Made by a program: the position numbers and the translations under genes
Assembly (NCBI RefSeq): GCF_022869805.1
Contig: NZ_CP094974.1
Coordinates: 248,001-312,000, forward strand
Direction: 5' to 3'
DNA length: 64,000 bases
Source of the DNA: Halosolutus halophilus
GTDB lineage: Archaea; Halobacteriota; Halobacteria; Halobacteriales; Natrialbaceae
Shown: positions 1-64,000 of the stretch, in pieces
Layout of the letters: the number at the start of each line of letters is the position of its first letter
How positions within the stretch are numbered: the first letter of the stretch is position 1
Notes under the pieces: generated by a model
Told to the model about the DNA's origin: nothing
Databases searched by the model: none
The model's input: the letters and a program-made list of their open reading frames with translations, nothing else

Positions 1-283
1 CGCCGCCGACCGCCGTGTATCCCATCCAGATCCGTTCGAGTTCGCCCAGGTCGGTCTCGACCTGCGCATCCGACCGCAACCGATCGTAGGCCGTCTCGAT
101 CCGATCGGCCGCGAGGTCCTCGACGAACAGAATCGCCGCCTCCTCGATCGTCTCGGGGGCGTCGGACTCGGGCGTCGCCGCTTCGTCGGAGCCGTCGCCG
201 AGTAGTTCGGTACAGCCGGCGGTAGCGGACAGGGCGGCCGACGAGAGTGTCGCCAGTACCCTGCGGCGTCGAACGGAAGCCAT
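1..283 (-). CDS. Partial secreted lipoprotein, DUF3887-like
   Basis: This is the 5' part of a gene that runs off the left edge; 94 codons are visible. The ATG at 283 opens a lipoprotein signal: four arginines, a hydrophobic run and the lipobox ATAGC with the lipid Cys at residue 24. An acidic linker follows, then a helical segment (ETIEEAAILFVEDLAADRIE...) that resembles the DUF3887 fold often found in front of alpha/beta hydrolases. The mature protein should sit on the outer face of the membrane. The stretch 284-470 between this start and the thiC stop holds no gene that I can see. The DUF assignment is a resemblance judged by eye. Confidence 0.7.
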   Translation of the reverse strand, partial: MASVRRRRVLATLSSAALSATAGCTELLGDGSDEAATPESDAPETIEEAAILFVEDLAADRIETAYDRLRSDAQVETDLGELERIWMGYTAVGG

Positions 284-470
284 CACTGCTCGTAAATATT
301 CCAGTCGTGCGTAATATAATCGACTGACGGGAGTCACAACTGCACTGTCGAGATCGTCCCGTCGGTCGATCGACGCCGCGGGGCCCGTCGATTCGGTCGT
401 CAGGGTCGTCGCTGATCGGCGCACGGCGGTGCGACGGTCCGGGACGGGACCGGGGCGTCGGATGGCCGAC

Positions 471-1907
471 CTAGTCGTTGCCTGGCGTTTCGGTCCGTCG
501 CTTCCCGTCGGTATCGATCGACGAGTCCGCTCCGGTCTCGTGGGTACCCACGGGCGGGAGGTTCACGTCGGCGGCGGGCGAAGCGTCGAGATCGGTCGTC
601 GCCCGTAGGCGCTCCATCTCGCCGTCGTTCCGCGCGTCCTGATCGATCCGCATCGAGCAGAACTCGACGCCGCACATCGAGCAGAACCGCGCGTCCGTGT
701 AGTTGTCACCCGGAAGGGTCCGGTCGTGATAGTCGCGGGCCCGATCGGGGTCGAGCGCGAGGCAGAACTGCTCGCTCCAGTCGAACGCGTACCGGGCCTC
801 CGAGAGGGCGTCGTCCCAGTCGCGTGCGCCGGGGCGGCCGTTCGCCACGTCGCCTGCGTGGGCGGCGATTCGGTAGGCGGCGAGGCCGTCGCGGACGTCC
901 GCCTCGTCGGGGAGGCCGAGGTGCTCCTTTGGGGTGACATAACAGAGCATCGCCGCGCCCGCCTGCGCGGCCAACGCGGCACCGATCGCGCTCGTGATGT
1001 GGTCGTAGCCCGGCGCAACGTCGGTCACGAGCGGTCCGAGCACGTAGAACGGTGCGCCGTCGCAAACGTCCTGCTGGCGCTCGACGGTCTCGGCCACCCT
1101 GTCCATCGGGACGTGGCCCGGCCCTTCGACCATCACCTGGACGCCGCGGTCCCATGCGCGACGAGTCAGTTCCCCGAGCGCGTCAAGTTCGGCGTACTGG
1201 GCCTCGTCGCAGGCGTCGGCGAGACAGCCCGGCCGGAGGCTGTCCCCGAGACTGAACGTGACGTCGTACTCGGCGAAGATCTCGCAGATCTCGTCGTACG
1301 TCTGGAACAGCGGATTCTGCTCGCCGTGGGCCTCCATCCACTTCGCCATGATCGAACCGCCCCGAGAGACGATCCCCGTCTTCCGGCTCTCGGTCAGCGG
1401 CAGGTGTTCCGCCAGGATTCCGGCGTGGATCGTCATGTAGTCGACGCCCTGTCGAGCCTGGTTTTCGATCACGTCAAGCAGGAGTTCCGTGGTGAGATCT
1501 TCGGGACTCCCCGCCCGCTTGACCGCCTGGTACAGCGGCACAGTTCCGATCGGCACCGGCGAGTGCTGGACGTGCATCTCCCGGATCTCGTCCAGGTCGC
1601 TCCCGGTGCCGAGATCCATCACCGTGTCCGCGCCGTAGTGGACCGCCGTGTGAAGTTTTTCGAGTTCGGTCTCGCGATCGCTGGTCGTCTCGCTGTTGCC
1701 GATGTTGGCGTTGACCTTCGTCGCGAACTCGCGGCCGACGATCATCGGATCGAGCGCGTCGTGGTTCCGGTTCGACGGAACGACGGCCCGTCCCTCGGCG
1801 ACCTGCTCCCGGACGAACTCCGGATCGCAGTTCTCGCGATCGGCGACGCGGCGCATTTCCGCCGTTACGGTGCCGTTACGGGCGGCCTGTAGCTGTGTCG
1901 AAGTCAT
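471..1907 (-). CDS. thiC: Phosphomethylpyrimidine synthase ThiC
   Basis: ThiC is the radical-SAM enzyme that rearranges 5-aminoimidazole ribotide into HMP phosphate, the pyrimidine half of thiamine. The 478-residue product matches the family throughout (KVNANIGNS near residue 65, then conserved [11 protein letters not shown] and VLGPLVTD blocks). The C-terminal cluster motif CSMCGVEFC (C-x2-C-x4-C) lies near residue 410, followed by a low-complexity acidic tail of about 60 residues. The ATG at 1907 is supported by a TATA-like GTTATAAC 24-31 nt upstream, implying a leaderless mRNA. No other thiamine gene is adjacent. The palindromic promoter suggests repression, plausibly by the archaeal ThiR-type regulator, which is inference. 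Confidence 0.96.
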
Positions 1908-1940
1908 CGATAACTAGGTTATACTACTGGGTTATAACTC
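1908..1940 (-). promoter_or_regulatory. thiC promoter with TATA box and overlapping palindrome
   Basis: Read on the minus strand, a perfect palindrome GTTATAAC (1931-1938) sits where a TATA box should lie for transcription starting at the thiC ATG. Between it and the ATG is a second inverted repeat, ATAACTAGGTTAT (1910-1922; arms ATAAC and GTTAT), covering the expected start site. A repressor bound there would block initiation. No TPP riboswitch fits, because there is no leader. Confidence 0.5.
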
Positions 1941-2108
1941 CCGGGGTCGGCCTCCCGTTCGATACCCGCATCGCGCTGGTCCCGGGATCGATCGGACCGC
2001 CGGCGGCGAGGCCTCCTTCTCACGGGTGTACGCACCCGGAACGGACGACGAGCGGGATTCCACCAACTTATGAGCATCGGGTGCAGTCTCTCGAGTAGGT
2101 GCCACCAG

Positions 2109-2804
2109 ATGTCCGACTTACCGGACGATTTCGACTGTACGATCACGAACTGGGAGTACATCTACGGCCTCTGTCGCGACGTCAGTGAGGAGGTTCGGCG
2201 CGACGAGTTCGACCCGGACGTCATCGTCGCGCTCGCTCGCGGCGGCTGGTTCGCGGGGCGGTGTCTCTGTGACTTTCTCGGACTCGACGACCTGACGAGC
2301 CTGAAGATGGAACACTACGTCGGGACCGCCGAGAAGAGCGGCGAGCCGACGGTCCGCTACCCGATGCCGGAAGGTAGCGTCGAGGGCAAGGACGTGCTCA
2401 TCATCGACGACATCGCCGACACCGGGGGCTCGATCGAACGGGCCTACGAGTACGTCGACGACCGGAACGCCGGGGAGGTCCGAACGGCGACGCTGCAATT
2501 GCTCGGGACCAGCGCGTACCAGCCCGACTACGTCGGTGAACAGCTAGAGGACTGGACCTGGATCGTCTACCCCTGGAACTTCATCGAGGACATGATCGAC
2601 CTGATCGCGGGGATCATGGACCAGGCCGACCAGGAGACCTTCACCCAGGACGAGATCCGCCACTACCTCGCCGAGTTCCACGGCATCGAACGCATCGAGA
2701 TGGAGATCGCCCAGCCCAACCGGATCCCGGAGGTCGTGACCGAGATGGAGCGCCGCGGCGTCGTCGAGTCCGACGGGCCGGGCGTGTGGACGCTGGCCGA
2801 GTAG
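2109..2804 (+). CDS. Phosphoribosyltransferase (purine-salvage type)
   Basis: The protein has 231 residues from the ATG at 2109; the open frame extends upstream, but family homology begins at MSDLPDDF. A type I PRTase domain fills the first 150 residues, with the PRPP-binding loop VLIIDDIADTGGS near residue 100, typical of xanthine/guanine or hypoxanthine enzymes. The last 70 residues look like a small winged-helix module (QDEIRHYLAEFHGI ... VVESDGPGVW), so a regulatory or lid role is possible. The protein is cytoplasmic and the gene is monocistronic. Substrate cannot be read from the sequence; purine salvage is the likeliest role. Confidence 0.85.
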   Translation: MSDLPDDFDCTITNWEYIYGLCRDVSEEVRRDEFDPDVIVALARGGWFAGRCLCDFLGLDDLTSLKMEHYVGTAEKSGEPTVRYPMPEGSVEGKDVLIIDDIADTGGSIERAYEYVDDRNAGEVRTATLQLLGTSAYQPDYVGEQLEDWTWIVYPWNFIEDMIDLIAGIMDQADQETFTQDEIRHYLAEFHGIERIEMEIAQPNRIPEVVTEMERRGVVESDGPGVWTLAE

Positions 2805-2826
2805 GCTATCGCCGCCCGGAACGCGC

Positions 2827-4227
2827 TCAGTGAGCGGTCGACGTGTCATCGCGATCGAGCGCTGCTGCCCGCTCGCGAAGCCGGTCGATCCGTTCTTCGG
2901 TCGGTGGATGCGGCTCCGGAACCCAGCGTTCGGCCGTGAATATCGACAGGAGATCGCCGAGCCGTTTCGTGACCCGGTATCCGCCCGCGCTGAGGGGGCG
3001 CCGTCCGGTCACCGGCCGATCGTCGTCCCGGAGCGGCTGGTCGGACAGGTCCTGCTCGAGCCGATCGATCCGCTTCCAGTTCCCGTGGTTTGCCGTCGGA
3101 TCGTCCGTGATCGAGCGTCGCGAGCGCGGCCGGCGGGACGTCAGCCGTCGCCACGGATCGGTCAGGATCACCTCGCTCACGGAGACGGAGTCGCCCGCCC
3201 CGTCGCCGCGTGAACTGCCGGATCGCGGCCGATCGGTCCCGTCATCCGATCGAGCCAGCTGGCGGAGCGGCTGCTCGTCGTACATCGCCCGAATCGACGC
3301 GGGATCGGACCAGTCGACGGGAGACGCCGCATCGTCACGATCGGCGACCGATTCGTCGTTCGTCTCGGCCGTCACCGGAATGCCGTGGGGGAGCAGACAC
3401 AGCGCTCTGAAGCCACGATCCTGCGCCCGGAGATCGTGCACCGGCAGCGAGGCCGCGTGGTCGTCGATCTCCTGGAGGGCCGCGGCCAGGGCTGCCGGAT
3501 TTCCGGTCGCGCGGACGGCCGCCGCGTCCGCGGCGTACTCGCGGTACCGGGACAGGAGGCCGAAGACGACGAAGGCCGGAAACTGGACGACGGCACAGAC
3601 GAGGATCACCGGACCCAGGAGGACGAACCCGTAGAACGGGTGCAACGCGAAGGCGGCCGTCGCGACGCGCAGGAGCGAGTGGCTCGCAACGAAGACCAGC
3701 GACGCGACGAACATCACGAGCGCGTCGCGGTTTTTCAGGTGTGCGAGTTCGTGCGCCAGCGCGGCGTCGAGTTCGTCGCCCTCGAGCGTCGAGAGCAGTC
3801 CGTCCGTGACGACGATCGCCGACCCGCTCGGTCGCACGACAGCGAGGGTGTTCGGCAGCGGCGAGCGGACGAGTTCGATCGTCGGCTCCGGCGCGTCCAT
3901 CGTCGCTGCGAGTCGGCGGACCCGATCGTGCAGTTCCGGCGCGTCCGCCTCCGCGAGCGATTCGGTCTCGATGCTGTCGTCGAGTTTCCGGTAGCTCGCA
4001 ACGCCGACGACGGCGAGCATCGACGCGGTCAGCGCGAGGAGTTCCGTGACCGAGATCGCGTATCCGGTACCGAGCGTCGGATCACCGCCCGTCGAGAACG
4101 CGACCAGCCACGGCAGAAACGCAGTCGCGACCCACACCAGTGCGCGAACGAACAGGAGCGCCGTAACCGAAAGCGACCCCAGCGCGATCAGGATGCGAAG
4201 CCGAAGGGACCGGTCCGGGCGGGACAT
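2827..4227 (-). CDS. M48-family (HtpX-like) membrane zinc protease
   Basis: The protein has 466 residues from the ATG at 4227; a GTG two codons upstream is possible. Two hydrophobic segments lie at about residues 10-45 and 58-78, followed by the zinc motif HELAH at about 160 and a downstream EYAADAAA block supplying the third ligand. These are the hallmarks of HtpX/Ste24-type proteases that degrade damaged membrane proteins. A further hydrophobic pair follows around residues 175-215. The C-terminal 170 residues are polar, rich in S, D and R, and not part of the catalytic core. The gene converges on the PRTase gene with about 20 nt between the two stops. Confidence 0.9.
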   Translation of the reverse strand: MSRPDRSLRLRILIALGSLSVTALLFVRALVWVATAFLPWLVAFSTGGDPTLGTGYAISVTELLALTASMLAVVGVASYRKLDDSIETESLAEADAPELHDRVRRLAATMDAPEPTIELVRSPLPNTLAVVRPSGSAIVVTDGLLSTLEGDELDAALAHELAHLKNRDALVMFVASLVFVASHSLLRVATAAFALHPFYGFVLLGPVILVCAVVQFPAFVVFGLLSRYREYAADAAAVRATGNPAALAAALQEIDDHAASLPVHDLRAQDRGFRALCLLPHGIPVTAETNDESVADRDDAASPVDWSDPASIRAMYDEQPLRQLARSDDGTDRPRSGSSRGDGAGDSVSVSEVILTDPWRRLTSRRPRSRRSITDDPTANHGNWKRIDRLEQDLSDQPLRDDDRPVTGRRPLSAGGYRVTKRLGDLLSIFTAERWVPEPHPPTEERIDRLRERAAALDRDDTSTAH

Positions 4228-4314
4228 GTGCACACAATAGTCCGTGCCGGGGATAAATAGCAGTATCGTTGATAGTACGACGTGCCTGAACGAGGGCGGT
4301 GACGGATGTCCCCG

Positions 4315-5775
4315 TCAGTCGTTCGTCCGGGAAGTCGAGGACTCGTCCGGCGGGTTCGGTTCCGACTCCGCAGTCGACCTTGCGGCCCCCTCGTCGACGA
4401 TCGACGCCTTCCACGTGCCGCGAGAGAACCACGCGATCGCGGCCAGCGCGCCGACGACGTCGCCCACGACGACGCCCGTCCAGATCCCCGTCGTCCCCCA
4501 CTCGGCGACGAAGATCAGGTAGTAGGTGACGGGAACCCGGACGAGCCACAGGCCGAGGACTGCGAACACGAGCGCCGTCTTGGTGTTCCCGGCCCCGCGG
4601 AACGCCCCCTGGATCACCTGCAGGACCCCCATGAAGACGAACGCGCCCGCGGCGAACTGCAGGTACGTGACGCCGTGCTCGATCGTCGCCGCGCGACCCT
4701 CGGCCTCCGCCGTCAGGAACACCGAGACGAACGGTTCCGGGAACAGGAACGCGACAGCGGCCGCGACGAGCATGATCACGGCGATCACCCTCACGGCGAT
4801 CCACGTGGCTCTCGCCGCTCGATCGGCCCTGTCGGCCCCGAGGTTCTGGCCGACGATGGTGTCCGTCGCCTGTCCCACGCCGAGCGCCGGCAGGAACGCC
4901 AGCGAGATGAGGCGGTTGCCCAGGCCGTAGGCCGCGACGACCGCCGGCGGAAAGGTGACGACCATCGCCGTCATCGCGATCAGCGCGAGCGCGGTCATCG
5001 ACTGTTCGAGGGCCGTTGGAACGCCCAGTCGGGTGATCTCGCCGACGTACTCGAGCCGCGGTACCAGGTGCTCGGGCTGGATGTCGGGACCCACGTCGGT
5101 GTAGTAGAGCACGTAGAACCCGATCGCCGTCGCGAGCGCCCGCGAGATGACGCTCGCGACTGCAGCACCCTGCACCTCGAGGCGGGGGACGGGACCGACC
5201 CCGAAGATGAACACCGGGTCGATGACGAGGTTGAGGAGGACGCTGATGGCCATCACGCGCATCGGCGCGCGGGTGTTGCCGTAGCCCCGCATGAGCGAGA
5301 CGAAGACGAAGAACCCGAAGAGGAACGGCAGGCCGAGGAAGAACACCCGCAGGTACTCGGCCGCGAGCGGGATGATCGCCGCCTGCGTGTCGCCCTGGGC
5401 TGGGAGGAGCGCGAGCATCGGGTCGGTCGCGACGTAGCCGAGGACGCCGAGTCCGATCGCGACCAGCGAAACGAACGAGAGCGTCTGGCCGGCGATGAGT
5501 CCGTCCTCACCGCTCTCGGCACCGGTGTGCTGGGCGACGAGGATGGCACCTGCCACCGTGAAGCCGCCTCCGACCGCGATCAGCAGGAAGAGGAGCGGAA
5601 AGGCGAGGCTCACTGCGCCGACGGCGTCGGGCGAGAGCGCTCCCAGCCAGAACGTGTCGCCGACGTTGTACGCGACCTGCAACAACTGGATGACCACGAG
5701 CGGCCACGCCAGCCTGAACATCGGTCGAACGAGGCTCCCCTCGGTGAGGCTCTCCTCGGCTACCTGGTCCGACAT
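4315..5775 (-). CDS. MATE-family multidrug/metabolite exporter
   Basis: The product is a 486-residue integral membrane protein with twelve hydrophobic segments in two related halves, as in NorM/DinF-type MATE antiporters. It begins with FRLAWPLVVIQLLQVAYNVGD, the typical first helix, and the second half restarts with GVPTALEQSMTALALI. It would export cationic compounds using a Na+ or H+ gradient. The ATG at 5775 is preceded by AT-rich sequence around 5818-5826 that could serve as a promoter. The C-terminal 30 residues are an acidic tail. Transported substrates cannot be inferred. The 245 bases between this gene and scpA hold no further gene. Confidence 0.92.
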   Translation of the reverse strand: MSDQVAEESLTEGSLVRPMFRLAWPLVVIQLLQVAYNVGDTFWLGALSPDAVGAVSLAFPLLFLLIAVGGGFTVAGAILVAQHTGAESGEDGLIAGQTLSFVSLVAIGLGVLGYVATDPMLALLPAQGDTQAAIIPLAAEYLRVFFLGLPFLFGFFVFVSLMRGYGNTRAPMRVMAISVLLNLVIDPVFIFGVGPVPRLEVQGAAVASVISRALATAIGFYVLYYTDVGPDIQPEHLVPRLEYVGEITRLGVPTALEQSMTALALIAMTAMVVTFPPAVVAAYGLGNRLISLAFLPALGVGQATDTIVGQNLGADRADRAARATWIAVRVIAVIMLVAAAVAFLFPEPFVSVFLTAEAEGRAATIEHGVTYLQFAAGAFVFMGVLQVIQGAFRGAGNTKTALVFAVLGLWLVRVPVTYYLIFVAEWGTTGIWTGVVVGDVVGALAAIAWFSRGTWKASIVDEGAARSTAESEPNPPDESSTSRTND

Positions 5776-6019
5776 ACCACCATCCAGATCCTCGGCCCAC
5801 TTGTGCGCTCGTGAGATGTGATATCTCTAACCATCCGTGACTGCCGACCTGGTTCCCGGCGTCCTCGTTCCACGCGATCGCGTGCGGCGGTACTCCGGGG
5901 GACGAACTAACGGGCGTACCACCGGTGGACGCTCGTCCCCGTTCGACTGCGTGGATCGTCGCGACCCGTTTCTGGTAACCGGCCCGCGGACGGCGGATCG
6001 ATCGGTGAACGGAGCGGTC

Positions 6020-7135
6020 TCAGTCGGCGATCGCTTCGTTCGCGTCCGCCTCGACGGTGGCGTCCTGGACCCAGAGATCGCCGAACAGTTCGTCCTGTTC
6101 GAGGCGGACTCGACCGCGGTGTGCCAGAAAGAGCAGGGCGAGGTAGGTCATCACGCGGGAACCGCCGACCTCGTCGATCTCGGCGTAGAGGACCTCGTCG
6201 CGTCCCTTCTCGTACTGTCCTTCGAGGACCGTCTCGACGTCCTCGATCACCGTCTCGATGTCCTCCTCGTGGGTCGTGTGCGTGACGTCGTCGCTCGTCG
6301 GTTCGTCGTCGACCCGGAAGTCGTCGTCGGAGTGGTAGTGCAGTTCCTGGACGCCCCGATCGTATCCGCGCGGCGAGTCGCTGGTGTCGTAGCTCCGGGA
6401 GTCTTTCCACCAGCTACCCCGCTCGGCGTCCCGGAGGTCCCGCACCAGTTCGTCCAGCGTCTCGGGTTTGCCGCGGGCGTGTTTCCGCTCGAGTCGGCGT
6501 TCCATCTCCGCCTCGAGACCCTCGACGGGGTCGAACCCGGGTGCCGGGCCGTCGCCGTCCGCGCCGTCCATCGGCCCCTCGTCGGCGAAGGGGGCCTCCC
6601 ACGGCGGGAGTTCGTCGTCCTCGGGTTCGTCCGCCGTGAACAGTTCGTCGCTTTTCATCCGCAAGAGGACGCTCGCGTAGAACAGCGCCCGCCCCGACGT
6701 GCGGAGATCGACGTCGTCTAGCGCCTCGAGGAACTTGTCCGTCACCCGAACGACGTCGATGTCCCACGGGTCGATCTCGCCGTCTTTGGCGAGTTGGACC
6801 AGCAGTTCGACGGGTTCGACTTCCTCCTCGTCCGTCTCGTTCGCCTCGCTATCGGCCTCGCCGCCGCCCGATCCGGATGCTTCGTCGTCGTCGAAATCGA
6901 GGACCGTCTCGCCGCCCTCATCGGGTGATTCGGCCTCGTCGCCCTCGTCGGGCAGTCCACTCTCGCCGCCCGCACCGGACTCGCGCTTCGCGTCGCGATC
7001 GGCCGGTCGCTCCCGGTCCTCGTGGCCGGCGATGTTCAGGGGGATGTCGTCGCCACCGTCGGTACGGGGCTGTCGATCGCGCGACGACTCGGGCGGCCGA
7101 TCGGACTCGGGCGCGGACCGTCCCCCGTCAGTCAT
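6020..7135 (-). CDS. scpA: Segregation and condensation protein A (kleisin ScpA)
   Basis: ScpA is the kleisin subunit that bridges the heads of the Smc dimer. The first 110 residues are a charged, low-complexity extension (E/D/G-rich). The kleisin N-terminal domain starts at VEPVELLVQLAKDGEIDPWD near residue 110. A helical middle follows, and the C-terminal winged helix (VMTYLALLFLAHRGRVRLEQ) binds the Smc cap. The ATG overlaps the smc stop by 8 nt, so the two are translationally coupled. The acidic N-terminal extension is longer than in bacterial ScpA and is characteristic of haloarchaea. Confidence 0.95.
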   Translation of the reverse strand: MTDGGRSAPESDRPPESSRDRQPRTDGGDDIPLNIAGHEDRERPADRDAKRESGAGGESGLPDEGDEAESPDEGGETVLDFDDDEASGSGGGEADSEANETDEEEVEPVELLVQLAKDGEIDPWDIDVVRVTDKFLEALDDVDLRTSGRALFYASVLLRMKSDELFTADEPEDDELPPWEAPFADEGPMDGADGDGPAPGFDPVEGLEAEMERRLERKHARGKPETLDELVRDLRDAERGSWWKDSRSYDTSDSPRGYDRGVQELHYHSDDDFRVDDEPTSDDVTHTTHEEDIETVIEDVETVLEGQYEKGRDEVLYAEIDEVGGSRVMTYLALLFLAHRGRVRLEQDELFGDLWVQDATVEADANEAIAD

Positions 7136-10100
7136 CGGCTGGTACCTCCTCCCCGCTACTCAGATCGATCCCGGTCACCGCACTCACGTTGTCCTGTTGC
7201 ATCGTCACGCCGATCGCCCGCTCGGAGCGATCGAGCATGGCCGAGCGGTGCGAGACGACGACGAACTGCGCCTTCTCGGAGAGTTCCTCGACCATCTGAC
7301 CGATTCGCTCGGCGTTGACGGCGTCGAGGAAGGCGTCGACCTCGTCGAGCGCGTAGAACGGGGCCGGGTTGTGTCGCTGAATCGCGAAGATGAAGGCCAG
7401 CGCCGTCAGCGACTTCTCGCCGCCGGACATCGCGTCGAGTCGCTGAATGGGCTTGTCGCCCGGCTGGGCTTTCATCGTCAGGCCGCCGTCGAAGGGGTCG
7501 TCCTCGTCCTCGAGGTGGAGCGTGCCGGTCCCCTCCGAGAGCTGTTCGAAGATCTCGGTGAAGTGCGCCGAGATGGCCTCGTAGGCGTCCATGAACGTTC
7601 GTTTCTTCTGGGTCTCGTACTGCTCGATCCGATCGCGAATGCCGTCGGCCTCCTCGACCAGCGTGGCCTTCGCGTCCTCGAGTTCCTCGAGGTCGCTTCG
7701 AACCTCGTCGTACTCGTCGATCGCGAGCATGTTGACCGGCTCCATCGCCTCCATGTCCGCCCCCAGGAGGTCGATCATCTCGAGGACGGTGTCGTGATCG
7801 GGAACGTCCTCGGGGTCGTAGTCGCCGACCTCGGACTCGAGCGAGTCGATCTCCCACTCGAGGTTGCTCGCCCGTTCGCGGCTGTCCTCGAGCTTGCTCT
7901 CGACCGCGTTGACCCTGTCCTGCTGCTGGTCTCGCTTCGTTCGCGCGTCGGCGAGTTCCTCCTTGAGCTCGCTTCGCTCGTCTTTCAACTCGGTGAGTTC
8001 CGCCTCGAGTTCTTCGACCGCCTCGTGTTTCTCCGCCAGCGTCTCTCGCTTCTCGCCGATCGTCTCCTCGCACTCCTCGATGCGCTCTTCGTGTTCGGCC
8101 TTGCGGTTCTGTGCGCTCTCGATATCGTCGTGGAGGTCCTCGATGGCGTCCTCGGCGTACTCCTTTTCGAGACCGAGTTCGTTCAGCTTGTTGTCGATCT
8201 CCGCGATTCTCCCCTCGCGTTCGTCGATTTCGGCCTCCAATTCCTCGATCTCCGCGGTCAACTCGGGGATCTTCGAGTCCTCGAGTTCGGCCTCGAACTC
8301 CGCGATGTCGGCCTCGATCGACTCGACCGTGGCCGTCTTCGTTTCGATCTCCTCGCCGATCTCGGTCATCCGCTCGTCGACCGACTCACGCTCGTCTTTC
8401 AGCTCCGCGAGTTCGTCCTCGAGCGTCTCGATCTCCTCGTCGATGGACTCGCGCCTGTCGTCGAGTTTCTCGATTTCGGTCTCGATCGAGCGGACCTCGT
8501 CGGCCGCGTCGGTCTTTCGATCGCGGGCGTCGTCGAGGCGTCCCTCGACGTCCCGGAGTTCCTCGCGCAGCGACTCGCGTTCCTCCTGTAACTCCGTGAT
8601 CTGTTTGGCGACGCGTTCGAGCTGTCCCTCGCCGCCGCCGGTGAAGGAGTAGCGCGACCCCTTCCCCGAGCCGCCGGTCATCGCGCCGCTCTTCTCGACG
8701 AGGTCGCCGTCGAGCGTGACCATCCGGTAGTCGCCCATGTACGATCGGGCGGTCTCGATGTCCTCGACGACCAGCGTGTCGCCGAGCACGTACGAGAAGA
8801 CGCCGGCGTACTCGCTGTCGAAGTCGACGAGGTTGTACGCGAAGTCGACGACGCCCGGATCGCTGGGGGCGTTCGGGAGGCGGCGCTGGCTCATGTCCGA
8901 AAGCGGAAGGAACGTCGCTCGGCCGGCGTTGCGCGACTTGAGGTGCTCGATACACTGCTGGCCGACGACGTCGTCGTCGACGATCACGTTCGCCAGCCGG
9001 CCGCCCGCGGCGGTCTCGCAGGCGACCGCGTACTCGCCGGGGACGTTCCCCAACTGAGCGACCGCGCCGTGGACGCCGCCGATCCCCGCGTTGAGGATCG
9101 TCGTCACCGCGCGACCGAACGAGGAATCGCCGCTCTCGCCGGCGTTGGCCTCGAGTTCCGCGTACTCCTGTTGTTTCGCCTGGATCTCGTCGTCGAGGTC
9201 GTCGACGTCCGACTGGATGCGTCGCTTCTCGGCCTTCAGGTCGTCGACGACGCCGGCGATGTTCTCGCGGTTCCGTCGAGCCTTCTCCAACTCGCGTTCG
9301 AGATCCGATCGTTTGCGCTCGATCTCGGGGAGTTCCTCGCGTCGCTCCTCGATCGTCTCCTCTTTTTCGCTGATCGCGTTCGATCGACGGCGGGCCTCGT
9401 CGAGCAGTCGGTCCTGCTCGCGCTGGAGGTCGTTCTTCTCGGTCTTTGCGTCCTCGAGGTCGTCCTTGCGGTCGGCGAGTTCCGCTTTCAACTCGTCGAA
9501 CTCCGTGTCGACGGCCTCGATCTCGGCCTCGAGTTCGTCGCGTTCGGCCTCGTGCTCCTGGATCTCGGTCTTGATCGAGGCCTTCTCGAGTTTGTGCTCG
9601 CGGATCTCGTCTTCCAGGTCCGCGATCGTCTCCTGTTTGCGGTCGATCTGGACGAACGCCTCGCGGCGCTTCGATTCGGCGTCCTCGATCTGGTCTTCGC
9701 TGGCCTCGATCCGGTCCTCGAGCCGCGAAATCTCGCCTTTGATCTCCTCGATCTCGCTTTTGATCCGCAGCTGTTCGTCCTCGCCCTTGCGCTCGATCTC
9801 GGCATTCAGGTCCTCGAGGTCCTCCTGCAGTCGGACGACCTTCCCCTGGCGTTCGTCGAGTTCGCGCTGGAGGTCTTCGAGTTCGTCCTCGAGGTCGCCG
9901 ACGCGGTCCTCGATTCCCTCGAGTGTCTCGCGTTTCTCCTCGAGTTCGCTGGCCTTCCTGTACCCCTCGTAGGCCTCTTTCTCGCGGCGGAGCCGCCGGT
10001 ATCGCAGCGCCTGCTGGCGTTCGTCCTCCAGCTGGGCGAGTCGATCGCGTTTCTCCTCGATCCGCAACTCGGCCTCGTCGATCCGCTCCTGGACGGTCTC

Positions 10101-10703
10101 GAGTTCCTCGAACGCGTCTTCCTTCTTGGCGTCGAACTCGGCCACGCCCGCGATCTCGTCGATGATCTCCCGGCGGGCGTGGGGCGTCATGTTGATGATC
10201 TCGGTCACGTCGCCCTGCATGACGACGTTGTATCCTTCCGGTGTGACGCCCGCCTGTGCCAGCAGATCCTGGATGTCCGAGAGGTTGACCGAGCGATCGT
10301 TCAGGTAGTAGTAGGAGTAGTAGTTGTCCTCGGTCTCCTTGACGCGACGCCGAATGCGAATCTCGTCGACGTCGCCGACGTCCTCGGTGCCGGCGGCGTT
10401 GACGACCTGCGATCGCTCGAGGGCGCCGTCGGCGTTGTCGAGGATCACTTCCACGGTCGCCTCCCGCGGCCCGGCGGACGCGTTGCCGTCCTCGTGACCG
10501 GGGTTGTAGATGAGGTCGGTCAGTTTCTCGGCGCGGATGCCACGGGTCCGGGCCAATCCGAGTGCGAAGAGGACGGCGTCGATGATGTTCGACTTTCCGG
10601 AGCCGTTCGGTCCGGTGACGACGGTGAAATCCTCGTAGAACGGGATCTTCGTTTTCCGGCCGAAGCTCTTGAAGTTGTCCAGAACGAGCGCCTTGATATA
10701 CAT
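7128..10703 (-). CDS. smc: Chromosome segregation ATPase Smc
   Basis: The 1191-residue SMC protein folds DNA into loops together with ScpA. The Walker A motif GPNGSGKSN lies near residue 32. Two long coiled coils flank the hinge (about residues 515-640, around IGGVHGAVAQLGNVPGEYAV). The C-terminal head carries the signature SGGEKSLTALAF and Walker B ALDEVDAFLD. The coiled coils are nearly pure E/D/R/L/K. The gene is second in a three-gene operon, downstream of a short coiled-coil gene (about 70 nt gap) and upstream of scpA (8 nt overlap). The length is standard for the family. Confidence 0.98.
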   Translation of the reverse strand: MYIKALVLDNFKSFGRKTKIPFYEDFTVVTGPNGSGKSNIIDAVLFALGLARTRGIRAEKLTDLIYNPGHEDGNASAGPREATVEVILDNADGALERSQVVNAAGTEDVGDVDEIRIRRRVKETEDNYYSYYYLNDRSVNLSDIQDLLAQAGVTPEGYNVVMQGDVTEIINMTPHARREIIDEIAGVAEFDAKKEDAFEELETVQERIDEAELRIEEKRDRLAQLEDERQQALRYRRLRREKEAYEGYRKASELEEKRETLEGIEDRVGDLEDELEDLQRELDERQGKVVRLQEDLEDLNAEIERKGEDEQLRIKSEIEEIKGEISRLEDRIEASEDQIEDAESKRREAFVQIDRKQETIADLEDEIREHKLEKASIKTEIQEHEAERDELEAEIEAVDTEFDELKAELADRKDDLEDAKTEKNDLQREQDRLLDEARRRSNAISEKEETIEERREELPEIERKRSDLERELEKARRNRENIAGVVDDLKAEKRRIQSDVDDLDDEIQAKQQEYAELEANAGESGDSSFGRAVTTILNAGIGGVHGAVAQLGNVPGEYAVACETAAGGRLANVIVDDDVVGQQCIEHLKSRNAGRATFLPLSDMSQRRLPNAPSDPGVVDFAYNLVDFDSEYAGVFSYVLGDTLVVEDIETARSYMGDYRMVTLDGDLVEKSGAMTGGSGKGSRYSFTGGGEGQLERVAKQITELQEERESLREELRDVEGRLDDARDRKTDAADEVRSIETEIEKLDDRRESIDEEIETLEDELAELKDERESVDERMTEIGEEIETKTATVESIEADIAEFEAELEDSKIPELTAEIEELEAEIDEREGRIAEIDNKLNELGLEKEYAEDAIEDLHDDIESAQNRKAEHEERIEECEETIGEKRETLAEKHEAVEELEAELTELKDERSELKEELADARTKRDQQQDRVNAVESKLEDSRERASNLEWEIDSLESEVGDYDPEDVPDHDTVLEMIDLLGADMEAMEPVNMLAIDEYDEVRSDLEELEDAKATLVEEADGIRDRIEQYETQKKRTFMDAYEAISAHFTEIFEQLSEGTGTLHLEDEDDPFDGGLTMKAQPGDKPIQRLDAMSGGEKSLTALAFIFAIQRHNPAPFYALDEVDAFLDAVNAERIGQMVEELSEKAQFVVVSHRSAMLDRSERAIGVTMQQDNVSAVTGIDLSSGEEVPADD

Positions 10704-10772
10704 ACTCTTCTCGAAACCTCCGTCGGCCTGCTCGAGATGGTCGCGGGCCGATTCCGCGGTGCAGTCGTGCGG

Positions 10773-11078
10773 TTATGCGACTATAATGTCGTCGCTACCT
10801 GAGTCTTCCGCTTCGTCGCCGGCGGGTTCGTCGGCGTCGGCCGCTGCCTCGGCGACGTCGTCCGGATTCGCTTCCGTCGTTTCGCCCGCTGGGTGGTCCG
10901 CTGCGTCCGTTTCCGTGCGCCGTCGCTTCGGAACGCGCGTGGGGGAGTCGGCGTCGAGTTCGGCCTCGAGGACGCGGATTCGCTCTTTCGCTTCGATGAG
11001 TTCGTCCGTCAGACCCTCTACAGTCGACTCGAGTTCCGCCACCGTCGATTCGAGTTGCTCGACGCGGTTTTTCGGCAT
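10773..11078 (-). CDS. Short coiled-coil protein preceding smc
   Basis: The product has 101 residues from the ATG at 11078 (MPKNRVEQLEST...). Residues 5-45 form a heptad-patterned coiled coil (EQLESTVAELESTVEGLTDE...). A short basic patch (PKRRR) follows, then an acidic, unstructured tail ending SDDIIVA. It is first in the smc-scpA operon. I recognise it as a haloarchaeal family commonly placed here but know no function; an accessory of the condensin complex is a guess from context. The start is supported by a TTTATG box (11103-11108), about 27 nt upstream, consistent with a leaderless message. Confidence 0.75.
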   Translation of the reverse strand: MPKNRVEQLESTVAELESTVEGLTDELIEAKERIRVLEAELDADSPTRVPKRRRTETDAADHPAGETTEANPDDVAEAAADADEPAGDEAEDSGSDDIIVA

Positions 11079-11098
11079 ACGTCCTATGGATCTGTCTG

Positions 11099-11110
11099 GC
11101 CACATAAACG
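11099..11110 (-). promoter_or_regulatory. Promoter of the smc-scpA operon
   Basis: On the minus strand TTTATGTG (11101-11108) is centred about 27 nt before the ATG at 11078, the normal spacing for an archaeal TATA box of a leaderless transcript. A second AT-rich block, AATAAATAG, lies 20 nt further upstream. Confidence 0.4.
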
Positions 11111-11324
11111 TACGTCAGACACAACTATTTATTCTGGCAACTTTCACGATTATTGAACAGTCAGTCGGCGATCGACGGATCGAGATGCAACGCACTCCCG
11201 CCTTCTCGTTCGGACGAAATCGAGAGGTAGCTGATCACGGTTAACATGTACACATTCGCCTATTTGGGTTGGTAGTGACTCTCACGTGTATGGCGAACCA
11301 GCCACGAGAGGGAGTACACCGACC

Positions 11325-12653
11325 ATGACAACGGGACCAACCGCAGGGGCGGAATCGGGTGGAATCGACAGACGAACGCTACTGAAAACCGTCGGCGGTT
11401 CGGCGCTCGCGATCGCGCTGGCCGGCTGTACGGAACTACTCGAAGGCGAGCAGGAGTCGCTGGAAAACGCCGACGTTCCGGACGAGCCGATCGAGTCGGG
11501 CCTGCAGACGTTCACGGAGGGCGCACCGGCGGTGCTCGGCGTTCAGGCCCGCTACGGTGCCGAAACTGCGGTCCGTCGGATCAACGAGAACGGCGGGATC
11601 GCCGGCCGCAACATGAACCTCGACGTCGTCGAGGAGGGCGGGGCGCATCTCACGAACTACCAGCAGTTCGTCGACGAGGGGAAAGACGTCACCTTCGGCC
11701 CGATCTCGAGCAGCGGCCACGCGGAGATGGTCCCGGAGATCGAGGCGCAGGAGGTCATCAACGTCTCGACCGACGGGACGGTGACGACGCTCTACGAGGA
11801 GGACTTCCCGGACGTAACCTACTCGTTCCGGTTCCAGAACCACGACGTGATGGAGGCGCTCGCGGCGGTCATGCAGGCGGTCGAAGTCCTCGGGGCGGAC
11901 TCGATCGATACCTACGCCGGGATCAATCCCGGCTACGCGTTCGGCCAGGACGAGATGGACCTGTTCTCGAAGGGGATCGAACAGGTCGCCGGAGCCGAGG
12001 AATTACACAGCGGCTTCCCGGACCTGGGAACCGACGACATGTCGACACACATCACCGAGATCAACAGCGAGCAACCCGACATCGTCTTCTCGAGTTGCTG
12101 GGGCGGCGACGCGACGCTGTTGCTCGAGCAGGGCCACGCTAACGGCATGTTCGACAGCATCGAGCTGCTGGTCGGACCGGTCCTCTACGGCTCGGCCAAC
12201 GACATGAGCGAAGACCTCGTCGACGGGCCGATCTACTCGGGGTCGCGTAACTTCTACTGGGGCGAGCCGTCGACCGATCGGTGGAGTCCGGCCGCCGATC
12301 TGGTCGACGAGGTTCAGAGCGAGTACGGCGTCGTGCCGACGGCTCACTTCATGAGCGGCTACGGTGCGGTGACCGCGTGGGCGACGGCCGCCGAGAAGGC
12401 CGTCCAACTCCTCGGTCGCTGGCCCGAACAGGACGAACTCGCAACCGTCCTCGAGAATCACGGGTTCTTCACGCCGGCCGGCTACCACACGATGGGGGCG
12501 GACCATCAGGGGTACTCCAACGCCCACTTCGGCGAGTTGACCTGGTCGGACGAGTACGACGCGGCGGCGCTCGCGGACGTGAACGTCTTCTCCGCCGAAT
12601 CGGTATCGCCGCCGCCTGGTGAGGTTTCCGCCGACTGGATCGGGAACTGGTGA
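11325..12653 (+). CDS. Liv-type ABC solute-binding lipoprotein
   Basis: This is the periplasmic-binding-type (Peripla_BP_6) receptor of the branched-chain amino acid/amide ABC importer encoded downstream. The 442-residue product starts at ATG 11325, preceded by a GGGAG Shine-Dalgarno-like stretch about 11 nt upstream. The signal peptide has a twin arginine (DRRTLLK) and the lipobox ALAGC, so it is probably Tat-exported and lipid-anchored. The mature domain begins PIESGLQTFTEGAPAVLGVQ and shows the two-lobed LivJ pattern (NENGGIAGRNMNLDVVEEGG). The ligand is not predictable: leucine-type amino acids, urea or amides are all possible. It is first of five genes. Confidence 0.92.
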   Translation: MTTGPTAGAESGGIDRRTLLKTVGGSALAIALAGCTELLEGEQESLENADVPDEPIESGLQTFTEGAPAVLGVQARYGAETAVRRINENGGIAGRNMNLDVVEEGGAHLTNYQQFVDEGKDVTFGPISSSGHAEMVPEIEAQEVINVSTDGTVTTLYEEDFPDVTYSFRFQNHDVMEALAAVMQAVEVLGADSIDTYAGINPGYAFGQDEMDLFSKGIEQVAGAEELHSGFPDLGTDDMSTHITEINSEQPDIVFSSCWGGDATLLLEQGHANGMFDSIELLVGPVLYGSANDMSEDLVDGPIYSGSRNFYWGEPSTDRWSPAADLVDEVQSEYGVVPTAHFMSGYGAVTAWATAAEKAVQLLGRWPEQDELATVLENHGFFTPAGYHTMGADHQGYSNAHFGELTWSDEYDAAALADVNVFSAESVSPPPGEVSADWIGNW

Positions 12654-12681
12654 GCGACGTGCGAAACCGAATCCAGTAACT

Positions 12682-13602
12682 ATGCTCGAACACGTACTCA
12701 ACGGGCTCTACTACGGGTCGATCCTGTTTATGATCGCGTCGGGAATGACGATCATCTTCGGCGTGCTCGGGATCCTCAACCTCGCACACGGCGAGCTGTA
12801 CGCGCTGGGCGCGTTCTGTGCCTTCACCGTCGTCGGCTTCTTCGCGGGACAGGTCGCATCCCCGACCGGACCCGTGACGGCGGTGCTTTTCGGCCTCGTC
12901 GTCCTCGCCGGCTCGCTCGCGGCCGCCGCCGTACTGCTCCCGGTCGGCGGCGCGCTCGAGGCGACGTTTATCAGACCCATCTACGACCGGAACGAGGTCT
13001 ACCAGCTCCTGTTGACCTACGGATTGCTGCTGGTCCTGACCGACGTGATGAAGGTCGTCTGGGGACCGTCGCCGATCGACGTCGGCGTCTACAGCGGCAT
13101 CAACGCGATCCCGACGACGGAACTCGTCGGCGTCAGCTATCCCTCGTACAACGTCCTCGTCATTCTGATCGGCGTCGCGGTGTTCGCCTGGCTCGTCTGG
13201 TTCTTCGATCGGACGAAGACCGGCCGCATCGTGCGAGCGACCGCCATCGATCGGGAGATGTCGACGGCCATCGGCGTCAGCACGGACCGCATGTTCACCC
13301 TCGTGTTCGCCATCGGCGCGTTCTTCGCCGGCTTCGGCGGCGCGATGGTCAGCATCGGTCCGAGTCCGGCCTCCCTCGGCATGGGGCTCGACTGGCTGGT
13401 ACTGTCGTTCGTCGTGATCGTCATCGGCGGGCTCGGCAGTCTGAAGGGCGCGTTCGTCGGCGCGCTGTTAGTCGGCGTCTCCAGCCGGGTCGTGACGCCG
13501 TACTACCCGGAACTCGAGTTGGCCGTTCCCTTCCTCCTGATGGTGCTCGTCTTGCTGATCAAGCCCGAGGGTATCTACGGAACCTGGGGTGAGATCCAAT
13601 GA
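12682..13602 (+). CDS. Liv-type ABC permease (LivH)
   Basis: The protein has 306 residues from the ATG at 12682; the longer open frame upstream overlaps the binding-protein gene and is not needed. It has about eight hydrophobic segments and starts with the classic LivH N-terminus LEHVLNGLYYGSILFMIASG, followed by NLAHGELYALGAF. The coupling-helix region (ATAIDREMSTAIGVSTDRMF) is near residue 205. With LivM it forms the transmembrane channel. Only 28 nt separate it from the receptor gene, and its stop overlaps the livM start. Confidence 0.94.
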   Translation: MLEHVLNGLYYGSILFMIASGMTIIFGVLGILNLAHGELYALGAFCAFTVVGFFAGQVASPTGPVTAVLFGLVVLAGSLAAAAVLLPVGGALEATFIRPIYDRNEVYQLLLTYGLLLVLTDVMKVVWGPSPIDVGVYSGINAIPTTELVGVSYPSYNVLVILIGVAVFAWLVWFFDRTKTGRIVRATAIDREMSTAIGVSTDRMFTLVFAIGAFFAGFGGAMVSIGPSPASLGMGLDWLVLSFVVIVIGGLGSLKGAFVGALLVGVSSRVVTPYYPELELAVPFLLMVLVLLIKPEGIYGTWGEIQ

Positions 13603-14741
13603 GTCGCTTCCTCGTCGAGCGCGACGGCGAGACCCGCGTGCGCCTGTCGGAGGGGATGGAACTGACCAAGAGCCGGACGATCCTCGCGGCCGTCGGACTC
13701 GTCGTCCTCTTTCTCGTCCCCGACATCACGCGGTTTACCGGCCTCTCGTTTACCGCGATTCACCGCGGAATCCTGTTCGGCCTCGCGGCAGTCGGGTTGA
13801 ACCTCATCCTGCGCCACACGGAACTCGTCTCGTTCGGTCACGCGGCGTTCTTCGGCGTCGGTGCCTACGGCGCCGCCGTGTTGGCATCTTACTTCGACGT
13901 CTCGAGCGGGCTGGTATTGCTTCTCGGTGGCGTCGTCGCGGCGACGACGATCGCAGTGCTGATCGGGTACTTCGTCGCCGGCTACCTCGACATCTACTTC
14001 GCGTTGCTGACGCTCGCGTTCAACCAGGTGCTGTACGCGTTCGTCCTGCAGAGCAGCTACTTCAACTCGAGCGACGGGCTCAGCGTTCGCCCCGACGGGC
14101 TGAACCCGCCGACGCTGTTCGGCTTCCAGTGGACGACGTCGGGGTACGATCTGATCCTGTACTACTTTACGATCGTCGTACTCGTCGTCTCGTTGCTGGT
14201 CATGTGGAAACTCGTCAACTCGCCGTTCGGGCGGGCACTGGACGCCATCGGTCAGAACCGAACGCGAGCCAGGTTCGTCGGTATTCCCGTCGAGAAGTAC
14301 GTCTGGATCGCGTTCGTGATCTCCGGCATCTACGGTGGGCTCGCTGGCGGGCTGTTCGCGCTCTTGCAGTTGCACGTCAGTCCGGATCCGACCCTGTACG
14401 CGTTCGTGTCGGGCGAGATCCTGTTCATGGCGATCCTCGGCGGGTTCGGAACGCTCGTCGGTCCCGTCGTCGGCGGAATCGTGCTCGTCTACCTGCTGAT
14501 CCAGGCACCGTTCTACGTGGAGTACTACAACGCCCTGACCGGACTGCTGTTGATCGCGGTCGTGCTCTTCCTGCCGGAGGGAATCCTGGGATCGGTCCCC
14601 AAAATCGGTGCCGAACTGGCACGACGACGTCGCGATCCAGGCATGCTCCGAGAGGACGTCGCGACGATCGGCACGTCGCTTCGCCGGGCTGCAACTCGCG
14701 CCGCAACCACCGTTCGAATCATCGTTTTCGGGGTCAACTGA
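13599..14741 (+). CDS. Liv-type ABC permease (LivM)
   Basis: This 380-residue membrane protein is the second permease of the Liv importer. A charged N-terminus of about 25 residues precedes the helices. The block AAVGLNLILRHTELVSFGHAAF is typical of LivM, and the coupling helix appears as RALDAIGQNRTRARFVGI. The start codon overlaps the livH stop (ATGA). The C-terminal 40 residues form an extra basic/hydrophobic tail (ARRRRDPGMLREDVATIG) of no known role. One base separates its stop from the livG start. Confidence 0.94.
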   Translation: MSRFLVERDGETRVRLSEGMELTKSRTILAAVGLVVLFLVPDITRFTGLSFTAIHRGILFGLAAVGLNLILRHTELVSFGHAAFFGVGAYGAAVLASYFDVSSGLVLLLGGVVAATTIAVLIGYFVAGYLDIYFALLTLAFNQVLYAFVLQSSYFNSSDGLSVRPDGLNPPTLFGFQWTTSGYDLILYYFTIVVLVVSLLVMWKLVNSPFGRALDAIGQNRTRARFVGIPVEKYVWIAFVISGIYGGLAGGLFALLQLHVSPDPTLYAFVSGEILFMAILGGFGTLVGPVVGGIVLVYLLIQAPFYVEYYNALTGLLLIAVVLFLPEGILGSVPKIGAELARRRRDPGMLREDVATIGTSLRRAATRAATTVRIIVFGVN

Positions 14742-14742
14742 C

Positions 14743-15516
14743 ATGCTCGAAGCACGAGATCTTCGCAAGGAATTCGGAGAACTGCGCGCCACGGACGACG
14801 TTTCGCTGAAGTTCGGACGGACCGACGGCGAGATGGTGTTTATCGTCGGCCCGAACGGGGCCGGCAAGACGACGCTCATCAACCTGTTGACCGGGCTGCT
14901 CGAGCCTGACCGGGGCTCGGTCGTCGTCCACAGGCAAGAAAACGGCTCCACCGTCGAGGAGGAGATCACGGAGATGGCTCCCGAAGACCGCGTCAAGGCG
15001 GGACTCGTCAGGAGTTTCCAGATCGTCCACGTCTTCGAGGAGATGACCGTTCGCGAGAACGCCCGAATCGCGGTCCTCTCCCGGTACGGCAAAACGCTGA
15101 GTATGCGCTCCGTCGACGACGGCCACGAGGACGTCGAACGCGAGATCGACGACCTCCTCGCACGGTTTCGCCTCACGGACGTCCAGCACGAGGTGGCCGA
15201 GACGTTGCCCCACGGCGATCGGAAACTGCTCGACGTGGCGATGTCGTTCGGACTCGACCCGACCTATCTGCTGCTCGACGAGCCCACGGCCGGCGTCGCG
15301 ACTCGAGAGAAGGAGTACGTCATCGAAACGATCGTCGAGGCCAGCGAGGCCGACGGTGTGACGACGGTGACGATCGAACACGACATGGACCTCGTCAAGG
15401 AGTACGCGGATCGCCTCGTCGTCCTCCACGAGGGCGGGGTCTTCCGGGAGGGCGACCCCTCCCTGCTCGAAACCGACTCGGAACTCCGTCGGGTCCTGCT
15501 GGGGGTGGACGAATGA
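14743..15516 (+). CDS. Liv-type ABC ATPase (LivG)
   Basis: A 257-residue ATPase begins at ATG 14743 (MLEARDLRKEFGEL). Walker A is GPNGAGKTT near residue 38 and Walker B is LLLDEPTAGV. The ABC signature is degenerate: where LSGGQ is expected the sequence reads LPHGDRKLLD, as is common in LivG-like proteins. An insertion around residues 60-72 carries a charged loop (HRQENGSTVEEE). It couples ATP hydrolysis to the LivHM channel with LivF. Its stop overlaps the livF start by 4 nt. Confidence 0.93.
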   Translation: MLEARDLRKEFGELRATDDVSLKFGRTDGEMVFIVGPNGAGKTTLINLLTGLLEPDRGSVVVHRQENGSTVEEEITEMAPEDRVKAGLVRSFQIVHVFEEMTVRENARIAVLSRYGKTLSMRSVDDGHEDVEREIDDLLARFRLTDVQHEVAETLPHGDRKLLDVAMSFGLDPTYLLLDEPTAGVATREKEYVIETIVEASEADGVTTVTIEHDMDLVKEYADRLVVLHEGGVFREGDPSLLETDSELRRVLLGVDE

Positions 15517-16271
15517 GCACGCTCGGTCCCGATTCCGACACCTCGAGTCCGCTGCTCGAGGTATCGAACCTCTCCGCGACCGTCGAAGGATTCGAAGTCA
15601 CTCACGGCATCGATCTCGAGGTCAACGAAGGTGAGGCCGTCGCGCTCGTCGGCCGCAACGGAGCCGGCAAGACGTCGACCTTCCGGTCGATCATGGGACT
15701 CACGCCGGTCCCGGACGGTTCGATCCGGCTACACGGCGAGGAACTACTCGATATCCGGCCCGAACTGATTCCCAAACGCGGGATCGGCTACCAGCCGGAA
15801 AACCGCGACCTCTTCACCGGGATGACCGTCGAAGAAAACTTCCGGTTGCCCATCTGGACCGCCGGCGCGGCGCGGGGCATCGAAGACGAGGACGCCGTGG
15901 TCGAGGATATCTTCGATCTCTTTACCGAACTCGAGGACCGCCGTGACGCCGAAGTCCAGAACCTGAGCGGCGGTCAAGGGAAGATGACCGCGATCGGACG
16001 GGCGCTCGCGCTCCAGCCGGACCTGCTCCTCCTCGACGAACCGCTCGAGGGGCTGGCCCCGGTGGTCGTCGAGAACGTCAAGTCCCACATTCGCGAGATT
16101 ATCGACCGAGGCATCTCGGTGTTGATCGCCGAGTCGAACGCGAGCCACGTTCCGGAGATTGTCGACAGAATGTACGTGATCGAACGCGGCGAGATCGTCG
16201 ACAGCGGCGATCCCGAGGTGCTTTCCGGGGACGAGGAGATCCAGATGCTGATGCAGGGCGGCGGCGAATAG
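15513..16271 (+). CDS. Liv-type ABC ATPase (LivF)
   Basis: This is the second, 252-residue ATPase of the Liv importer. Walker A is GRNGAGKTS near residue 48, the signature is LSGGQGKM and Walker B is LLLDEPLEGL. The order SGGQG-K-M rather than SGGQQQ is a known haloarchaeal variant. The start overlaps the livG stop (ATGA). It is the last gene of the five-gene operon; 120 nt downstream a regulator converges from the other strand. Confidence 0.93.
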   Translation: MSTLGPDSDTSSPLLEVSNLSATVEGFEVTHGIDLEVNEGEAVALVGRNGAGKTSTFRSIMGLTPVPDGSIRLHGEELLDIRPELIPKRGIGYQPENRDLFTGMTVEENFRLPIWTAGAARGIEDEDAVVEDIFDLFTELEDRRDAEVQNLSGGQGKMTAIGRALALQPDLLLLDEPLEGLAPVVVENVKSHIREIIDRGISVLIAESNASHVPEIVDRMYVIERGEIVDSGDPEVLSGDEEIQMLMQGGGE

Positions 16272-16391
16272 TCCCGCTCGTCACGGATTTCGCCGGCGCT
16301 TCGGGATTGTATCGGCCGGGTAACGGAACCGAAGTGGCCGGAAAGTACGCGCTACTGGCGGTTTCGGCCGTCGACCGCTTCGCCTGACGAT

Positions 16392-17132
16392 TCAGAACTC
16401 CTCGGTGCCGTCCAGCTGGTTCAGTGCGTTCAGCGCCGCCTTCAGAATCTTCCGTTCGCCGCGGCGCAGGTTCATCGAGACGGCCGTCTTCGAGACGTCG
16501 AAGTGATCCGCCAGTTCGTCGAGGGTCGTGTCGCGTGGCGTCTCGTAGTATCCCCTGTTCGACGCGACCTCGAACGTTTCGCGTTCGGTCTGGGTCAGGG
16601 AGCGACAGCCTTCGAGGAGTGACATCGCGCTGTCGGAGTTCTCGAGCAGATCGAACAGCGTCGCCGGGCCGAACTGGTCCCGTCCCTCGACGCTGTAGTC
16701 GTTGTGTCGCTCGAGTTCGGCGAGGGCGTGGTCCTCGTCTCGATCGTCGTCGAAGCCGACGTGCCATCGCTCCCGGCCGTTCTCGATCTGAAAGGGGCCG
16801 GTGATGTAGCCGCCGTTCTCCTGGATCGTCTCCATGGCGTTCGTCTGCTCGATTATCGTCCCGATCTGGGCGACGTTGTCCCGCTTCGTGAGGATGTAAC
16901 ACTCCGTCATGTTCGTGTGGTCCCGGAGTGCGCGGAGTCCGTCGTCGAGCGACCCCGTCGAGTCCCCCCGTGCGATGAGCCGCGTCTCGAGTTTCTCGTC
17001 GTCCGTATCGAGTTGCCACTGGACGGCCGAGAACGCGATGTCGACATCATCAGTCGTGTCGATGAACGGGCAATCGTACTGCCGCATGTCGAGATCGAGG
17101 TCGATCATCGATCGATAGGTAACAACCCCCAT
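16392..17132 (-). CDS. HTH_10 (bacterio-opsin-activator type) regulator
   Basis: This 246-residue cytoplasmic DNA-binding protein has an N-terminal two-part sensor-like region (residues 1-175) without recognisable cofactor motifs. The C-terminal HTH_10 domain spans residues 180-235: LTQTERETFEVASNRGYYET, then LDELADHFDVSKTAVSMNLR. The ATG at 17132 has an A-rich box (17149-17160) about 25 nt upstream. It lies between the Liv operon and the SDR/acyl-CoA synthetase pair and is divergent from the latter, so it may control either; that is inference from position. Ligand unknown. Confidence 0.88.
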   Translation of the reverse strand: MGVVTYRSMIDLDLDMRQYDCPFIDTTDDVDIAFSAVQWQLDTDDEKLETRLIARGDSTGSLDDGLRALRDHTNMTECYILTKRDNVAQIGTIIEQTNAMETIQENGGYITGPFQIENGRERWHVGFDDDRDEDHALAELERHNDYSVEGRDQFGPATLFDLLENSDSAMSLLEGCRSLTQTERETFEVASNRGYYETPRDTTLDELADHFDVSKTAVSMNLRRGERKILKAALNALNQLDGTEEF

Positions 17133-17390
17133 GCGGGGAATTAACTGTTTTCATTTTTCACAAGGCTGAACGTCGGCGAACCGCGACGTGGTTCTGCGAG
17201 TATCACCGCGGTCCCGACGGCGTTCAGCGTGACGGCTTGACCGTCCCCGGGCCTGGCCACTCGGCGGACCAGCACCCGGCCCTGGCCGCCCGGAACCCCA
17301 CCGAATTTCGGACGCGACCCCGCGCCGTCGTTGATATGTTAATGGCTCGGTTTTAGTACGACGCTAGCGAACACATCTCGTGTTCGAGCC

Positions 17391-18248
17391 ATGTCTCAGG
17401 ACCAGGTTACACCGCCGACGGTGACGCGGGACGACATTCACACGATCGACGACGACTCGTTTACCGATCGGAACGTTTGTCTCGTCACGGGGGCCGGATC
17501 GGGAATCGGCCGCGCGACCGCACTCGCCGCTGCCGGCAACGGCCTCACGGTCGCAGCTACCGACCTCGACGAGGCCGGCCTCGTCGGAACGGTCGATCGG
17601 GGCGAGGACCTAGATCTCGCTGGATCGATCGAACCGATCGCGGGGGATCTCACGAACGACGACGACATCGAACGGATCGTCGAGGACGCCGCAGAGTTGG
17701 GCGACGTCAAGTATCTCGCGAACGTCGCGGGGATGCAACACATCGACTCGATCGACGACTTCCCGATGGAGGCCTACGATCGGATGCATCGGGTGATGCT
17801 TCGAGCGCCGCTGTACCTCTCGAAACTGTGCATTCCGCACTTCCGGGAGACGGAGGACGGCCGGGGCTGCGTCGGCAACATGGCGTCGGTCCACGGTCAC
17901 TACGTGACCAGCGACAAGGTCGGCTACAACGTCTCGAAGTTCGGCCTGCGCGGACTCACCCAGTCGATCGCCGCCGAGGGCGACGGCGAGATCCGCTCGT
18001 TTTCGATCAGTACCGGCTACGTCCAGACCCCGCTCGTGACGGACCAGCTAGGGGATACCGCCGAGCAGCGCGGGATCAGCGTCGACGAGGTGATCGAGGA
18101 CGTGATGCTCGGGCAATCGCGCGTCAAAGAGATGATGGACCCGATCGACGTGGGGAATCTCTTCCTGCTCGGGTTTTCGGATCTGGGACGGCACCTGGAC
18201 GGCGGAGACCTGTTGTTTGATGGTGGAATGACTCTTACGTACGAGTGA
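17391..18248 (+). CDS. Short-chain dehydrogenase, 3-hydroxybutyrate-dehydrogenase-like
   Basis: A 285-residue SDR-family oxidoreductase. After a 28-residue lead comes the Rossmann motif TGAGSGIG (residues 34-41). The catalytic Ser lies in MASVHG and the YxxxK pair in YNVSK. The final block LDGGDLLFDGG matches the usual SDR C-terminus. Length and pattern resemble 3-hydroxybutyrate dehydrogenases. Five nt separate its stop from the ATG of the acyl-CoA synthetase gene, so the two form an operon probably acting on a short acid or ketone. A TTTTAG box lies 35-40 nt before the ATG. The 258 nt upstream hold no other gene. Confidence 0.87.
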   Translation: MSQDQVTPPTVTRDDIHTIDDDSFTDRNVCLVTGAGSGIGRATALAAAGNGLTVAATDLDEAGLVGTVDRGEDLDLAGSIEPIAGDLTNDDDIERIVEDAAELGDVKYLANVAGMQHIDSIDDFPMEAYDRMHRVMLRAPLYLSKLCIPHFRETEDGRGCVGNMASVHGHYVTSDKVGYNVSKFGLRGLTQSIAAEGDGEIRSFSISTGYVQTPLVTDQLGDTAEQRGISVDEVIEDVMLGQSRVKEMMDPIDVGNLFLLGFSDLGRHLDGGDLLFDGGMTLTYE

Positions 18249-18253
18249 GTTCC

Positions 18254-20272
18254 ATGTCTGCAGATACCAGCCTGGAAGACGTCGACGAGATCGTCCACGA
18301 ACCCGGCGAGGAGTTCGTCGAGTCCACGAACGTCTACGAGTTCATGCAGGCGTACGACATCGACGACTACGACGAACTCGTCGAGCGCACCACGACGGAG
18401 GTCGAGGGCGTCGAAGAGTCGGGCGTCGACTGGTTCTGGGACGAACTGGTCGACTACCTCGACATCGAGTTCTACGAGGAGTACGACGCGGTCAGAGACG
18501 ACAGCGAGGGACCGCAGTTCACTGACTGGTACCCCGGCGGCGAGCTAAACGTCGCCCACAACGTCCTCGATCGCCACGCCGCCGTCGACGAGGAGCGACG
18601 CAACAAAGTCGCGACCATCTGGGAGGGCGAGGACGGCGACGTTCGCGAGGTAACCTACCACGAACTCCACCGCCAGTCGAACAAGGTCGCCAACGCGCTC
18701 GAAGCGCGCGGGATCGAGACCGGGGACACGGTCGGCCTCTACATGCCGATGGTCCCCGAGGTCGTCTCGATCCTCTACGGCTGTTTCAAGGTCGGCGCGA
18801 TCGCGGTGCCGATCTTCTCCGGCTTCGGCGTCGACGCCGCCGCGACCCGGATCGCGGACGCCGAGTGTTCCGTCCTCCTGACGGGCGACGGCTTCTATCG
18901 GCGCGGCGATCCGGTCTTCCTCAAGTCCGCCGCCGACGAGGCGATCGAGGAGGCCGGCCACGTCGAGCACGCGATCGTCTTCGACAGACTCGGCTCCAGT
19001 GACCCGAAGAGCGAGCACGAGATCCCCTGGAACGACGGTCGTGACGAGTGGTGGATCGATGCCGTCGAGACCCAGGACGACGCGTACGAGACGAAGTCGC
19101 TCGACTCGAGCCAGGAGTCGATGCTCCTGTACTCCTCCGGAACCACGGGCAAACCGAAGGGCATCGTCCACACGCACGCGGGCGTCCAGGTCCAGTGTGC
19201 GAAGGAGGTCTACTTCGGGATGGACCTCAAGCCCGCCGATCGGTTCTTCTGGGTCTCGGACATCGGCTGGATGATGGGTCCGTGGACCCTGATCGGCACG
19301 CACACCTTCGGCGGCACCGTCTTCATGTACGAGGGTGCGCCCGACCACCCCGAACCCGATCGCTTCTGGGAGATGATCGACCGGCACAAGCTGACCCAGT
19401 TCGGCATCTCGCCGACCGCGATCCGCGCCCTCCGGAAACACGGGGACGAGTGGCTTGAGGGCCACGACCTCTCCTCGCTCCGACTGCTCGGATCGACGGG
19501 CGAACCGTGGGATCCCGAATCGTGGCGGTGGTTCTACGAGAACGTCGGCGGTGGCGAGGCCCCGATCATCAACATCTCCGGCGGGACGGAGATCTGCGGC
19601 TGTTTCCTGATGCCGATGCCGACCGAACCACTGAAACCCTGCACGCTCGGCGGCCCCGGCCTCGGGATGGACATCGACATCGTAGACGCCTCGGGTGAAT
19701 CCGTCAAGGAGGACAACGAACGCGGCTTCCTCGTCGCGAGGGACTCCTGTCCGTCGATGACCAAGTCGCTCTGGTCGGGCGACGAGCGCTATCTCGAGGA
19801 GTACTGGTCGTCCTTCGAGGATACGTGGGACCACGGCGACTGGGCCCAGAAGGACGCGGACGGCTTCTGGTTCCTCCACGGTCGCGCCGACGACGCGCTG
19901 AACGTCGCCGGTCGCAAGGTCGGCCCGGCGGAGGTCGAGGGGGCGCTCATCGACCACGAGGCGGTCAACCAGGCCGCGGCGATCGGCGCGCCCGACGACA
20001 CCACCGGAACGGCGGTCGTCACCTACGTCATCCTAGAAGAGGGGGAGACGGAGTCCGACGCGTTACGAGACGAACTGCGCGCGCAGGTCGGCGAGGAACT
20101 CGGCAAGCCGTTCCGCCCGCGAGAGGTGCTGTTCGTCGACGAGTTCCCGAAAACCCAGTCGGGCAAGATCATCCGGCGGGCGATCGAGGCCACCTACACG
20201 GGCGAGGACCTGGGCGACATGAGTAGCATCGAGAATCCGGGCGCGCTCGAGGAACTCGAGGACGCTCGATAG
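18254..20272 (+). CDS. AMP-forming acyl-CoA synthetase (acetyl/propionyl-type)
   Basis: This 672-residue member of the ANL superfamily activates a short carboxylic acid with ATP and CoA. The P-loop-like motif YSSGTTGKPKG is near residue 295, followed by the acyl-site block FWVSDIGWMMGPW and the adenylate motif RLLGSTGEPWDPE. The C-terminal swivel domain has the hinge GRADDALNVAGRKVGPAE and the catalytic Lys in PKTQSGKIIRR. The ATG at 18254 was chosen over a GTG 9 nt upstream. It is co-transcribed with the SDR gene. Acetate or propionate is likely, but the acyl pocket was not modelled. Confidence 0.92.
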   Translation: MSADTSLEDVDEIVHEPGEEFVESTNVYEFMQAYDIDDYDELVERTTTEVEGVEESGVDWFWDELVDYLDIEFYEEYDAVRDDSEGPQFTDWYPGGELNVAHNVLDRHAAVDEERRNKVATIWEGEDGDVREVTYHELHRQSNKVANALEARGIETGDTVGLYMPMVPEVVSILYGCFKVGAIAVPIFSGFGVDAAATRIADAECSVLLTGDGFYRRGDPVFLKSAADEAIEEAGHVEHAIVFDRLGSSDPKSEHEIPWNDGRDEWWIDAVETQDDAYETKSLDSSQESMLLYSSGTTGKPKGIVHTHAGVQVQCAKEVYFGMDLKPADRFFWVSDIGWMMGPWTLIGTHTFGGTVFMYEGAPDHPEPDRFWEMIDRHKLTQFGISPTAIRALRKHGDEWLEGHDLSSLRLLGSTGEPWDPESWRWFYENVGGGEAPIINISGGTEICGCFLMPMPTEPLKPCTLGGPGLGMDIDIVDASGESVKEDNERGFLVARDSCPSMTKSLWSGDERYLEEYWSSFEDTWDHGDWAQKDADGFWFLHGRADDALNVAGRKVGPAEVEGALIDHEAVNQAAAIGAPDDTTGTAVVTYVILEEGETESDALRDELRAQVGEELGKPFRPREVLFVDEFPKTQSGKIIRRAIEATYTGEDLGDMSSIENPGALEELEDAR

Positions 20273-20780
20273 CGGCAGGTTCCCCTGTCGTCGGCCGGTG
20301 TAGCGTCGGCATCGAACTGCGATTCGGCGACCTCGTCCGAATCGTCGGTGAACTCGAACTCGAGGTCCGCATCGGCACACCGGGTTCGGCTTCGATCGAC
20401 ACGCCGCCGTCGATCTCGATCACCGCGTTTCCGCCCGTTTCCCCGGTGAACTGCCGAAACAGTGCGTCGGTACCCGCGCTCGTGAGTTCGGGCACTGCCG
20501 CTCGATCGATCGGCGATCGAGGTCGTGCGAACGCTACGTTACGTCGCTCCACGCGTTCGTCGAACGCCGCGTTCTCGAAGTCACTGCGCGTCGTCGCTCG
20601 TTGCAGTGACGACGGGGATAGCCGTGCGCCGGTCGTGACGGTCACGTCGTTGCCGGTCCGTTCTTCCTGGATCGGTCCGTTCGGGGTCGCCGTCCCGGCG
20701 ACGACCGCCGGGCCGAGCGTGCTCGTACAGAGCAAGACGACCATCGAGACGATCGGTAGTCGTCGGCGTACGCCGATCAC
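20273..20780 (-). pseudogene. Broken gene for a small secreted protein
   Basis: A GTG at 20780 opens a frame with a good signal peptide (VSMVVLLCTSTLGPAVVAG) and a plausible haloarchaeal secreted sequence for about 133 codons, to SIEAEPG near 20380. After that the frame turns into Arg/Ser-rich noise, while the third frame becomes typical acidic coding sequence (ADADLEFEFTDDSDEVAESQ). This indicates a frameshift near 20380. The acidic frame then runs into the 3' end of the convergent synthetase gene with no proper stop, so the end is probably truncated. Its partner is likely the divergent membrane regulator at 20939. Function unknown. Confidence 0.4.
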
Positions 20781-20908
20781 GCCTCGGACGATAACCGGGA
20801 GACGCCGGATCGATAGCGGGATCGATTTCCGCCGAATTGCGCGATTCGATCCCTCTTCTTGCGGACGTTTGCAGCGATTTTCGTCGCGTTGTAGTTCCGT
20901 AGTCAGTA

Positions 20909-20920
20909 CGCTTATACGAT
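20909..20920 (+). promoter_or_regulatory. Promoter of the membrane regulator gene
   Basis: TTATAC (20912-20917) is centred 25 nt before the GTG at 20939, the spacing of a leaderless haloarchaeal transcript. This favours 20939 over the GTG at 20945 as start codon. Confidence 0.45.
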
Positions 20921-20938
20921 CGGTCTCGAAACTTCGGA

Positions 20939-22105
20939 GTGAACGTGAGTACCCTACCCGATCGCGCCGTCGTCGTGGTCTTTGCTGTGATACTCACGCT
21001 CGGGGTCGTTCCCGTCGGGACCGCGATGTCGATCGCCCAGTCTCCCCGGACGGCTGTCGACGATGGACCCTCGATCGCGGCGGCAGATACCCCCGAGGCC
21101 GACACGACGGTGACGCGCATCGCAATCGACGAGGGCGGTACCGCCACCTGGTCAGTAACGATTCGGACACGACTCGCCAACGAGTCGGACGTAGATGACT
21201 ACGAAGCCTTTCAAGAGCGGTTCCGGGCCGATCGGACATCCTACGTCGAGCAGTTCGAGGAGCGAATGACCGGGGTCGTCTCGAGCGCGGCGGCGTCGAC
21301 CGATCGGTCCATGACCCCGACTGACTTTCGGGCCGAGACGTCGATACAGGAGGTGCCCAGGCGGTGGGGCACCGTCACGTACTCGTTCCGGTGGACGAAC
21401 TTCGCCGCGGTCGACGGTGACGCAATCGTCGTCGGCGACGTGTTCGAAGGCGGGCTCTACCTCGACGACGACGATCGGCTACAGATTGTGCCACCGAAAG
21501 GATACGCGCCGACGGCGACGTCGCCGCCACCGGACGAGAGTGATGGTGCGACGGTCGTCTGGGCGGGCCCCGAAAACTTCGCCGATCAGCATCCTACGGT
21601 CCGCTTCGAACCGGCCAACTCGGCGGTCAGCAGCGATAGCAGGGAGACGACCACGTGGACCGAGTTCCCGCTCGTGGCCGCCGGCGTTACCCTGCTCTTC
21701 GTGAGCGTCGCGAGCGTCGTGATCGCCGTTTCCGTCGCGTCGCGACGCGATCCACGCCAACAGATGCGCTCGAACATACCCGTACTGACCGGCACGCCGA
21801 CCGAAAACGCCGCAACCGACCCGGACGACGATACTGGGGTTCCGAGCGACGGCGATGAGCCGGTGGAATCCGAATCGATCGATTCCCCGGCGTCGGTCCC
21901 CGACCTCGCCACCGACGAGGATCAGGTTCGCGCACTTCTCGAGCAAAACGGCGGTCGAATACGCCAGGCCGCGATCGCCGAGGAACTCGAGTGGTCGGCG
22001 TCGAAGACCTCCCGGGTCGTTTCGGGAATGGCCGAGGCAAACGCGGTCGAAAAACTCCGGATCGGCCGCGAAAACGTGATCGAGCTGCGCGAGGAAGGGG
22101 AATAA
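20939..22105 (+). CDS. Membrane-anchored winged-helix regulator (DUF7345/DUF7343 type)
   Basis: A 388-residue one-component sensor. A signal sequence (residues 7-30) leads to an extracytoplasmic beta-rich domain of about 200 residues (TVTRIAIDEGGTATWSVTIR ... VTYSFRWTNF). One transmembrane helix follows at about 245-270 (FPLVAAGVTLLFVSVASVVI), then an acidic linker. A cytoplasmic winged helix occupies about 325-385 (AAIAEELEWSASKTSRVVSG). The architecture implies that a surface event is relayed to DNA. The start is GTG at 20939, supported by a TATA box. The divergent neighbour is a broken secreted-protein gene, possibly its former signal partner. The DUF names are from memory of haloarchaeal families. 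Confidence 0.82.
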   Translation: MNVSTLPDRAVVVVFAVILTLGVVPVGTAMSIAQSPRTAVDDGPSIAAADTPEADTTVTRIAIDEGGTATWSVTIRTRLANESDVDDYEAFQERFRADRTSYVEQFEERMTGVVSSAAASTDRSMTPTDFRAETSIQEVPRRWGTVTYSFRWTNFAAVDGDAIVVGDVFEGGLYLDDDDRLQIVPPKGYAPTATSPPPDESDGATVVWAGPENFADQHPTVRFEPANSAVSSDSRETTTWTEFPLVAAGVTLLFVSVASVVIAVSVASRRDPRQQMRSNIPVLTGTPTENAATDPDDDTGVPSDGDEPVESESIDSPASVPDLATDEDQVRALLEQNGGRIRQAAIAEELEWSASKTSRVVSGMAEANAVEKLRIGRENVIELREEGE

Positions 22106-22318
22106 GGGCCGATTCGGCTCGTCGAGTCAGGGGGATCGCTGTGAGCGACCCGGCACCTCGATTCTGGCGGGCGTGTCGCACGGGCGGTGATCTCCGCTGC
22201 TGCCAGCCGCATCTCGGCCGTCGGTGGCGTCTCGAGCCACCCGGAGGTCGGCGATGAACCGGCAGACCGGTCGTTCGACCGTCCTCCGACGATCGATAAC
22301 TCGTTTCAGTCGCCCGTC

Positions 22319-24544
22319 TCAGACGAATCGAGCCCTCGGATCGAGCACCTGGATCGGATGCACCGCCTCGCGATCGAGGAGGTCCCCGAGCTGGTCTTCA
22401 CAGGAGGTGCCGCTGGCGACGACCAGCCGATCCCGCGTTTCGGGCTCGGTGAACTGCTCGGCGAGCCGATCGCCGACGTCCATACTCAGTTCGTAATACT
22501 CGCGTTTGTAGCCGAAGCTCCCGGCCATGCCGCAGCACTCGACGTCGCTCTCGACGACGTCGTAGCCGAGGTCCTCGAAGACGGCCCTCGTGTACCGATC
22601 GAGTTCGAGGGTTCGCTGCTGGCAGTGGGAGTGGTAGGCGATCGGCGGTCCGTCGGTGCCGGATCGCAGTCCTGCAGCGTCGCACTCGTTTGCGAGCACG
22701 CCGTAGACGTATTCGAGAATCTCGTAACTGTCGTCCCGGAGTCGCTCGAAGGGGCCCGCGGGGAGCAACTTCTCGTACTCGCGGCGGAACATCGCGAGGT
22801 CGCTCGGTTCGATCACGACGACGTCCCGGTCGGCGTCTACGTGCTCGGCGAGCGCGTCGTAGACGCGACTCGCCTGCTCCTCGGCGGTGGCTATCATGCC
22901 CTGTGAAAGCGGCGCGCGCCCGCTCTCGCCGACGTCGGGAATCCGGACGTGGACGTCGAGCGCCTCGAGGACCCGGACGGCCGCCTTGCCGCGATCGACG
23001 TCGACGTAGTTCGTGTACGTGTCGGGATAGAGCACGACCTCGCGATCGGCGTCCGCCGACTCGGTCCGTGACCCCCGGTTGTCGTACCAGTCGCGAAGGG
23101 TCTCGCGCTCGAATTCGGGGAGCGGACGACGACTGTCGATCCCGGCGACGCGTTCCAGGAGCGTTCTGGCGGGGCCGAGACTCGCCAGCCAGTTCGAGAC
23201 GGGTGCGGTCGCACTCCCGAGTTTCGCCAGGGTCTCGTAGTTCCCGAACAGTCGCTTCTGGAGGTCGACGCCGCCGGGTTCGTCGTCGGGAACCAGTTCC
23301 TCGTAGACGAACTCGAACCGGCTCTCGTCGCCGTCGCGGTTGATCCGATCCCGGACGACCGTGTTGAGCCACGGGATGTCGATGTTCACTGGACAGGCGT
23401 TCACGCACCGTGTACAGCCGGTACAGAGGTCGTTGAACTCGGCCGCCGACTCCTGGCCGTGGACGCCCGCCTCCCACCCCGTCGCGATGCCGCCAGTGTA
23501 GGTCTCGCCGCCGAAGGCGTGGCCGCCGACGGACTGGAAGTTCGCACACGAGTTCGCACACGCCGAACAGCGGATGCAGTACAGCGTCTCCCGTAGCTGA
23601 TCGTCCTCGCGCATCGCCATGCGGCCGTTGTCGATCAACACGAGGTGGAACTCCCTGTCGTCGTCCCGGTCCGCGAACGCGACGTCGGGGTCGTCGAAGT
23701 CGACGACGGGCGACTCGACGGGCGGCGTCAGCAACGAGACGTAGGACGTGATGTCCTGGCCCGTCCCCGATCGGCCGATGAGTTCGATGAACGGTGCGAG
23801 GTCCTCGACCGCGGGAACGATCTTCTCGACGCCGGCGACGGCGACGTGCGTGTCCGGGACGACCGCCGACTTCCGGGCGTTGCCCTCGCTCGTCACCAGC
23901 GCGATCGTCCCCGAATCCGCGGTGATGAAGTTCGCACCGGTCATTCCCACGTCGGCGTCGGCGATCAACTCGCCCAGCCGTTCGCGCGCGAACTGCGTGA
24001 GTTCCGCGGCGGTTTCGAGCGGTTCGTCGGGGTCGAACCGCTCGTTGAAGAGGTCGGCGATCTCCTCGCGGGACTTGTGTATCGCCGGTGCAACGATGTG
24101 CGACGGCGACTCCGCTGCAACCTGTAACACCCACTCGCCGAGGTCGGTTTCGACCACGTCGACGCCGTCTCGCTCGAGCGCCTCGTTGATCTCGAGTTCC
24201 TCGCTGGTCATCGACTTCGACTTCACGAGCCGTTCGGCCTCCCGATCGGCGGCGACCTCCCTGATATAGCGGTTAGCGTCGGCCGCGTCGTCGGCGAGGT
24301 AGACCGTCCCGCCGTTTTCCTCGACGGTCTCGGTGACCCGATCGATCAGTTCCGGAAGGCGCTCGATCGCGTCCTCCTTGATCGCCCGCGCCTCGTCTTT
24401 CAGGGCCTCGTAGTCCTCGAGGTCCGCGACCGAGTCGTACCGTCCCTGGTTGAACCCGAGCGTGTTTGCCTCGACGGCGTCCCCCTCGGTCTCGAGCAGC
24501 CGTCGGATCCGATCGGCTTTCGCCCGGCGATCGGTCTCACTCAT
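22319..24544 (-). CDS. LUD/LutB-type iron-sulfur protein fused to a CCG domain
   Basis: This 741-residue protein probably takes part in oxidation of L- or D-lactate. The N-terminal LUD domain covers residues 1-290. The ferredoxin-like centre follows with CIRCSACANSC and CTGCTRCVNACP, two 4Fe-4S motifs, near residues 325 and 385. The C-terminal third is a cysteine-rich CCG domain ending in ECCGMAGSFGYKREY, the type seen in LutA and GlpC. Bacteria encode LutA and LutB separately; here they are one chain. The ATG at 24544 overlaps the lutC-like stop by 8 nt. Next to the broken FAD-dehydrogenase gene, the operon may have lost its main electron donor. Confidence 0.88.
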   Translation of the reverse strand: MSETDRRAKADRIRRLLETEGDAVEANTLGFNQGRYDSVADLEDYEALKDEARAIKEDAIERLPELIDRVTETVEENGGTVYLADDAADANRYIREVAADREAERLVKSKSMTSEELEINEALERDGVDVVETDLGEWVLQVAAESPSHIVAPAIHKSREEIADLFNERFDPDEPLETAAELTQFARERLGELIADADVGMTGANFITADSGTIALVTSEGNARKSAVVPDTHVAVAGVEKIVPAVEDLAPFIELIGRSGTGQDITSYVSLLTPPVESPVVDFDDPDVAFADRDDDREFHLVLIDNGRMAMREDDQLRETLYCIRCSACANSCANFQSVGGHAFGGETYTGGIATGWEAGVHGQESAAEFNDLCTGCTRCVNACPVNIDIPWLNTVVRDRINRDGDESRFEFVYEELVPDDEPGGVDLQKRLFGNYETLAKLGSATAPVSNWLASLGPARTLLERVAGIDSRRPLPEFERETLRDWYDNRGSRTESADADREVVLYPDTYTNYVDVDRGKAAVRVLEALDVHVRIPDVGESGRAPLSQGMIATAEEQASRVYDALAEHVDADRDVVVIEPSDLAMFRREYEKLLPAGPFERLRDDSYEILEYVYGVLANECDAAGLRSGTDGPPIAYHSHCQQRTLELDRYTRAVFEDLGYDVVESDVECCGMAGSFGYKREYYELSMDVGDRLAEQFTEPETRDRLVVASGTSCEDQLGDLLDREAVHPIQVLDPRARFV

Positions 24545-25064
24545 CGCGCTCACCCGACGGTTCGAGGACGACGACGTGGACGTCCTTCGGCCCGTGTGCC
24601 CCCCTCACCAGCGAACCCATGTCGGCGGTCGCACTCGGTCCCGTCGCGATGATTGCACTGCCGCCGTCGCGCAGTTCCGGCCCCAGGCGGGCGATCGCCG
24701 TGGGCATGTTCGCGACGATGTCCGCCTCGCGGAGTACGGCGACGTGCAGGTCGGGAAAGAGGCTTACCTGCTCCGCGCCCGCCGGGGTCGCCGGGAGGAC
24801 GACGCTGCCGTAGTCGGCGATCCCGATCGAGGCGGCCGTGATCCCCGTCACCGCCGAATCGAGGCTTCTCGGCGTCGGTTCGCCGTTCACCCAGTCCGGA
24901 AGGGAGACCGACGAGAACGGGAGCGACGTCCCGACCGCTGGCTCGCGAGCGATTCGCTCTAGGGTCCGATCGAACCCGGCAGGGTCGGTGTACGTGACCG
25001 TGACGTCGAGGTCCGCGAGCGCGGCTTCGAACCGTTCCGGGACGGACCCTGTGTCGACACTCAT
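24537..25064 (-). CDS. LUD-domain protein LutC-like
   Basis: A 175-residue LUD-domain protein, the usual partner of LutB in lactate utilisation. The conserved core ITAASIGIADYGSVVLP and the C-terminal block IIATGPSATADMGSLVRGAH are typical of LutC (YkgG). It begins at ATG 25064 and is translationally coupled to the LutB gene by an 8-nt overlap. Only a short gap separates its start from the divergent dehydrogenase remnant, and an AGTAAAATGG stretch near 25085-25094 could be its TATA region. It has no catalytic motif of its own. Confidence 0.88.
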   Translation of the reverse strand: MSVDTGSVPERFEAALADLDVTVTYTDPAGFDRTLERIAREPAVGTSLPFSSVSLPDWVNGEPTPRSLDSAVTGITAASIGIADYGSVVLPATPAGAEQVSLFPDLHVAVLREADIVANMPTAIARLGPELRDGGSAIIATGPSATADMGSLVRGAHGPKDVHVVVLEPSGERDE

Positions 25065-25070
25065 GGGACG

Positions 25071-26380
25071 ATGCTACGACCGTGCCCATTTTACTGTTCT
25101 GTTCGTTCACGCGCGACACACCGAGTGGATCCGAGCGGTCGGCAGCCGATCGGCGTCGTCTTCCCGCGATCGACCGCCGACGTCGCCGCTGTCGTCGAGT
25201 ACTGTGCGGAACGGGAAATTCCGGTCCTCCCGCGCGGCGGCGGGACGAGCCTCGCGGGTCAGACGGTCAACGAGGCCGTCGTCCTCGATTTCACCGCGTA
25301 CATGGACGGCGTCGTCGACGTCGATCCCGACGCGCGGCGTGCGACCGCCCAGTCGGGGATCTACCTCGGCAGTCTCAACGAGACGCTCGCACCGCACGAC
25401 CTGAAGTTCGCGCCCGACCCCGCCTGGGGTGACAAGAGCGCGCTCGGCGGCGCGATCGGCTCTTCGCGAACTTCGAGACGCTCGCGAAACTCGGGAGCGC
25501 GACCGCACCCGTCTCGAACTGGATGACGAACCTCCCCGGGGCCGGCCTCCTCGCGGAGAAGGCGCTCGGCATCTCCCGGGAACGGGACCTCCCGATGTTC
25601 GAGCGTCGCACCTTCGCGAAACGGGTCGCCGATCGCGACCCCGCCGTACCCGCGGACGAGGCGACTCGCCGCGCAGTGTTGGTGCCGGACGTCTACACTA
25701 ATCACGAATATCCCGCCGCCGGTGAAGCGGCTCTAGACGTGCTCGAAGCCGCCGGCGTCCGCGTCGAAGTCGCCGATCCGCGCGACGTCGGTCGGCCAGC
25801 GTTCTCGAAGGGGATGCTCGATCTGGCCGCCGAAAAGGCACGCGGAACCGTCGACGGACTCGCACCGCTGGTCGAAGACGGCTGGGACGTGGTCCTGATC
25901 GAACCCTCGGACGCGGTCATGCTCCAGTCGGACTACCGCGACCTGCTCTCCGGCCCGGCGGTCGATCGCATCGCCGCCAGCACGTACGGGGTCTGCGAGT
26001 ACCTCGATCGGTTCGACCTGGACGCCGAACTCGCGTTCGACGCGTCCAACGACCACCTCGTCTACCACGGCCACTGCCACCAGAAGGCCCACGCGAAGGA
26101 CCACCACGCCGTCGGCGTCCTCCGGCGTGCCGGCTACGCGGTCGATCCGCTCGATTCGAGTTGCTGTGGCATGGCGGGCAGTTTCGGCTACGAGGCCGAA
26201 CACTACTCGATGAGCGCGGCGATCGGTGCAGTCCTGTACGACCAGGTCGACGACAGCGAGGGTGACCGCGTCGTCGCACCCGGCGCCTCCTGTCGGACGC
26301 AGCTCGGGGATCGACCGGGAGCCATCGGCGATCCGGCGACGCCGATCGAAGTCGTCGCCGAAGCGGTCGACCGATCCTGA
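25071..26380 (+). pseudogene. Remnant of an FAD-linked D-lactate/glycolate dehydrogenase fused to iron-sulfur domains
   Basis: The left part (about 25110-25460) encodes the FAD-binding start of a GlcD-type enzyme (PIGVVFPRSTADVAAVVEYC, then PRGGGTSLAGQTVNE). It stops at SALGGAIG, where the intact family continues for several hundred residues. From about 25462 another frame resumes with the C-terminal CCG region: FETLAKLGSATAPVSNW, HGHCHQKA and SCCGMAGSFGYE, with a stop at 26380. The middle (rest of the FAD domain and the 4Fe-4S domain) is missing and the halves are out of frame. The N-terminal 50 or so residues before PIGVV also look lost. An internal deletion is the simplest reading. The 285-residue right half might still be translated from 25523. 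Confidence 0.8.
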
Positions 26381-26444
26381 GTCGCGCAGAGTGAGTCAGA
26401 AACGAGCGTCGATCGTAAGTACGCGAAACGGGCGTCGATCGGAG

Positions 26445-26840
26445 TTACGCGGGCGAGAACGCCAGCACTCGTTCGCCGGTCGTCTCCGAGACCGAAATCT
26501 CGATCTCGACGGTGAGGCCGGGTTCGATCGCCTCGAGATCGACGCCGACTACCTGCCCGGTGATCCGCACGGGGCCGAAGTTCGCGATCGCCGTGGCGTA
26601 AGGGGCGTCGTCCTCGAAGGCGGGTGTCGGGACGTGCGTGACGGTGAACGTCTCGATCTCGCCCGTCTCGGGGAGCGAAACCGCTTCGAGGTCCGTCGAC
26701 CCGCAGTCGGGACAGACCCGACGCGGCGGCAGCGATCCGTGCTCGTTGGGACACTCGAGGTAGTACGCGTCGTCGTCTTCGACGGCGTCGATCCAGTCGT
26801 CGAACCCCGCGTCCTGCACGCCGGTCTCGCTGTCGCTCAT
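26445..26840 (-). CDS. DUF35 OB-fold/zinc-ribbon acyl-CoA-binding protein
   Basis: A 131-residue protein whose N-terminal zinc ribbon uses C-x13-C-x2-C ligands (LECPNEHG ... VCPDCGS). The OB fold follows from about residue 55 (GEIETFTVTHVPTPAFED). Proteins of this family bind thiolases and channel acyl-CoA, as shown for the archaeal thiolase/HMG-CoA synthase complex. Its start overlaps the stop of the thiolase gene (TAATG), which fits such a complex. The neighbouring thiolase is not obviously the mevalonate enzyme, so the substrate remains open. Confidence 0.88.
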   Translation of the reverse strand: MSDSETGVQDAGFDDWIDAVEDDDAYYLECPNEHGSLPPRRVCPDCGSTDLEAVSLPETGEIETFTVTHVPTPAFEDDAPYATAIANFGPVRITGQVVGVDLEAIEPGLTVEIEISVSETTGERVLAFSPA

Positions 26841-28006
26841 TATTCTACCACCTCCAGGACGTGAACCGTCGCACTGGCGACCGTGCCACCCGCGTTGTGG
26901 GCGACGCCGGTATCCGCGTCCTCGACGTACTCGCTGTTCGGGTGCATTCCCGCGAGGAGTTTGCTGATCTCGGCGATCTGGGAGGCCCCGGTCGCACCGA
27001 CGGGGTGGCCCTTCGCCTTCAGGCCGCCAGAGAGGTTGATCGGCGTCTCGCCGTCGGCGGTCGTCCGGCCGTCGCGGGCCGCCGAGATCCCCTCGCCGAC
27101 CCCTTCGAGGTCGAGCGCCTCGATCGCGAGCACCTCCGCGATCGTAAAGCAGTCGTGGACCTCCGCGACGTCGACGTCGCCTGCGTCGATGCCGGCCTCG
27201 GCGTAGGCCTCCTCGCCGGCCTCGCGTGCCGCGGGCGAGCGAGCGAGGAACTCGCGATCGTGCAGGGCCATCCGATCGCCGCCCTGGCCGGTGCCGGTGA
27301 TCGCGACCGGTGCGTCGAGGTCGTTCTCTTCGGCGTAGTCCTCGCTCGTGAGGACGACCGCCGCCGCGCCGTCCGAGATCGGACAGGAGTCGTAGAGACC
27401 GAGCGGACTCGAGACCTGCGGAGCCTCGAGGACGTCCTCGACCTCGATCGCGCTCTGGTACTGGGCTTTCTCGTTTGTCAGCGCGTTCTCGTGGTTCTTG
27501 ACGGCGATGTGTGCCAGGTCTTCGTGCTCGCCGCCGTACTCCGCGAAGTAGGCCTGTGCCATCAGCGCGTACGCGCCGGGGAAGGTCATTCCGGCCCGGA
27601 CCTCCCAGAGGTCGTCGGCCGCGATCGCGAGCGCTTCGGTCGCTCCCGCGGTCCCGAGGTTGGTCATCCGCTCCGCGCCGCCGACGAGGATCACGTCTTC
27701 CTCGCCGTTGCGGATCCGCTTGACCGCGTCACGGATCGCAACGCCGCTCGAGGCACACGCTGACTCGTAGCGGGTCGCGGGTGCCCGGACGCCCGCCGCT
27801 TCGGCCATCAGCGGCCCGTGATGGCCCTGATGTTCCGAGAGTTCACCCATAAAGTTCCCGTAGAGGAGGGCGTCGACGTCGTCCCGTTCGACGCCGCTGT
27901 CCGCGAACGCCTCGATACTCGCCTCCCCGAAGAGATCCCGACTCGTCCGTTCGGGCGTATTCCCGAAGGGTGTCAGGCCGACACCTGCCACACGTACGTC
28001 GCTCAT
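26840..28006 (-). CDS. Thiolase-family acyltransferase
   Basis: A 388-residue thiolase-superfamily protein. The nucleophilic Cys lies in YESACASSGVAIRDA (about residue 85). The second acid/base region is EVHDCFTIAE, and the C-terminal GHPVGATGASQ supplies the conserved His. This pattern is that of the SCP-x/acetoacetyl-CoA thiolase group that works with DUF35 partners. TATTAA (28031-28036) lies about 27 nt before the ATG, so the message is likely leaderless. The gene is first of a two-gene operon. Direction (synthesis or beta-oxidation) cannot be decided from sequence. Confidence 0.9.
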   Translation of the reverse strand: MSDVRVAGVGLTPFGNTPERTSRDLFGEASIEAFADSGVERDDVDALLYGNFMGELSEHQGHHGPLMAEAAGVRAPATRYESACASSGVAIRDAVKRIRNGEEDVILVGGAERMTNLGTAGATEALAIAADDLWEVRAGMTFPGAYALMAQAYFAEYGGEHEDLAHIAVKNHENALTNEKAQYQSAIEVEDVLEAPQVSSPLGLYDSCPISDGAAAVVLTSEDYAEENDLDAPVAITGTGQGGDRMALHDREFLARSPAAREAGEEAYAEAGIDAGDVDVAEVHDCFTIAEVLAIEALDLEGVGEGISAARDGRTTADGETPINLSGGLKAKGHPVGATGASQIAEISKLLAGMHPNSEYVEDADTGVAHNAGGTVASATVHVLEVVE

Positions 28007-28110
28007 GATCCACCGTAGCAGTCCGACCGGTTAATACTCCGCGGTTCACATTTTAACCGTCACGATCGTTGATACGGTATCCTGGAACGATTCGACAGGC
28101 CGTCTCGGCC

Positions 28111-28222
28111 GAGATACGGATGACGGGCCCGATCTGCGGGCGACCCGCTTTCCACGTGATGCGGGTGATGAACCCTCTCTCGCGTGATGCGGATGACAGA
28201 CCCGCTTTCCACGCGCTTATAG
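28111..28222 (+). repeat. Degenerate tandem repeats and TATA box upstream of the M42 peptidase gene
   Basis: GACCCGCTTTCCACG occurs twice (28142-28156 and 28199-28213, 57 nt apart), and CGTGATGCGG twice (28155-28164 and 28183-28192, 28 nt apart). A third, weaker copy begins near 28117 (CGGATGACGGGCCCG). Together they form about three imperfect units of 28-29 nt. They end directly at the TATA box TTATAG (28217-28222), which lies 26 nt before the start codon. Confidence 0.55.
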
Positions 28223-28245
28223 CCCGGAGCGACTCACGTGAGAGC

Positions 28246-29313
28246 ATGTCAACGGCTTCGTTCGATCTCGACCTGCTCACCGAACTGACCGAGACGAGTG
28301 GTGTTCCCGGCTACGAGGACCGGATTCGAGAACTCGTTCTCCAGGAATTCGACGACAGCGTCGATCGGGTCCGGACCGACGCGATGGGGAACGTCGTGGG
28401 AACGCTCGAGGGCGGATCGGACTATTCGGTCGCCGTCGCGGCCCACATGGACGAGATCGGGTTCATGGTCCGCCACGTCCGCGGCGAGGAGGACGAATTC
28501 GGCTTCGTCGAACTCGACGCGCTCGGCGGCTGGGACGCCCGCGTCCTCAAGGCACAGCGGGTGACGATCCACACCGAGGACGGCGATCTGCCGGGCGTGA
28601 TCGGCTCGCCGCCGCCACACACCCTGGACGAGGAAGAACGCGAGAAGACTCCCGAGGTCGACGACGTCGCCGTCGACGTCGGCCTCCCCTACGAAGAGGT
28701 CGCCGAGCGCGTCTCGCCCGGCGATCTCGTGACGATGGATCAATCCACCGAGCGCGTCGGCGAGACGATCACCGGCAAGGCGCTGGACGATCGGGTCTGC
28801 CTGTTCGCGATGCTCGAGGCCGCGCGCCGGATCGAGGATCCCGACGTGACGATCCACTTCTGTGCCACGGTCCAGGAGGAGGTCGGCCTGCGCGGCGCTC
28901 GCGCGCTGGGCGTCGACGTCGATCCGGACCTCGCGATCGCACTCGACGTGACAGTGGCCAACGACGTCCCCGGCTTCGAGGACGGCGATCACGTCACCGA
29001 CCTCGGCGAGGGGACCGCGATCAAGCTCAAGGACTCGAGCGTCATCACGAACCCCAAGGTCCACCGCCGGCTGAAAGCCGTCGCCGAGGACGAGGGAATC
29101 GACTACCAGCACGAGATCCTGCCCGCCGGTGGCACCGACACCGCCGGCTTCCAGTTCTCGGCGGGCGCGAAACCCGTCGGAGCGATCTCCGTTCCGACGC
29201 GCTATCTCCACACCGTCACCGAGGCCGCCCACGTCGACGACGTCGCGGCGACGATCGACCTCCTCGCGGCGTTTCTCGAGAGCGAGGACGGCGAGCACGA
29301 GTACACGTTCTAG
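28246..29313 (+). CDS. M42-family metallo-aminopeptidase
   Basis: A 355-residue cytoplasmic aminopeptidase of the TET/glutamyl-aminopeptidase family. Metal-binding blocks appear in order: AAHMDEIGFMV (His), ALDDRVCLFA (Asp), VQEEVGLRGARALG (Glu pair), ALDVTVAND (Asp) and YLHTVTEAAH (His). These form the co-catalytic two-metal site of large dodecameric peptidases that trim peptides released by the proteasome. The ATG at 28246 is chosen over the longer open frame because a TATA box sits 26 nt upstream. The gene converges on trkA with about 20 nt between stops. Confidence 0.93.
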   Translation: MSTASFDLDLLTELTETSGVPGYEDRIRELVLQEFDDSVDRVRTDAMGNVVGTLEGGSDYSVAVAAHMDEIGFMVRHVRGEEDEFGFVELDALGGWDARVLKAQRVTIHTEDGDLPGVIGSPPPHTLDEEEREKTPEVDDVAVDVGLPYEEVAERVSPGDLVTMDQSTERVGETITGKALDDRVCLFAMLEAARRIEDPDVTIHFCATVQEEVGLRGARALGVDVDPDLAIALDVTVANDVPGFEDGDHVTDLGEGTAIKLKDSSVITNPKVHRRLKAVAEDEGIDYQHEILPAGGTDTAGFQFSAGAKPVGAISVPTRYLHTVTEAAHVDDVAATIDLLAAFLESEDGEHEYTF

Positions 29314-29334
29314 CCGGTCGACCGGATCGCACCG

Positions 29335-30672
29335 TCACAGGTACGCGACGACCGCGTCGAGGACCTCGGTATCGACGAACAGGACCACGTGATCGCCGGC
29401 GTCGAGCACCGTTTCGCCGCGCGGCGTGATCAGCTCTCCGTCTCGCGCGATCGCCCCGATCACGACCCGATCGGACAGGTCGGCCATCACCTCCTGGATC
29501 CGGGTCCCCGCCAGCGGACTCGCAGCCTCGATCTCGAATTCGAGCACCTCCGCCCGATCGTGTTCGAGCATCGCGATCCGTTCGGTGCGCTGCTCGCGGG
29601 TGAATCGGGTGATCTCCTCGGCAGTAACGAGGCGCGGATTGACCGCGACGTCGATGCCGACGGTCTCGAAGATGTCGATGAACTCGCCGGCCTCGACGAC
29701 GCCGATCGTGCGATCGACGCCGATCCGCTTCGCGAGCAGGGAGACGAGCAGGTTCCGCTCGTCGCCTTCGAGGGCGGCGACGACGATGTCGGACTCGGCG
29801 ACGTGTTCCCGGACGAGGAAGTCGATGTCGGTCGCGTCGCTCTGGAGGACCAGCGTGTTGCGGAGGCGTTCGGCGAGTTCCCGTGCCCGGTCGGGGTCCT
29901 GTTCGACCAGTCGCGGCTCGAGTCCCCTCGATTCGAAGAGCCGGGCCACCTGGGCACCGATCTCGGTACCGCCGACGATGACGATCTCGTCCACATCTTC
30001 GATCGTCGGTGCGGGCGTCAGCGCTCCTGCGAACCCGCGGACGTTCTCCTCGGAGCCGATGACGACGACGGCGTCGCCGGCCCGTATCGCCGTCTCCCCG
30101 CGGGCGACGACGACGTCGTCGTCCCGGATGATCGCCGCGAAGGTCAACGACTCGTAGCGATCGGCCTCGGCGACGGTCTCGCCCGCGACCGGGCTGTCGG
30201 AGTGGACCTCGAACTCGGCCATCGTCACGAGTCCGTTCGCGAAGAGTTCGACGTCGCGGGCTCCCGGCATTCCGGCGATCCGGACGATCGTCCGTGCGGT
30301 CTGGAGGTCGGTACAGACCATGAAGTCGACGCCGAACGCCCGCTCGGATCGTTGCCACGTGTGAAACAGGCCCGGTTCCCGCACGCGAGCGATCGTGAAC
30401 GGATCGGAGACGGCCTTCACCGCCCCGCAGACGACGATGTTCGTCTCGTCGACGTCCGTGCTGGCGATGACCAGGTCGGCGCCGTCGATCCCCGCCTCCT
30501 CGAGCGTCTCGATCGACGTGCCGTCGCCCTCGATCGCGAGAACGTCGTGCGAGTAGGTGACCGATTCGACGCGTTCACCGTCGATGTCGACGACGACGAC
30601 GTCGTGATCGTCGTCGAGACTGGCGGCGATGTTGGTGCCGACCTCGCCGGCACCGACGACGATCACCCGCAC
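29335..30672 (-). CDS. trkA: TrkA-type potassium-uptake regulator (two RCK modules)
   Basis: A 445-residue soluble protein with duplicated RCK modules: Rossmann motif GAGEVG at residue 7 and again GGTEIG near 230. Each is followed by a TrkA-C domain (about 140-220 and 360-445). It binds NAD(H) or nucleotides and gates a TrkH/KtrB-type K+ channel, important in a salt-in strategist. No channel gene is next to it here. The gene stands alone; 170 nt separate it from the next gene upstream. Confidence 0.93.
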   Translation of the reverse strand: MRVIVVGAGEVGTNIAASLDDDHDVVVVDIDGERVESVTYSHDVLAIEGDGTSIETLEEAGIDGADLVIASTDVDETNIVVCGAVKAVSDPFTIARVREPGLFHTWQRSERAFGVDFMVCTDLQTARTIVRIAGMPGARDVELFANGLVTMAEFEVHSDSPVAGETVAEADRYESLTFAAIIRDDDVVVARGETAIRAGDAVVVIGSEENVRGFAGALTPAPTIEDVDEIVIVGGTEIGAQVARLFESRGLEPRLVEQDPDRARELAERLRNTLVLQSDATDIDFLVREHVAESDIVVAALEGDERNLLVSLLAKRIGVDRTIGVVEAGEFIDIFETVGIDVAVNPRLVTAEEITRFTREQRTERIAMLEHDRAEVLEFEIEAASPLAGTRIQEVMADLSDRVVIGAIARDGELITPRGETVLDAGDHVVLFVDTEVLDAVVAYL

Positions 30673-30844
30673 GCGAGGGTCACCTCACTCCGGTCGATCG
30701 GGCGTGATCGACGGGGGACGGACGCGGGCGATCGACGGGGGGTGGTCGAGGGCGGTCGGCGCGGACCGATCGGACTCATGTAGTCAGTGTACTCGGGCGA
30801 GCGGGAAGTGAGTTTGCGTGGGGCCCGCAGGGTGACGGATCGGG

Positions 30845-31366
30845 TCAGGGCATCTCGTGGATCGTCAGTTCGACGTCGCGTCGTCGCCCTTCGATATCGG
30901 TGACCAGTCGTTCGACGACGGTCTCGGCCTCGTCTATGAGTCGTGGTTCGACCCTGTCGACGACCCAGTCCAGCGAGACGAATCGCGGGAGCGAGATCGA
31001 ACTCCTGTCCGCGGAGTACGGGTCGTAGACGGCGTCGAAGTAGATTCGACTGGCCGTCGGTGCGTCCGTCGGGGCCGATTCGGGTTCCGGTTCGACTCGC
31101 CACTCTCCGCGAGCGTCGATGTCCTTGGTCAGTCGCCACTGCAGCGAGTTGGGCGGGGAGACGTCCGTCACCTTCGATCGGGCGGTGTAGGTGAGTTTCC
31201 ACCAGGAGAGCACCAGATCGTAGACGGAACCGACGCTGCCGTCGCCGTGCACCCGGACCTCCGTGAGGTGGTCCGTGTACCGGGTGTAGTCCGTGAACGA
31301 TCGGACGTGCGGGAAGACCTCCTCGGGGGGGCGGTAGGCGAGCGTGCTGAGGAGAATTCTGTCCAC
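30845..31366 (-). CDS. SRPBCC-family (START/polyketide-cyclase fold) protein
   Basis: A 173-residue protein starting ILLSTLAYRPPEEVFPHVRS, which is the opening strand and helix of the SRPBCC ligand-binding fold. It continues with a pattern of alternating strands and a long C-terminal helix (VDRVEPRLIDEAETVVERLV). Such proteins bind hydrophobic ligands; no catalytic residue is recognisable. The ATG at 31366 has TTACTATCG (31387-31396) about 26 nt upstream, so a leaderless transcript is likely. The 183 nt further upstream hold no gene. Confidence 0.82.
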   Translation of the reverse strand: MDRILLSTLAYRPPEEVFPHVRSFTDYTRYTDHLTEVRVHGDGSVGSVYDLVLSWWKLTYTARSKVTDVSPPNSLQWRLTKDIDARGEWRVEPEPESAPTDAPTASRIYFDAVYDPYSADRSSISLPRFVSLDWVVDRVEPRLIDEAETVVERLVTDIEGRRRDVELTIHEMP

Positions 31367-31549
31367 GGGAGCCGTGTAGGGGCGGTTCGATAGTAAGGAT
31401 TGCTATCCCCGAACCGAGAGCCGTCCGACCCGGGATCGATCCGAGAACGAATCGACCCCGTTCCAGGCGACCGGCGGCGGTCCCCCCGCGACCGGGTGCT
31501 CCCTGCCGACTGGTGCGAACGGACGGCACCCGCCAACGGACGGCACCGA

Positions 31550-32071
31550 TCAGGGGGTCCCGATCCCGTCGGCGGGATCGACGTCGTGACCGGTCTCGGA
31601 GCCGTGCGTCTCCAGCACGTTGATTTCGAACTCGACGCGTTCGCCGGCGAGTTCGTGATTGAAGTCGATCGTCACCTCGTCGTCGGCCACGTCGACGATC
31701 CAGCCGACCTCGCCGGTCTTGCTCTCGACGAGTTCGTTCACTTCGGCCGTGGTGTCGCTACGAGCCTCGATTTCGTCCCGGGGGACCGTGACCACGGCAC
31801 TTTCGTCGACGGTGCCGTAGGCCGATTCGGGATCGAGGACGACCGTTCGCGTGTTGCCCTCGGACATCCCCTGCACGGCCTCGTCGATCCCCGGCAGCAC
31901 GTGGCCCTCGCCGACGCGGAACTCGAGGGGCTTGAAGTCGCGGTTGTCGTGATAGATTCCCTCCTCGAGGGCGACGTCGACGTCGGTCGTCTCGAATATC
32001 TGTCCCGCGTCCGGACCGTCGACGAGGCGACCGGTCAGGTGGACGATCGCGATTTGGCCGGGTTCGATCAT
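31550..32071 (-). CDS. FKBP-type peptidyl-prolyl isomerase (SlyD-like)
   Basis: A 173-residue cytoplasmic isomerase/chaperone. It starts at ATG 32071 (MIEPGQIAIVHLTGRLVDG), and the upstream open frame is a shadow of the sulfite oxidase gene. The FKBP half carries FETTDVDVALEEG and VLPGIDEAVQGMSEG. An inserted IF domain lies at about residues 80-140 (DESAVVTVPRDEIEARS), as in SlyD and archaeal long FKBPs. The start lies 2 nt after the stop of the sulfite-oxidase-like gene, so both are probably on one mRNA, perhaps for cofolding; that link is inference. Confidence 0.9.
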   Translation of the reverse strand: MIEPGQIAIVHLTGRLVDGPDAGQIFETTDVDVALEEGIYHDNRDFKPLEFRVGEGHVLPGIDEAVQGMSEGNTRTVVLDPESAYGTVDESAVVTVPRDEIEARSDTTAEVNELVESKTGEVGWIVDVADDEVTIDFNHELAGERVEFEINVLETHGSETGHDVDPADGIGTP

Positions 32072-32073
32072 GG

Positions 32074-33513
32074 TCACTCCTCGACGGTGCAGTCCACGGC
32101 GTGGGGCATGTAGGCGTTGTTGCCGTATCCGCTCTGATTCCACGGGTACTGGTCGTCCTCGATGCTGCGGAGCTGGTCGTCGGGGTCGGAGATCGTTGCC
32201 GGTTGCGTGTAGCCGCGCTCGTCGGTCGCCCGAGAGGCGAGCGTGTGCTCGCCCGACGACGGGTCCTCCCAGACGTAGCGGAACTGCCGCCAGCCCGCGT
32301 TGCCGTCGACAGGGCCGAAGAACTCGGCCTCTCCCCAGGTGTCGCCGCCGTCCGTTGACACCTCGACCGTGTTGAGGCCGTCGTCCCCGGCCCACGCGAC
32401 GCCGATGATTTCGACGGTTCCCGCGGGCGACGGTGACACGGTCTGGCCCTCGCCCGGATAGCCGATGATCGACTTCTCGACCTGATCGTACATGTAGGCG
32501 TTGCGGATCTCGTCGGTCCGCTCCATCTGGTCGCGCGTGTCGTAGACCGGAATGTCCTCATAGTGTTCCGCCCTGGTGTCTTCCTCGGGGACGATGCGGT
32601 AGGAGTACTGCTGCCAGTGCGTGTAGGTCCGCTGTCCGTCTTCGGGAGCGCCTTCCTCTTCCCACTCCTCGCCGATGACCATCGTCTCCATGACGTGCAT
32701 CCGGTTGAGCCACTTCACGTTGTTACAGCCGAACCAGCCCGGAACGAGCAGCCGAACTGGGAACCCGTGGTCGGGCGACACCGGCGAGCCATTCATGTTG
32801 TACGCCAACAGCGTATCGTCCATCACCTTCTCCATCGGGATCGACCGGCAGAAGACGTCCTCGCCCTCCGGGTGTTCGCCGCCCATCACCGTGAGGAAGT
32901 ACTCCCCGCTCGTCTCCGCCCCGTAGTACTCGAGGATTTCCGAGACGGGCGTCCCCGTCCAGACGGTGTTCCCGACGGCCCCGAAGGTCCACTGATTCCC
33001 GCCCACTTGCGGCTCGAAGTACGATCGGCCGTTCCCGGCACACTGCATCGTGTGGGTGACCGAGTCGGTGCTGAAGGAGTGTTTGATCTCCTCCATCGAC
33101 AGTTCGACCTCCTCGTCGACGAGGCCGGTCAGCGAGACCGTCCACTCGGACTCCTCGATTTCGGGAGTCGGGTAGTGGTTCCGGATGTAGTGTTCCTCAC
33201 GCGGCGTGATGTACTCCGCGTACGTCTCTCGGGCCGCGGCCTCTGCGTTTTCCGGCTCCGGCGAGAGAATCCGCAGTCCCGGATACCGTTCTTCGAGAGC
33301 CGGTCCCTCGTCCTCCGTTTCGTCCTCCCCTTCGTCCTGTGTCGGCTCTCCTTCGGCTTCCGCGTCACCGTTGCCGCTCTCTCCGCAGCCGGCGAGAACG
33401 CCGACGCCGGCGAGCGACCCCGTTGCCATCAGAAACCGCCGTCGTTCGACGAACCGGTCGCGTAGCGAACCACCGTCTGACCCTTCTCCCTCACTCGATT
33501 GCTGCTGTGACAT
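32074..33513 (-). CDS. Tat-exported sulfite-oxidase-family molybdoenzyme
   Basis: A 479-residue extracytoplasmic molybdopterin oxidoreductase of the sulfite oxidase/YedY family. The Tat signal ERRRFLMATGSLAGVG ends in the lipobox LAGC, followed by an acidic linker. The Moco domain carries the Mo-ligating Cys in MQCAGNGRSYF (about residue 160). The C-terminal dimerisation (Ig-like) domain contains VAWAGDDGLNTVEVSTDGG. Sulfite is the family's usual substrate. Two nt separate its stop from the FKBP start. A halocyanin gene lies just upstream in the same orientation and could accept its electrons. Confidence 0.9.
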   Translation of the reverse strand: MSQQQSSEGEGSDGGSLRDRFVERRRFLMATGSLAGVGVLAGCGESGNGDAEAEGEPTQDEGEDETEDEGPALEERYPGLRILSPEPENAEAAARETYAEYITPREEHYIRNHYPTPEIEESEWTVSLTGLVDEEVELSMEEIKHSFSTDSVTHTMQCAGNGRSYFEPQVGGNQWTFGAVGNTVWTGTPVSEILEYYGAETSGEYFLTVMGGEHPEGEDVFCRSIPMEKVMDDTLLAYNMNGSPVSPDHGFPVRLLVPGWFGCNNVKWLNRMHVMETMVIGEEWEEEGAPEDGQRTYTHWQQYSYRIVPEEDTRAEHYEDIPVYDTRDQMERTDEIRNAYMYDQVEKSIIGYPGEGQTVSPSPAGTVEIIGVAWAGDDGLNTVEVSTDGGDTWGEAEFFGPVDGNAGWRQFRYVWEDPSSGEHTLASRATDERGYTQPATISDPDDQLRSIEDDQYPWNQSGYGNNAYMPHAVDCTVEE

Positions 33514-33568
33514 GCGGTGTACTGTTTGTGGTAACCAATATCAAACATCGGCTGGTCCACACCAACCG

Positions 33569-34030
33569 CTACTCGGTGACGATCACCGTTCCAACCATTC
33601 CCTGTCCGGCGTGGGGAGTACAGACGTAGACGTACTCTCCCGGAACGGCAAACTCGTGTTCGAACGTTTCGTCTACGTCCATGATGGCGAAGTGGTCGTC
33701 GCCTTCGTAGGACGTGAACGGGTCGGCATCGTCCGGATTTTCGCATTTCGGCGACGCGTCCGGATGGCTCGTAACGTTGTGCCCTTCGCTCAACGCGGTC
33801 CACCGAACGGTGTCTCCCACCTCGATTTCGACCTCTTCGGGTTCGTATCGGAGGCGTCCTTCCGGGCCGACGTCGACCTCGGTGACGTCGCCGTCGCCCG
33901 ATCCGTCGGCGTCGTCGCTAGATCCGTTGGCGTCCTGTTCGTCGTCGTCCTGTTCCCCGGAACATCCTGCAAGCGCCGACCCGATCGCGATCGCGCTGGC
34001 CGTCCGAAGGAACGTACGTCGTTCGATCAT
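33569..34030 (-). CDS. Halocyanin (type I blue copper lipoprotein)
   Basis: A 153-residue electron carrier anchored outside the cell. The start at ATG 34030 (MIERRTFLRTASAIAIG) gives a Tat signal with lipobox ALAGC; the longer open frame upstream is not supported. A TATATAA-like box (34061-34067) is 34 nt upstream. The plastocyanin domain has its copper ligands: His in EGHNVTSHP, then Cys, His and Met in VCTPHAGQGM. An acidic linker (residues 25-50) separates the lipid anchor from the domain. It sits directly upstream of the sulfite-oxidase-like gene (about 55 nt), a plausible redox pair. Confidence 0.92.
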   Translation of the reverse strand: MIERRTFLRTASAIAIGSALAGCSGEQDDDEQDANGSSDDADGSGDGDVTEVDVGPEGRLRYEPEEVEIEVGDTVRWTALSEGHNVTSHPDASPKCENPDDADPFTSYEGDDHFAIMDVDETFEHEFAVPGEYVYVCTPHAGQGMVGTVIVTE

Positions 34031-34245
34031 CCTGCACGCCATCGCAGGTAAGCGGCTTACATATAACCTGAATTGGCACAGACCAACCGATTCCGAACTC
34101 GAAGGCCGCCGGCGAGATGGGCAAACGTCACGGACCTCGTTATCCGACTCGAACGGAACAGCAGTCTCGCTGCTCGAGTGCGAGAGAAAAATTCGAGCAG
34201 TCGCACACTTACGGATACTCGTACCTATCGTATGAAATAGTATCA

Positions 34246-34253
34246 CATATTTA
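34246..34253 (+). promoter_or_regulatory. TATA box of the HTH_10 regulator gene
   Basis: CATATTTA is centred 28 nt before the ATG at 34278. This placement supports a leaderless message and argues against the GTG at 34254 as the start. Confidence 0.45.
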
Positions 34254-34277
34254 GTGTCCCATGAGTGTTGTTATCAC

Positions 34278-35030
34278 ATGCGAGAACTCACCTTCGAACT
34301 CGGATATCAGGACGGAGCCTGTCCCCTGATGGACGTATTCATGGAGTATCCGACGCTGACGGCGGACTCCATCGGCAGTTGCATTCAGCGGGATCGGTTT
34401 TGGTTGATCGATCGATTCGTGGGGCCCTCGGCGGCGCTCGATCGCATCGAACGCATCAGGTTAGACGGGGACACGCCGAGAGAGGAAATAACGTCGTCGG
34501 ACTGCCGAGCGATTCGACAGCACGAGATACTCGAACGCCCCTCGACGACGCTCGTTCTGTACTCGTTTGTGAAACGGACGCACACCTGCAATTCCGTGAT
34601 GGCCCTTGCGGCTCGACACCTCGATCTCGGCGTCATCTTTCAGTCACAGCGACGCGGCAACTGTCACAGTTGGCGCTTGCTCATGCCGTCGGACGAGAAC
34701 GTCGACGTGTTCTGCGAGCAGGCCGAAGCGCACCTCGACGACGGGATTCGCTTCACCCTCGGCCGACTCTGTGACGCGGAACAGTTGAACTACGACTCGC
34801 TGGCGTCGGTGTCGATTCCGCGAGAACAGCGGGAAACGCTCCGGGCAGCGATCGAACACGGCTACTACGAGACGCCGCGGGACATCACCGTCAGCGAACT
34901 CGCGGACGTTCTCGACGTTCCGCAATCGACGGTTTCCTATCGCCTCCGTCAGGCGGAAGCACGACTCGCCAAAGGCTACCTCCACCGTTCCGACGGCGAG
35001 TTCCGCGCTCGAGCCACGAAACACACGTGA
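34278..35030 (+). CDS. HTH_10 (bacterio-opsin-activator type) regulator
   Basis: A 250-residue regulator starting at ATG 34278 (MRELTFELGYQDGACPLMDV). The N-terminal 180 residues are a sensor-like region with several His and Cys (CNSVMALAARHL, NCHSWRLLM) that could bind metal or haem, though no defined motif is present. The HTH_10 domain is at about 185-240 (EQRETLRAAIEHGYYETPRD, then LADVLDVPQSTVSYRLRQAE). It is divergent from the halocyanin and sulfite-oxidase genes with about 250 nt between them, so control of that redox operon is a reasonable guess. Confidence 0.87.
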   Translation: MRELTFELGYQDGACPLMDVFMEYPTLTADSIGSCIQRDRFWLIDRFVGPSAALDRIERIRLDGDTPREEITSSDCRAIRQHEILERPSTTLVLYSFVKRTHTCNSVMALAARHLDLGVIFQSQRRGNCHSWRLLMPSDENVDVFCEQAEAHLDDGIRFTLGRLCDAEQLNYDSLASVSIPREQRETLRAAIEHGYYETPRDITVSELADVLDVPQSTVSYRLRQAEARLAKGYLHRSDGEFRARATKHT

Positions 35031-35058
35031 TCGATCGGGACGACGGCTATCTCGATAC

Positions 35059-35295
35059 CTACGCGAAGAGTCCCCAGGCGATCCGGTCCCAGAGGCGTTC
35101 GTAGGTGTAATAGGTGCCGGTCTTCACCACGTTAGCGACGATCCCGATGTCGATGGCGGCCCGAGCGTCGTCGACGACGACCCAGGCGACCGCGATCGTG
35201 ATCGCGACCATCAGGAGCCGATAGCCCAGGGTCTTTATTATCGCCCGCTTTCGCGCCTGAAGCGGACGGGACGAGACGGACGTCGAGTGTGACAT
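35059..35295 (-). CDS. DUF2061 small membrane protein
   Basis: A 78-residue protein from ATG 35295 (MSHSTSVSSRPLQARKRA). The DUF2061 signature is visible: KTLGYRLLMVAITIAVAWVV, then GIVANVVKTGTYYTYERLWD. Two hydrophobic segments suggest a hairpin in the membrane. The role of the family is unknown. It converges with the HTH_10 gene (about 28 nt between stops). To its upstream side the lower-GC island with an insertion element begins. Confidence 0.85.
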   Translation of the reverse strand: MSHSTSVSSRPLQARKRAIIKTLGYRLLMVAITIAVAWVVVDDARAAIDIGIVANVVKTGTYYTYERLWDRIAWGLFA

Positions 35296-35475
35296 GCCGA
35301 CTATTACCACATTCGCCATCTTAAATGTAACCGATACCGGTACCATTTTCGAGACGATATAATGGTATTCGGTTCCCCTTCTTCGGGAACGTGTCTCGAC
35401 GCCGGGGACTCGAGACGCCGTAGCGGGCTTCGAGAGCGACGAGTTTCGACGCCGACGGAGTCGATGGAAATTCTT

Positions 35476-36360
35476 GGCTCTGTTGAAATCCTCGGAGAGT
35501 TACAGCTTCGAGTAGTGGGTTGACCGAATGCAGACTCTCCCAAAATCAAGGTTGCTTCAATTCGTAGAGAAGGCATTTCACTTAGCTCAACGAGCTACGG
35601 CCCGATACTCCTCCAAGTTCTCGAAGCAACGCTACACGCTCCACCAACACATCGTTCTGCTCTGTCTGAAAATCCGCAAGAACACGTCATACCGTACACT
35701 TCTTGACGAACTCATCGAGATGCCACGTATTAGAAACGAAATTGGTCTCGCTGAAATTCCATCGCCGTCAATACTGTGTAAAGCGTTCCATCGCCTTGAG
35801 ATGGCTGTGTGGCGTGTGCTTCTCAATCTCTCGGTCGCGTTGCTCCCAACCAATGGTGTTGTCAGCATTGACGCGTCAGGCTTCGATCGAAGCTATGCAT
35901 CCAAGCATTATACGAAACGAGCGAAACTCACTATCCAGCAGTTGAAAGTCACACTCTTGATCGATACCAAAGCGAACGCTATCCTTGATATTCACGTCAC
36001 AACGACCCGAAAACACGATTCACAGATCGCTCCATCACTCATCAGGCGCAATCGCAACAGCATCCGTATCCTGCTCGGAGACAAGGGATACGACGACCAG
36101 ACAATCCGATCGCTCGCACGGGAATATGAGATACGTCCACTCATCAAGCATCGGGAATTCACCTCACTCCACTACGCGTGGAATGCGCGGATGGACACTG
36201 ATCTCTACGGGCACCGCAGTCAAAGTGAAACGGTTAATTCCGCTCTCAAACGGAAGTACGGTGCCTTCGTACGGTCACGGTACTGGTGGAAACAGTTCCG
36301 TGAACTCGTCATCAGGTGCGTTGTCTACAATATTGAGATCGATCTCTCCAACTAATCGGC
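35476..36360 (+). mobile_element. IS5-family insertion sequence (right end not found)
   Basis: The left terminal repeat GGCTCTGTTGAAA (35476-35488) is typical of haloarchaeal IS5-type elements and lies 40 nt before the transposase ATG. A matching right repeat (TTTCAACAGAGCC) is not present after the transposase stop at 36355; the sequence there reads CGGCTCACAGAGAGCG. The right boundary is therefore approximate, and the element may be truncated. No target duplication could be assigned. The base composition is visibly more AT-rich than the flanks. Confidence 0.75.
35528..36355 (+). CDS. IS5-family transposase
   Basis: A 275-residue DDE transposase, apparently full length. The catalytic acids are in IDASGFDRSY (near residue 115), LLGDKGYDD (near 190) and QSETVNSALKRKYG (Glu near 232, with the Y-x2-R/K-type spacing of the IS5 group). 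It is more basic and richer in K/N than its neighbours, as expected for a mobile gene. The reading frame is intact, so enzyme could still be made, but without a detectable right end the element may no longer move on its own. Confidence 0.92.
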   Translation: MQTLPKSRLLQFVEKAFHLAQRATARYSSKFSKQRYTLHQHIVLLCLKIRKNTSYRTLLDELIEMPRIRNEIGLAEIPSPSILCKAFHRLEMAVWRVLLNLSVALLPTNGVVSIDASGFDRSYASKHYTKRAKLTIQQLKVTLLIDTKANAILDIHVTTTRKHDSQIAPSLIRRNRNSIRILLGDKGYDDQTIRSLAREYEIRPLIKHREFTSLHYAWNARMDTDLYGHRSQSETVNSALKRKYGAFVRSRYWWKQFRELVIRCVVYNIEIDLSN

Positions 36361-36374
36361 TCACAGAGAGCGTT

Positions 36375-36465
36375 ACGAGACAGTGACCCAGCGGTCATCT
36401 GCAATCAAACCAGTGATGAGTTCACCGGTGAGGTCTATGCCGCTGGGCGCATACCGACACTATGA
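36375..36465 (+). pseudogene. Scrap of a TrxB-like flavoprotein gene
   Basis: Between the insertion element and the next regulator, one frame reads NQTSDEFTGEVYAAGRIP and then stops (TGA overlapping the next ATG). It matches the C-terminal FAD-contacting block of thioredoxin-reductase-like proteins, and resembles EGVYAAGRIADE in the intact relative at 37664-38446. Nothing else of such a gene is visible, so the insertion or a deletion removed the rest. The match is short, hence moderate confidence. Confidence 0.45.
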
Positions 36466-37151
36466 GTGTCGTCGCCGAATTCACTGTCGATGCAGACCAG
36501 TTTCAACTCGGTGACACCCTCTCGGGCGTACCGGGTATCACCTTTGAACTTGAACGGTGTGTCCCAACAGGAGACCTTGCTCTCCCGTTCCTGTGGGCTA
36601 CCACAGAAGAAGACCTCGACGAGGTGGTGGAAACGTTTGAAACGCAACTCCTCGACAGTCCGTATGTCAAGAAAATTCTGGCTCTCGATAAGATAAAAAA
36701 CGGAATATTCTACCGAATCTCGTGGACAGATCCTACAGAGGATCTCCTCGATGCGATCATTATGTCAGACGCGACTATCCTCCAAGCACGCTCCGAGCAG
36801 GGAACGCGATGGGAGTTCAGCGTTCGGTTTGTGGATCACGATAAGTTGGCGTTGTTTCAAAACACCTTGGCTGATCACGAGGTCAGAATCCATATCGACC
36901 GTATCTACACGTTCGCCGAGGAGACCGATCACCGACGACAGTTCGATCTTTCGTTCGAACAACGGGAAGCGTTAGTGCTCGCAGTTCAGCGAGGCTACTT
37001 TGCGACGCCGAGCAAAGTGAGTCTCGACGAGTTAGCGGACGAACTCGGTATTACAAAACAGGCGGTCTCGGCCCGCATTCGGCGTGCCAACGAGAAAGTT
37101 CTCGAAACGACGTTGCTCTCCTCGGCAGTTGCGGAGCGTGGTGGTGATTAA
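36462..37151 (+). CDS. HTH_10 regulator in the accessory island
   Basis: A 229-residue regulator of the bacterio-opsin-activator type. The N-terminal 155 residues are an uncharacterised sensor-like domain (VVAEFTVDADQFQLGDTL). The HTH_10 domain lies at about 160-215 (EQREALVLAVQRGYFATPSK, then LADELGITKQAVSARIRRAN). Codons are more AT-rich than in the flanking core genes, matching the adjacent insertion element and suggesting acquisition. The ATG at 36462 overlaps the stop of the flavoprotein scrap. Target genes unknown; the short HTH gene at 37226 may be co-transcribed (75 nt gap). Confidence 0.85.
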   Translation: MSVVAEFTVDADQFQLGDTLSGVPGITFELERCVPTGDLALPFLWATTEEDLDEVVETFETQLLDSPYVKKILALDKIKNGIFYRISWTDPTEDLLDAIIMSDATILQARSEQGTRWEFSVRFVDHDKLALFQNTLADHEVRIHIDRIYTFAEETDHRRQFDLSFEQREALVLAVQRGYFATPSKVSLDELADELGITKQAVSARIRRANEKVLETTLLSSAVAERGGD

Positions 37152-37225
37152 CTTCCACGGGAAATAAAAGGGCTTGACTCGTCAGTGAACACCCTTACTC
37201 GTAGTTGCTCCGGACTGAAACCTGC

Positions 37226-37570
37226 ATGGCAAACGACGATCCGGCCTCGACGGACAAGACATCACTAAGCGAGGTCTTCGATGTGCTCACCCACGGTTCC
37301 CGGCGACGGATTCTCTTGGAACTGGCCGATCACAATCCACGGACTGCGGCTGAATTCGAGGCCGAAGAATTCGCCGTAGGGGAGGGCAATCACGACTCGC
37401 CTAAAATTGAACTCCACCACACTCATTTGCCTGCTCTGGCAGACGCGGGGTTCATCAACTGGGACTCCCAGACTGGGACAATTACCCGCGGGCCCCGCTT
37501 CGGTGAAATTGAGCCGCTTCTCACATTGATTGACGACCAGCAAGAAGGACTCCCGACCGACTGGCCGTAA
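37226..37570 (+). CDS. Small winged-helix protein (DUF7344 type)
   Basis: A 114-residue protein from ATG 37226. Its single winged-helix domain begins LSEVFDVLTHGSRRRILLEL and ends with the wing ELHHTHLPALADAGFINWD, the ArsR-like pattern of haloarchaeal DUF7344 proteins. No membrane segment follows, unlike the relative at 39926. It lies at the end of the lower-GC island, downstream of an HTH_10 gene. It probably binds DNA; the ligand is unknown. Confidence 0.85.
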   Translation: MANDDPASTDKTSLSEVFDVLTHGSRRRILLELADHNPRTAAEFEAEEFAVGEGNHDSPKIELHHTHLPALADAGFINWDSQTGTITRGPRFGEIEPLLTLIDDQQEGLPTDWP

Positions 37571-37635
37571 TCCACCAGCGCCATTTGGGCGTTTAACGTG
37601 TCAGACCTGAACGGTTTCAACAAGGCCAAATTCTT

Positions 37636-37641
37636 CTATAC
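37636..37641 (+). promoter_or_regulatory. TATA box of the FAD-protein gene
   Basis: CTATAC is centred 26 nt before the ATG at 37664 and supports that start rather than the upstream GTG at 37598. Confidence 0.4.
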
Positions 37642-37663
37642 GCGCGGTGACCAACTGATAGTC

Positions 37664-38446
37664 ATGCGAGACGTCTGTATCGTCGGTGGCGGCGTCGCCG
37701 GACTCGCCGCGTCGATCTTCACCGCCCGGGCCGGACTGGACACCCTCGTCGTCGACGGCGGGGAATCGATCCTCGCGCGCAACGCCAGCCTCGAGAACTA
37801 TCCCGGTTTCCCGGACGGGGTCGACGCCCGCCGTTACCTGCAACTGACCCGCGAGCAGGCCCGCAACGCGGGTGCCGCGTTCGAACTGGGCCGGGTCACG
37901 CGCGCCGCCCCGATCGACAGCGCGACGCCGCCGGAATCGCGAGAGGCCGGTGACACCGGCGACGAAACGGCTCCCGAGGAGGGGTTCGTCCTCGAAACCG
38001 AAGGTGGCGAGCCGATCGAGACCCGCCGCGTGCTCGCCGCCTCGTGGGCGGACAGCGACTACCTCGAACCGCTGGACGTCGGCCGCACACAGCGGGGCAG
38101 CAAGCACCTCGTCGCGGTCGACGAGGCCGGCCGGACGGCCGTCGAAGGGGTCTACGCGGCGGGCCGCATCGCGGACGAACCCCACCAGGCGATCGTGGCC
38201 GCCGGTCACGGGGCGAAGGTCGGCCTCGCGGTTATCCACGACTCCGAGGTGAACTTCTACCACGACTGGGTCGTCCCCGAGGGCTACTTCACCGGTCGGG
38301 GCCGAGAGGTGCCGCCGGGCTGTGAGGAGATCGGCGACGCGCAACGCCGCGAACGGGACGAGCAGGCACGGGAGCGGATTCTCGAGGCCTTCTCGGAACC
38401 GCTCGACGAGCAACCGACGATGCACCCGAGCGTCGATCGGGACTGA
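37664..38446 (+). CDS. TrxB-like FAD protein lacking NADPH domain and redox cysteines
   Basis: A 260-residue flavoprotein from ATG 37664. The N-terminal FAD motif VGGGVAGLAA (residues 8-17) and the C-terminal EGVYAAGRIAD block are those of thioredoxin reductase. The middle NADPH-binding domain and the CxxC active site are absent: residues 90-130 are a low-complexity acidic linker instead. It therefore resembles the reduced FAD-only proteins common in haloarchaea and cannot act as an ordinary thioredoxin reductase. It could be an electron-transfer or structural flavoprotein. An acidic C-terminal 60-residue extension follows. It is upstream of coaBC with its own promoter. Confidence 0.82.
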   Translation: MRDVCIVGGGVAGLAASIFTARAGLDTLVVDGGESILARNASLENYPGFPDGVDARRYLQLTREQARNAGAAFELGRVTRAAPIDSATPPESREAGDTGDETAPEEGFVLETEGGEPIETRRVLAASWADSDYLEPLDVGRTQRGSKHLVAVDEAGRTAVEGVYAAGRIADEPHQAIVAAGHGAKVGLAVIHDSEVNFYHDWVVPEGYFTGRGREVPPGCEEIGDAQRRERDEQARERILEAFSEPLDEQPTMHPSVDRD

Positions 38447-38570
38447 TCGGGACGGGCGTTCGGCTTCGTTTCGCGATTTCGGACAGTGTCCGCGGTCCCG
38501 AAACGAGGGATAAACGAACCGGCGCGATCGGCTGTCGATCGTGTCCGAGAAGTGCCCGGGGGCTCGCTAC

Positions 38571-38577
38571 TCTTAAC
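38571..38577 (+). promoter_or_regulatory. TATA-like box of coaBC
   Basis: TCTTAAC is centred 29 nt before the ATG at 38603. It fixes the coaBC start: the open frame continues 117 nt upstream but without family homology. Confidence 0.4.
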
Positions 38578-38602
38578 ACGCTACCGTGAGAAATTCAACC
38601 AG

Positions 38603-39802
38603 ATGCTCGAGGGAGTCAACGTTGCGCTCGGGGTGACGGGCTCGATCGCGGCCGTCAAGACGGTCGAACTGGCCCACGAGTTGCGGCGGCAGGGAGCCGA
38701 GGTGCGGGCCGTGATGACCGGCAGCGCCCGGGGGATCGTCCACCCGTGGGCGGTCGAGTTCGCCACGGACGACGACGTCGTGACCGAGATCACGGGGCGC
38801 GTCGAACACGTCGACCTCTGCGGATACGACGGCTGGGCCGACGTCCTGCTGATCGCGCCCGCGACGGCCAACACGGTCGGCAAGATCGCCGGGGCCGTCG
38901 ACGACACGCCCGTGACGACCTGTGCGACCACCGCGCTCGGATCCGGTACGCCGGTCGTCGTCGCGCCCGCGATGCACGAACCGATGTACGATCACCCCGG
39001 CGTCCTCGAGGCGATCGAGACCGTCGAGGCGTGGGGCGTCGACTTCGTCGACCCGCGCATCGAGGAGGGCAAGGCCAAAATCGCCAGCGAGGAAGCCATC
39101 GTCTGTGACGTCGCCCGCGCCGCGGACGATCGGCCGCTCGCGGGCGAGCACGTCGTGGTCACAAGCGGTGCGACGGCCGAGTCGATCGATCCGGTCCGGG
39201 TGCTCACGAACCGGTCGTCGGGACGGATGGGCCGTGCCGTCGCGAAGGCCTGTTACGCCCGCGGGGCCGACGTGACGCTCGTCCACGGGGTCGTCGGCCC
39301 GCGACCGGTCTCCCGCGAGTCGGCGCGCTCCGGCGGCGACGTTCCGTACGCCGACGTCCGCGAGGTCGAGACGGCCGACGACCTGCTCGCGGCAACGATC
39401 GACGCCTGCGGGGACGCCGACACGCTGGTGTCGGCCGCTGCGATCGGCGACTACACGGTCGAGACCAGTCCGGAGAAGCTCCGGTCGGGTCAGGACATCA
39501 CGCTCGACCTCGAGCCGACGCCGAAGGTCATCGACGAGGTCCGCGACCGGTACCCGGACCTGCCGATCGTCGGATTCAAGGCCGAAACGTCGGGCGACGA
39601 CGGGGCGATGATCGAGGCCGCCCGGAAGACGCTCGACCGGGTCGGCCTCGCGTTCGTCGTCGCCAACGACGCGAGCGTGATGGGGGCCGATCGAACGCGC
39701 GCGGTACTGGTCCACGAGGATGACGCCGCACGATACGAGGGGACGAAGGCCGGGCTCGGCGGCGAGATCGCTGCCTCGATCGCGGCGATACTCGGCGACT
39801 AA
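38603..39802 (+). CDS. coaBC: Bifunctional phosphopantothenoylcysteine synthetase/decarboxylase CoaBC
   Basis: A 399-residue cytoplasmic enzyme for two steps of coenzyme A synthesis. The N-terminal flavin decarboxylase (CoaC) has GVTGSIAAVKT, the PATANTVGKIAGAVDD loop and APAMHEPMYDH. The C-terminal synthetase (CoaB) starts at about residue 190 with VVTSGATAESIDPVRVLTNR, followed by SSGRMG and the nucleotide-binding AAIGDYTVE and GFKAET blocks. The domain order and length are standard. It is probably monocistronic. Confidence 0.95.
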   Translation: MLEGVNVALGVTGSIAAVKTVELAHELRRQGAEVRAVMTGSARGIVHPWAVEFATDDDVVTEITGRVEHVDLCGYDGWADVLLIAPATANTVGKIAGAVDDTPVTTCATTALGSGTPVVVAPAMHEPMYDHPGVLEAIETVEAWGVDFVDPRIEEGKAKIASEEAIVCDVARAADDRPLAGEHVVVTSGATAESIDPVRVLTNRSSGRMGRAVAKACYARGADVTLVHGVVGPRPVSRESARSGGDVPYADVREVETADDLLAATIDACGDADTLVSAAAIGDYTVETSPEKLRSGQDITLDLEPTPKVIDEVRDRYPDLPIVGFKAETSGDDGAMIEAARKTLDRVGLAFVVANDASVMGADRTRAVLVHEDDAARYEGTKAGLGGEIAASIAAILGD

Positions 39803-39913
39803 TCGTCGGCGGAGTGGCCGACGATCGTCGCGGCTGCTGACCAGTCAGGAGAATTATATAGGTGGCGATCCTGCCACGAATTAATGGGTGTACGTCCGGA
39901 TTTGACCGGCGCG

Positions 39914-39924
39914 AAGAGGTGATC
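39914..39924 (+). promoter_or_regulatory. Strong Shine-Dalgarno site
   Basis: GAGGTGATC matches the 16S anti-SD complement (GGAGGTGATC) over nine bases and lies just before the GTG at 39926. A TATA box (ATTATATAGG, about 39853-39862) further upstream gives a leader of roughly 40 nt. This is one of the few genes in the window with a leadered, SD-driven start. Confidence 0.6.
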
Positions 39925-39925
39925 T

Positions 39926-40507
39926 GTGGTGGCCCAGCAACAGCGCAACGAACCCGACGGCCCCCTCTCGAAAGGCGAAGTTTTCGAAGTTCTTCGAAAC
40001 CAGCGGCGGCGCTACGTGCTCCAGTTCCTGAAACAGGACGGCCGTCCCGTCGAACTCGGTGATCTCGCCCAGCAGATCGCCGCCTGGGAGTACGAGACCA
40101 CCCTCGACGGCGTCACCCCCGAGCAGCGAAAGCGCGTCTACACGACCCTCCAGCAGACGCACCTGCCGAAGATGGACACGGCCGGCATCCTCGAGTTCGA
40201 CTCCGATCGGGGCGTCATCGAGCCGACCGATCGGACGCGGGACATCAGCGTCTACCTCGAAATCGTGCCGGGAAGCGAGTTCGCGTGGCGGGAACTGTAC
40301 CTCTCGCTGGGCGCGATCAGTTGCGCGCTCGTCGCCGCGCTGTGGCTCAGGATCTACCCCATGACGCTGCTATCGGATCTGACGTGGGCGGCGATAATCG
40401 CCGTCACGTTCACCGTCACCGCGATCGTCCACATCTACCACGAGCGGAACATGCGCGTCGGACAGGGCGAGCAGCCGCCGGAACTGAGCTACGGCGCCGA
40501 CGACTGA
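39926..40507 (+). CDS. DUF7344 winged-helix protein with two membrane helices
   Basis: A 193-residue protein starting with GTG, set by a strong Shine-Dalgarno site. The N-terminal winged helix (residues 15-100) begins LSKGEVFEVLRNQRRRYVLQ, with the wing around QQTHLPKMDTAGILEFDSD. Two transmembrane helices follow at about 120-140 and 145-170 (LSLGAISCALVAALWLRIYP, then LTWAAIIAVTFTVTAIVHI). It may be a membrane-tethered transcription factor. Function unknown. Confidence 0.85.
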   Translation: MVAQQQRNEPDGPLSKGEVFEVLRNQRRRYVLQFLKQDGRPVELGDLAQQIAAWEYETTLDGVTPEQRKRVYTTLQQTHLPKMDTAGILEFDSDRGVIEPTDRTRDISVYLEIVPGSEFAWRELYLSLGAISCALVAALWLRIYPMTLLSDLTWAAIIAVTFTVTAIVHIYHERNMRVGQGEQPPELSYGADD

Positions 40508-40585
40508 CTTCGACGGGTGTGTGGGTGTCTCACGTTTGCTCGTCGGTATCGTCAACTTTTACTCCGCTACCGACCGACCGACGAC

Positions 40586-41152
40586 ATGGATCAGTTGAAA
40601 CGGTCGCTTCTCGAGGCGCCGATCATCGAGAAAAACGGGTACCACTACTTCGTTCATCCGATCAGCGACGGCGTCCCAAAACTCGATCCGGGACTGCTGC
40701 GCGAAATCGTCATCCGGATCATTCGCAAAGCCGAACTCGAGAACGTCGATCGGATCGTCACCCCGGCCGCGATGGGCATCCACATCTCGACCGCGGTTTC
40801 GCTGATGACCGACATTCCGCTGACGGTGATCCGCAAACGACAGTACGGACTCGAAGACGAGGTCGCCATCTCCCAGAAAACGGGCTATTCCGAGAACGAG
40901 ATGTACATCAACGACGTCCGCGAAGGCGAGCGCGTGCTCGTCCTGGACGACGTGCTCTCGACCGGCGGCACGCTCGCGTCGGTCCTCGACGCGCTCAACG
41001 AGATCGGTGCCGAGGTCATCGACACCGTCGCGGTCATCAAGAAGGTCGGCGGCGAGAACAAGGTCGACGACGCCGGGTATCAGGTCAAGACGCTGATCAA
41101 CGTCGACGTCGTCGACGGCGAGGTCGTCATCGTCGACGAAGAAGGCGATTAA
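40586..41152 (+). CDS. hpt: Hypoxanthine/guanine phosphoribosyltransferase
   Basis: A 188-residue purine-salvage enzyme of the archaeal Hpt/Apt-like group. It starts [20 protein letters not shown] at ATG 40586; the open frame upstream is not conserved. The PRPP loop [13 protein letters not shown] lies near residue 115. The enzyme joins hypoxanthine or guanine to PRPP in the cytoplasm. A T-rich stretch (CTTTTACT) about 28 nt before the ATG could act as TATA region. The other PRTase in the window (2109) is a different subfamily. Confidence 0.9.
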
Positions 41153-41669
41153 CGGTCGGTTGGCTTCCCCTACGACGCCCGGCCTGGAATCACGGCGCAG
41201 AATTTGGGGTCGGCTCCCGACCCGTCCTGGGTTCGAGAGACGTCCGTCCCACTCGTCGCCGGGCGGATTCGCCCTCTTGGCGGCTGTCTCGTGGGCCGAT
41301 CGTTAGGTCTTCCGTACGGATCCATCATCGGTTCCGTCCGATCGGAATTTGAACGCCCCGACGTCCGGTGATCGCCTGTCGTCTCGGTTGGAGTCGGAAC
41401 CGGTGGTCCGACGCGCTCGGGGAGAGGACCTGAACACGTACAGTCCTCTTCGAAGGGGTAATGCCAACCTCTCGAACTGGTATTTTGCTTTTCCGCTTCA
41501 CACAGTTTCCTATTTCTTGAAGCATTTCGTGATTTTCACTCGAGATTGTATCACGGTTACCCGGATATCAATACGCTTCTTCCCTTTCCCAATGGTATAT
41601 TAAACGGGGTAAGAATTGCTTGGAGGGGAAGCAATACATATTTATATTTGTGATTCACATTTCGTATCC
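41153..41669. other. 517-base intergenic stretch before the dipeptide operon
   Basis: The first 280 bases are GC-rich with no supported gene. On the minus strand a T-arm-like GCGTTCAAATTCCG occurs near 41345-41358, but no tRNA can be folded around it. From about 41460 the stretch becomes AT-rich. It contains a TATA-like GGTATATTAAAC (41594-41605), an inverted repeat, and the operon TATA box. Confidence 0.6.
41615..41649 (+). promoter_or_regulatory. Promoter and operator-like palindrome of the dipeptide operon
   Basis: A perfect inverted repeat ATTGCTT (41615-41621) and AAGCAAT (41629-41635) with a 7-base G-rich spacer stands directly upstream of the TATA box TTTATAT (41641-41647). The box is centred 26 nt before the ATG at 41670, so the mRNA is leaderless. 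The palindrome is well placed for an activator, or a repressor competing with TFB. Confidence 0.5.
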
Positions 41670-43337
41670 ATGGTGCGGGATCACACGCAGACGGAACGGA
41701 CTGTTAACCGACGAAAACTCCTCCAAGGCGTTGGAGGCGCCGGTGCGATAGCACTCGCAGGCTGTCTCGGCGGTGAGAGCAATGATAACGACAACGGAGA
41801 CAAGGAACGAGCACTACAGTTGCTCGAGGAGGGCTTCGAGGAAGAAGGCTTCGAACCGCCGTACGAAGCCGACCTCGTCACGAACGAGAACCCCGAGCGC
41901 GTCAAGTGGTCACAGATCGTCCAGCAGGTGCTCGAAGACACGGAGTACTTCGACCTCGAACTGCAGCAGTACGAGTGGACGACCTACCAGGAGGTCGTTC
42001 TCAGCGAGGAGTCAGCCGAGGAGAACCACCTCGCAGCGCTGGGGTGGAGCGCCGGATACGACCCGGACGCCTACGTGAACTTCCTACTGCACTCGGACTT
42101 CCACACGCCGGCGTGCTGTAACACGAACCACTACGCGAACGATAAACTCGACTCCCTCATCGAAGAGGGGAAGACCGAGACCGATCCCGAGGCTCGAGTC
42201 GAGGTGTACAAGGAACTCCAGAAGGTCGTCGCCAAGCAATCGCCGCTTAGCTTCGTCCGGTTCGGTGAGGAACTCATCGCCCACCGCAAGGAGGCACTCG
42301 GCAACTGGACGGTCTCTCCGTTCGACAGCACGCGCTTCTCGACGATTTACAACGTGGCGGCGGAGACCGCCATCACGTTCGACGACCCGGACGGCGACGG
42401 CGAACTCAAGGCCTCCGTCGGTGCCGACGCCGCCAACTTCGACCCCGTCCAGCAGAACGACACCACGTCGTCTCAGGTAACGGGCCTCATCTTCGAGGGT
42501 CTCGTCGACGTCGACTACTCGGGTCAGCCTCAGCCGCTTCTCGCAGAAAGCTGGGAGCAGCAAGACGACACTACGTACACCTTCTCCCTCCGTGAGGGCG
42601 TCCAGTTCCACAACGGCGAGGAGCTGACCGCCGAACACGTCAAAGCCTCGATGGAGCGGTACAAGGGCACGCCGCGCGAGGCCGACGTCTACGACTGGCT
42701 CGGCGAGGACGGCGAAATCAGAGTCGTCGACGATTACGAACTCGAAATCGAACTCGCCGAACCCTACGCGCCGTTCCTGCTCAACGTCGGCAACGCGCTC
42801 ATCGTCCCCTTCGAAGCCATCGAAGAGGAGTACGGCGGGGAGGGTGCCGTCGACCTGCAGGAGGAAGCGATCGGGACCGGCCCGTACATGCACGAGGAGT
42901 ACCAGCCCGACGAACTCTACCGGATTTCGCGCAACGACGACTACTGGGGGCAGGAACTGATGGACAGCGCACCCGAACCGGACACGATCCAGTTCCGCAT
43001 CATCGTCGAATCCTCGGTCCGACAGAGTGCCCTCGAGGCCGGCGACGTCCACGTCGTGAGTCCGCCCCCGGCGTCGTTCCAGGAGCTGGACGATAACGAC
43101 GAAATCGTGGCAAAGAGTACGACGACTGGCGGCTTCGACATGCTCATTCCCCCGGTCCAGCACAAGCCGTTCACTAACGCCAAGGTGCGCCGCGCAGTGT
43201 CCCTCCTGATCCCGCGCCAACAGATCATCGACACCGTCTACAACGGAATCGGCGTCCCAGCGTACGGCCCGATTTCGCCCGTTGCCGAGCGATTCGCGCT
43301 CGACAACGAGGAACTCCTCAAAATCCTCGAAGAGTAG
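41670..43337 (+). CDS. Circularly permuted dipeptide-type ABC solute-binding lipoprotein
   Basis: A 555-residue SBP_bac_5 (DppA/OppA) protein with the two parts in reversed order. A Tat/lipoprotein signal (NRRKLLQ; lipobox ALAGC, Cys 32) and an N/D/G linker come first. Residues 45-235 are what is normally the C-terminal half: NPERVKWSQIVQQVL, GWSAGYDPDAYVNFL, KTETDPEARVEVYKELQKVV and the usual family end AAETAITF. After DDPDGDGE, at residue 246, the normal N-terminus begins: LKASVGADAANFDP, GLIFEGLVDVDYSGQPQPLL, then the family signature YTFSLREGVQFHNGEELTAE. The chain ends after VPAYGPISPVAERFALDNEE, the normal middle. The total is close to an ordinary family member plus linker, with no frameshift. 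It heads a dppBCDF operon, so it is presumably the receptor. Confidence 0.9.
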   Translation: MVRDHTQTERTVNRRKLLQGVGGAGAIALAGCLGGESNDNDNGDKERALQLLEEGFEEEGFEPPYEADLVTNENPERVKWSQIVQQVLEDTEYFDLELQQYEWTTYQEVVLSEESAEENHLAALGWSAGYDPDAYVNFLLHSDFHTPACCNTNHYANDKLDSLIEEGKTETDPEARVEVYKELQKVVAKQSPLSFVRFGEELIAHRKEALGNWTVSPFDSTRFSTIYNVAAETAITFDDPDGDGELKASVGADAANFDPVQQNDTTSSQVTGLIFEGLVDVDYSGQPQPLLAESWEQQDDTTYTFSLREGVQFHNGEELTAEHVKASMERYKGTPREADVYDWLGEDGEIRVVDDYELEIELAEPYAPFLLNVGNALIVPFEAIEEEYGGEGAVDLQEEAIGTGPYMHEEYQPDELYRISRNDDYWGQELMDSAPEPDTIQFRIIVESSVRQSALEAGDVHVVSPPPASFQELDDNDEIVAKSTTTGGFDMLIPPVQHKPFTNAKVRRAVSLLIPRQQIIDTVYNGIGVPAYGPISPVAERFALDNEELLKILEE

Positions 43338-43376
43338 CGTCGGACTCTAAGCGCCCTTCCCCTTGTCTATCAAACC

Positions 43377-44324
43377 ATGAGCCTCTCACGGTACATTGTA
43401 AAACGCATCCTCGTCTCTATCCCCGTCTTGGTCGGGGTAACGATGGTTTCGTTTGGATTGATACAGATGATCCCGGGTGATCCGATCGAATTCATACTCC
43501 AGTTTACGAACGTTTCACCCGAGGCGGAAAAACAGCTGTACGACAAGTACAACCTCAACGAGCCAATCTGGAAACAGTATCTGCTGTGGCTTCAGGACGT
43601 GATCGTCCTGGACTTCGGCGAATCGATCATCTCGGGCCGCGACGTCGCCTACGAGATCAGTTCGCGACTGGACCACACGATCGCGCTCGGTCTCTTCTCG
43701 TGGCTGATCGGTCTGGGCGTCGGCATTCCGACCGGGATCATCGCCGCAGTCAAACGCGGAACCGTCACCGACGAGGCCAGTCGCATCGCCGCCCTGCTGG
43801 GAATCGCGACGCCGAACTTCTGGCTCGGTCTGATGTTGATCCTCGTTCTCAGCGTCAACCTCGGGATTTTCCGGGTGATTCCGCCAGACGCCCCGCTGTT
43901 GAGCGCAGCGAAGCTAAAATTCCTCATCCTGCCCTCCGTGACCATCGGGACTGCATCCGCGTCGCTGATCATGCGTCTCGTCCGGTCGTCGATGCTCCAG
44001 GAACTCAACAAGGAGTACGTTCGGATGGCACGCGCGAAGGGGCTGAGCGAACGAACGGTCATCTTCAAGCACGTCCTTCGGAACTCGCTGATCGCGGTCG
44101 TCACCGTCGCGGCGATCCAGATCGCGTTCATCATCAACGGGGCGGTCGTCATCGAACAGGTCTTCTCGTGGCCTGGCCTCGGACGACTTCTCGTCAGGGC
44201 TATCAGTCAGCGTGACTTCCCGATCATTCAGGCGGGCGTGTTGATGACCGGCGTCGCGATCGTCGTCGCCAACCTGTTGGCCGATATCGTCTACTCGTGG
44301 CTCGACCCACGGATCAGATACTAA
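43377..44324 (+). CDS. dppB: Dipeptide/oligopeptide ABC permease DppB
   Basis: A 315-residue permease with six transmembrane segments. It begins SLSRYIVKRILVSIPVLVGV, the standard DppB N-terminus, with the EAA-type coupling loop EYVRMARAKGLSERTVIFKH at about residue 218. It forms the channel with DppC. The gene is 39 nt after the permuted receptor gene and 2 nt before dppC, in one operon. The transported compound could be a peptide, nickel chelate or glycoside; sequence alone does not say. Confidence 0.95.
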   Translation: MSLSRYIVKRILVSIPVLVGVTMVSFGLIQMIPGDPIEFILQFTNVSPEAEKQLYDKYNLNEPIWKQYLLWLQDVIVLDFGESIISGRDVAYEISSRLDHTIALGLFSWLIGLGVGIPTGIIAAVKRGTVTDEASRIAALLGIATPNFWLGLMLILVLSVNLGIFRVIPPDAPLLSAAKLKFLILPSVTIGTASASLIMRLVRSSMLQELNKEYVRMARAKGLSERTVIFKHVLRNSLIAVVTVAAIQIAFIINGAVVIEQVFSWPGLGRLLVRAISQRDFPIIQAGVLMTGVAIVVANLLADIVYSWLDPRIRY

Positions 44325-44326
44325 GA

Positions 44327-45364
44327 ATGAAGCAGAAACAACGAGATACGACGTCGAAGCGAGGTCGAATCCGAATCACTGGATTCGACGCCGAACGAGT
44401 GCGTAACCGAGACTCCCTCTCGGGCTGGACCGAGGCCGAAGCCGAAGGCGGTACCAGCAGAATGGAGTACGCCTGGAGACGGTTCAAGAGCAACCGGCTC
44501 GCGATGCTCAGCGTCGGCGTCATGGCACTTATGACTCTCGTGGCCGTTTTCGCCCGGCCGATAACGGTCGACGTCGCCGGCATGTCGCTTCCGCTGCAGC
44601 CGTTCTCGATTACGCCGTACGATCCCGGCCGGATGTTCGTCGGGGCGCCGAACGCTCCCCCGAGCGCCGAACACCTGATGGGAACCGACTGGTCGGGACG
44701 AGACCTGTTCTCGCGCGTGCTCGTCGGGACCCGGTACAGCCTCACGATCGGGCTGATCGCGACCGTCCTTGCCCTGTTCATCGGGATCCCGCTCGGCTCA
44801 ATCGCCGGCTACTTCGGCGGCTGGGTCGACGAGACGATCATGCGTCTGGTCGACGTTCTCTACGCGTTCCCGTTTCTCGTCCTCGCCATCGCGATCATCG
44901 CAGTGCTCGGACAGGGGTTCTGGAATCTGATCCTGGCGTTGACGATCACCGGCTGGATCAGCTACGCCCGTCTCATCCGCGGTGAGGTACTGAGCGTGAA
45001 AGAAAACGAGTACGTACTCGCGGCGAAAGCGCTCGGCGCGACCGATCGCTCGATCATCTTCCGGCACGTCGTCCCGAACGCGATGGCACCGGTCATCGTC
45101 CAGGCGACGCTGTCGATCGGGACCGTCGTCCTCTCTGCGGCCGCGCTCGGCTTCCTCTCGCTCGGTCTCACGCCGGGGACCCCCGAGTGGGGGACGATGC
45201 TCTCGAGCACTCGCGACACCATCGCACAGGGGTACTGGTGGGTGTCGGTCTTCCCCGGCCTGGCCATCGTCGTGTTCGTGCTCGCTATCAACCTGATGGG
45301 CGACGGAATCAACGACGCGCTCGACCCACAGGGAGACACCGCAACGAAACAGAGGATGCAATAG
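44327..45364 (+). CDS. dppC: Dipeptide/oligopeptide ABC permease DppC
   Basis: A 345-residue permease from ATG 44327; the longer open frame overlaps dppB and is rejected. A polar N-terminal extension of about 55 residues precedes the first helix (RLAMLSVGVMALMTLVAVFA). An insert (SITPYDPGRMFVGAPNAPPS) and the GTDWSGRDLFSRVLVGTR block are typical of DppC. The coupling loop is ENEYVLAAKALGATDRSIIF. It is directly followed by dppD with no gap. Confidence 0.95.
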   Translation: MKQKQRDTTSKRGRIRITGFDAERVRNRDSLSGWTEAEAEGGTSRMEYAWRRFKSNRLAMLSVGVMALMTLVAVFARPITVDVAGMSLPLQPFSITPYDPGRMFVGAPNAPPSAEHLMGTDWSGRDLFSRVLVGTRYSLTIGLIATVLALFIGIPLGSIAGYFGGWVDETIMRLVDVLYAFPFLVLAIAIIAVLGQGFWNLILALTITGWISYARLIRGEVLSVKENEYVLAAKALGATDRSIIFRHVVPNAMAPVIVQATLSIGTVVLSAAALGFLSLGLTPGTPEWGTMLSSTRDTIAQGYWWVSVFPGLAIVVFVLAINLMGDGINDALDPQGDTATKQRMQ

Positions 45365-46414
45365 ATGGCACTACTCGAAGTCAACGATCTAGTTACGCAG
45401 TTCTACACTGAGGACGGAACCGTTCGCGCGGTCGACGGCGTGAGCTATCAGATCGACCGCGGTGAAAAGTTCGGCATCGTCGGCGAGAGCGGTGCCGGCA
45501 AGAGCGTGACGAGCCTGTCGGTCATGGGACTCATCGAGAGCCCCGGCGAGATCGTCGGCGGGGAAATCCTGTTCAAGGGTGAGAACCTCCTCGAGAAAAG
45601 CCCCGAAGAGATGCGCCGCATCCGGGGGAACGAGATCGCCATGGTGTTCCAGGACGCCGAGACGGCGCTCAACCCCGTCTACACGGTCGGCGAGCAGATC
45701 GCCGAGGGGATCCGCACGCACAAGGACGTCTCGGACCAGGAAGCCAAAGAGCAGGCGATCGAGATGCTCGCCGAGGTCGGCATCCCCGACCCCGCGGAGC
45801 GATACAGCGACTACCCCCACCAGTTCTCCGGCGGGATGCAACAGCGTGCGGTCATCGCGATCGCGCTCTCGTGCGATCCCGACCTGCTCATCTGTGACGA
45901 ACCCACGACCGCACTCGACGTCACGATCGAAGCGCAGATCCTCGAGTTGCTCGACGAACTGGCGTCGGACTTCGACACGGCGATCCAGCTCATCACGCAC
46001 GACCTCGGCGTCGTCGCCGAGATCTGCAACCGCGTGATGGTGATGTACGCCGGCAAGGCGGTCGAGAAAGCACCCGTCGAGGACCTCTACTACGAGCCCA
46101 AACACCCCTACTCGGTCGGACTGATGGGATCGATCCCTCGAATCGGTGACAGGCGCGACCGTCTCGAGACGATTCCGGGGACGATGCCCGATCTCGTCGA
46201 GGTGCCGCCGGGCTGTAGTTTCCACCCGCGGTGCCCGTACGCCGAGGAGGGCTGTAGCCGAAAAGAGCCGCAACTCGTCGACACCGAGACCGGAAATTCG
46301 TCGAACCCAGCCGACGACGAGGAACACGCCGCGTCGTGTCTGGCGTACACGGGCGACCTCCAGGGTGAACTGTCCTACCAGGTAGAAGTCATGACGGACG
46401 GAGGGGACTCATGA
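45365..46414 (+). CDS. dppD: Dipeptide ABC ATPase DppD
   Basis: A 349-residue ATPase: Walker A GESGAGKSV near residue 39, signature FSGGMQQRAVIA near 155, Walker B LLICDEPTTALD near 175. The oligopeptide-type C-terminal extension contains GCSFHPRCPYAEEGC, a cysteine block seen in this ATPase subfamily and thought to hold an iron-sulfur cluster. The start follows the dppC stop immediately, and the stop overlaps the dppF start by 4 nt. Confidence 0.95.
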   Translation: MALLEVNDLVTQFYTEDGTVRAVDGVSYQIDRGEKFGIVGESGAGKSVTSLSVMGLIESPGEIVGGEILFKGENLLEKSPEEMRRIRGNEIAMVFQDAETALNPVYTVGEQIAEGIRTHKDVSDQEAKEQAIEMLAEVGIPDPAERYSDYPHQFSGGMQQRAVIAIALSCDPDLLICDEPTTALDVTIEAQILELLDELASDFDTAIQLITHDLGVVAEICNRVMVMYAGKAVEKAPVEDLYYEPKHPYSVGLMGSIPRIGDRRDRLETIPGTMPDLVEVPPGCSFHPRCPYAEEGCSRKEPQLVDTETGNSSNPADDEEHAASCLAYTGDLQGELSYQVEVMTDGGDS

Positions 46415-47415
46415 GTAGCCAACCGCTCGTTCGGACGGACGGACTGACGAAGTACTACAGCAACGCCGACGGCTTTCTCGATCGAGTGCTCGGCAACCGG
46501 TCGTGGGTTCGCGCCCTCGACGGCGTCGACCTCGAGGTTCGCGAAGGCGAAACCCTCGGCCTGGTCGGCGAATCCGGCTGTGGGAAGAGTACGCTCGGTC
46601 GCACGCTCCTCCAGCTGGAAGCGCCCACGGAGGGCGACGTCTACTTCAAGGGCGAGAACATCACCAACCTGTCGGGTTCGAACCTCCGGGAAAAGCGTCG
46701 GGAGATGCAGTACATCTTCCAGAATCCCTTCGCCAGTCTGAACCCCCGATTGACCGTCAACGACATCGTCGGCGAGGCACTCGACGTCCACGGGATCGCC
46801 GACGGTGAAGAGCGGGACGCTCGCATCGCGAAGATTCTCGATACGGTCGGGTTGAAGCCGAGTCACGCCAACCGTTACCCACACGAGTTCTCCGGCGGCC
46901 AGCGACAGCGGATCGGCATCGCCCGCGCGCTCGCGGTCGACCCCGACTTCGTCGTCTGTGACGAACCCGTCTCCGCACTCGACGTCTCCGTGCAGGCACA
47001 GATCCTCAACCTGCTCGAGGACCTCCAGGACGAGTTCGGCCTCTCGTACCTGTTCATCGCCCACGACCTCTCGGTCGTCGAACACATTGCCGATCGCATC
47101 GCCGTGATGTACCTCGGCGAGATCGTCGAAGTCGGGACGGCCGAGGAAATCTTCACGCCGCCGTATCACCCCTACACGCACGCACTGCTGTCTGCGATCC
47201 CGGAACCCGATCCGCTCTGGCAGGGCGATCGCGTCATCCTCGAGGGGTCGGTTCCGTCGCCGCTCGATCCGCCGAGCGGGTGCAAGTTCCACACGCGCTG
47301 TCCCATCGCACAGGAAGACTGCAGCGAGTGGGAGGCGCACCCGGACCTCGAGTCCGTCAGTGGAACGCACGAAATCGCGTGCCCGTACCACGAGATGATC
47401 GAAACGGACGTCTGA
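46411..47415 (+). CDS. dppF: Dipeptide ABC ATPase DppF
   Basis: The second, 334-residue ATPase of the importer. Walker A is GESGCGKST near residue 54, the signature [15 protein letters not shown] near 157 and Walker [12 protein letters not shown]. The C-terminal extension carries [15 protein letters not shown] like its partner. It is the last gene of the operon. Confidence 0.95.
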
Positions 47416-47497
47416 TCGCCGTTCGAGTCTCCGACGATCGGTCCGTTTGCGTGTCGAAACGAACGTTTCTTGGGCGGGAGCTTCCTACAGTGACCCG

Positions 47498-48022
47498 ATG
47501 CGTCGTATCTACGAGTCCGACGCGCTCTCGCGGGACGACGAGGACCCGTTCTCGCCGAGCGAATCCGACGAGCGCTCACGGAAGATGATCGACTGGGAGG
47601 CAGCCAGCCACGCGTTCCTCCCGGTCTGGCTCCGTGACCGCGCGGTGAGCGTCCACCTCGAGACGGACAAAGACGAGTACGCGCCGGACGAAGCGGTCCG
47701 CTGGCGGGCGACGTTTCGCAATCGCTTCCCGTTTCCCGTTCGCATCGTCACCGAGTCGCCGGAACTCTGGCGGTGGTCGGTCGACGGTATCGCCCGCGCG
47801 AGCGAAGTCCCGGCGCGGGTCCCGGACCGAACTAGCGTCATCAACTTCTCTCGTAGCGAACGCAAGGTGGTCGAACGGCGCTGGAAGCCTCAGATTCGGG
47901 TCACGGAACGCGAGTGGGAACCGCTCGAGTCCGGTACGCACACCCTCTCCGTCGCCCTCAACGTCGATCGGCCCGCCGAACGCAACCTCGACAGCGAGAC
48001 GACCTTTACGATTTCGCCGTAA
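47498..48022 (+). CDS. Uncharacterised beta-rich protein
   Basis: A 174-residue protein from ATG 47498 (MRRIYESDALSRDDEDPF). After a 35-residue acidic lead, the rest alternates short strands with charged residues (VSVHLETDKDEYAPDEAVRW, then HTLSVALNVDRPAERNLD). The pattern resembles an immunoglobulin-like or BsuPI-inhibitor-like fold. No signal peptide or catalytic motif is visible, so it is probably cytoplasmic. I do not recognise a function. It lies between the dipeptide operon and the tRNA-Met region with no operon partner. Confidence 0.72.
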   Translation: MRRIYESDALSRDDEDPFSPSESDERSRKMIDWEAASHAFLPVWLRDRAVSVHLETDKDEYAPDEAVRWRATFRNRFPFPVRIVTESPELWRWSVDGIARASEVPARVPDRTSVINFSRSERKVVERRWKPQIRVTEREWEPLESGTHTLSVALNVDRPAERNLDSETTFTISP

Positions 48023-48092
48023 CACGTCGGTCGCCCGCGATCGGAATCGGCCGGCGGACGATCGTATGGCTCTCGGGCGGGAGCGTCGAAAG

Positions 48093-48264
48093 TAGCGGGA
48101 GGGTGATTTGAACCACGCCGTCCCCCTCGCTGTGCTCGGGTGCTATCTGGTTCAAACAACTCCGTGCTAGACTTGCCGCTCGCGAATTTGCTCGCGGCAA
48201 AAGTATAGCGGAAGGTAGCTTGAACCACCGTGTTATGGGTGGCGCTCACGAATTTGTTCGCGCC
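48093..48264 (-). repeat. Two degenerate copies of the initiator tRNA 3' half with hairpin repeats
   Basis: In tRNA orientation, 3'-end-like pieces lie at 48206-48229 and 48093-48116, besides the genuine end at 48271-48294. Each keeps the T-loop (TTCAA) and the CCGCTA end. The nearer copy also keeps an anticodon-loop-like CATAAC (about 48231-48236). The real tRNA and the nearer copy are each followed by T-rich sequence and a related hairpin: GGCGC...GCGCC (48241-48264) and GCCGC...GCGGC (48175-48198), sharing CGAATTTG. This looks like tandem att scars from elements that integrated into the tRNA gene. Confidence 0.6.
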
Positions 48265-48270
48265 AAAACA

Positions 48271-48345
48271 TAGCGGGAGGTAGATTTGAACTACCGATCT
48301 GCGGGTTATGAGCCCGCCGGAATCTCCTGGCTATCCCATCCCGCT
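48271..48345 (-). tRNA. Initiator tRNA-Met (CAT)
   Basis: The 75-nt minus-strand sequence folds as a cloverleaf: a 7-bp acceptor stem AGCGGGA/TCCCGCT with discriminator A, anticodon stem CGGG/CCCG around loop CTCATAA, and T-arm GGTAGTTCAAATCTACC. The A1-U72 pair and the GC-rich anticodon stem are the archaeal marks of the initiator rather than the elongator tRNA. The CCA end is not encoded. There is no intron. TTAACT about 27 nt upstream may be the TATA element. Confidence 0.92.
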
Positions 48346-48411
48346 ACCAGATTATACCCGAGTGCCCTAGTTAAGGGTTGTGATTCGGCCGCCGTATGTG
48401 GGTTTCTACCG

Positions 48412-48858
48412 TTAGTCCCGATGAACCTTCCACGTGAACAGGCTCTCGGAGGCGTAATTGACAAAAAAGCCGGCGCCGATCCCGATCACGTTCGCGAGCA
48501 GGTACATGACGTCGAACAGGATCACCAGTCCCCAGTACACCGCGAGCGTAACCAGGAACCCGCCGAACCGGACCACGTACGATCGCGAGAGCCGAACAGC
48601 CAGCGCTCGCGGCGACATATCGCCGAACGTCGCGAACGTCCACGCCTCGTTGATCGCGAAGATGACCGCGATCGCGATCGCCCAGGCGACGACTTTCGCG
48701 AGGACGAATCCGGCGTCGGCCAGTTCGACGAGCATCAGGAGGACGCCGTTGTCGACGATCGCGCCGACGCCCCCCACGCCGGCGAACTGGCTGAACCTGC
48801 TCGCCGATAGCAGCGCCCGAAATCGCGTTCGGATGGCGTCGGCGAGCGAATCACTCAT
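48412..48858 (-). CDS. GtrA-family membrane protein
   Basis: A 148-residue protein with four transmembrane helices and the GtrA pattern (FAGVGGVGAIVDNGVLLMLV, then FAINEAWTFATFG, ending NYASESLFTWKVHR). GtrA proteins help move polyprenyl-phosphate-linked sugars across the membrane. The start overlaps the end of the upstream glycosyltransferase gene by 8 nt, so the two form a unit for making and flipping a lipid-linked sugar, perhaps for surface glycosylation. Confidence 0.9.
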   Translation of the reverse strand: MSDSLADAIRTRFRALLSASRFSQFAGVGGVGAIVDNGVLLMLVELADAGFVLAKVVAWAIAIAVIFAINEAWTFATFGDMSPRALAVRLSRSYVVRFGGFLVTLAVYWGLVILFDVMYLLANVIGIGAGFFVNYASESLFTWKVHRD

Positions 48859-49663
48859 CGTCGTGGGTCCGATCTCGCGGTGAGCGCGTCCGACGACGCT
48901 CCAGGGCTTCGATCACTGTCTGTGCGTCCGATCGACGGTTTGCGATCGCCGTGTGGAACCGATCGCCCCGGAGGTGCTTCGCCCGGTGGCGCGCCCGGCA
49001 GAGGCCGGTCGCGAGGTCTCGGGTCGCCCAGATCGACGACACGGTCGACTCCGGGTCGTCCGCCCACGTCACCGGCACCTCGCTGATGCGATAGTCCAGC
49101 GCGTCGACGAGGGCGAGGAGTTCCACGTCCCACGCGAACCCCCGCTCGCGAAGCCGGTCACTGACGTCGGCCCACGCGGCCGCGTCGATCGCCTTCGCAC
49201 CGCACTGGTAATCCGTCACCGAGACGGCGAGGAGTCGGCAGGCGAGCCACGCGAACGCGTCGCCGAGCAGCCGACGGCGTGCCGACTGCCGGGTGACGAC
49301 GTCGGCGTCGGGATGGCGACGCGATCCGACCGCGAGATCCGTCCGCCCGCCACGAACCCGATCGACGATCGCACCGACGGAGTCGACGGCCGTGCTGCCG
49401 TCGGCGTCGACGAATGCGCGAACGTCAGTCTCGAGCGCACAGAAACCCGCGGTGATGGCACCGCCTTTTCCGCGACGCTCGTCGACCGCGTTGACGGACG
49501 CGGGGAGCCCCTCGAGTCGATCGCGCGTGCTGGCGGTCGGATCGTCGAGTTCGACCCGGATCGTCTCGAGGTCGAGACGGCGATCGAGTTCGCGGACGTA
49601 AGCGCGGAGCGCGTCGACGTTCGGACGGAATGCGGGCACGACGAGACCGACCGTCCGGCTCAT
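48851..49663 (-). CDS. GT2 glycosyltransferase, dolichol-phosphate-sugar synthase type
   Basis: A 270-residue GT-A enzyme. The nucleotide-sugar-binding start VGLVVPAFRPNVDALRAYVR, the GKGGAITAGF motif and the metal-binding DADGS (near residue 88) match dolichyl-phosphate mannose/glucose synthases. The block DYQCGAKAIDAAAW is also characteristic. No transmembrane helices are present; the membrane partner is the coupled GtrA protein. It may be involved in N-glycan or exopolysaccharide assembly; sugar unknown. Confidence 0.88.
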   Translation of the reverse strand: MSRTVGLVVPAFRPNVDALRAYVRELDRRLDLETIRVELDDPTASTRDRLEGLPASVNAVDERRGKGGAITAGFCALETDVRAFVDADGSTAVDSVGAIVDRVRGGRTDLAVGSRRHPDADVVTRQSARRRLLGDAFAWLACRLLAVSVTDYQCGAKAIDAAAWADVSDRLRERGFAWDVELLALVDALDYRISEVPVTWADDPESTVSSIWATRDLATGLCRARHRAKHLRGDRFHTAIANRRSDAQTVIEALERRRTRSPRDRTHDDE

Positions 49664-49727
49664 TCGTACGTCACCCTCTAACTACGGGACGAAAAACGTT
49701 CGGAGACCGACCGCTGGCTGGCGGGCC

Positions 49728-49994
49728 TTATATCGCGAGGTCGCCTCTCGGCCGAACGACCTCGACGGCGTCCGCGTCGACTCGATCGACGTCAAGGAAG
49801 TGGGGCTGGAAGTTCCGCTTCTCGAAGTCCTCGAACTCGTCGTCGGTGCCGACGGTACACCAGAGCTGGACCTCTTCGGGGCCGTGGTACTCGCCGTTGC
49901 GATTGATCGCGAAACAGACCACTTCGGTCCCGTCGTACTCGATGACGGCACCTTTCCGGATTCCGGGGTCCCCGTGAATGATGAGCTGCTTCAT
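49728..49994 (-). CDS. Small conserved haloarchaeal protein (HAH_0734 family)
   Basis: An 88-residue cytoplasmic protein beginning MKQLIIHGDPGIRKGAVIEY and ending VEVVRPRGDLAI. I recognise it as the small family named after HAH_0734; its role is unknown. The middle (EEVQLWCTVGTDDEFEDFEK) looks like a compact beta fold. It stands alone, separated by 60 nt from the glycosyltransferase start on the downstream side. Confidence 0.82.
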   Translation of the reverse strand: MKQLIIHGDPGIRKGAVIEYDGTEVVCFAINRNGEYHGPEEVQLWCTVGTDDEFEDFEKRNFQPHFLDVDRVDADAVEVVRPRGDLAI

Positions 49995-50496
49995 GGCGGC
50001 GAATTCTCCCGAGAGGGGAGTAAGCGTTTCGGAGTCCGGGCCGCCACGAGCGGCGACGATCGGCTGGTTAGCCGTTCGCGATCGAACGGTATCGTGTGAG
50101 CTCGCGGGTGTCGAACCGCCCTCGCAGTGACGGCGAGCGCGCCGATGATCATCGGCGTGCGCCGAGCGTTCGCATCCACAGCAGCGTCCGGGCGTGCGAT
50201 TGGTCGTCGAACTCGAGGCCCCGGCGGCGGCGTACCCGTCCCGGTAGACGGTGCCTATCGTAACGACTGAACCTGTTCACACCGATCGCATAGCCGTCGT
50301 GCGATCGGGTGTGCACTGACTGTCAGTAGCTACTACACCTGCAGGACCCCACTGGCAGCAACGACGTGACACGGGGCCAGCGTCCGGTCACGGGACTGGC
50401 GGTCGTATGCAACACGGACGTCTCCGACCGGCCGCCCGCGACGAACCAAACGGGTTTTAAACGGCGCTGTCTTAGCCCACGCCAAGTGAGATAACC
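49995..50496. other. 502-base stretch before the ribosomal operon
   Basis: No gene is supported here. It contains a strong hairpin at 50278-50313 (arms CACACCGATCGCA and TGCGATCGGGTGTG, one bulged base). At its end is the TATA-like TTTTAAA (50455-50461), which gives a leader of about 15 nt for the L44e message. Confidence 0.6.
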
Positions 50497-50778
50497 ATGC
50501 AGATGCCACGCCGATTCAACACCTATTGCCCCCACTGTAACGAACACCACGAACACGAAGTCGAGAAGGCCCGATCGGGTCGTTCCTCCGGGATGAAGTG
50601 GGACGCTCGCCGAACCCGACGCAACACCGCGAGCATCGGGAACTCCGGTCGCTTCTCGAAAGTGCCCGGTGGCGAGAAGCCGACCAAGAAAACCGACCTC
50701 AAGTACCGCTGCAGCGAGTGTGGAAAGGCCCACCTCCGCGAGGGATGGCGCGCCGGCCGACTCGAGTTCCAGGAGTGA
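50497..50778 (+). CDS. rpl44e: Ribosomal protein L44e
   Basis: A 93-residue large-subunit protein specific to archaea and eukaryotes. It starts [20 protein letters not shown], with zinc ligands in CPHC and later CSECG (residues 11, 14, 72, 75 approximately). The product is basic for a haloarchaeal protein, as expected for rRNA binding. It is first of the conserved L44e-S27e-aIF2-alpha-Nop10 cluster, 5 nt before the S27e start. Confidence 0.97.
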
Positions 50779-50783
50779 TCACC

Positions 50784-50957
50784 ATGTCAGGAAACTTCTA
50801 CAGCGTCCGCTGCAGTGACTGCGAGAACGAGCAGGTCGTCTTCGGCAAGGCCGCCACGGAGGTCTCGTGTGCCGTCTGTGGCACGACCCTCGCCCGGCCG
50901 ACCGGCGGGAAGGCCGAGATCGAGCACGAAGTACTCGAAACAGTCGAGTCACGATGA
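50784..50957 (+). CDS. rps27e: Ribosomal protein S27e
   Basis: A 57-residue small-subunit zinc protein, [20 protein letters not shown], with the four-cysteine ribbon CSDC ... CAVCG. The ATG at 50784 follows the L44e stop closely, and its stop overlaps the aIF2-alpha ATG (ATGA), so translation is coupled. Full length for the family. Confidence 0.96.
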
Positions 50958-51754
50958 AATACAGCGGCTGGCCCGATCCCGGCGAACTCGTCGTCGGCAA
51001 GATCGACGAGATCGAAGACTTCGGCGTCTTCGTCGATCTCGAGGAGTACGAAGACAAGCGCGGCCTGATCCACATCTCCGAGGTCGCGAGCGGCTGGATC
51101 AAGAACGTCCGCGATCACGTCCGCGAGGGTCAGATCGTCGTCTGCAAGGTCTTAGACGTCGACGAGGGCTCCCAGCAGATCGACCTCTCGCTGAAAGACG
51201 TCAACGATCACCAGCGCTCGGAGAAGATCCAGCAGTGGAAAAACGAGCAGAAGGCCGACAACTGGATGAGCCTCGCACTCGGCGAGGAGATCGACGACGA
51301 GGACTACACCGCGATCGCCAACGAACTGATCGCTGCCCACGGAAGCCTCTACGAGGGCTTCAAACAGGCCGCGATCCACGGCGAAGAAGCCCTCGAGGAC
51401 ACCGATCTCGACGAGGACGAGATCGACTCGATCGTCGACACGGCACGCGAGAACGTCTCGGTACCGTACGTCAACGTCACCGGCTACGTCGACCTCGAGA
51501 ACCCCTCGCCGAGCGGCGTCGACGGGATCCGCGAGGCCCTCGCGGCCGCCGAAGGCAACGGCGAGGTCCCCGAGGAAGTCGACCTCGACGTCAGCTACGT
51601 CGGCGCACCCGAGTACCGCATCGAGGTGCAGGCCCCGAACTACAAGACCGCCGAGTCCCAGCTCGAGGAGAGTGCGCGGCGCGCGATAGCCGCGATCGAG
51701 CAGCAGGGTGGTGAGGGCGAGTACCATCGCGAACGCCGGACCGACGACGAGTAA
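50954..51754 (+). CDS. Translation initiation factor aIF2 alpha subunit
   Basis: A 266-residue subunit of the aIF2 heterotrimer that delivers initiator tRNA-Met to the small ribosomal subunit. The N-terminal S1 domain (residues 8-85) begins [21 protein letters not shown] helical domain follows, and the C-terminal alpha/beta domain ([20 protein letters not shown]) contacts the gamma subunit. The start at ATG 50954 overlaps the S27e stop; the longer upstream frame is rejected. The initiator tRNA gene lies about 2.6 kb away. Confidence 0.96.
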
Positions 51755-51760
51755 CGAGCG

Positions 51761-51940
51761 ATGAAATCCGACATCCGGGTGTGTTCGGCGTGGCGCGAGA
51801 CCCACGATCGCCCGGTGTACACCCTTTCTGACAGCTGTCCGAAGTGCGGAGCCGACGCCGAGAACAGCGCGCCGGCCCCGTTCGATCCCGCCGATCCGTA
51901 CGGCAAGTACCGACGGTCTCTTAAACGTCGCCGGCGCTGA
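51761..51940 (+). CDS. nop10: H/ACA RNA-protein complex protein Nop10
   Basis: A 59-residue protein of the H/ACA complex that guides rRNA pseudouridylation. It begins MKSDIRVCSAWRETHDRPVY, continues with TLSDSCPKCGADAEN and ends in a basic KRRRR tail. The archaeal zinc ribbon uses C-x2-C in CPKC. It lies 6 nt after the aIF2-alpha stop and 6 nt before the PAC2 gene, in the usual archaeal order. Confidence 0.95.
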   Translation: MKSDIRVCSAWRETHDRPVYTLSDSCPKCGADAENSAPAPFDPADPYGKYRRSLKRRRR

Positions 51941-51946
51941 TACGGT

Positions 51947-52714
51947 ATGGACGAACTCGAGATCGACGCAGTCGCCGAAGTCGACCTCACCGATCCCGTC
52001 CTCGTCGAGGGGTTGCCTGGTGTGGGTCACGTCGGAACGCTCGCCGTCGAACACCTGCTCGAGGAACTCGAAGCCGAGAGTACGCTCGTGCGTCGGGTCT
52101 ACTCCCGCGAGTTCCCACCGCAAGTGAGCGTCGAGGACGGGGTCTCGGAACTCACGTGTGCCGAGATATACGCCGTCTCGGTCCCCGACGGCCGCGACAT
52201 GCTCTTGCTGACGGGAGACCACCAGGCGCAGACGAACGAGGGCCACTACCTGTTGACCGACGCCTTCCTCGACATCGCCGCGGAGTTCGGCGCGACGGTG
52301 GCGTACGCGCTCGGCGGCGTGCCGACGGGTGAACTCATCGAGGAGTACGCCGTCGTCGGTGCGGTCAACGACGAGTCGCTGCTCGAAACCCACGAGGACG
52401 CCGGCGTCGAGTTCCGCGAGGACGAACCGGCCGGCGGGATCGTCGGCGTGTCGGGACTGCTGCTCGGACTGGGCGAGCGGCGTGGCTTCGACGGGGTCTG
52501 CCTGATGGGCGAAACCAGCGGCTACCTCGTCGATCCGAAGAGTGCCCGCGCCGTCCTCGAGGTGCTCGAAGCCGTGCTCGGCTTCGAACTCGATTACGAG
52601 ACGCTCGACGAGCGCGCCGACGAGATGGAGGAGGTCGTCGGCAAGATCCAGGAGATGGAACAGCAACAGGCGATGGACGTCCCGACCGACGACGACCTGC
52701 GCTACATCGGGTAA
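51947..52714 (+). CDS. PAC2-family proteasome-assembly-chaperone-like protein
   Basis: A 255-residue protein of the PAC2 family (TDPVLVEGLPGVGHVGTLAV, then GLGERRGFDGVCLMGETSGY). Archaeal members are proposed proteasome assembly chaperones; direct evidence in haloarchaea is limited. It ends with a short acidic C-terminus. It closes the L44e-S27e-aIF2-alpha-Nop10 cluster with 6 nt spacing, a widely conserved arrangement. Nearly 200 nt follow before the convergent regulator gene. Confidence 0.92.
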   Translation: MDELEIDAVAEVDLTDPVLVEGLPGVGHVGTLAVEHLLEELEAESTLVRRVYSREFPPQVSVEDGVSELTCAEIYAVSVPDGRDMLLLTGDHQAQTNEGHYLLTDAFLDIAAEFGATVAYALGGVPTGELIEEYAVVGAVNDESLLETHEDAGVEFREDEPAGGIVGVSGLLLGLGERRGFDGVCLMGETSGYLVDPKSARAVLEVLEAVLGFELDYETLDERADEMEEVVGKIQEMEQQQAMDVPTDDDLRYIG

Positions 52715-52909
52715 CGACCACGCTCGACGGTCCAGGACCGTCGCCGATCGTGTTCGTGTCGAGCGTGCCCGTCGGCGGACGCCGATCGTCGACGGCAGTG
52801 ACGGCATCGACGCAGAATCAGGTCCTTCCGTCGAACTCGATAGCCGAGACGCCAGGAGCGATCGTTCTCGAGCGCGACGGGCCCCGGAATCGTCCAGCGT
52901 CCGGGCGGG

Positions 52910-53689
52910 TCAGTCCTCGAGCACTTCGTAGGAGACGCCGGCGTCCCGGAGCGTGTCGGTGATCCGTCCGACCTCGTCGGTCGTCGTGACGGCGGTCACG
53001 TGGAGGCCGCGCTCGGCCCCCTCGGCCGCGACCTCGCCGGCCGCGAACGTGACGATCGGATCGACGTCGGCCCGTCGACAGGCGACGACGGCCTCGACGC
53101 CAGCGGCGACGACGCGATCGTCGTCGTCACAGTGTCGGGTGATAGTCGAATCGTCGACTGCCCGGCTTCCGCCGGAGCGGACCGTCGGGACCTGCAACAC
53201 GGTCACGGAGCCGGGTTCGAGGTCCATGACGCCCTCGAAGCTGGTGACGCCGACGTCGGTCCCCGCCTCCGCGTCGGTCGTCGCGACGCCGGTCGCGGGC
53301 CCCTCGTCGCCCGGACTCGCGTGGAGCAGGCCGTCCTCGACGAACAGAGAGACGGTCTCGCCCTCCTCGATGTCGTCGGTGGCGATGTAGGCGGCCTCGC
53401 TCATCGCCCCGAGGACGTCGCCGGTGACGTGGTCGGCGAACCGGCGAACGTCGTCTGCGGCGCGAAAGAGCCAGTCGACGCCTTCGTTCGTGACGCGATA
53501 CCGCGATCGTCCTTCCTTCTCGACGAGACCGTCGTCGACGAGTTCGCGGATGTATTCGCTGACGGCCTGGCTCGTCACGCCGACCTCCTCGGCGATCTCT
53601 CCCTGACTGACCGCGGGCTGGCGCTCGGCGATCTGGACGAGGATCCGGAACCGCGTCGCCGCTCGCTTGTTGTCGAGGACGTCGACCAT
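52910..53689 (-). CDS. MarR-type winged-helix regulator with a C-terminal ligand-like domain
   Basis: A 259-residue regulator. The first 75 residues are a clear winged helix (FRILVQIAERQPAVSQGEIA, then VTSQAVSEYIRELVDDGLVE). The remaining 180 residues form an acidic alpha/beta domain (PGSVTVLQVPTVRSGGSRAV, then AERGLHVTAVTTTDEVGRIT) without known catalytic motifs, possibly for effector binding. It is divergent from archaeosortase A with about 200 nt between, so it may regulate that gene; this is inference. Confidence 0.82.
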   Translation of the reverse strand: MVDVLDNKRAATRFRILVQIAERQPAVSQGEIAEEVGVTSQAVSEYIRELVDDGLVEKEGRSRYRVTNEGVDWLFRAADDVRRFADHVTGDVLGAMSEAAYIATDDIEEGETVSLFVEDGLLHASPGDEGPATGVATTDAEAGTDVGVTSFEGVMDLEPGSVTVLQVPTVRSGGSRAVDDSTITRHCDDDDRVVAAGVEAVVACRRADVDPIVTFAAGEVAAEGAERGLHVTAVTTTDEVGRITDTLRDAGVSYEVLED

Positions 53690-53817
53690 AGGCCATCTTC
53701 TCGTGAGTGCGGCAAAAAGGTACTCGGTCGCGGGACGGCGGCCGGCGACGATCGAGCGGTCGACCGCTAACCGGCGGCCGATCGGCCGACACCAACCCGT
53801 CGCCGCGCGGACCCACA

Positions 53818-53858
53818 GCTGCAGTAGAGCGTCGAGTCACAGGCTGCAGTAGAGCGTC
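53818..53858. repeat. Direct repeat upstream of artA
   Basis: GCTGCAGTAGAGCGTC occurs twice, at 53818-53833 and 53843-53858, an exact 16-mer 25 nt apart. Each is preceded by CACAG-like bases. It lies in the divergent region between the MarR-type gene and artA, 33 nt before the artA start, and could be an operator for a dimer binding on one face of the helix. Confidence 0.5.
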
Positions 53859-53890
53859 AAGTTGATAGCGCGAGAGTCCTTCGCATCAAG

Positions 53891-54937
53891 ATGACAATGT
53901 CGTCGCTCGTAACGACGACCGGCGCACCGGTCGTCGGCGTCGAGACTGTGGACGCCGCCCCGCTGATACCGGCGTTTCTCAACTCCGGGATGACCGACGG
54001 ACTGGCGTGGATCGCCATCGGCGCGTTCGTGGCCGCGCTCGTGCTGCAGTGGCGCGATCGGCTCGGCCCGGCCCGTCACGTCGCCGCGGCCGCGTGGTTC
54101 GTCTTCGGCGTCTTCTGGTTGACGATGGTGCCGTACTACTACACCGAGATTCAGAGTCCGTTACAGACGGTCCTCGCACTCGCTGCCCTTCCGCTGTGTA
54201 CTTACACCGGCTATCTCCTCTACCGGGGCCGGGACTCGCTCATGCTCCTCACGAAGGCGGTGATGTTCATGGGGCTGATCTACCTGCCAGCCGAGACGAT
54301 CCCGTTCGTCCGGACGTGGTTGATCGAGACGACTGCCGCCCAGACCCACTACGCGATGGAGCTGGTGGGGTACAGCCCCGGGCTCGCGGAGGGGGCGGAC
54401 GGCTACCAGAGCAAGTTCGCCTTCGATCCCGACGAGACCGTGACGGGCCGGACGACCTACATCGTCCTCGCCTGTACCGGCATCGGGAGCATGTCCATCT
54501 TCGGCGGCTTGATCGCCGCGGTGAAGGCACCGCTCCGCCGGAAAGTCACCGCGTTCGCCCTCGCGATCGGGGTCATCTGGTTCCTCAACCTCGTCCGGAA
54601 CGTCTTCATCGGCATCGCGTCGCCGTGGGGCTGGTTCCAGCAGGACTGGCTGGTCTCGTTCATGACGACCTACATGGGTGCCGAGGCGGACCGCGTCTCC
54701 TTCCTCGTCGCACACAACTACATCGCCCAGACGCTGTCGGTCGTCGCACTCATCGGGATCACCTACCTCGTGGTCCGGATCCTCCCCGAAGTGCTGGATC
54801 CGCTCGAGGACGTCCTCTTCATCCTCACCGGCACCGAGTACGACCTCCACGAGGCGCTCAGGAACGAGGTCCGGGCCGACGGCGGCCACTCCGCCGGGGC
54901 TGAAGATAGTTCTGCATCGGGATCGAACGCCGAGTGA
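53891..54937 (+). CDS. artA: Archaeosortase A
   Basis: A 348-residue integral membrane transpeptidase that processes PGF-CTERM surface proteins such as the S-layer glycoprotein and helps attach a lipid anchor. About eight hydrophobic segments are present. The active-site Cys lies in VLACTGIGSMSIFGG (C195) and the conserved Arg in NLVRNVFIGI (R236). The third conserved region is DRVSFLVAHNYIAQT (R268 or H275). The start is ATG 53891 with another ATG two codons later. Its stop overlaps the ATG of the downstream phosphoesterase gene. Confidence 0.93.
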   Translation: MTMSSLVTTTGAPVVGVETVDAAPLIPAFLNSGMTDGLAWIAIGAFVAALVLQWRDRLGPARHVAAAAWFVFGVFWLTMVPYYYTEIQSPLQTVLALAALPLCTYTGYLLYRGRDSLMLLTKAVMFMGLIYLPAETIPFVRTWLIETTAAQTHYAMELVGYSPGLAEGADGYQSKFAFDPDETVTGRTTYIVLACTGIGSMSIFGGLIAAVKAPLRRKVTAFALAIGVIWFLNLVRNVFIGIASPWGWFQQDWLVSFMTTYMGAEADRVSFLVAHNYIAQTLSVVALIGITYLVVRILPEVLDPLEDVLFILTGTEYDLHEALRNEVRADGGHSAGAEDSSASGSNAE

Positions 54938-55659
54938 TGAGCGACACCGCGGTCGACGTCCCGTTCGCTATCCAGGATCGCGCCGTCTACGTTCCTGCAG
55001 CCGATGCGCTCGTCCTCGCCGACGTCCACCTCGGTCGCGGGGCCGCCTCGAGCGTCGACGCCCCGATCGACGACGGCACCGACGCCGCCGCCCGACTCGA
55101 AGACGCCCTCGCGGCGACGACCCCGGCGACGGTCGTCGTCGCGGGCGACCTCCTCCACTCGTTCGCTCGGATTCCCCACGGCGTCGAGGACGACCTGTCG
55201 CGGCTCGTCGGGGCCGTCGATCGGGCCGGCGCGTCGCTGGTCGTCGCGCGCGGGAACCACGACACGATGCTCGAGTCGATTTTCGACGGCGACCCAGTCG
55301 ACGAGTACCGCCTCGAAAGCGATCCGGGCGAAACGACGATCGTCTGTCACGGCCACGAACGGCCCGACGAGGACGCCGATCGGTACGTGATCGGTCACGA
55401 CCACCCGGCGCTGTCGATCGACGGCCGCAAACGACCGTGTTTCCTCTACGGACCGGGCGCGTACGAGGGAGCCGACGTGCTCGTAGTGCCGGCGTTCACC
55501 CGCCTCGCGCGCGGGGCGACGGTCAACGGGATGTCCGCCCGCGACTTTCAGTCGCCACTGGTCACCGACGCGGACGCGTTCTACCCGGCAGTGTGGGACG
55601 ACGCGAACGATGAACCGCTGTGGTTTCCCCCGCTGGGTGAGTGCCGTCAGATGCTGTGA
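54937..55659 (+). CDS. Calcineurin-like metallophosphoesterase
   Basis: A 240-residue phosphoesterase with all metal-binding blocks: LADVHLGRG (Asp, His), AGDLLHS (Asp), RGNHD (Asn, His), CHGHE and GHDHPA (His). It begins at ATG 54937, overlapping the artA stop; a GTG one codon upstream is possible. The substrate (nucleotide, lipid-linked pyrophosphate or protein) is open. Coupling to artA is frequent in haloarchaea as far as I recall, and hints at a lipid-phosphate substrate, but this is weak. It converges with the FAD gene, the stops being adjacent. Confidence 0.88.
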   Translation: MSDTAVDVPFAIQDRAVYVPAADALVLADVHLGRGAASSVDAPIDDGTDAAARLEDALAATTPATVVVAGDLLHSFARIPHGVEDDLSRLVGAVDRAGASLVVARGNHDTMLESIFDGDPVDEYRLESDPGETTIVCHGHERPDEDADRYVIGHDHPALSIDGRKRPCFLYGPGAYEGADVLVVPAFTRLARGATVNGMSARDFQSPLVTDADAFYPAVWDDANDEPLWFPPLGECRQML

Positions 55660-56958
55660 TCAGCCGGCGCGATCCTCGATCACGGCTTTCGCCGCCGTCA
55701 GACCGCTCTCCATCGCACCCTGGATCGACGACCACCGGGTGTAGTCTCCGGCCAGGTAGACCGCCCCCGCCGGATCACGCGGGCCCGGCAACCGATCGTG
55801 GATCCCGGGTGGCTGAGCGAACTGGGCGAACCCGATCCGATCGGTGTGGATCGGCTCGAGGCCGTCGAACCGCCGTTCGGGGTACCAGTCGGCGAGCGCT
55901 CGCCGCGTGCGATCGGCCAGTTCGTCGTCGCTCTCCTCGCGCTCCCCCAGGTAGGTTGCGCTTAGCAGCACGGCGTCGTCGGGTGCGTACTCGGGGGCCA
56001 CTTCGCTGTGGGGGACGACGTGGTTCGGTCCGGATTCAGTGGCGTTCAACAGCAGCCGACGTCCCGTCTCGAGGTCCGTCCGCGCCGGCAGGTCGTAGTA
56101 CTGGGTGACGCAGGCGCGCGCGTCGGTCGGGATCGACTCGACGCCCGTCAGGTCGCGAGCGGTCGGGGGATCGGTCGCGACGACGACTGCGTCGGCGTCG
56201 ATCGACTCGCCTCCGGCCGTTACCGTCGCGTTCGTGTCGCCGTCGGCGTCCCCGTCCGCCGCGACGGCCGTCACCTCGGTCCCGGTCTCGATCGTCGCGC
56301 CGGCGTCGCGTGCGCGGCTGGCGAGTTGCTCGGGGATCGCCCCCATGCCGGCCGCCGGGACGGCAGTGTCACCTGCCGCGAGCGCTCGGAAGGTGTACTC
56401 GAAGACGCGCTTCGAGGTCGACAGCGATCGATCGAGCGTGATGCCGCCGTAGAACGGCGCGGCGAACCGCTCGACGAAGCGATCGGAGAAGCCCCGATCG
56501 CGGAGGTAGGTGTCGATCGAGTCGTCGCCGCGATCGCCATCGAAAATCGCGTCGGGATCGGTCCGCAGGAGGTCCCAGCGGAGCCGCGCGACCCGGAGTT
56601 TGTCCCCCAGCGAGACGTCGGGGTTGAACAGCGTCGCCGGCAGGGCGATCGGATCGCGGATCGGATCGGAAAGCGTCGATCGGTGGTTGGGCCGGGCGAT
56701 GGTGGCCCCCGGCGCGAACCGACGCAGGTCGAGCGCGTCGAGGTCGAGTTCTCGCTTCACGGCAGGATAGGCGGTAAAGAGCACCTGGAACCCGCGATCC
56801 AGCAGGAACCCGTCCCGCTCGCGCGTCCGGACGCGACCGCCGGGGGTATCGCGGCGTTCGAACACCGTCACGTCGCCACCGCCGGCGGCGAGGTGACGCG
56901 CGGCGACCAGGCCGGCGAGTCCCCCACCGACGACGACCACTCGCGGCGTCTGGCTCAT
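55660..56958 (-). CDS. FAD-dependent amine-oxidase/desaturase-like protein
   Basis: A 432-residue flavoprotein. The N-terminal dinucleotide motif GGGLAGLVAARHL (residues 10-22) is followed by FERRDTPGGRVRTRERDGF, typical of the amine oxidase, phytoene desaturase and protoporphyrinogen oxidase family. The second family block lies near the C-terminus (VYLAGDYTRWSSIQGAMESG). No signal peptide. Substrate not predictable; a carotenoid or other isoprenoid desaturase is one option, but no carotenoid gene is nearby. Confidence 0.9.
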   Translation of the reverse strand: MSQTPRVVVVGGGLAGLVAARHLAAGGGDVTVFERRDTPGGRVRTRERDGFLLDRGFQVLFTAYPAVKRELDLDALDLRRFAPGATIARPNHRSTLSDPIRDPIALPATLFNPDVSLGDKLRVARLRWDLLRTDPDAIFDGDRGDDSIDTYLRDRGFSDRFVERFAAPFYGGITLDRSLSTSKRVFEYTFRALAAGDTAVPAAGMGAIPEQLASRARDAGATIETGTEVTAVAADGDADGDTNATVTAGGESIDADAVVVATDPPTARDLTGVESIPTDARACVTQYYDLPARTDLETGRRLLLNATESGPNHVVPHSEVAPEYAPDDAVLLSATYLGEREESDDELADRTRRALADWYPERRFDGLEPIHTDRIGFAQFAQPPGIHDRLPGPRDPAGAVYLAGDYTRWSSIQGAMESGLTAAKAVIEDRAG

Positions 56959-57105
56959 ACCGGACCGTTCGACGACGAGACGGAAAACCGTGAACCCTAC
57001 GGCAAGGGCGAACTGCCGTCCGTCCCGTCACCGCGAGTGGTATCCCGGAGATGCCGTCATCTGCAGGGATATTCGTTAACTCTCGATTCGGAGTCCATCG
57101 CCTGT

Positions 57106-58161
57106 ATGGGAGACCATGACAACTCTAAGATAGATTTTACGCGTGACGTGTCGCGGCGGAAGATGATGCAGGTCGGGGGCAGGCTGGCCGTATTCGGAAT
57201 CGCGGCGCCGGCGGAGGGCGCGTTCGATCCGGAGCGATTCGACGTCGCGCCGATGCAGGAGGTCGAAGAAGTCGAGGTCGAGGAGCAGGGGCTGGAGTAC
57301 TTCACGATCCAGCAGGCGCGGGTGGTCCGCGACCTGACGGGACGGATCTATCCGTCCGACGAGAACGGACCGGGTGCGCCGGAGGCCGGCGTCGTCTACT
57401 TCATCGACGACCAGATGAACTCGGCCTGGGGCCGGGGGGAACGGTGGTACATGCAGGGACCGTTCGCCGGAAAGGATCCGACCGATCCGTTCGAGGACGA
57501 TCCGGAAGAGCCGGAAGACGTCGACCCCGAGGTGGACGTCCCCTGGGCGGAGACGAACCCCTCGGAGACGCAGGGGTGGCAGTACTCGCTCACGCCGAAC
57601 GAGGCCTACGATCAGGGTATCTGGGCCGTCGAGGAGTACTCGCAAGCGGAGTACGACGCGGACTCGTTTACGGACCTGGACGACGAGCAGCAGGACGAAG
57701 TCGTCGCTGCGCTCGAGGACGACGAAGTAGACGCCTTCGACGAGACGGACCTCGACGCAGGCGGGTTCTTCCTCCTCCTGCGACAGAACACTCTCGAGGG
57801 GATGTTCTCCGATCCCATGTACGGCGGCAACCGGGAGATGATCGGCTGGCGACTGAAGGGATTCCCAGGCACGCCGGGCGCGCTCGGCAGTTACAGGGGA
57901 GCGCTCGAGGAGGGCGAGTACATCGAACTCGAAGAGGGTGATTACCGAAAACTGGCCGACGACGTGGAGTCGCTGGAGATCGGCGGCGAGAACGATCAGC
58001 CGGCGAACGATCAGAGCGAGGCGGGACACGCCCACGTCCACGATGCTGCCGGGGCGGACTACCCGAACATCGTCGACGAGGCGGCCGCACGCGGCGACGC
58101 CGAGGCCGACGTCACCAGCGCGGATCTGGACGAAGAGGCCGCCGACGGGGTTGATCGATGA
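57106..58161 (+). CDS. Gluconate-2-dehydrogenase-like small subunit with Tat-type signal
   Basis: A 351-residue protein of the gluconate 2-dehydrogenase subunit 3 family, starting at ATG 57106; the much longer frame upstream is antisense to the FAD gene. The twin-arginine signal VSRRKMMQVGGRLAVFGIAA precedes the mature part. The family core is TIQQARVVRDLTGRIYPSDE through FSDPMYGGNREMIGWRLKGF. An internal acidic stretch (residues 120-150) and an acidic His-containing tail are haloarchaeal additions. Its stop overlaps the GMC-oxidoreductase ATG (ATGA). TTAACT (57076-57081), about 28 nt upstream, may be the TATA box. Confidence 0.88.
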   Translation: MGDHDNSKIDFTRDVSRRKMMQVGGRLAVFGIAAPAEGAFDPERFDVAPMQEVEEVEVEEQGLEYFTIQQARVVRDLTGRIYPSDENGPGAPEAGVVYFIDDQMNSAWGRGERWYMQGPFAGKDPTDPFEDDPEEPEDVDPEVDVPWAETNPSETQGWQYSLTPNEAYDQGIWAVEEYSQAEYDADSFTDLDDEQQDEVVAALEDDEVDAFDETDLDAGGFFLLLRQNTLEGMFSDPMYGGNREMIGWRLKGFPGTPGALGSYRGALEEGEYIELEEGDYRKLADDVESLEIGGENDQPANDQSEAGHAHVHDAAGADYPNIVDEAAARGDAEADVTSADLDEEAADGVDR

Positions 58162-59924
58162 TGGCGCAGGAACTCGATCCCGTCGACGTCGTGACGATCG
58201 GCGCGGGCTGGACCGGCGGCATCGTCGCCAAGGAACTCGCCCAGGAGGACTACCAGGTCGTGAGCCTCGAGCGAGGCGGCGAGCGCGAGACGGAGAACTT
58301 CTTCACGGTCCACGACGAGTTGGGCTACGCGCTGCGGTACAAGCTGATGCAGGACCTCTCGAAGGAGACGATCACCTTCAGGAACTCGGTCGACGAACCC
58401 GCCCTGCCGATGCGCCGGTTCGGCGCGTTCCTCCCCGGAACCGGCGAGGGCGGCGCGGGCGTCCACTGGAACGGCCAGACGTGGCGGTTCCTCCCGTACG
58501 ACTTCGAGATCCAGTCGCGGACGATCGACGAGTACGGCGAGGAGAAGATCCCCGAGAACATGCAGATACAGGACTGGGGAATCAGCTACGAGGAACTCGA
58601 GCCGTACTACGACGAGTTCGAGTACACCGCCGGCATCGCGGGCGCCGCGGGCAACATCGAGGGCGAGATCCAGGACGCTGGTAACCCCTACGAGGGACCC
58701 CGATCGCGAGACTACCCCTTGCCACCGATGCTCGAAACGCCGGTGCTCGAGCGGTTCAAGGAGACGGCCGACGACCTCGGATTCGAGCCGTTCCAGGCTC
58801 CTTCGGCCAACCTGACGGAGTCGTACACGAACCCGGATGGCGTCCAGCAGGGCCAGTGTCAGTACTGCGGCTACTGCGAGCGGTTCGGCTGCGAGTGGGG
58901 GGCGAAGGCGTCGCCGATCACGACCGTGCTGCCGGCCGCCAAGGAGACCGGGAACTACGAGTTGCGGACCCACTCGGACGTCGTCGAACTCGTGTACGAC
59001 GAGGACGAGCAGCGCGTCGAGGGCGTTCGCTACGTCGACAGGAAGACCGACGACGTGTACGAACAGCCGGCCGACGTCGTCGCGCTGACCGCCTACGTGC
59101 TGAACAACGTCCGCCTCCTGTTACTCTCGGACATCGGCGAACCGTACAACCCCGAGACGGGCGAGGGCGTCGTCGGGAAGAACTACTGTTACCAGAACTT
59201 CGGCGCCAGCGCCCGCGGGTTCTTCGACGACGAGGCGTGGAACCTCTACATGGGCGCCGGCGCGCTCGGGGCCTCGTTCGACGACCTGAACGGCGACAAC
59301 TTCGATCACGAGGACCTCGACTTCCTCCACGGCGGGAACGTCGCCCTCAACCAGACCGGCGATCGACCGATCGCCAACAACCCGGTTCCCGAGGGAACCC
59401 CATCGTGGGGGTCGGAGTTCAAAGAGCAGAGTCTGGACTACTACCACAGTTCGGTGTCAGTTGCCGCCCAGGGGGCGGTGCTCCCGTTCCGGGAGAACTA
59501 CCTCGACCTCGATCCGAACTACACGGACCAGTACGGCCGCCCGCTGCTGCGGATGACCTTCGACTGGCGCGAGCAGGACCGCAACCTCGTCGAGCACATC
59601 GGGCCGCAACTCGAGGAACTCATGGAGGAGATGGGCGCCGACACGGTCGACGCCACGACGTCTCTCGAGGGGAGTTTCGACATCACGCCCTACCAGTCGA
59701 CCCACAACACCGGCGGTGCGATCATGGGCGAGGATCCCGAGGAATCGGTCGTGAACAACTACCTGCAGTGCTGGGATGCACACAACCTTTTCATCCCAGG
59801 CGCGTCGGCGTTCGCTCACAACAGCGGCTACAACCCGACCGGCACCGTCGGCGCGCTGGCCTTCCGTGCCGCGGAGGGGATCCAGGAGTTCCTCGACAGT
59901 CCGGACCTGCTCGCGAGTCCGTAG
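58158..59924 (+). CDS. GMC-family FAD oxidoreductase, large subunit
   Basis: A 588-residue flavoprotein of the glucose-methanol-choline family. The FAD motif GAGWTGGIVAKELAQ is near residue 15. A cysteine-rich motif CQYCGYCERFGC near residue 235 is typical of the membrane-dehydrogenase branch and may hold an iron-sulfur cluster. The C-terminal catalytic His/Asn region is HNTGGAIMG ... AFAHNSGYNPTGT. It has no signal peptide, so export probably depends on the Tat signal of its partner. Translation is coupled to the small subunit by ATGA. The likely substrate is a sugar or sugar acid. Confidence 0.92.
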   Translation: MMAQELDPVDVVTIGAGWTGGIVAKELAQEDYQVVSLERGGERETENFFTVHDELGYALRYKLMQDLSKETITFRNSVDEPALPMRRFGAFLPGTGEGGAGVHWNGQTWRFLPYDFEIQSRTIDEYGEEKIPENMQIQDWGISYEELEPYYDEFEYTAGIAGAAGNIEGEIQDAGNPYEGPRSRDYPLPPMLETPVLERFKETADDLGFEPFQAPSANLTESYTNPDGVQQGQCQYCGYCERFGCEWGAKASPITTVLPAAKETGNYELRTHSDVVELVYDEDEQRVEGVRYVDRKTDDVYEQPADVVALTAYVLNNVRLLLLSDIGEPYNPETGEGVVGKNYCYQNFGASARGFFDDEAWNLYMGAGALGASFDDLNGDNFDHEDLDFLHGGNVALNQTGDRPIANNPVPEGTPSWGSEFKEQSLDYYHSSVSVAAQGAVLPFRENYLDLDPNYTDQYGRPLLRMTFDWREQDRNLVEHIGPQLEELMEEMGADTVDATTSLEGSFDITPYQSTHNTGGAIMGEDPEESVVNNYLQCWDAHNLFIPGASAFAHNSGYNPTGTVGALAFRAAEGIQEFLDSPDLLASP

Positions 59925-60015
59925 CCTGTTCCGCTCCCGACCGCCGTTTTTTGAACCCGTCAGCGAACGCCGCACACAGACTATCTGTCGATCCGCCAAC
60001 GGGAACGCCGACCGT

Positions 60016-60516
60016 TCACGAGTCGTCGCTTTCGACGACGACTGCCCCGCGCATCCCGATCGATTCGTGAGGCTCACAGACGTACAGGTACGTGCCCGCC
60101 TCCTCGAAGTCGTGTTCGAACGTGACCCCTTCCTCACTGGTGACTTCGCTCTCGAAGACGGGCTCGTCGGCACCGGTCGCGACCTAGAGGTCGCGTTCCT
60201 CCTCGGCGTCGGGGACGTGAGCGACGTTGTGACCGCCGCCGTCGCCGGTCCACTCCCAGACGACGGTCGTCTCCGGAGAGACGCGGATCGCGGGCGGGTC
60301 GAACAGGAATCCCTGATCGCCCGCGCCGACCGCGACGGTGACCTCGTCCGCGTCGGTCTCGTCCTCGGTCTCCTCGTAGTTGTCGACGTCGTCGAACCCG
60401 TCGTCTTAGTCGGGTTCGTCGCCGTCGTCCTGTGCGCCCGCCACTCCGCTGGCACCGACCAGCGGGACCGCTGCGCCGATCGCCTTCAGCGTCGTTCGTC
60501 GGTCGAGATTGCTCAC
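60016..60516 (-). pseudogene. Halocyanin gene interrupted by two in-frame stop codons
   Basis: From the GTG at 60516 one frame of 167 codons encodes a halocyanin: Tat signal DRRTTLKAIGAAVPLVGASG, acidic linker, then a plastocyanin domain with copper ligands in GGGHNVAHVPD and VCEPHESIGMRG, ending SDDS and a normal stop at 60016. Two stops interrupt it: TAA at 60406-60408 (after GDEPD) and TAG at 60184-60186 (after EERDL). Everything else is in frame and each stop is one base from a Glu codon, so these look like nonsense mutations. The location next to the GMC dehydrogenase suggests it once took electrons from that enzyme. Confidence 0.85.
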
Positions 60517-60618
60517 GAAGAGCGTTCGGCGGCCCGAAGGGAAAGCGAGGAACCTTTCGTACGCGCCCTCACCACCGGTCAGAATCGGGTTCAGCGGTGC
60601 ACACCGCGATCCACCGGG

Positions 60619-60753
60619 CTAGCTATCAGTGAGCAATCTGAGCGCGACGCCGACGAGAATCACCAGCACGCCGAGTATCGTCGCGATCGGTGGAATCGGA
60701 ACGAACAGCAGTCCGACGCCGAGGAGGATCACGATCGTCGAAATCCTGACCAT
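60619..60753 (-). CDS. 44-residue hydrophobic membrane protein
   Basis: A small gene from ATG 60753. The peptide is almost entirely apolar (MVRISTIVILLGVGLLFVPI, PPIATILGVLVILVG, VALRLLTDS): two short membrane segments with a proline-rich turn. The codon pattern is GC-biased like the neighbours. I recall similar tiny haloarchaeal proteins with no known function, sometimes labelled transporters. It lies alone between the halocyanin remnant and the MBL gene. Confidence 0.65.
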   Translation of the reverse strand: MVRISTIVILLGVGLLFVPIPPIATILGVLVILVGVALRLLTDS

Positions 60754-60824
60754 GTGGGTTCGTCGACGGGAGCCCAGGTAGAGTTGTGCCCGGCATGCAC
60801 AGGAAACACGTCAACGAAGCCCAC

Positions 60825-60832
60825 TATCTATA
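60825..60832 (+). promoter_or_regulatory. TATA box of the MBL-hydrolase gene
   Basis: TATCTATA is centred about 29 nt before the ATG at 60858, consistent with a leaderless message. Confidence 0.4.
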
Positions 60833-60857
60833 ACTGTCGGTCCGTCGTGATCGAGGT

Positions 60858-61652
60858 ATGGTCGACGCAACCGTCACGCCGATCGATCGGGGCACGATCA
60901 CCACCGACTTCAACCACATCGTCGAGGGCTACACGCTGGGCACGGCGGCCAACCCCAATCCGGACGTGACGATGGGCGACGGCCCCGTCTACAACCTCGT
61001 GATCGACCACCCCGAGGGGACGATCCTCTGGGACACTGGCTCCCACCCCGAGGCGGATTCGGGGCACTGGCCGGCCGAGCTGTACGCGGCCTTCGAACAC
61101 ACGGGCCTCCGGCCGATCGAGGACGACCTCGCGGAGGCGGGCTACGCCGTGGGGGACATCGATTACGTGATCCAGACTCACCTCCACCTCGACCACGCGG
61201 GCGGCCTGTACGCCTTCGAGGACACGGAGACGCCGATCTTCGTCCACGAAGAAGAACTCAAATACGCCTACTACAGCGCCAAGACCGGCGCGGGCAGCGA
61301 CGCGTACGTGGCGGGGGACTTCGACCGGAACCTGAACTGGGAGATCGTCCACGGAACCCGCGAACAGCACTTCGAGGACCTCGAGTTCGTCCACCTTCCC
61401 GGACACACGCCGGGACTGCTCGGCGTGCGACTCGACCTCGACGACGCCGGGACCGTGATCTTCGCCGGCGATCAGGCCTACGTGCGGGCGAACTACGACG
61501 ACGAACACCCCATGGGCGGGGACCTGCTGTGGAGCAAACGGGCCTGGTACGAGAGCCTGCGCCTGCTAAAAGACGAGGAGCGCCGTCACGACGCCCGGAT
61601 CGTTTGCGGGCACGACGCCGACGACCTCGCGGCGTTACAGGACGGACTCTGA
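60858..61652 (+). CDS. Metallo-beta-lactamase-fold hydrolase (lactonase-like)
   Basis: A 264-residue hydrolase with the dinuclear zinc motif THLHLDHAGG (near residue 111). Further metal ligands are HLPGHTPG and FAGDQAYV, and GHDADD lies near the C-terminus. The opening (GPVYNLVIDHPEGTILWDTG) and length match the N-acyl-homoserine-lactonase-like branch. Real substrates in archaea are unknown, so quorum quenching should not be assumed. It is cytoplasmic and monocistronic. Confidence 0.9.
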   Translation: MVDATVTPIDRGTITTDFNHIVEGYTLGTAANPNPDVTMGDGPVYNLVIDHPEGTILWDTGSHPEADSGHWPAELYAAFEHTGLRPIEDDLAEAGYAVGDIDYVIQTHLHLDHAGGLYAFEDTETPIFVHEEELKYAYYSAKTGAGSDAYVAGDFDRNLNWEIVHGTREQHFEDLEFVHLPGHTPGLLGVRLDLDDAGTVIFAGDQAYVRANYDDEHPMGGDLLWSKRAWYESLRLLKDEERRHDARIVCGHDADDLAALQDGL

Positions 61653-61701
61653 GAGACTGTCGTGTGTGGCTCGCGTGAGCGATTGCCGGGGCCGATACGG
61701 C

Positions 61702-61707
61702 TTTATC
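61702..61707 (+). promoter_or_regulatory. TATA box of the thioesterase gene
   Basis: TTTATC is centred 25 nt before the ATG at 61729, which supports this start rather than the upstream GTG. Confidence 0.35.
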
Positions 61708-61728
61708 CGTCGACCGACCGTTGCCGGT

Positions 61729-62190
61729 ATGACGGAGACGGACCGCGACGCCGACGGGCCCGGCTTTCAACCCGTGTTCGAGAACCGCGTCCGATTCGCC
61801 GAGACCGACCAGCAGGGGATCGTCTTCTACGGCGAGTACTTCACCTTCCAGGACGAGACCGTGAGCGAGTTCTTCCGCGAGATCGGGTACACCTTCCAGG
61901 ACATGGTCGATCGGGGCTGGCAGACCCACGTCGCGAACACCGAACTGAACTACTACGAGGCGGCCGAGTTCGGTGACGTCGTCGTCAACGAGATGCGCGT
62001 CGTCGAGTTCGGGACTGCGAGTTTCACGTCGGAGTATCGGGCCCGCCGTCGGGACGACGGACAACTCCTCGCCGACGGGACGGTCACGCACGTCGCCGTC
62101 GATCTCGAGACCGAGGAGACGACGCGGGTCCCCGACGCGTTCCGCGATGCCGTCGCCGAGTTCCAGGGTGGCCTCGAGACGATCGAGTAG
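61729..62190 (+). CDS. YbgC/4HBT-type acyl-CoA thioesterase
   Basis: A 153-residue hotdog-fold thioesterase from ATG 61729. The motif RFAETDQQGIVFYGEYFTFQ contains the catalytic Asp and the following Tyr/Phe pattern of 4-hydroxybenzoyl-CoA-type thioesterases. The single long helix (VSEFFREIGYTFQDMVDRG) and the strand block TELNYYEAAEFGDVVVNEMR complete the fold. It would release a free acid from an acyl-CoA in the cytoplasm; the acyl group is unknown. About 60 nt separate it from the convergent livF-like gene. Confidence 0.9.
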   Translation: MTETDRDADGPGFQPVFENRVRFAETDQQGIVFYGEYFTFQDETVSEFFREIGYTFQDMVDRGWQTHVANTELNYYEAAEFGDVVVNEMRVVEFGTASFTSEYRARRRDDGQLLADGTVTHVAVDLETEETTRVPDAFRDAVAEFQGGLETIE

Positions 62191-62247
62191 CGCTCGCGCT
62201 CCGATCCCGATGCGGGGTGTAGACGGCGGTGAGAGAACGATCGACGA

Positions 62248-62967
62248 TCAGTGAACGCCGACGTAGGCCTCGCGGACGTACTCGTTGTCGTGGAACTCGT
62301 CGGAGGTGCCGACGAGTTCGATCTCCCCGGTCTCGATCAGGGAGAGCCGTTCGGCGTGGCGCAACGCGAACGTCGAGTTCTGCTCGGCGAGCAGGATCGT
62401 CAGGTCGTCGTTCTCCTGGAGCGTCTCGAGCGCGTTGCCGATGTCCTCGATGATGACCGGAGCGAGCCCGAGGGTCGGTTCGTCGAGCATCAGCAGGTCC
62501 GGATCGCTCATGAGCGCCCGGCCGAGGGCGAGCATCTGCTGTTCGCCGCCGCTCATGGTCTCCGCCTCCTGTTCGCGGCGTTCGTCGAGCCGCGGGAACA
62601 GGTCGTAGACCATGTCGAGGTCCGCCTGGACCGCGTCGCGATCGTCGCGGAACTGCGCACCCATCAGCAGGTTCTCGTGGACCGAGAAGAACGGGAACAG
62701 GTCCCGGTCTTCGGTACAGTAGATCAGGCCGTCCCTGACGATCTCCTGAGACCGTCTCGTGGCCAGGTCCGTGCCGTCGTACGTCACCGTTCCGTCGTAG
62801 TCGACGAATCCGGCGATGGCGTTCAGCATCGTCGTCTTGCCGGCGCCGTTCGGACCGATCACGCCGTAGATCTCTCCGCGGTCGATCGACAGGGAGATCC
62901 CTTTCAGTGCGTGTGACTTGCCGTAGTAAACGTTCAGATCCTGAATATCGAGGACTGTGTCGGACAT
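62248..62967 (-). CDS. Second Liv-type ABC ATPase (LivF)
   Basis: A 239-residue ATPase from ATG 62967. Walker A is GPNGAGKTT near residue 38, the signature MSGGEQQMLALGRAL near 137, and Walker B LLMLDEPTLGL. The start overlaps the livG stop (TAATG). It is the last gene of the second Liv importer of the window and is more canonical in its signature than the LivF at 15513. The importer's receptor lies beyond the right edge. Confidence 0.93.
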   Translation of the reverse strand: MSDTVLDIQDLNVYYGKSHALKGISLSIDRGEIYGVIGPNGAGKTTMLNAIAGFVDYDGTVTYDGTDLATRRSQEIVRDGLIYCTEDRDLFPFFSVHENLLMGAQFRDDRDAVQADLDMVYDLFPRLDERREQEAETMSGGEQQMLALGRALMSDPDLLMLDEPTLGLAPVIIEDIGNALETLQENDDLTILLAEQNSTFALRHAERLSLIETGEIELVGTSDEFHDNEYVREAYVGVH

Positions 62968-63695
62968 TATCGTCCCTCCCCAGCGAGGTAGGCCTCCTGG
63001 ACGCGTTCGTTCTCGGCGATCGCTTCTGGCGAGCCAGCCGCGAGTTTCTCGCCGTTGTTGAGCACGACGACGCGGTCGACGAGGTCCATCAACCCGCCCA
63101 TGTTGTGGTCGACGACGACCATCGTCATCCCATCCTCGCGGAAGCGCTCGATCTGCGCCGCGAGTTCGTCGATCTCGGCCTGATTCATCCCGGCGAAGGG
63201 CTCGTCGAGCAACAGCAACTCGGGGTCCGTCGCCAGCGCCTTCGCGATCTCGAGGCGACGCACGTCCGCGTGGGGCAACTCGTCCGGCATCTCGTGGAGT
63301 TTGTCTTCGAGGTCGATCCGTGCGGCGTACTCGTAGATCTCCTCGTCGCTCGCCCCGCCGTGGAACGAGCGAATACTGTTCGGCAGGGTGAACAGCTTGA
63401 TGTTCCCGGCGACGGGGTACAGGTCGATCGGATTCGACTCCTGGGAGACCCGCGAGAGGCCCCTGTTGACGACCTCGTAGGTCGCGTCGTCGGTGATGTC
63501 GTCGCCGTCGAACCGTATCGTGCCCTCGGTGACGTCGTAGCTGCTCATGATACAGTTGAACACCGTCGACTTGCCCGAGCCGTTCGGACCGATCAGGCCG
63601 ACGATCTCGCCTCGATCGACCGCCAGCGAGAAGTCGTCGACGGCGACGAGTCCGCCGAACCGCTTCGTGAGGCCGGAGACGTCGAGGAGGCTCAC
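62967..63695 (-). CDS. Second Liv-type ABC ATPase (LivG)
   Basis: A 242-residue ATPase from ATG 63695. Walker A is GPNGSGKST near residue 36 and Walker B LLLLDEPFAGM. The expected signature region reads LPHADVRRLEIAKAL, a LivG-type degenerate form. Its start overlaps the stop of the permease gene to the right by 4 nt, and its stop overlaps livF. It powers the same importer. Confidence 0.93.
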   Translation of the reverse strand: MSLLDVSGLTKRFGGLVAVDDFSLAVDRGEIVGLIGPNGSGKSTVFNCIMSSYDVTEGTIRFDGDDITDDATYEVVNRGLSRVSQESNPIDLYPVAGNIKLFTLPNSIRSFHGGASDEEIYEYAARIDLEDKLHEMPDELPHADVRRLEIAKALATDPELLLLDEPFAGMNQAEIDELAAQIERFREDGMTMVVVDHNMGGLMDLVDRVVVLNNGEKLAAGSPEAIAENERVQEAYLAGEGR

Positions 63696-64000
63696 TCGCG
63701 ATCACCTCCGATCGAGCCGACGGTGTGCCAGAACCAGCGGAACAGGCCGTTCCGGGCGAACACGAGGACCAGCAGGACGAGGAACCAGAGCACGAGCCAT
63801 CGCGTCGAGTGGCCGAACCAGAGCCGCAACACCTCGTCGCGGAGCAACACGAACAGGAACGCGCCGCCGATCGGGCCGAGGACGGAACTCATGCCGCCGA
63901 TGACGGCCATCGCGATCATCTCGATGCTCCGGTCGACGACGACGAAGGTGGCGGGATCGACGTTCCCGCCGAAGTGGGCGAGCAAAACGCCGCCGATCCC
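63692..64000 (-). CDS. Partial Liv-type ABC permease (LivM)
   Basis: This is the C-terminal 102 codons of a permease that continues past the right edge; the reading frame is open to the last base. MIAMAVIGGMSSVLGPIGGA is the conserved last coupling region of LivM, and a final helix (LVLWFLVLLVLVFARNGLF) closes the protein. The order livM-livG-livF on the minus strand repeats that of the first Liv operon. The N-terminus and upstream genes cannot be seen. Confidence 0.9.
   Translation of the reverse strand, partial: GIGGVLLAHFGGNVDPATFVVVDRSIEMIAMAVIGGMSSVLGPIGGAFLFVLLRDEVLRLWFGHSTRWLVLWFLVLLVLVFARNGLFRWFWHTVGSIGGDRE

Follow-up and report, generated by a model that had tools for sequence, protein, structure and literature searches.

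A circularly permuted cluster C solute-binding lipoprotein encoded in a haloarchaeal importer operon, and repeated changes of chain order among its relatives

Positions 41670 to 43337 of the window (the whole stretch of DNA that was analysed, 64,000 nucleotides) contain, on the plus strand, an open frame that begins with ATG and encodes 555 amino acids followed by a stop, in agreement with the intact frame described in an earlier reading of the same DNA made from its letters alone (the sequence-only reading). The sole Pfam match of the encoded protein, hereafter the window receptor, is to SBP_bac_5 (E 1.9e-71) and falls in two stretches. Directly behind the receptor gene lie genes for two permeases and two oligo_HPY ATPases, and the dppBCDF set that had been read there is thereby confirmed. 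The features of the locus are as follows:

41640–41649, plus strand: TATA-box-like element atttatattt, ~25 bp 5' of the ATG, spotted by eye
41670–43337, plus strand: circularly permuted family-5 solute-binding lipoprotein gene (frame, Pfam, swapped-order alignments, AlphaFold2 model, rotation test)
41670–41762, plus strand: predicted signal peptide of the Tat type (NRRKLLQ...), extending to the lipobox ALAG/C (sequence; layout shared with nearly all permuted relatives)
41763–41765, plus strand: lipobox Cys32, predicted lipid anchor (sequence; invariant alignment column C32)
41766–41798, plus strand: acidic/Gly linker from the anchor to the permuted domain (sequence; model pLDDT <50)
41799–42380, plus strand: residues 44-237, the C-terminal part of the family moved to the front, starting at the helix after the ordinary PISP segment (alignments)
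42381–42401, plus strand: new joint DDPDGDG, old C-terminus to old N-terminus (alignments)
42402–43334, plus strand: residues 245-555, the N-terminal and middle part of the family moved to the end, terminating in the helix that precedes the ordinary-order break (Pfam, alignments, model)
43377–44324, plus strand: DppB/OppB-type permease
44327–45364, plus strand: DppC/OppC-type permease; its frame opens at 44297, the Met at 44327 being the likelier start
45365–46414, plus strand: DppD/OppD-type ATPase with oligo_HPY C-terminus
46411–47415, plus strand: DppF/OppF-type ATPase with oligo_HPY C-terminus

The TATA-like element is a candidate archaeal promoter element that would presumably fit a leaderless haloarchaeal transcript. 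Upstream of the importer, on the same strand, are located a gene for a DUF7344 protein (39926-40507) and, directly upstream, a hypoxanthine/adenine phosphoribosyltransferase-like gene (40517-41152); no sign of a link between the importer and these two genes was seen. The window receptor carries a twin-arginine signal and lipobox (NRRKLLQGVGGAGAIALAGC, with Cys32), in which RR14-15 is followed by a hydrophobic stretch and ALAGC32, and both RR14-15 and ALAGC32 are invariant across group A, the group of permuted receptors to which it belongs (see below). From these motifs the protein is predicted to be a Tat-exported lipoprotein, which makes the lipoprotein signal noted in the sequence-only reading a Tat/lipobox signal. 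Tat carries folded proteins. Comparison of the gene with its 85% identical orthologue L014 gives a dN/dS of 0.20 overall, with similar values for both parts, and the host genome is assembled as one 5.06 Mb contig.

It had been proposed that sequence blocks typical of the family C-terminus precede those of its N-terminus in this protein, and this was borne out, as the C-terminal part (residues 44-237) precedes the N-terminal part (residues 245-555). For example, phmmer pairs residues 249-538 of the window receptor with positions 49-332 of the solved chain 5u4o and residues 58-214 with positions 356-507 (i-Evalues 1.1e-32 and 1.8e-8), and YliB and E. coli DppA likewise returned two alignments in swapped order. 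Furthermore, the mature window receptor was rotated in 4-residue steps, each version being aligned to L069, its closest ordinary-order haloarchaeal relative. The local alignment score, 776 for the protein as read, reached about 1258-1262 after rotation, with a single optimum at residue ~242, and the re-ordered receptor is ~49% identical to L069. A full match to ordinary receptors thus needs rotation at ~242 and was not obtained as a single collinear alignment; the window receptor is a member of SBP_bac_5 / cluster C with non-collinear halves, i.e., a permuted variant.

The swapped order and the fold of the window receptor are both computational results. AlphaFold2, supplied with the mature window receptor and 40 permuted relatives, returned a confident model (pLDDT 90.2, pTM 0.87), the corresponding values for the ordinary L069 being 90.0 and 0.87, and the secondary-structure elements of the former model are arranged in an order that is a rotation of that seen for L069, model residues 1-204 displaying the order of the ordinary C-terminal part. 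A sequential aligner superposed the permuted model on ordinary receptors over one block only, i.e., residues 205-524 against chain positions ~1-345 (5u4o: Z 24.3, 292 aligned, 2.3 Å), while the L069 model aligns over its full length (1xoc: Z 40.3, 481 aligned, 2.2 Å). Whole-model TM-scores of the permuted model were ~0.4, as expected because the order is swapped, and the matches listed in the structure searches were all cluster C receptors. The model thus predicts a two-lobed cluster C fold in which the halves are rotated.

The sequence-only reading had further assumed that versions of the same helix occur at both chain ends, and had argued from this for a tandem duplication. Neither point held. 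The ERALQLLEEGF segment at the start, within the start helix KERALQLLEEGF, has its ordinary-order counterpart in DPEKAATLLEEGF (helix 348-362 of the model), and the last helix of the chain has its counterpart in the SPEFNQRMGDEY helix (333-344), which immediately precedes DPEKAATLLEEGF; the clearest case is L066, whose chain end SPLAGSFTSEEFNQRMGDEY is almost identical to L069. The two helices are therefore consecutive neighbours of the ordinary fold and no duplicates, which leaves the duplication argument unsupported. Because they adjoin in the ordinary protein, the break is the loop between them, and it is here that the models of the window receptor and L069 place the new termini. This does not clearly amount to a break near a domain boundary, as had been suggested, and in terms of the DppA structure the new ends presumably lie inside the second lobe.

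Relatives collinear with the window receptor over their full length, and hence permuted, were found at 85% and at 41-43% identity, and one such relative is carried by Natribaculum breve (Natrialbaceae), for which the chromosome is complete. Profiles A1-A4, derived from the relatives of the window receptor and from three further permuted sets, were each searched against ~200-290 genomes, and every frame was sorted by whether its N or its C part comes first, which yielded four groups. Group A, including the window receptor, comprises ~26 distinct permuted proteins from family f1 and two genomes of f4; group B is represented by 21 permuted proteins with a long insert within the N part, group C by 17 and group D by 26. 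Among the genomes searched, permuted receptors of groups A-D occur in haloarchaea only. The search of haloarchaeal genomes suggested by the sequence-only reading thus uncovered a larger point that this reading had missed, namely that permuted receptors are conserved in more than one genus and have arisen several times. The break point lies before the helix in group A, after the helix in group B, and after the helix and the following hairpin in groups C and D; in group B the joints retain the old C-terminus and the old N-terminal lead-in DLxEGGTL almost complete.

As judged by Pfam and order sorting, four of the seven SBP_bac_5 genes of the host genome are permuted (the window receptor, L004, L006 and L009). 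Elsewhere in this genome, outside the window, the permuted group D receptors L111 and L129 are located ~1 kb apart (G000:C1:1169605-1171344 and 1172318-1174117), and a third group D receptor, L009, is found apart from these at 1668961-1670715. A Chloroflexi match (L044), first read as a non-archaeal permuted relative, proved to be of ordinary order, and a plasmid search returned five bacterial matches, each spanning only ~residues 222-555 of the window receptor. The group C receptor L106 (G052, locus 1456-3210) is permuted and possesses a Tat signal without a lipobox cysteine, so the protein is possibly released or otherwise anchored. Since this permuted receptor lacks the cysteine, tethering cannot be the whole reason for permutation.

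In all group A and B loci with enough flank, one receptor gene, be it permuted or ordinary, is followed by the same B-C-D-F importer genes. The NCBIfam DppA model, for which the cut-off is 1005, scores the window receptor at 109.9 bits, and the receptor is not a DppA in the strict dipeptide-binding sense. The position equivalent to the amine-binding Asp408 of E. coli DppA is aligned to a gap by phmmer, and because this equivalent is missing the ligand of the window receptor may not be a dipeptide. Neither of the two other genomes of the genus (G001, G002) returned a match to the window receptor at E 1e-60, and its nearest relatives (85-88%) belong to another genus; in view of its absence from both of these genomes the operon is probably accessory, or else transferred.

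The number of origins was assessed with unrooted trees of re-ordered receptors plus ordinary relatives, in which changes were counted without direction, and with a tree of the two permeases (PermB+PermC), which is independent of receptor re-ordering. Ordinary receptors were found to be basal in group A (L021) and in group B, and intermingled with permuted ones. Holding the permuted receptors of A and B together was rejected by the receptor tree (loss of 540 log units, p-AU 0.0004) and by the permease tree (462 units, p 3e-65), as was holding those of group B together alone (95 units, p 7e-6; permease tree, p 2e-10). For the permuted receptors of group A alone one origin was not rejected (p 0.067; permease tree, p 0.20), and this group is consistent with a single origin. 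With the wider set, one clade of all permuted receptors was rejected (683 units, p 3e-63), as was A+C+D together, and C+D formed one group with a support of 100. Because the trees reject these joint clades, there are at least three independent permutations in haloarchaea (A, B, and C+D), so that mapping the permuted order on a tree, as had been recommended, points to several origins.

Group B includes a close pair of opposite order, L086 (permuted, G095) and L096 (ordinary, nested among permuted group B receptors, G111:C3:261116-263119). All four trees (combined, permease, N-only and C-only) pair the two as sisters (support 100/99, 100/99, 100/100 and 100/94, respectively), they reside in the same operon, and each part is 72-73% identical between them. 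Their signal peptides are almost alike (MSQDTK.S..VLNRRRLLQGAGAAGV..), and in the DNA the blocks on the outside keep their order, whereas the two on the inside have traded places. The joint of L096, DIDFPIEV, has a Phe before Pro, which is common in permuted group B; of the remaining ordinary receptors listed for group B, none has a Phe at the joint except L158 (PPFDV, with Phe after Pro). L096 furthermore has a short helix-strand loop. When two ordinary receptors were added, a clade of permuted group B with L096 was not rejected (p 0.41), and one without L096 was (8e-6). The simplest reading, in which L096 represents a reversal known from one genome so far, is that group B underwent probably one gain followed by this one reversal, multiple gains being the alternative. 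A more general proposition, for and against which we see about equal weight, is that permutation is recurrent and reversible, i.e., that the receptor was rotated in place with signal peptide and operon unchanged and rotated back at least once (L096), chain order being nearly neutral or under switching selection.

The gene at 41670-43337 is thus very probably that of a functional, naturally permuted cluster C (SBP_bac_5) receptor for the adjoining DppBCDF-type importer. Tat would export the receptor chain, with Cys32 as its predicted lipid anchor; this chain would run from the helix after PISP to the family C-terminus, and via the DDPDGDG joint through the family N-terminus to the helix before the break. 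The resulting two-lobed receptor would capture its solute between the lobes and pass it to the permeases, while the membrane tether would be attached to a different part of the fold than in an ordinary receptor. In haloarchaea the leading gene of such operons would have been rewired in situ on at least three occasions (A; B; C+D), the breaks differing between them, with a probable reversion in B. For the window receptor itself, we infer anchoring, solute binding and transport.

The literature describes two textbook routes to circular permutation, duplication followed by trimming, and fission followed by fusion (PMC3320104). The former, in which the receptor gene would have been duplicated in tandem and in frame and then trimmed on both sides, is the classical model (PMC3320104); it is compatible with the reading of a functional permuted receptor, and we consider it an evenly balanced proposition. 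The near-complete old C-terminus and DLxEGGTL at the group B joints are what a tandem fusion would leave, yet neither a fused N-C-N or C-N-C gene nor a tandem receptor pair was found in the operons examined, the helix once thought to be duplicated represents two different helices, and the signal peptide and flanks of L086/L096 stay put, for which a block move is an equally good explanation. Frames of up to 1,244 residues, considered as fused duplicates, proved to be upstream read-through in GC-rich DNA, none of them holding two complete copies of the parts. The second route, in which a two-chain receptor was later joined in the other order, is improbable. Split receptor frames do occur in L151 and L173, but two halves each exported on its own were not encountered. 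The permuted group A gene of L151 (G189, ~6560-6700) is divided into two frames by an assembly fault, with the adapter-like sequence CTGTCTCTTATACAC and N, and L173 (G040, 10100-11851), an ordinary receptor gene adjoining a permuted one, is continuous except for a single in-frame TAA, which makes it a pseudogene or the product of a sequencing error. Overall, no duplicated, half-trimmed, fused double or genuine two-chain receptor was encountered among the frames and operons examined.

The remaining explanations bear on the permuted order as such. A single ancient permutation shared by all groups and followed by several independent reversals draws on the trees being unrooted, with undirected changes, and on L096, which makes reversal plausible. 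It is nevertheless quite unlikely, given that the solved bacterial relatives listed are all ordinary, that ordinary receptors are basal in A (L021) and B, that the break points differ, A being cut ahead of the helix and B, C and D behind it, and that one clade of all permuted receptors is rejected. Still less credible is a chimera with halves from different paralogues: the N-only and C-only trees differ slightly, e.g., in the placement of L067 and L001, but each half recovers the A/B split, which argues against it, as well as the L086/L096 pair (100/100 and 100/94), and the permease tree agrees. Finally, an assembly artefact in which an ordinary receptor gene and its tandem copy were mis-joined, as the sequence-only reading had warned, is rejected as next to inconceivable, because, although L151 reveals that the gene set contains artefacts, the same order and matching joints recur in the ~26 distinct proteins of group A, which stem from numerous assemblies, some of them complete chromosomes (e.g., that of Natribaculum breve), with intact frames, the low dN/dS, and an operon without a second receptor copy.

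Compared to the cluster C receptors DppA, OppA, NikA and GsiB/YliB, the window receptor is homologous throughout, with the same predicted fold and the same operon partners, but its sequence halves are swapped, and its chain ends and tether are located elsewhere in the fold. Searches of the open literature on permuted solute-, substrate- or oligopeptide-binding proteins and haloarchaea, where absence is no proof, returned only TpMglB-2 and engineered sensors. The statement in the sequence-only reading that it knew of no described permuted receptor of this class agrees with these searches as regards cluster C and archaea, with the qualification that a cluster B case is known. TpMglB-2 (Tp0684) of Treponema pallidum is a naturally permuted, membrane-tethered receptor of an ABC importer for which a new subclass, 'Cluster Bc', was proposed, with tethering as a possible reason (PMC4990184). 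It is, however, a cluster B sugar receptor, i.e., of another structural class, with its break inside the N-lobe (PMC4990184), whereas the window receptor belongs to cluster C, is archaeal, and is accompanied by repeated origins and by close orthologues of ordinary order within the same operon type; no homology to MglB or cluster B was found for it, its Pfam match and its sequence matches to solved chains all being family-5. Among DNA methyltransferases, circular permutations within one family are documented together with duplicated intermediates (cited in PMC3320104); those proteins are enzymes, in contrast to the haloarchaeal receptors, for which no intermediate was seen. The close natural pair of opposite order, L086/L096, was found here and is no previously described system.

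Natural circular permutations have usually come to notice as isolated events of old date. An importer receptor with such a permutation was already known from cluster B, and it is the repetition and the probable reversal that are unusual here. Within a single receptor family there are no fewer than three independent permutations, a probable reversal, and a closely related pair of opposite order (L086/L096), for all of which the same function is expected. The effect of chain order on folding, Tat export, lid movement and permease docking can now be tested, as can the importance of the position of the lipid anchor and the DNA route of permutation. The finding also serves as a warning for annotation, as the family profile covers permuted receptors piecewise and more than half of the receptors of the host genome are affected.
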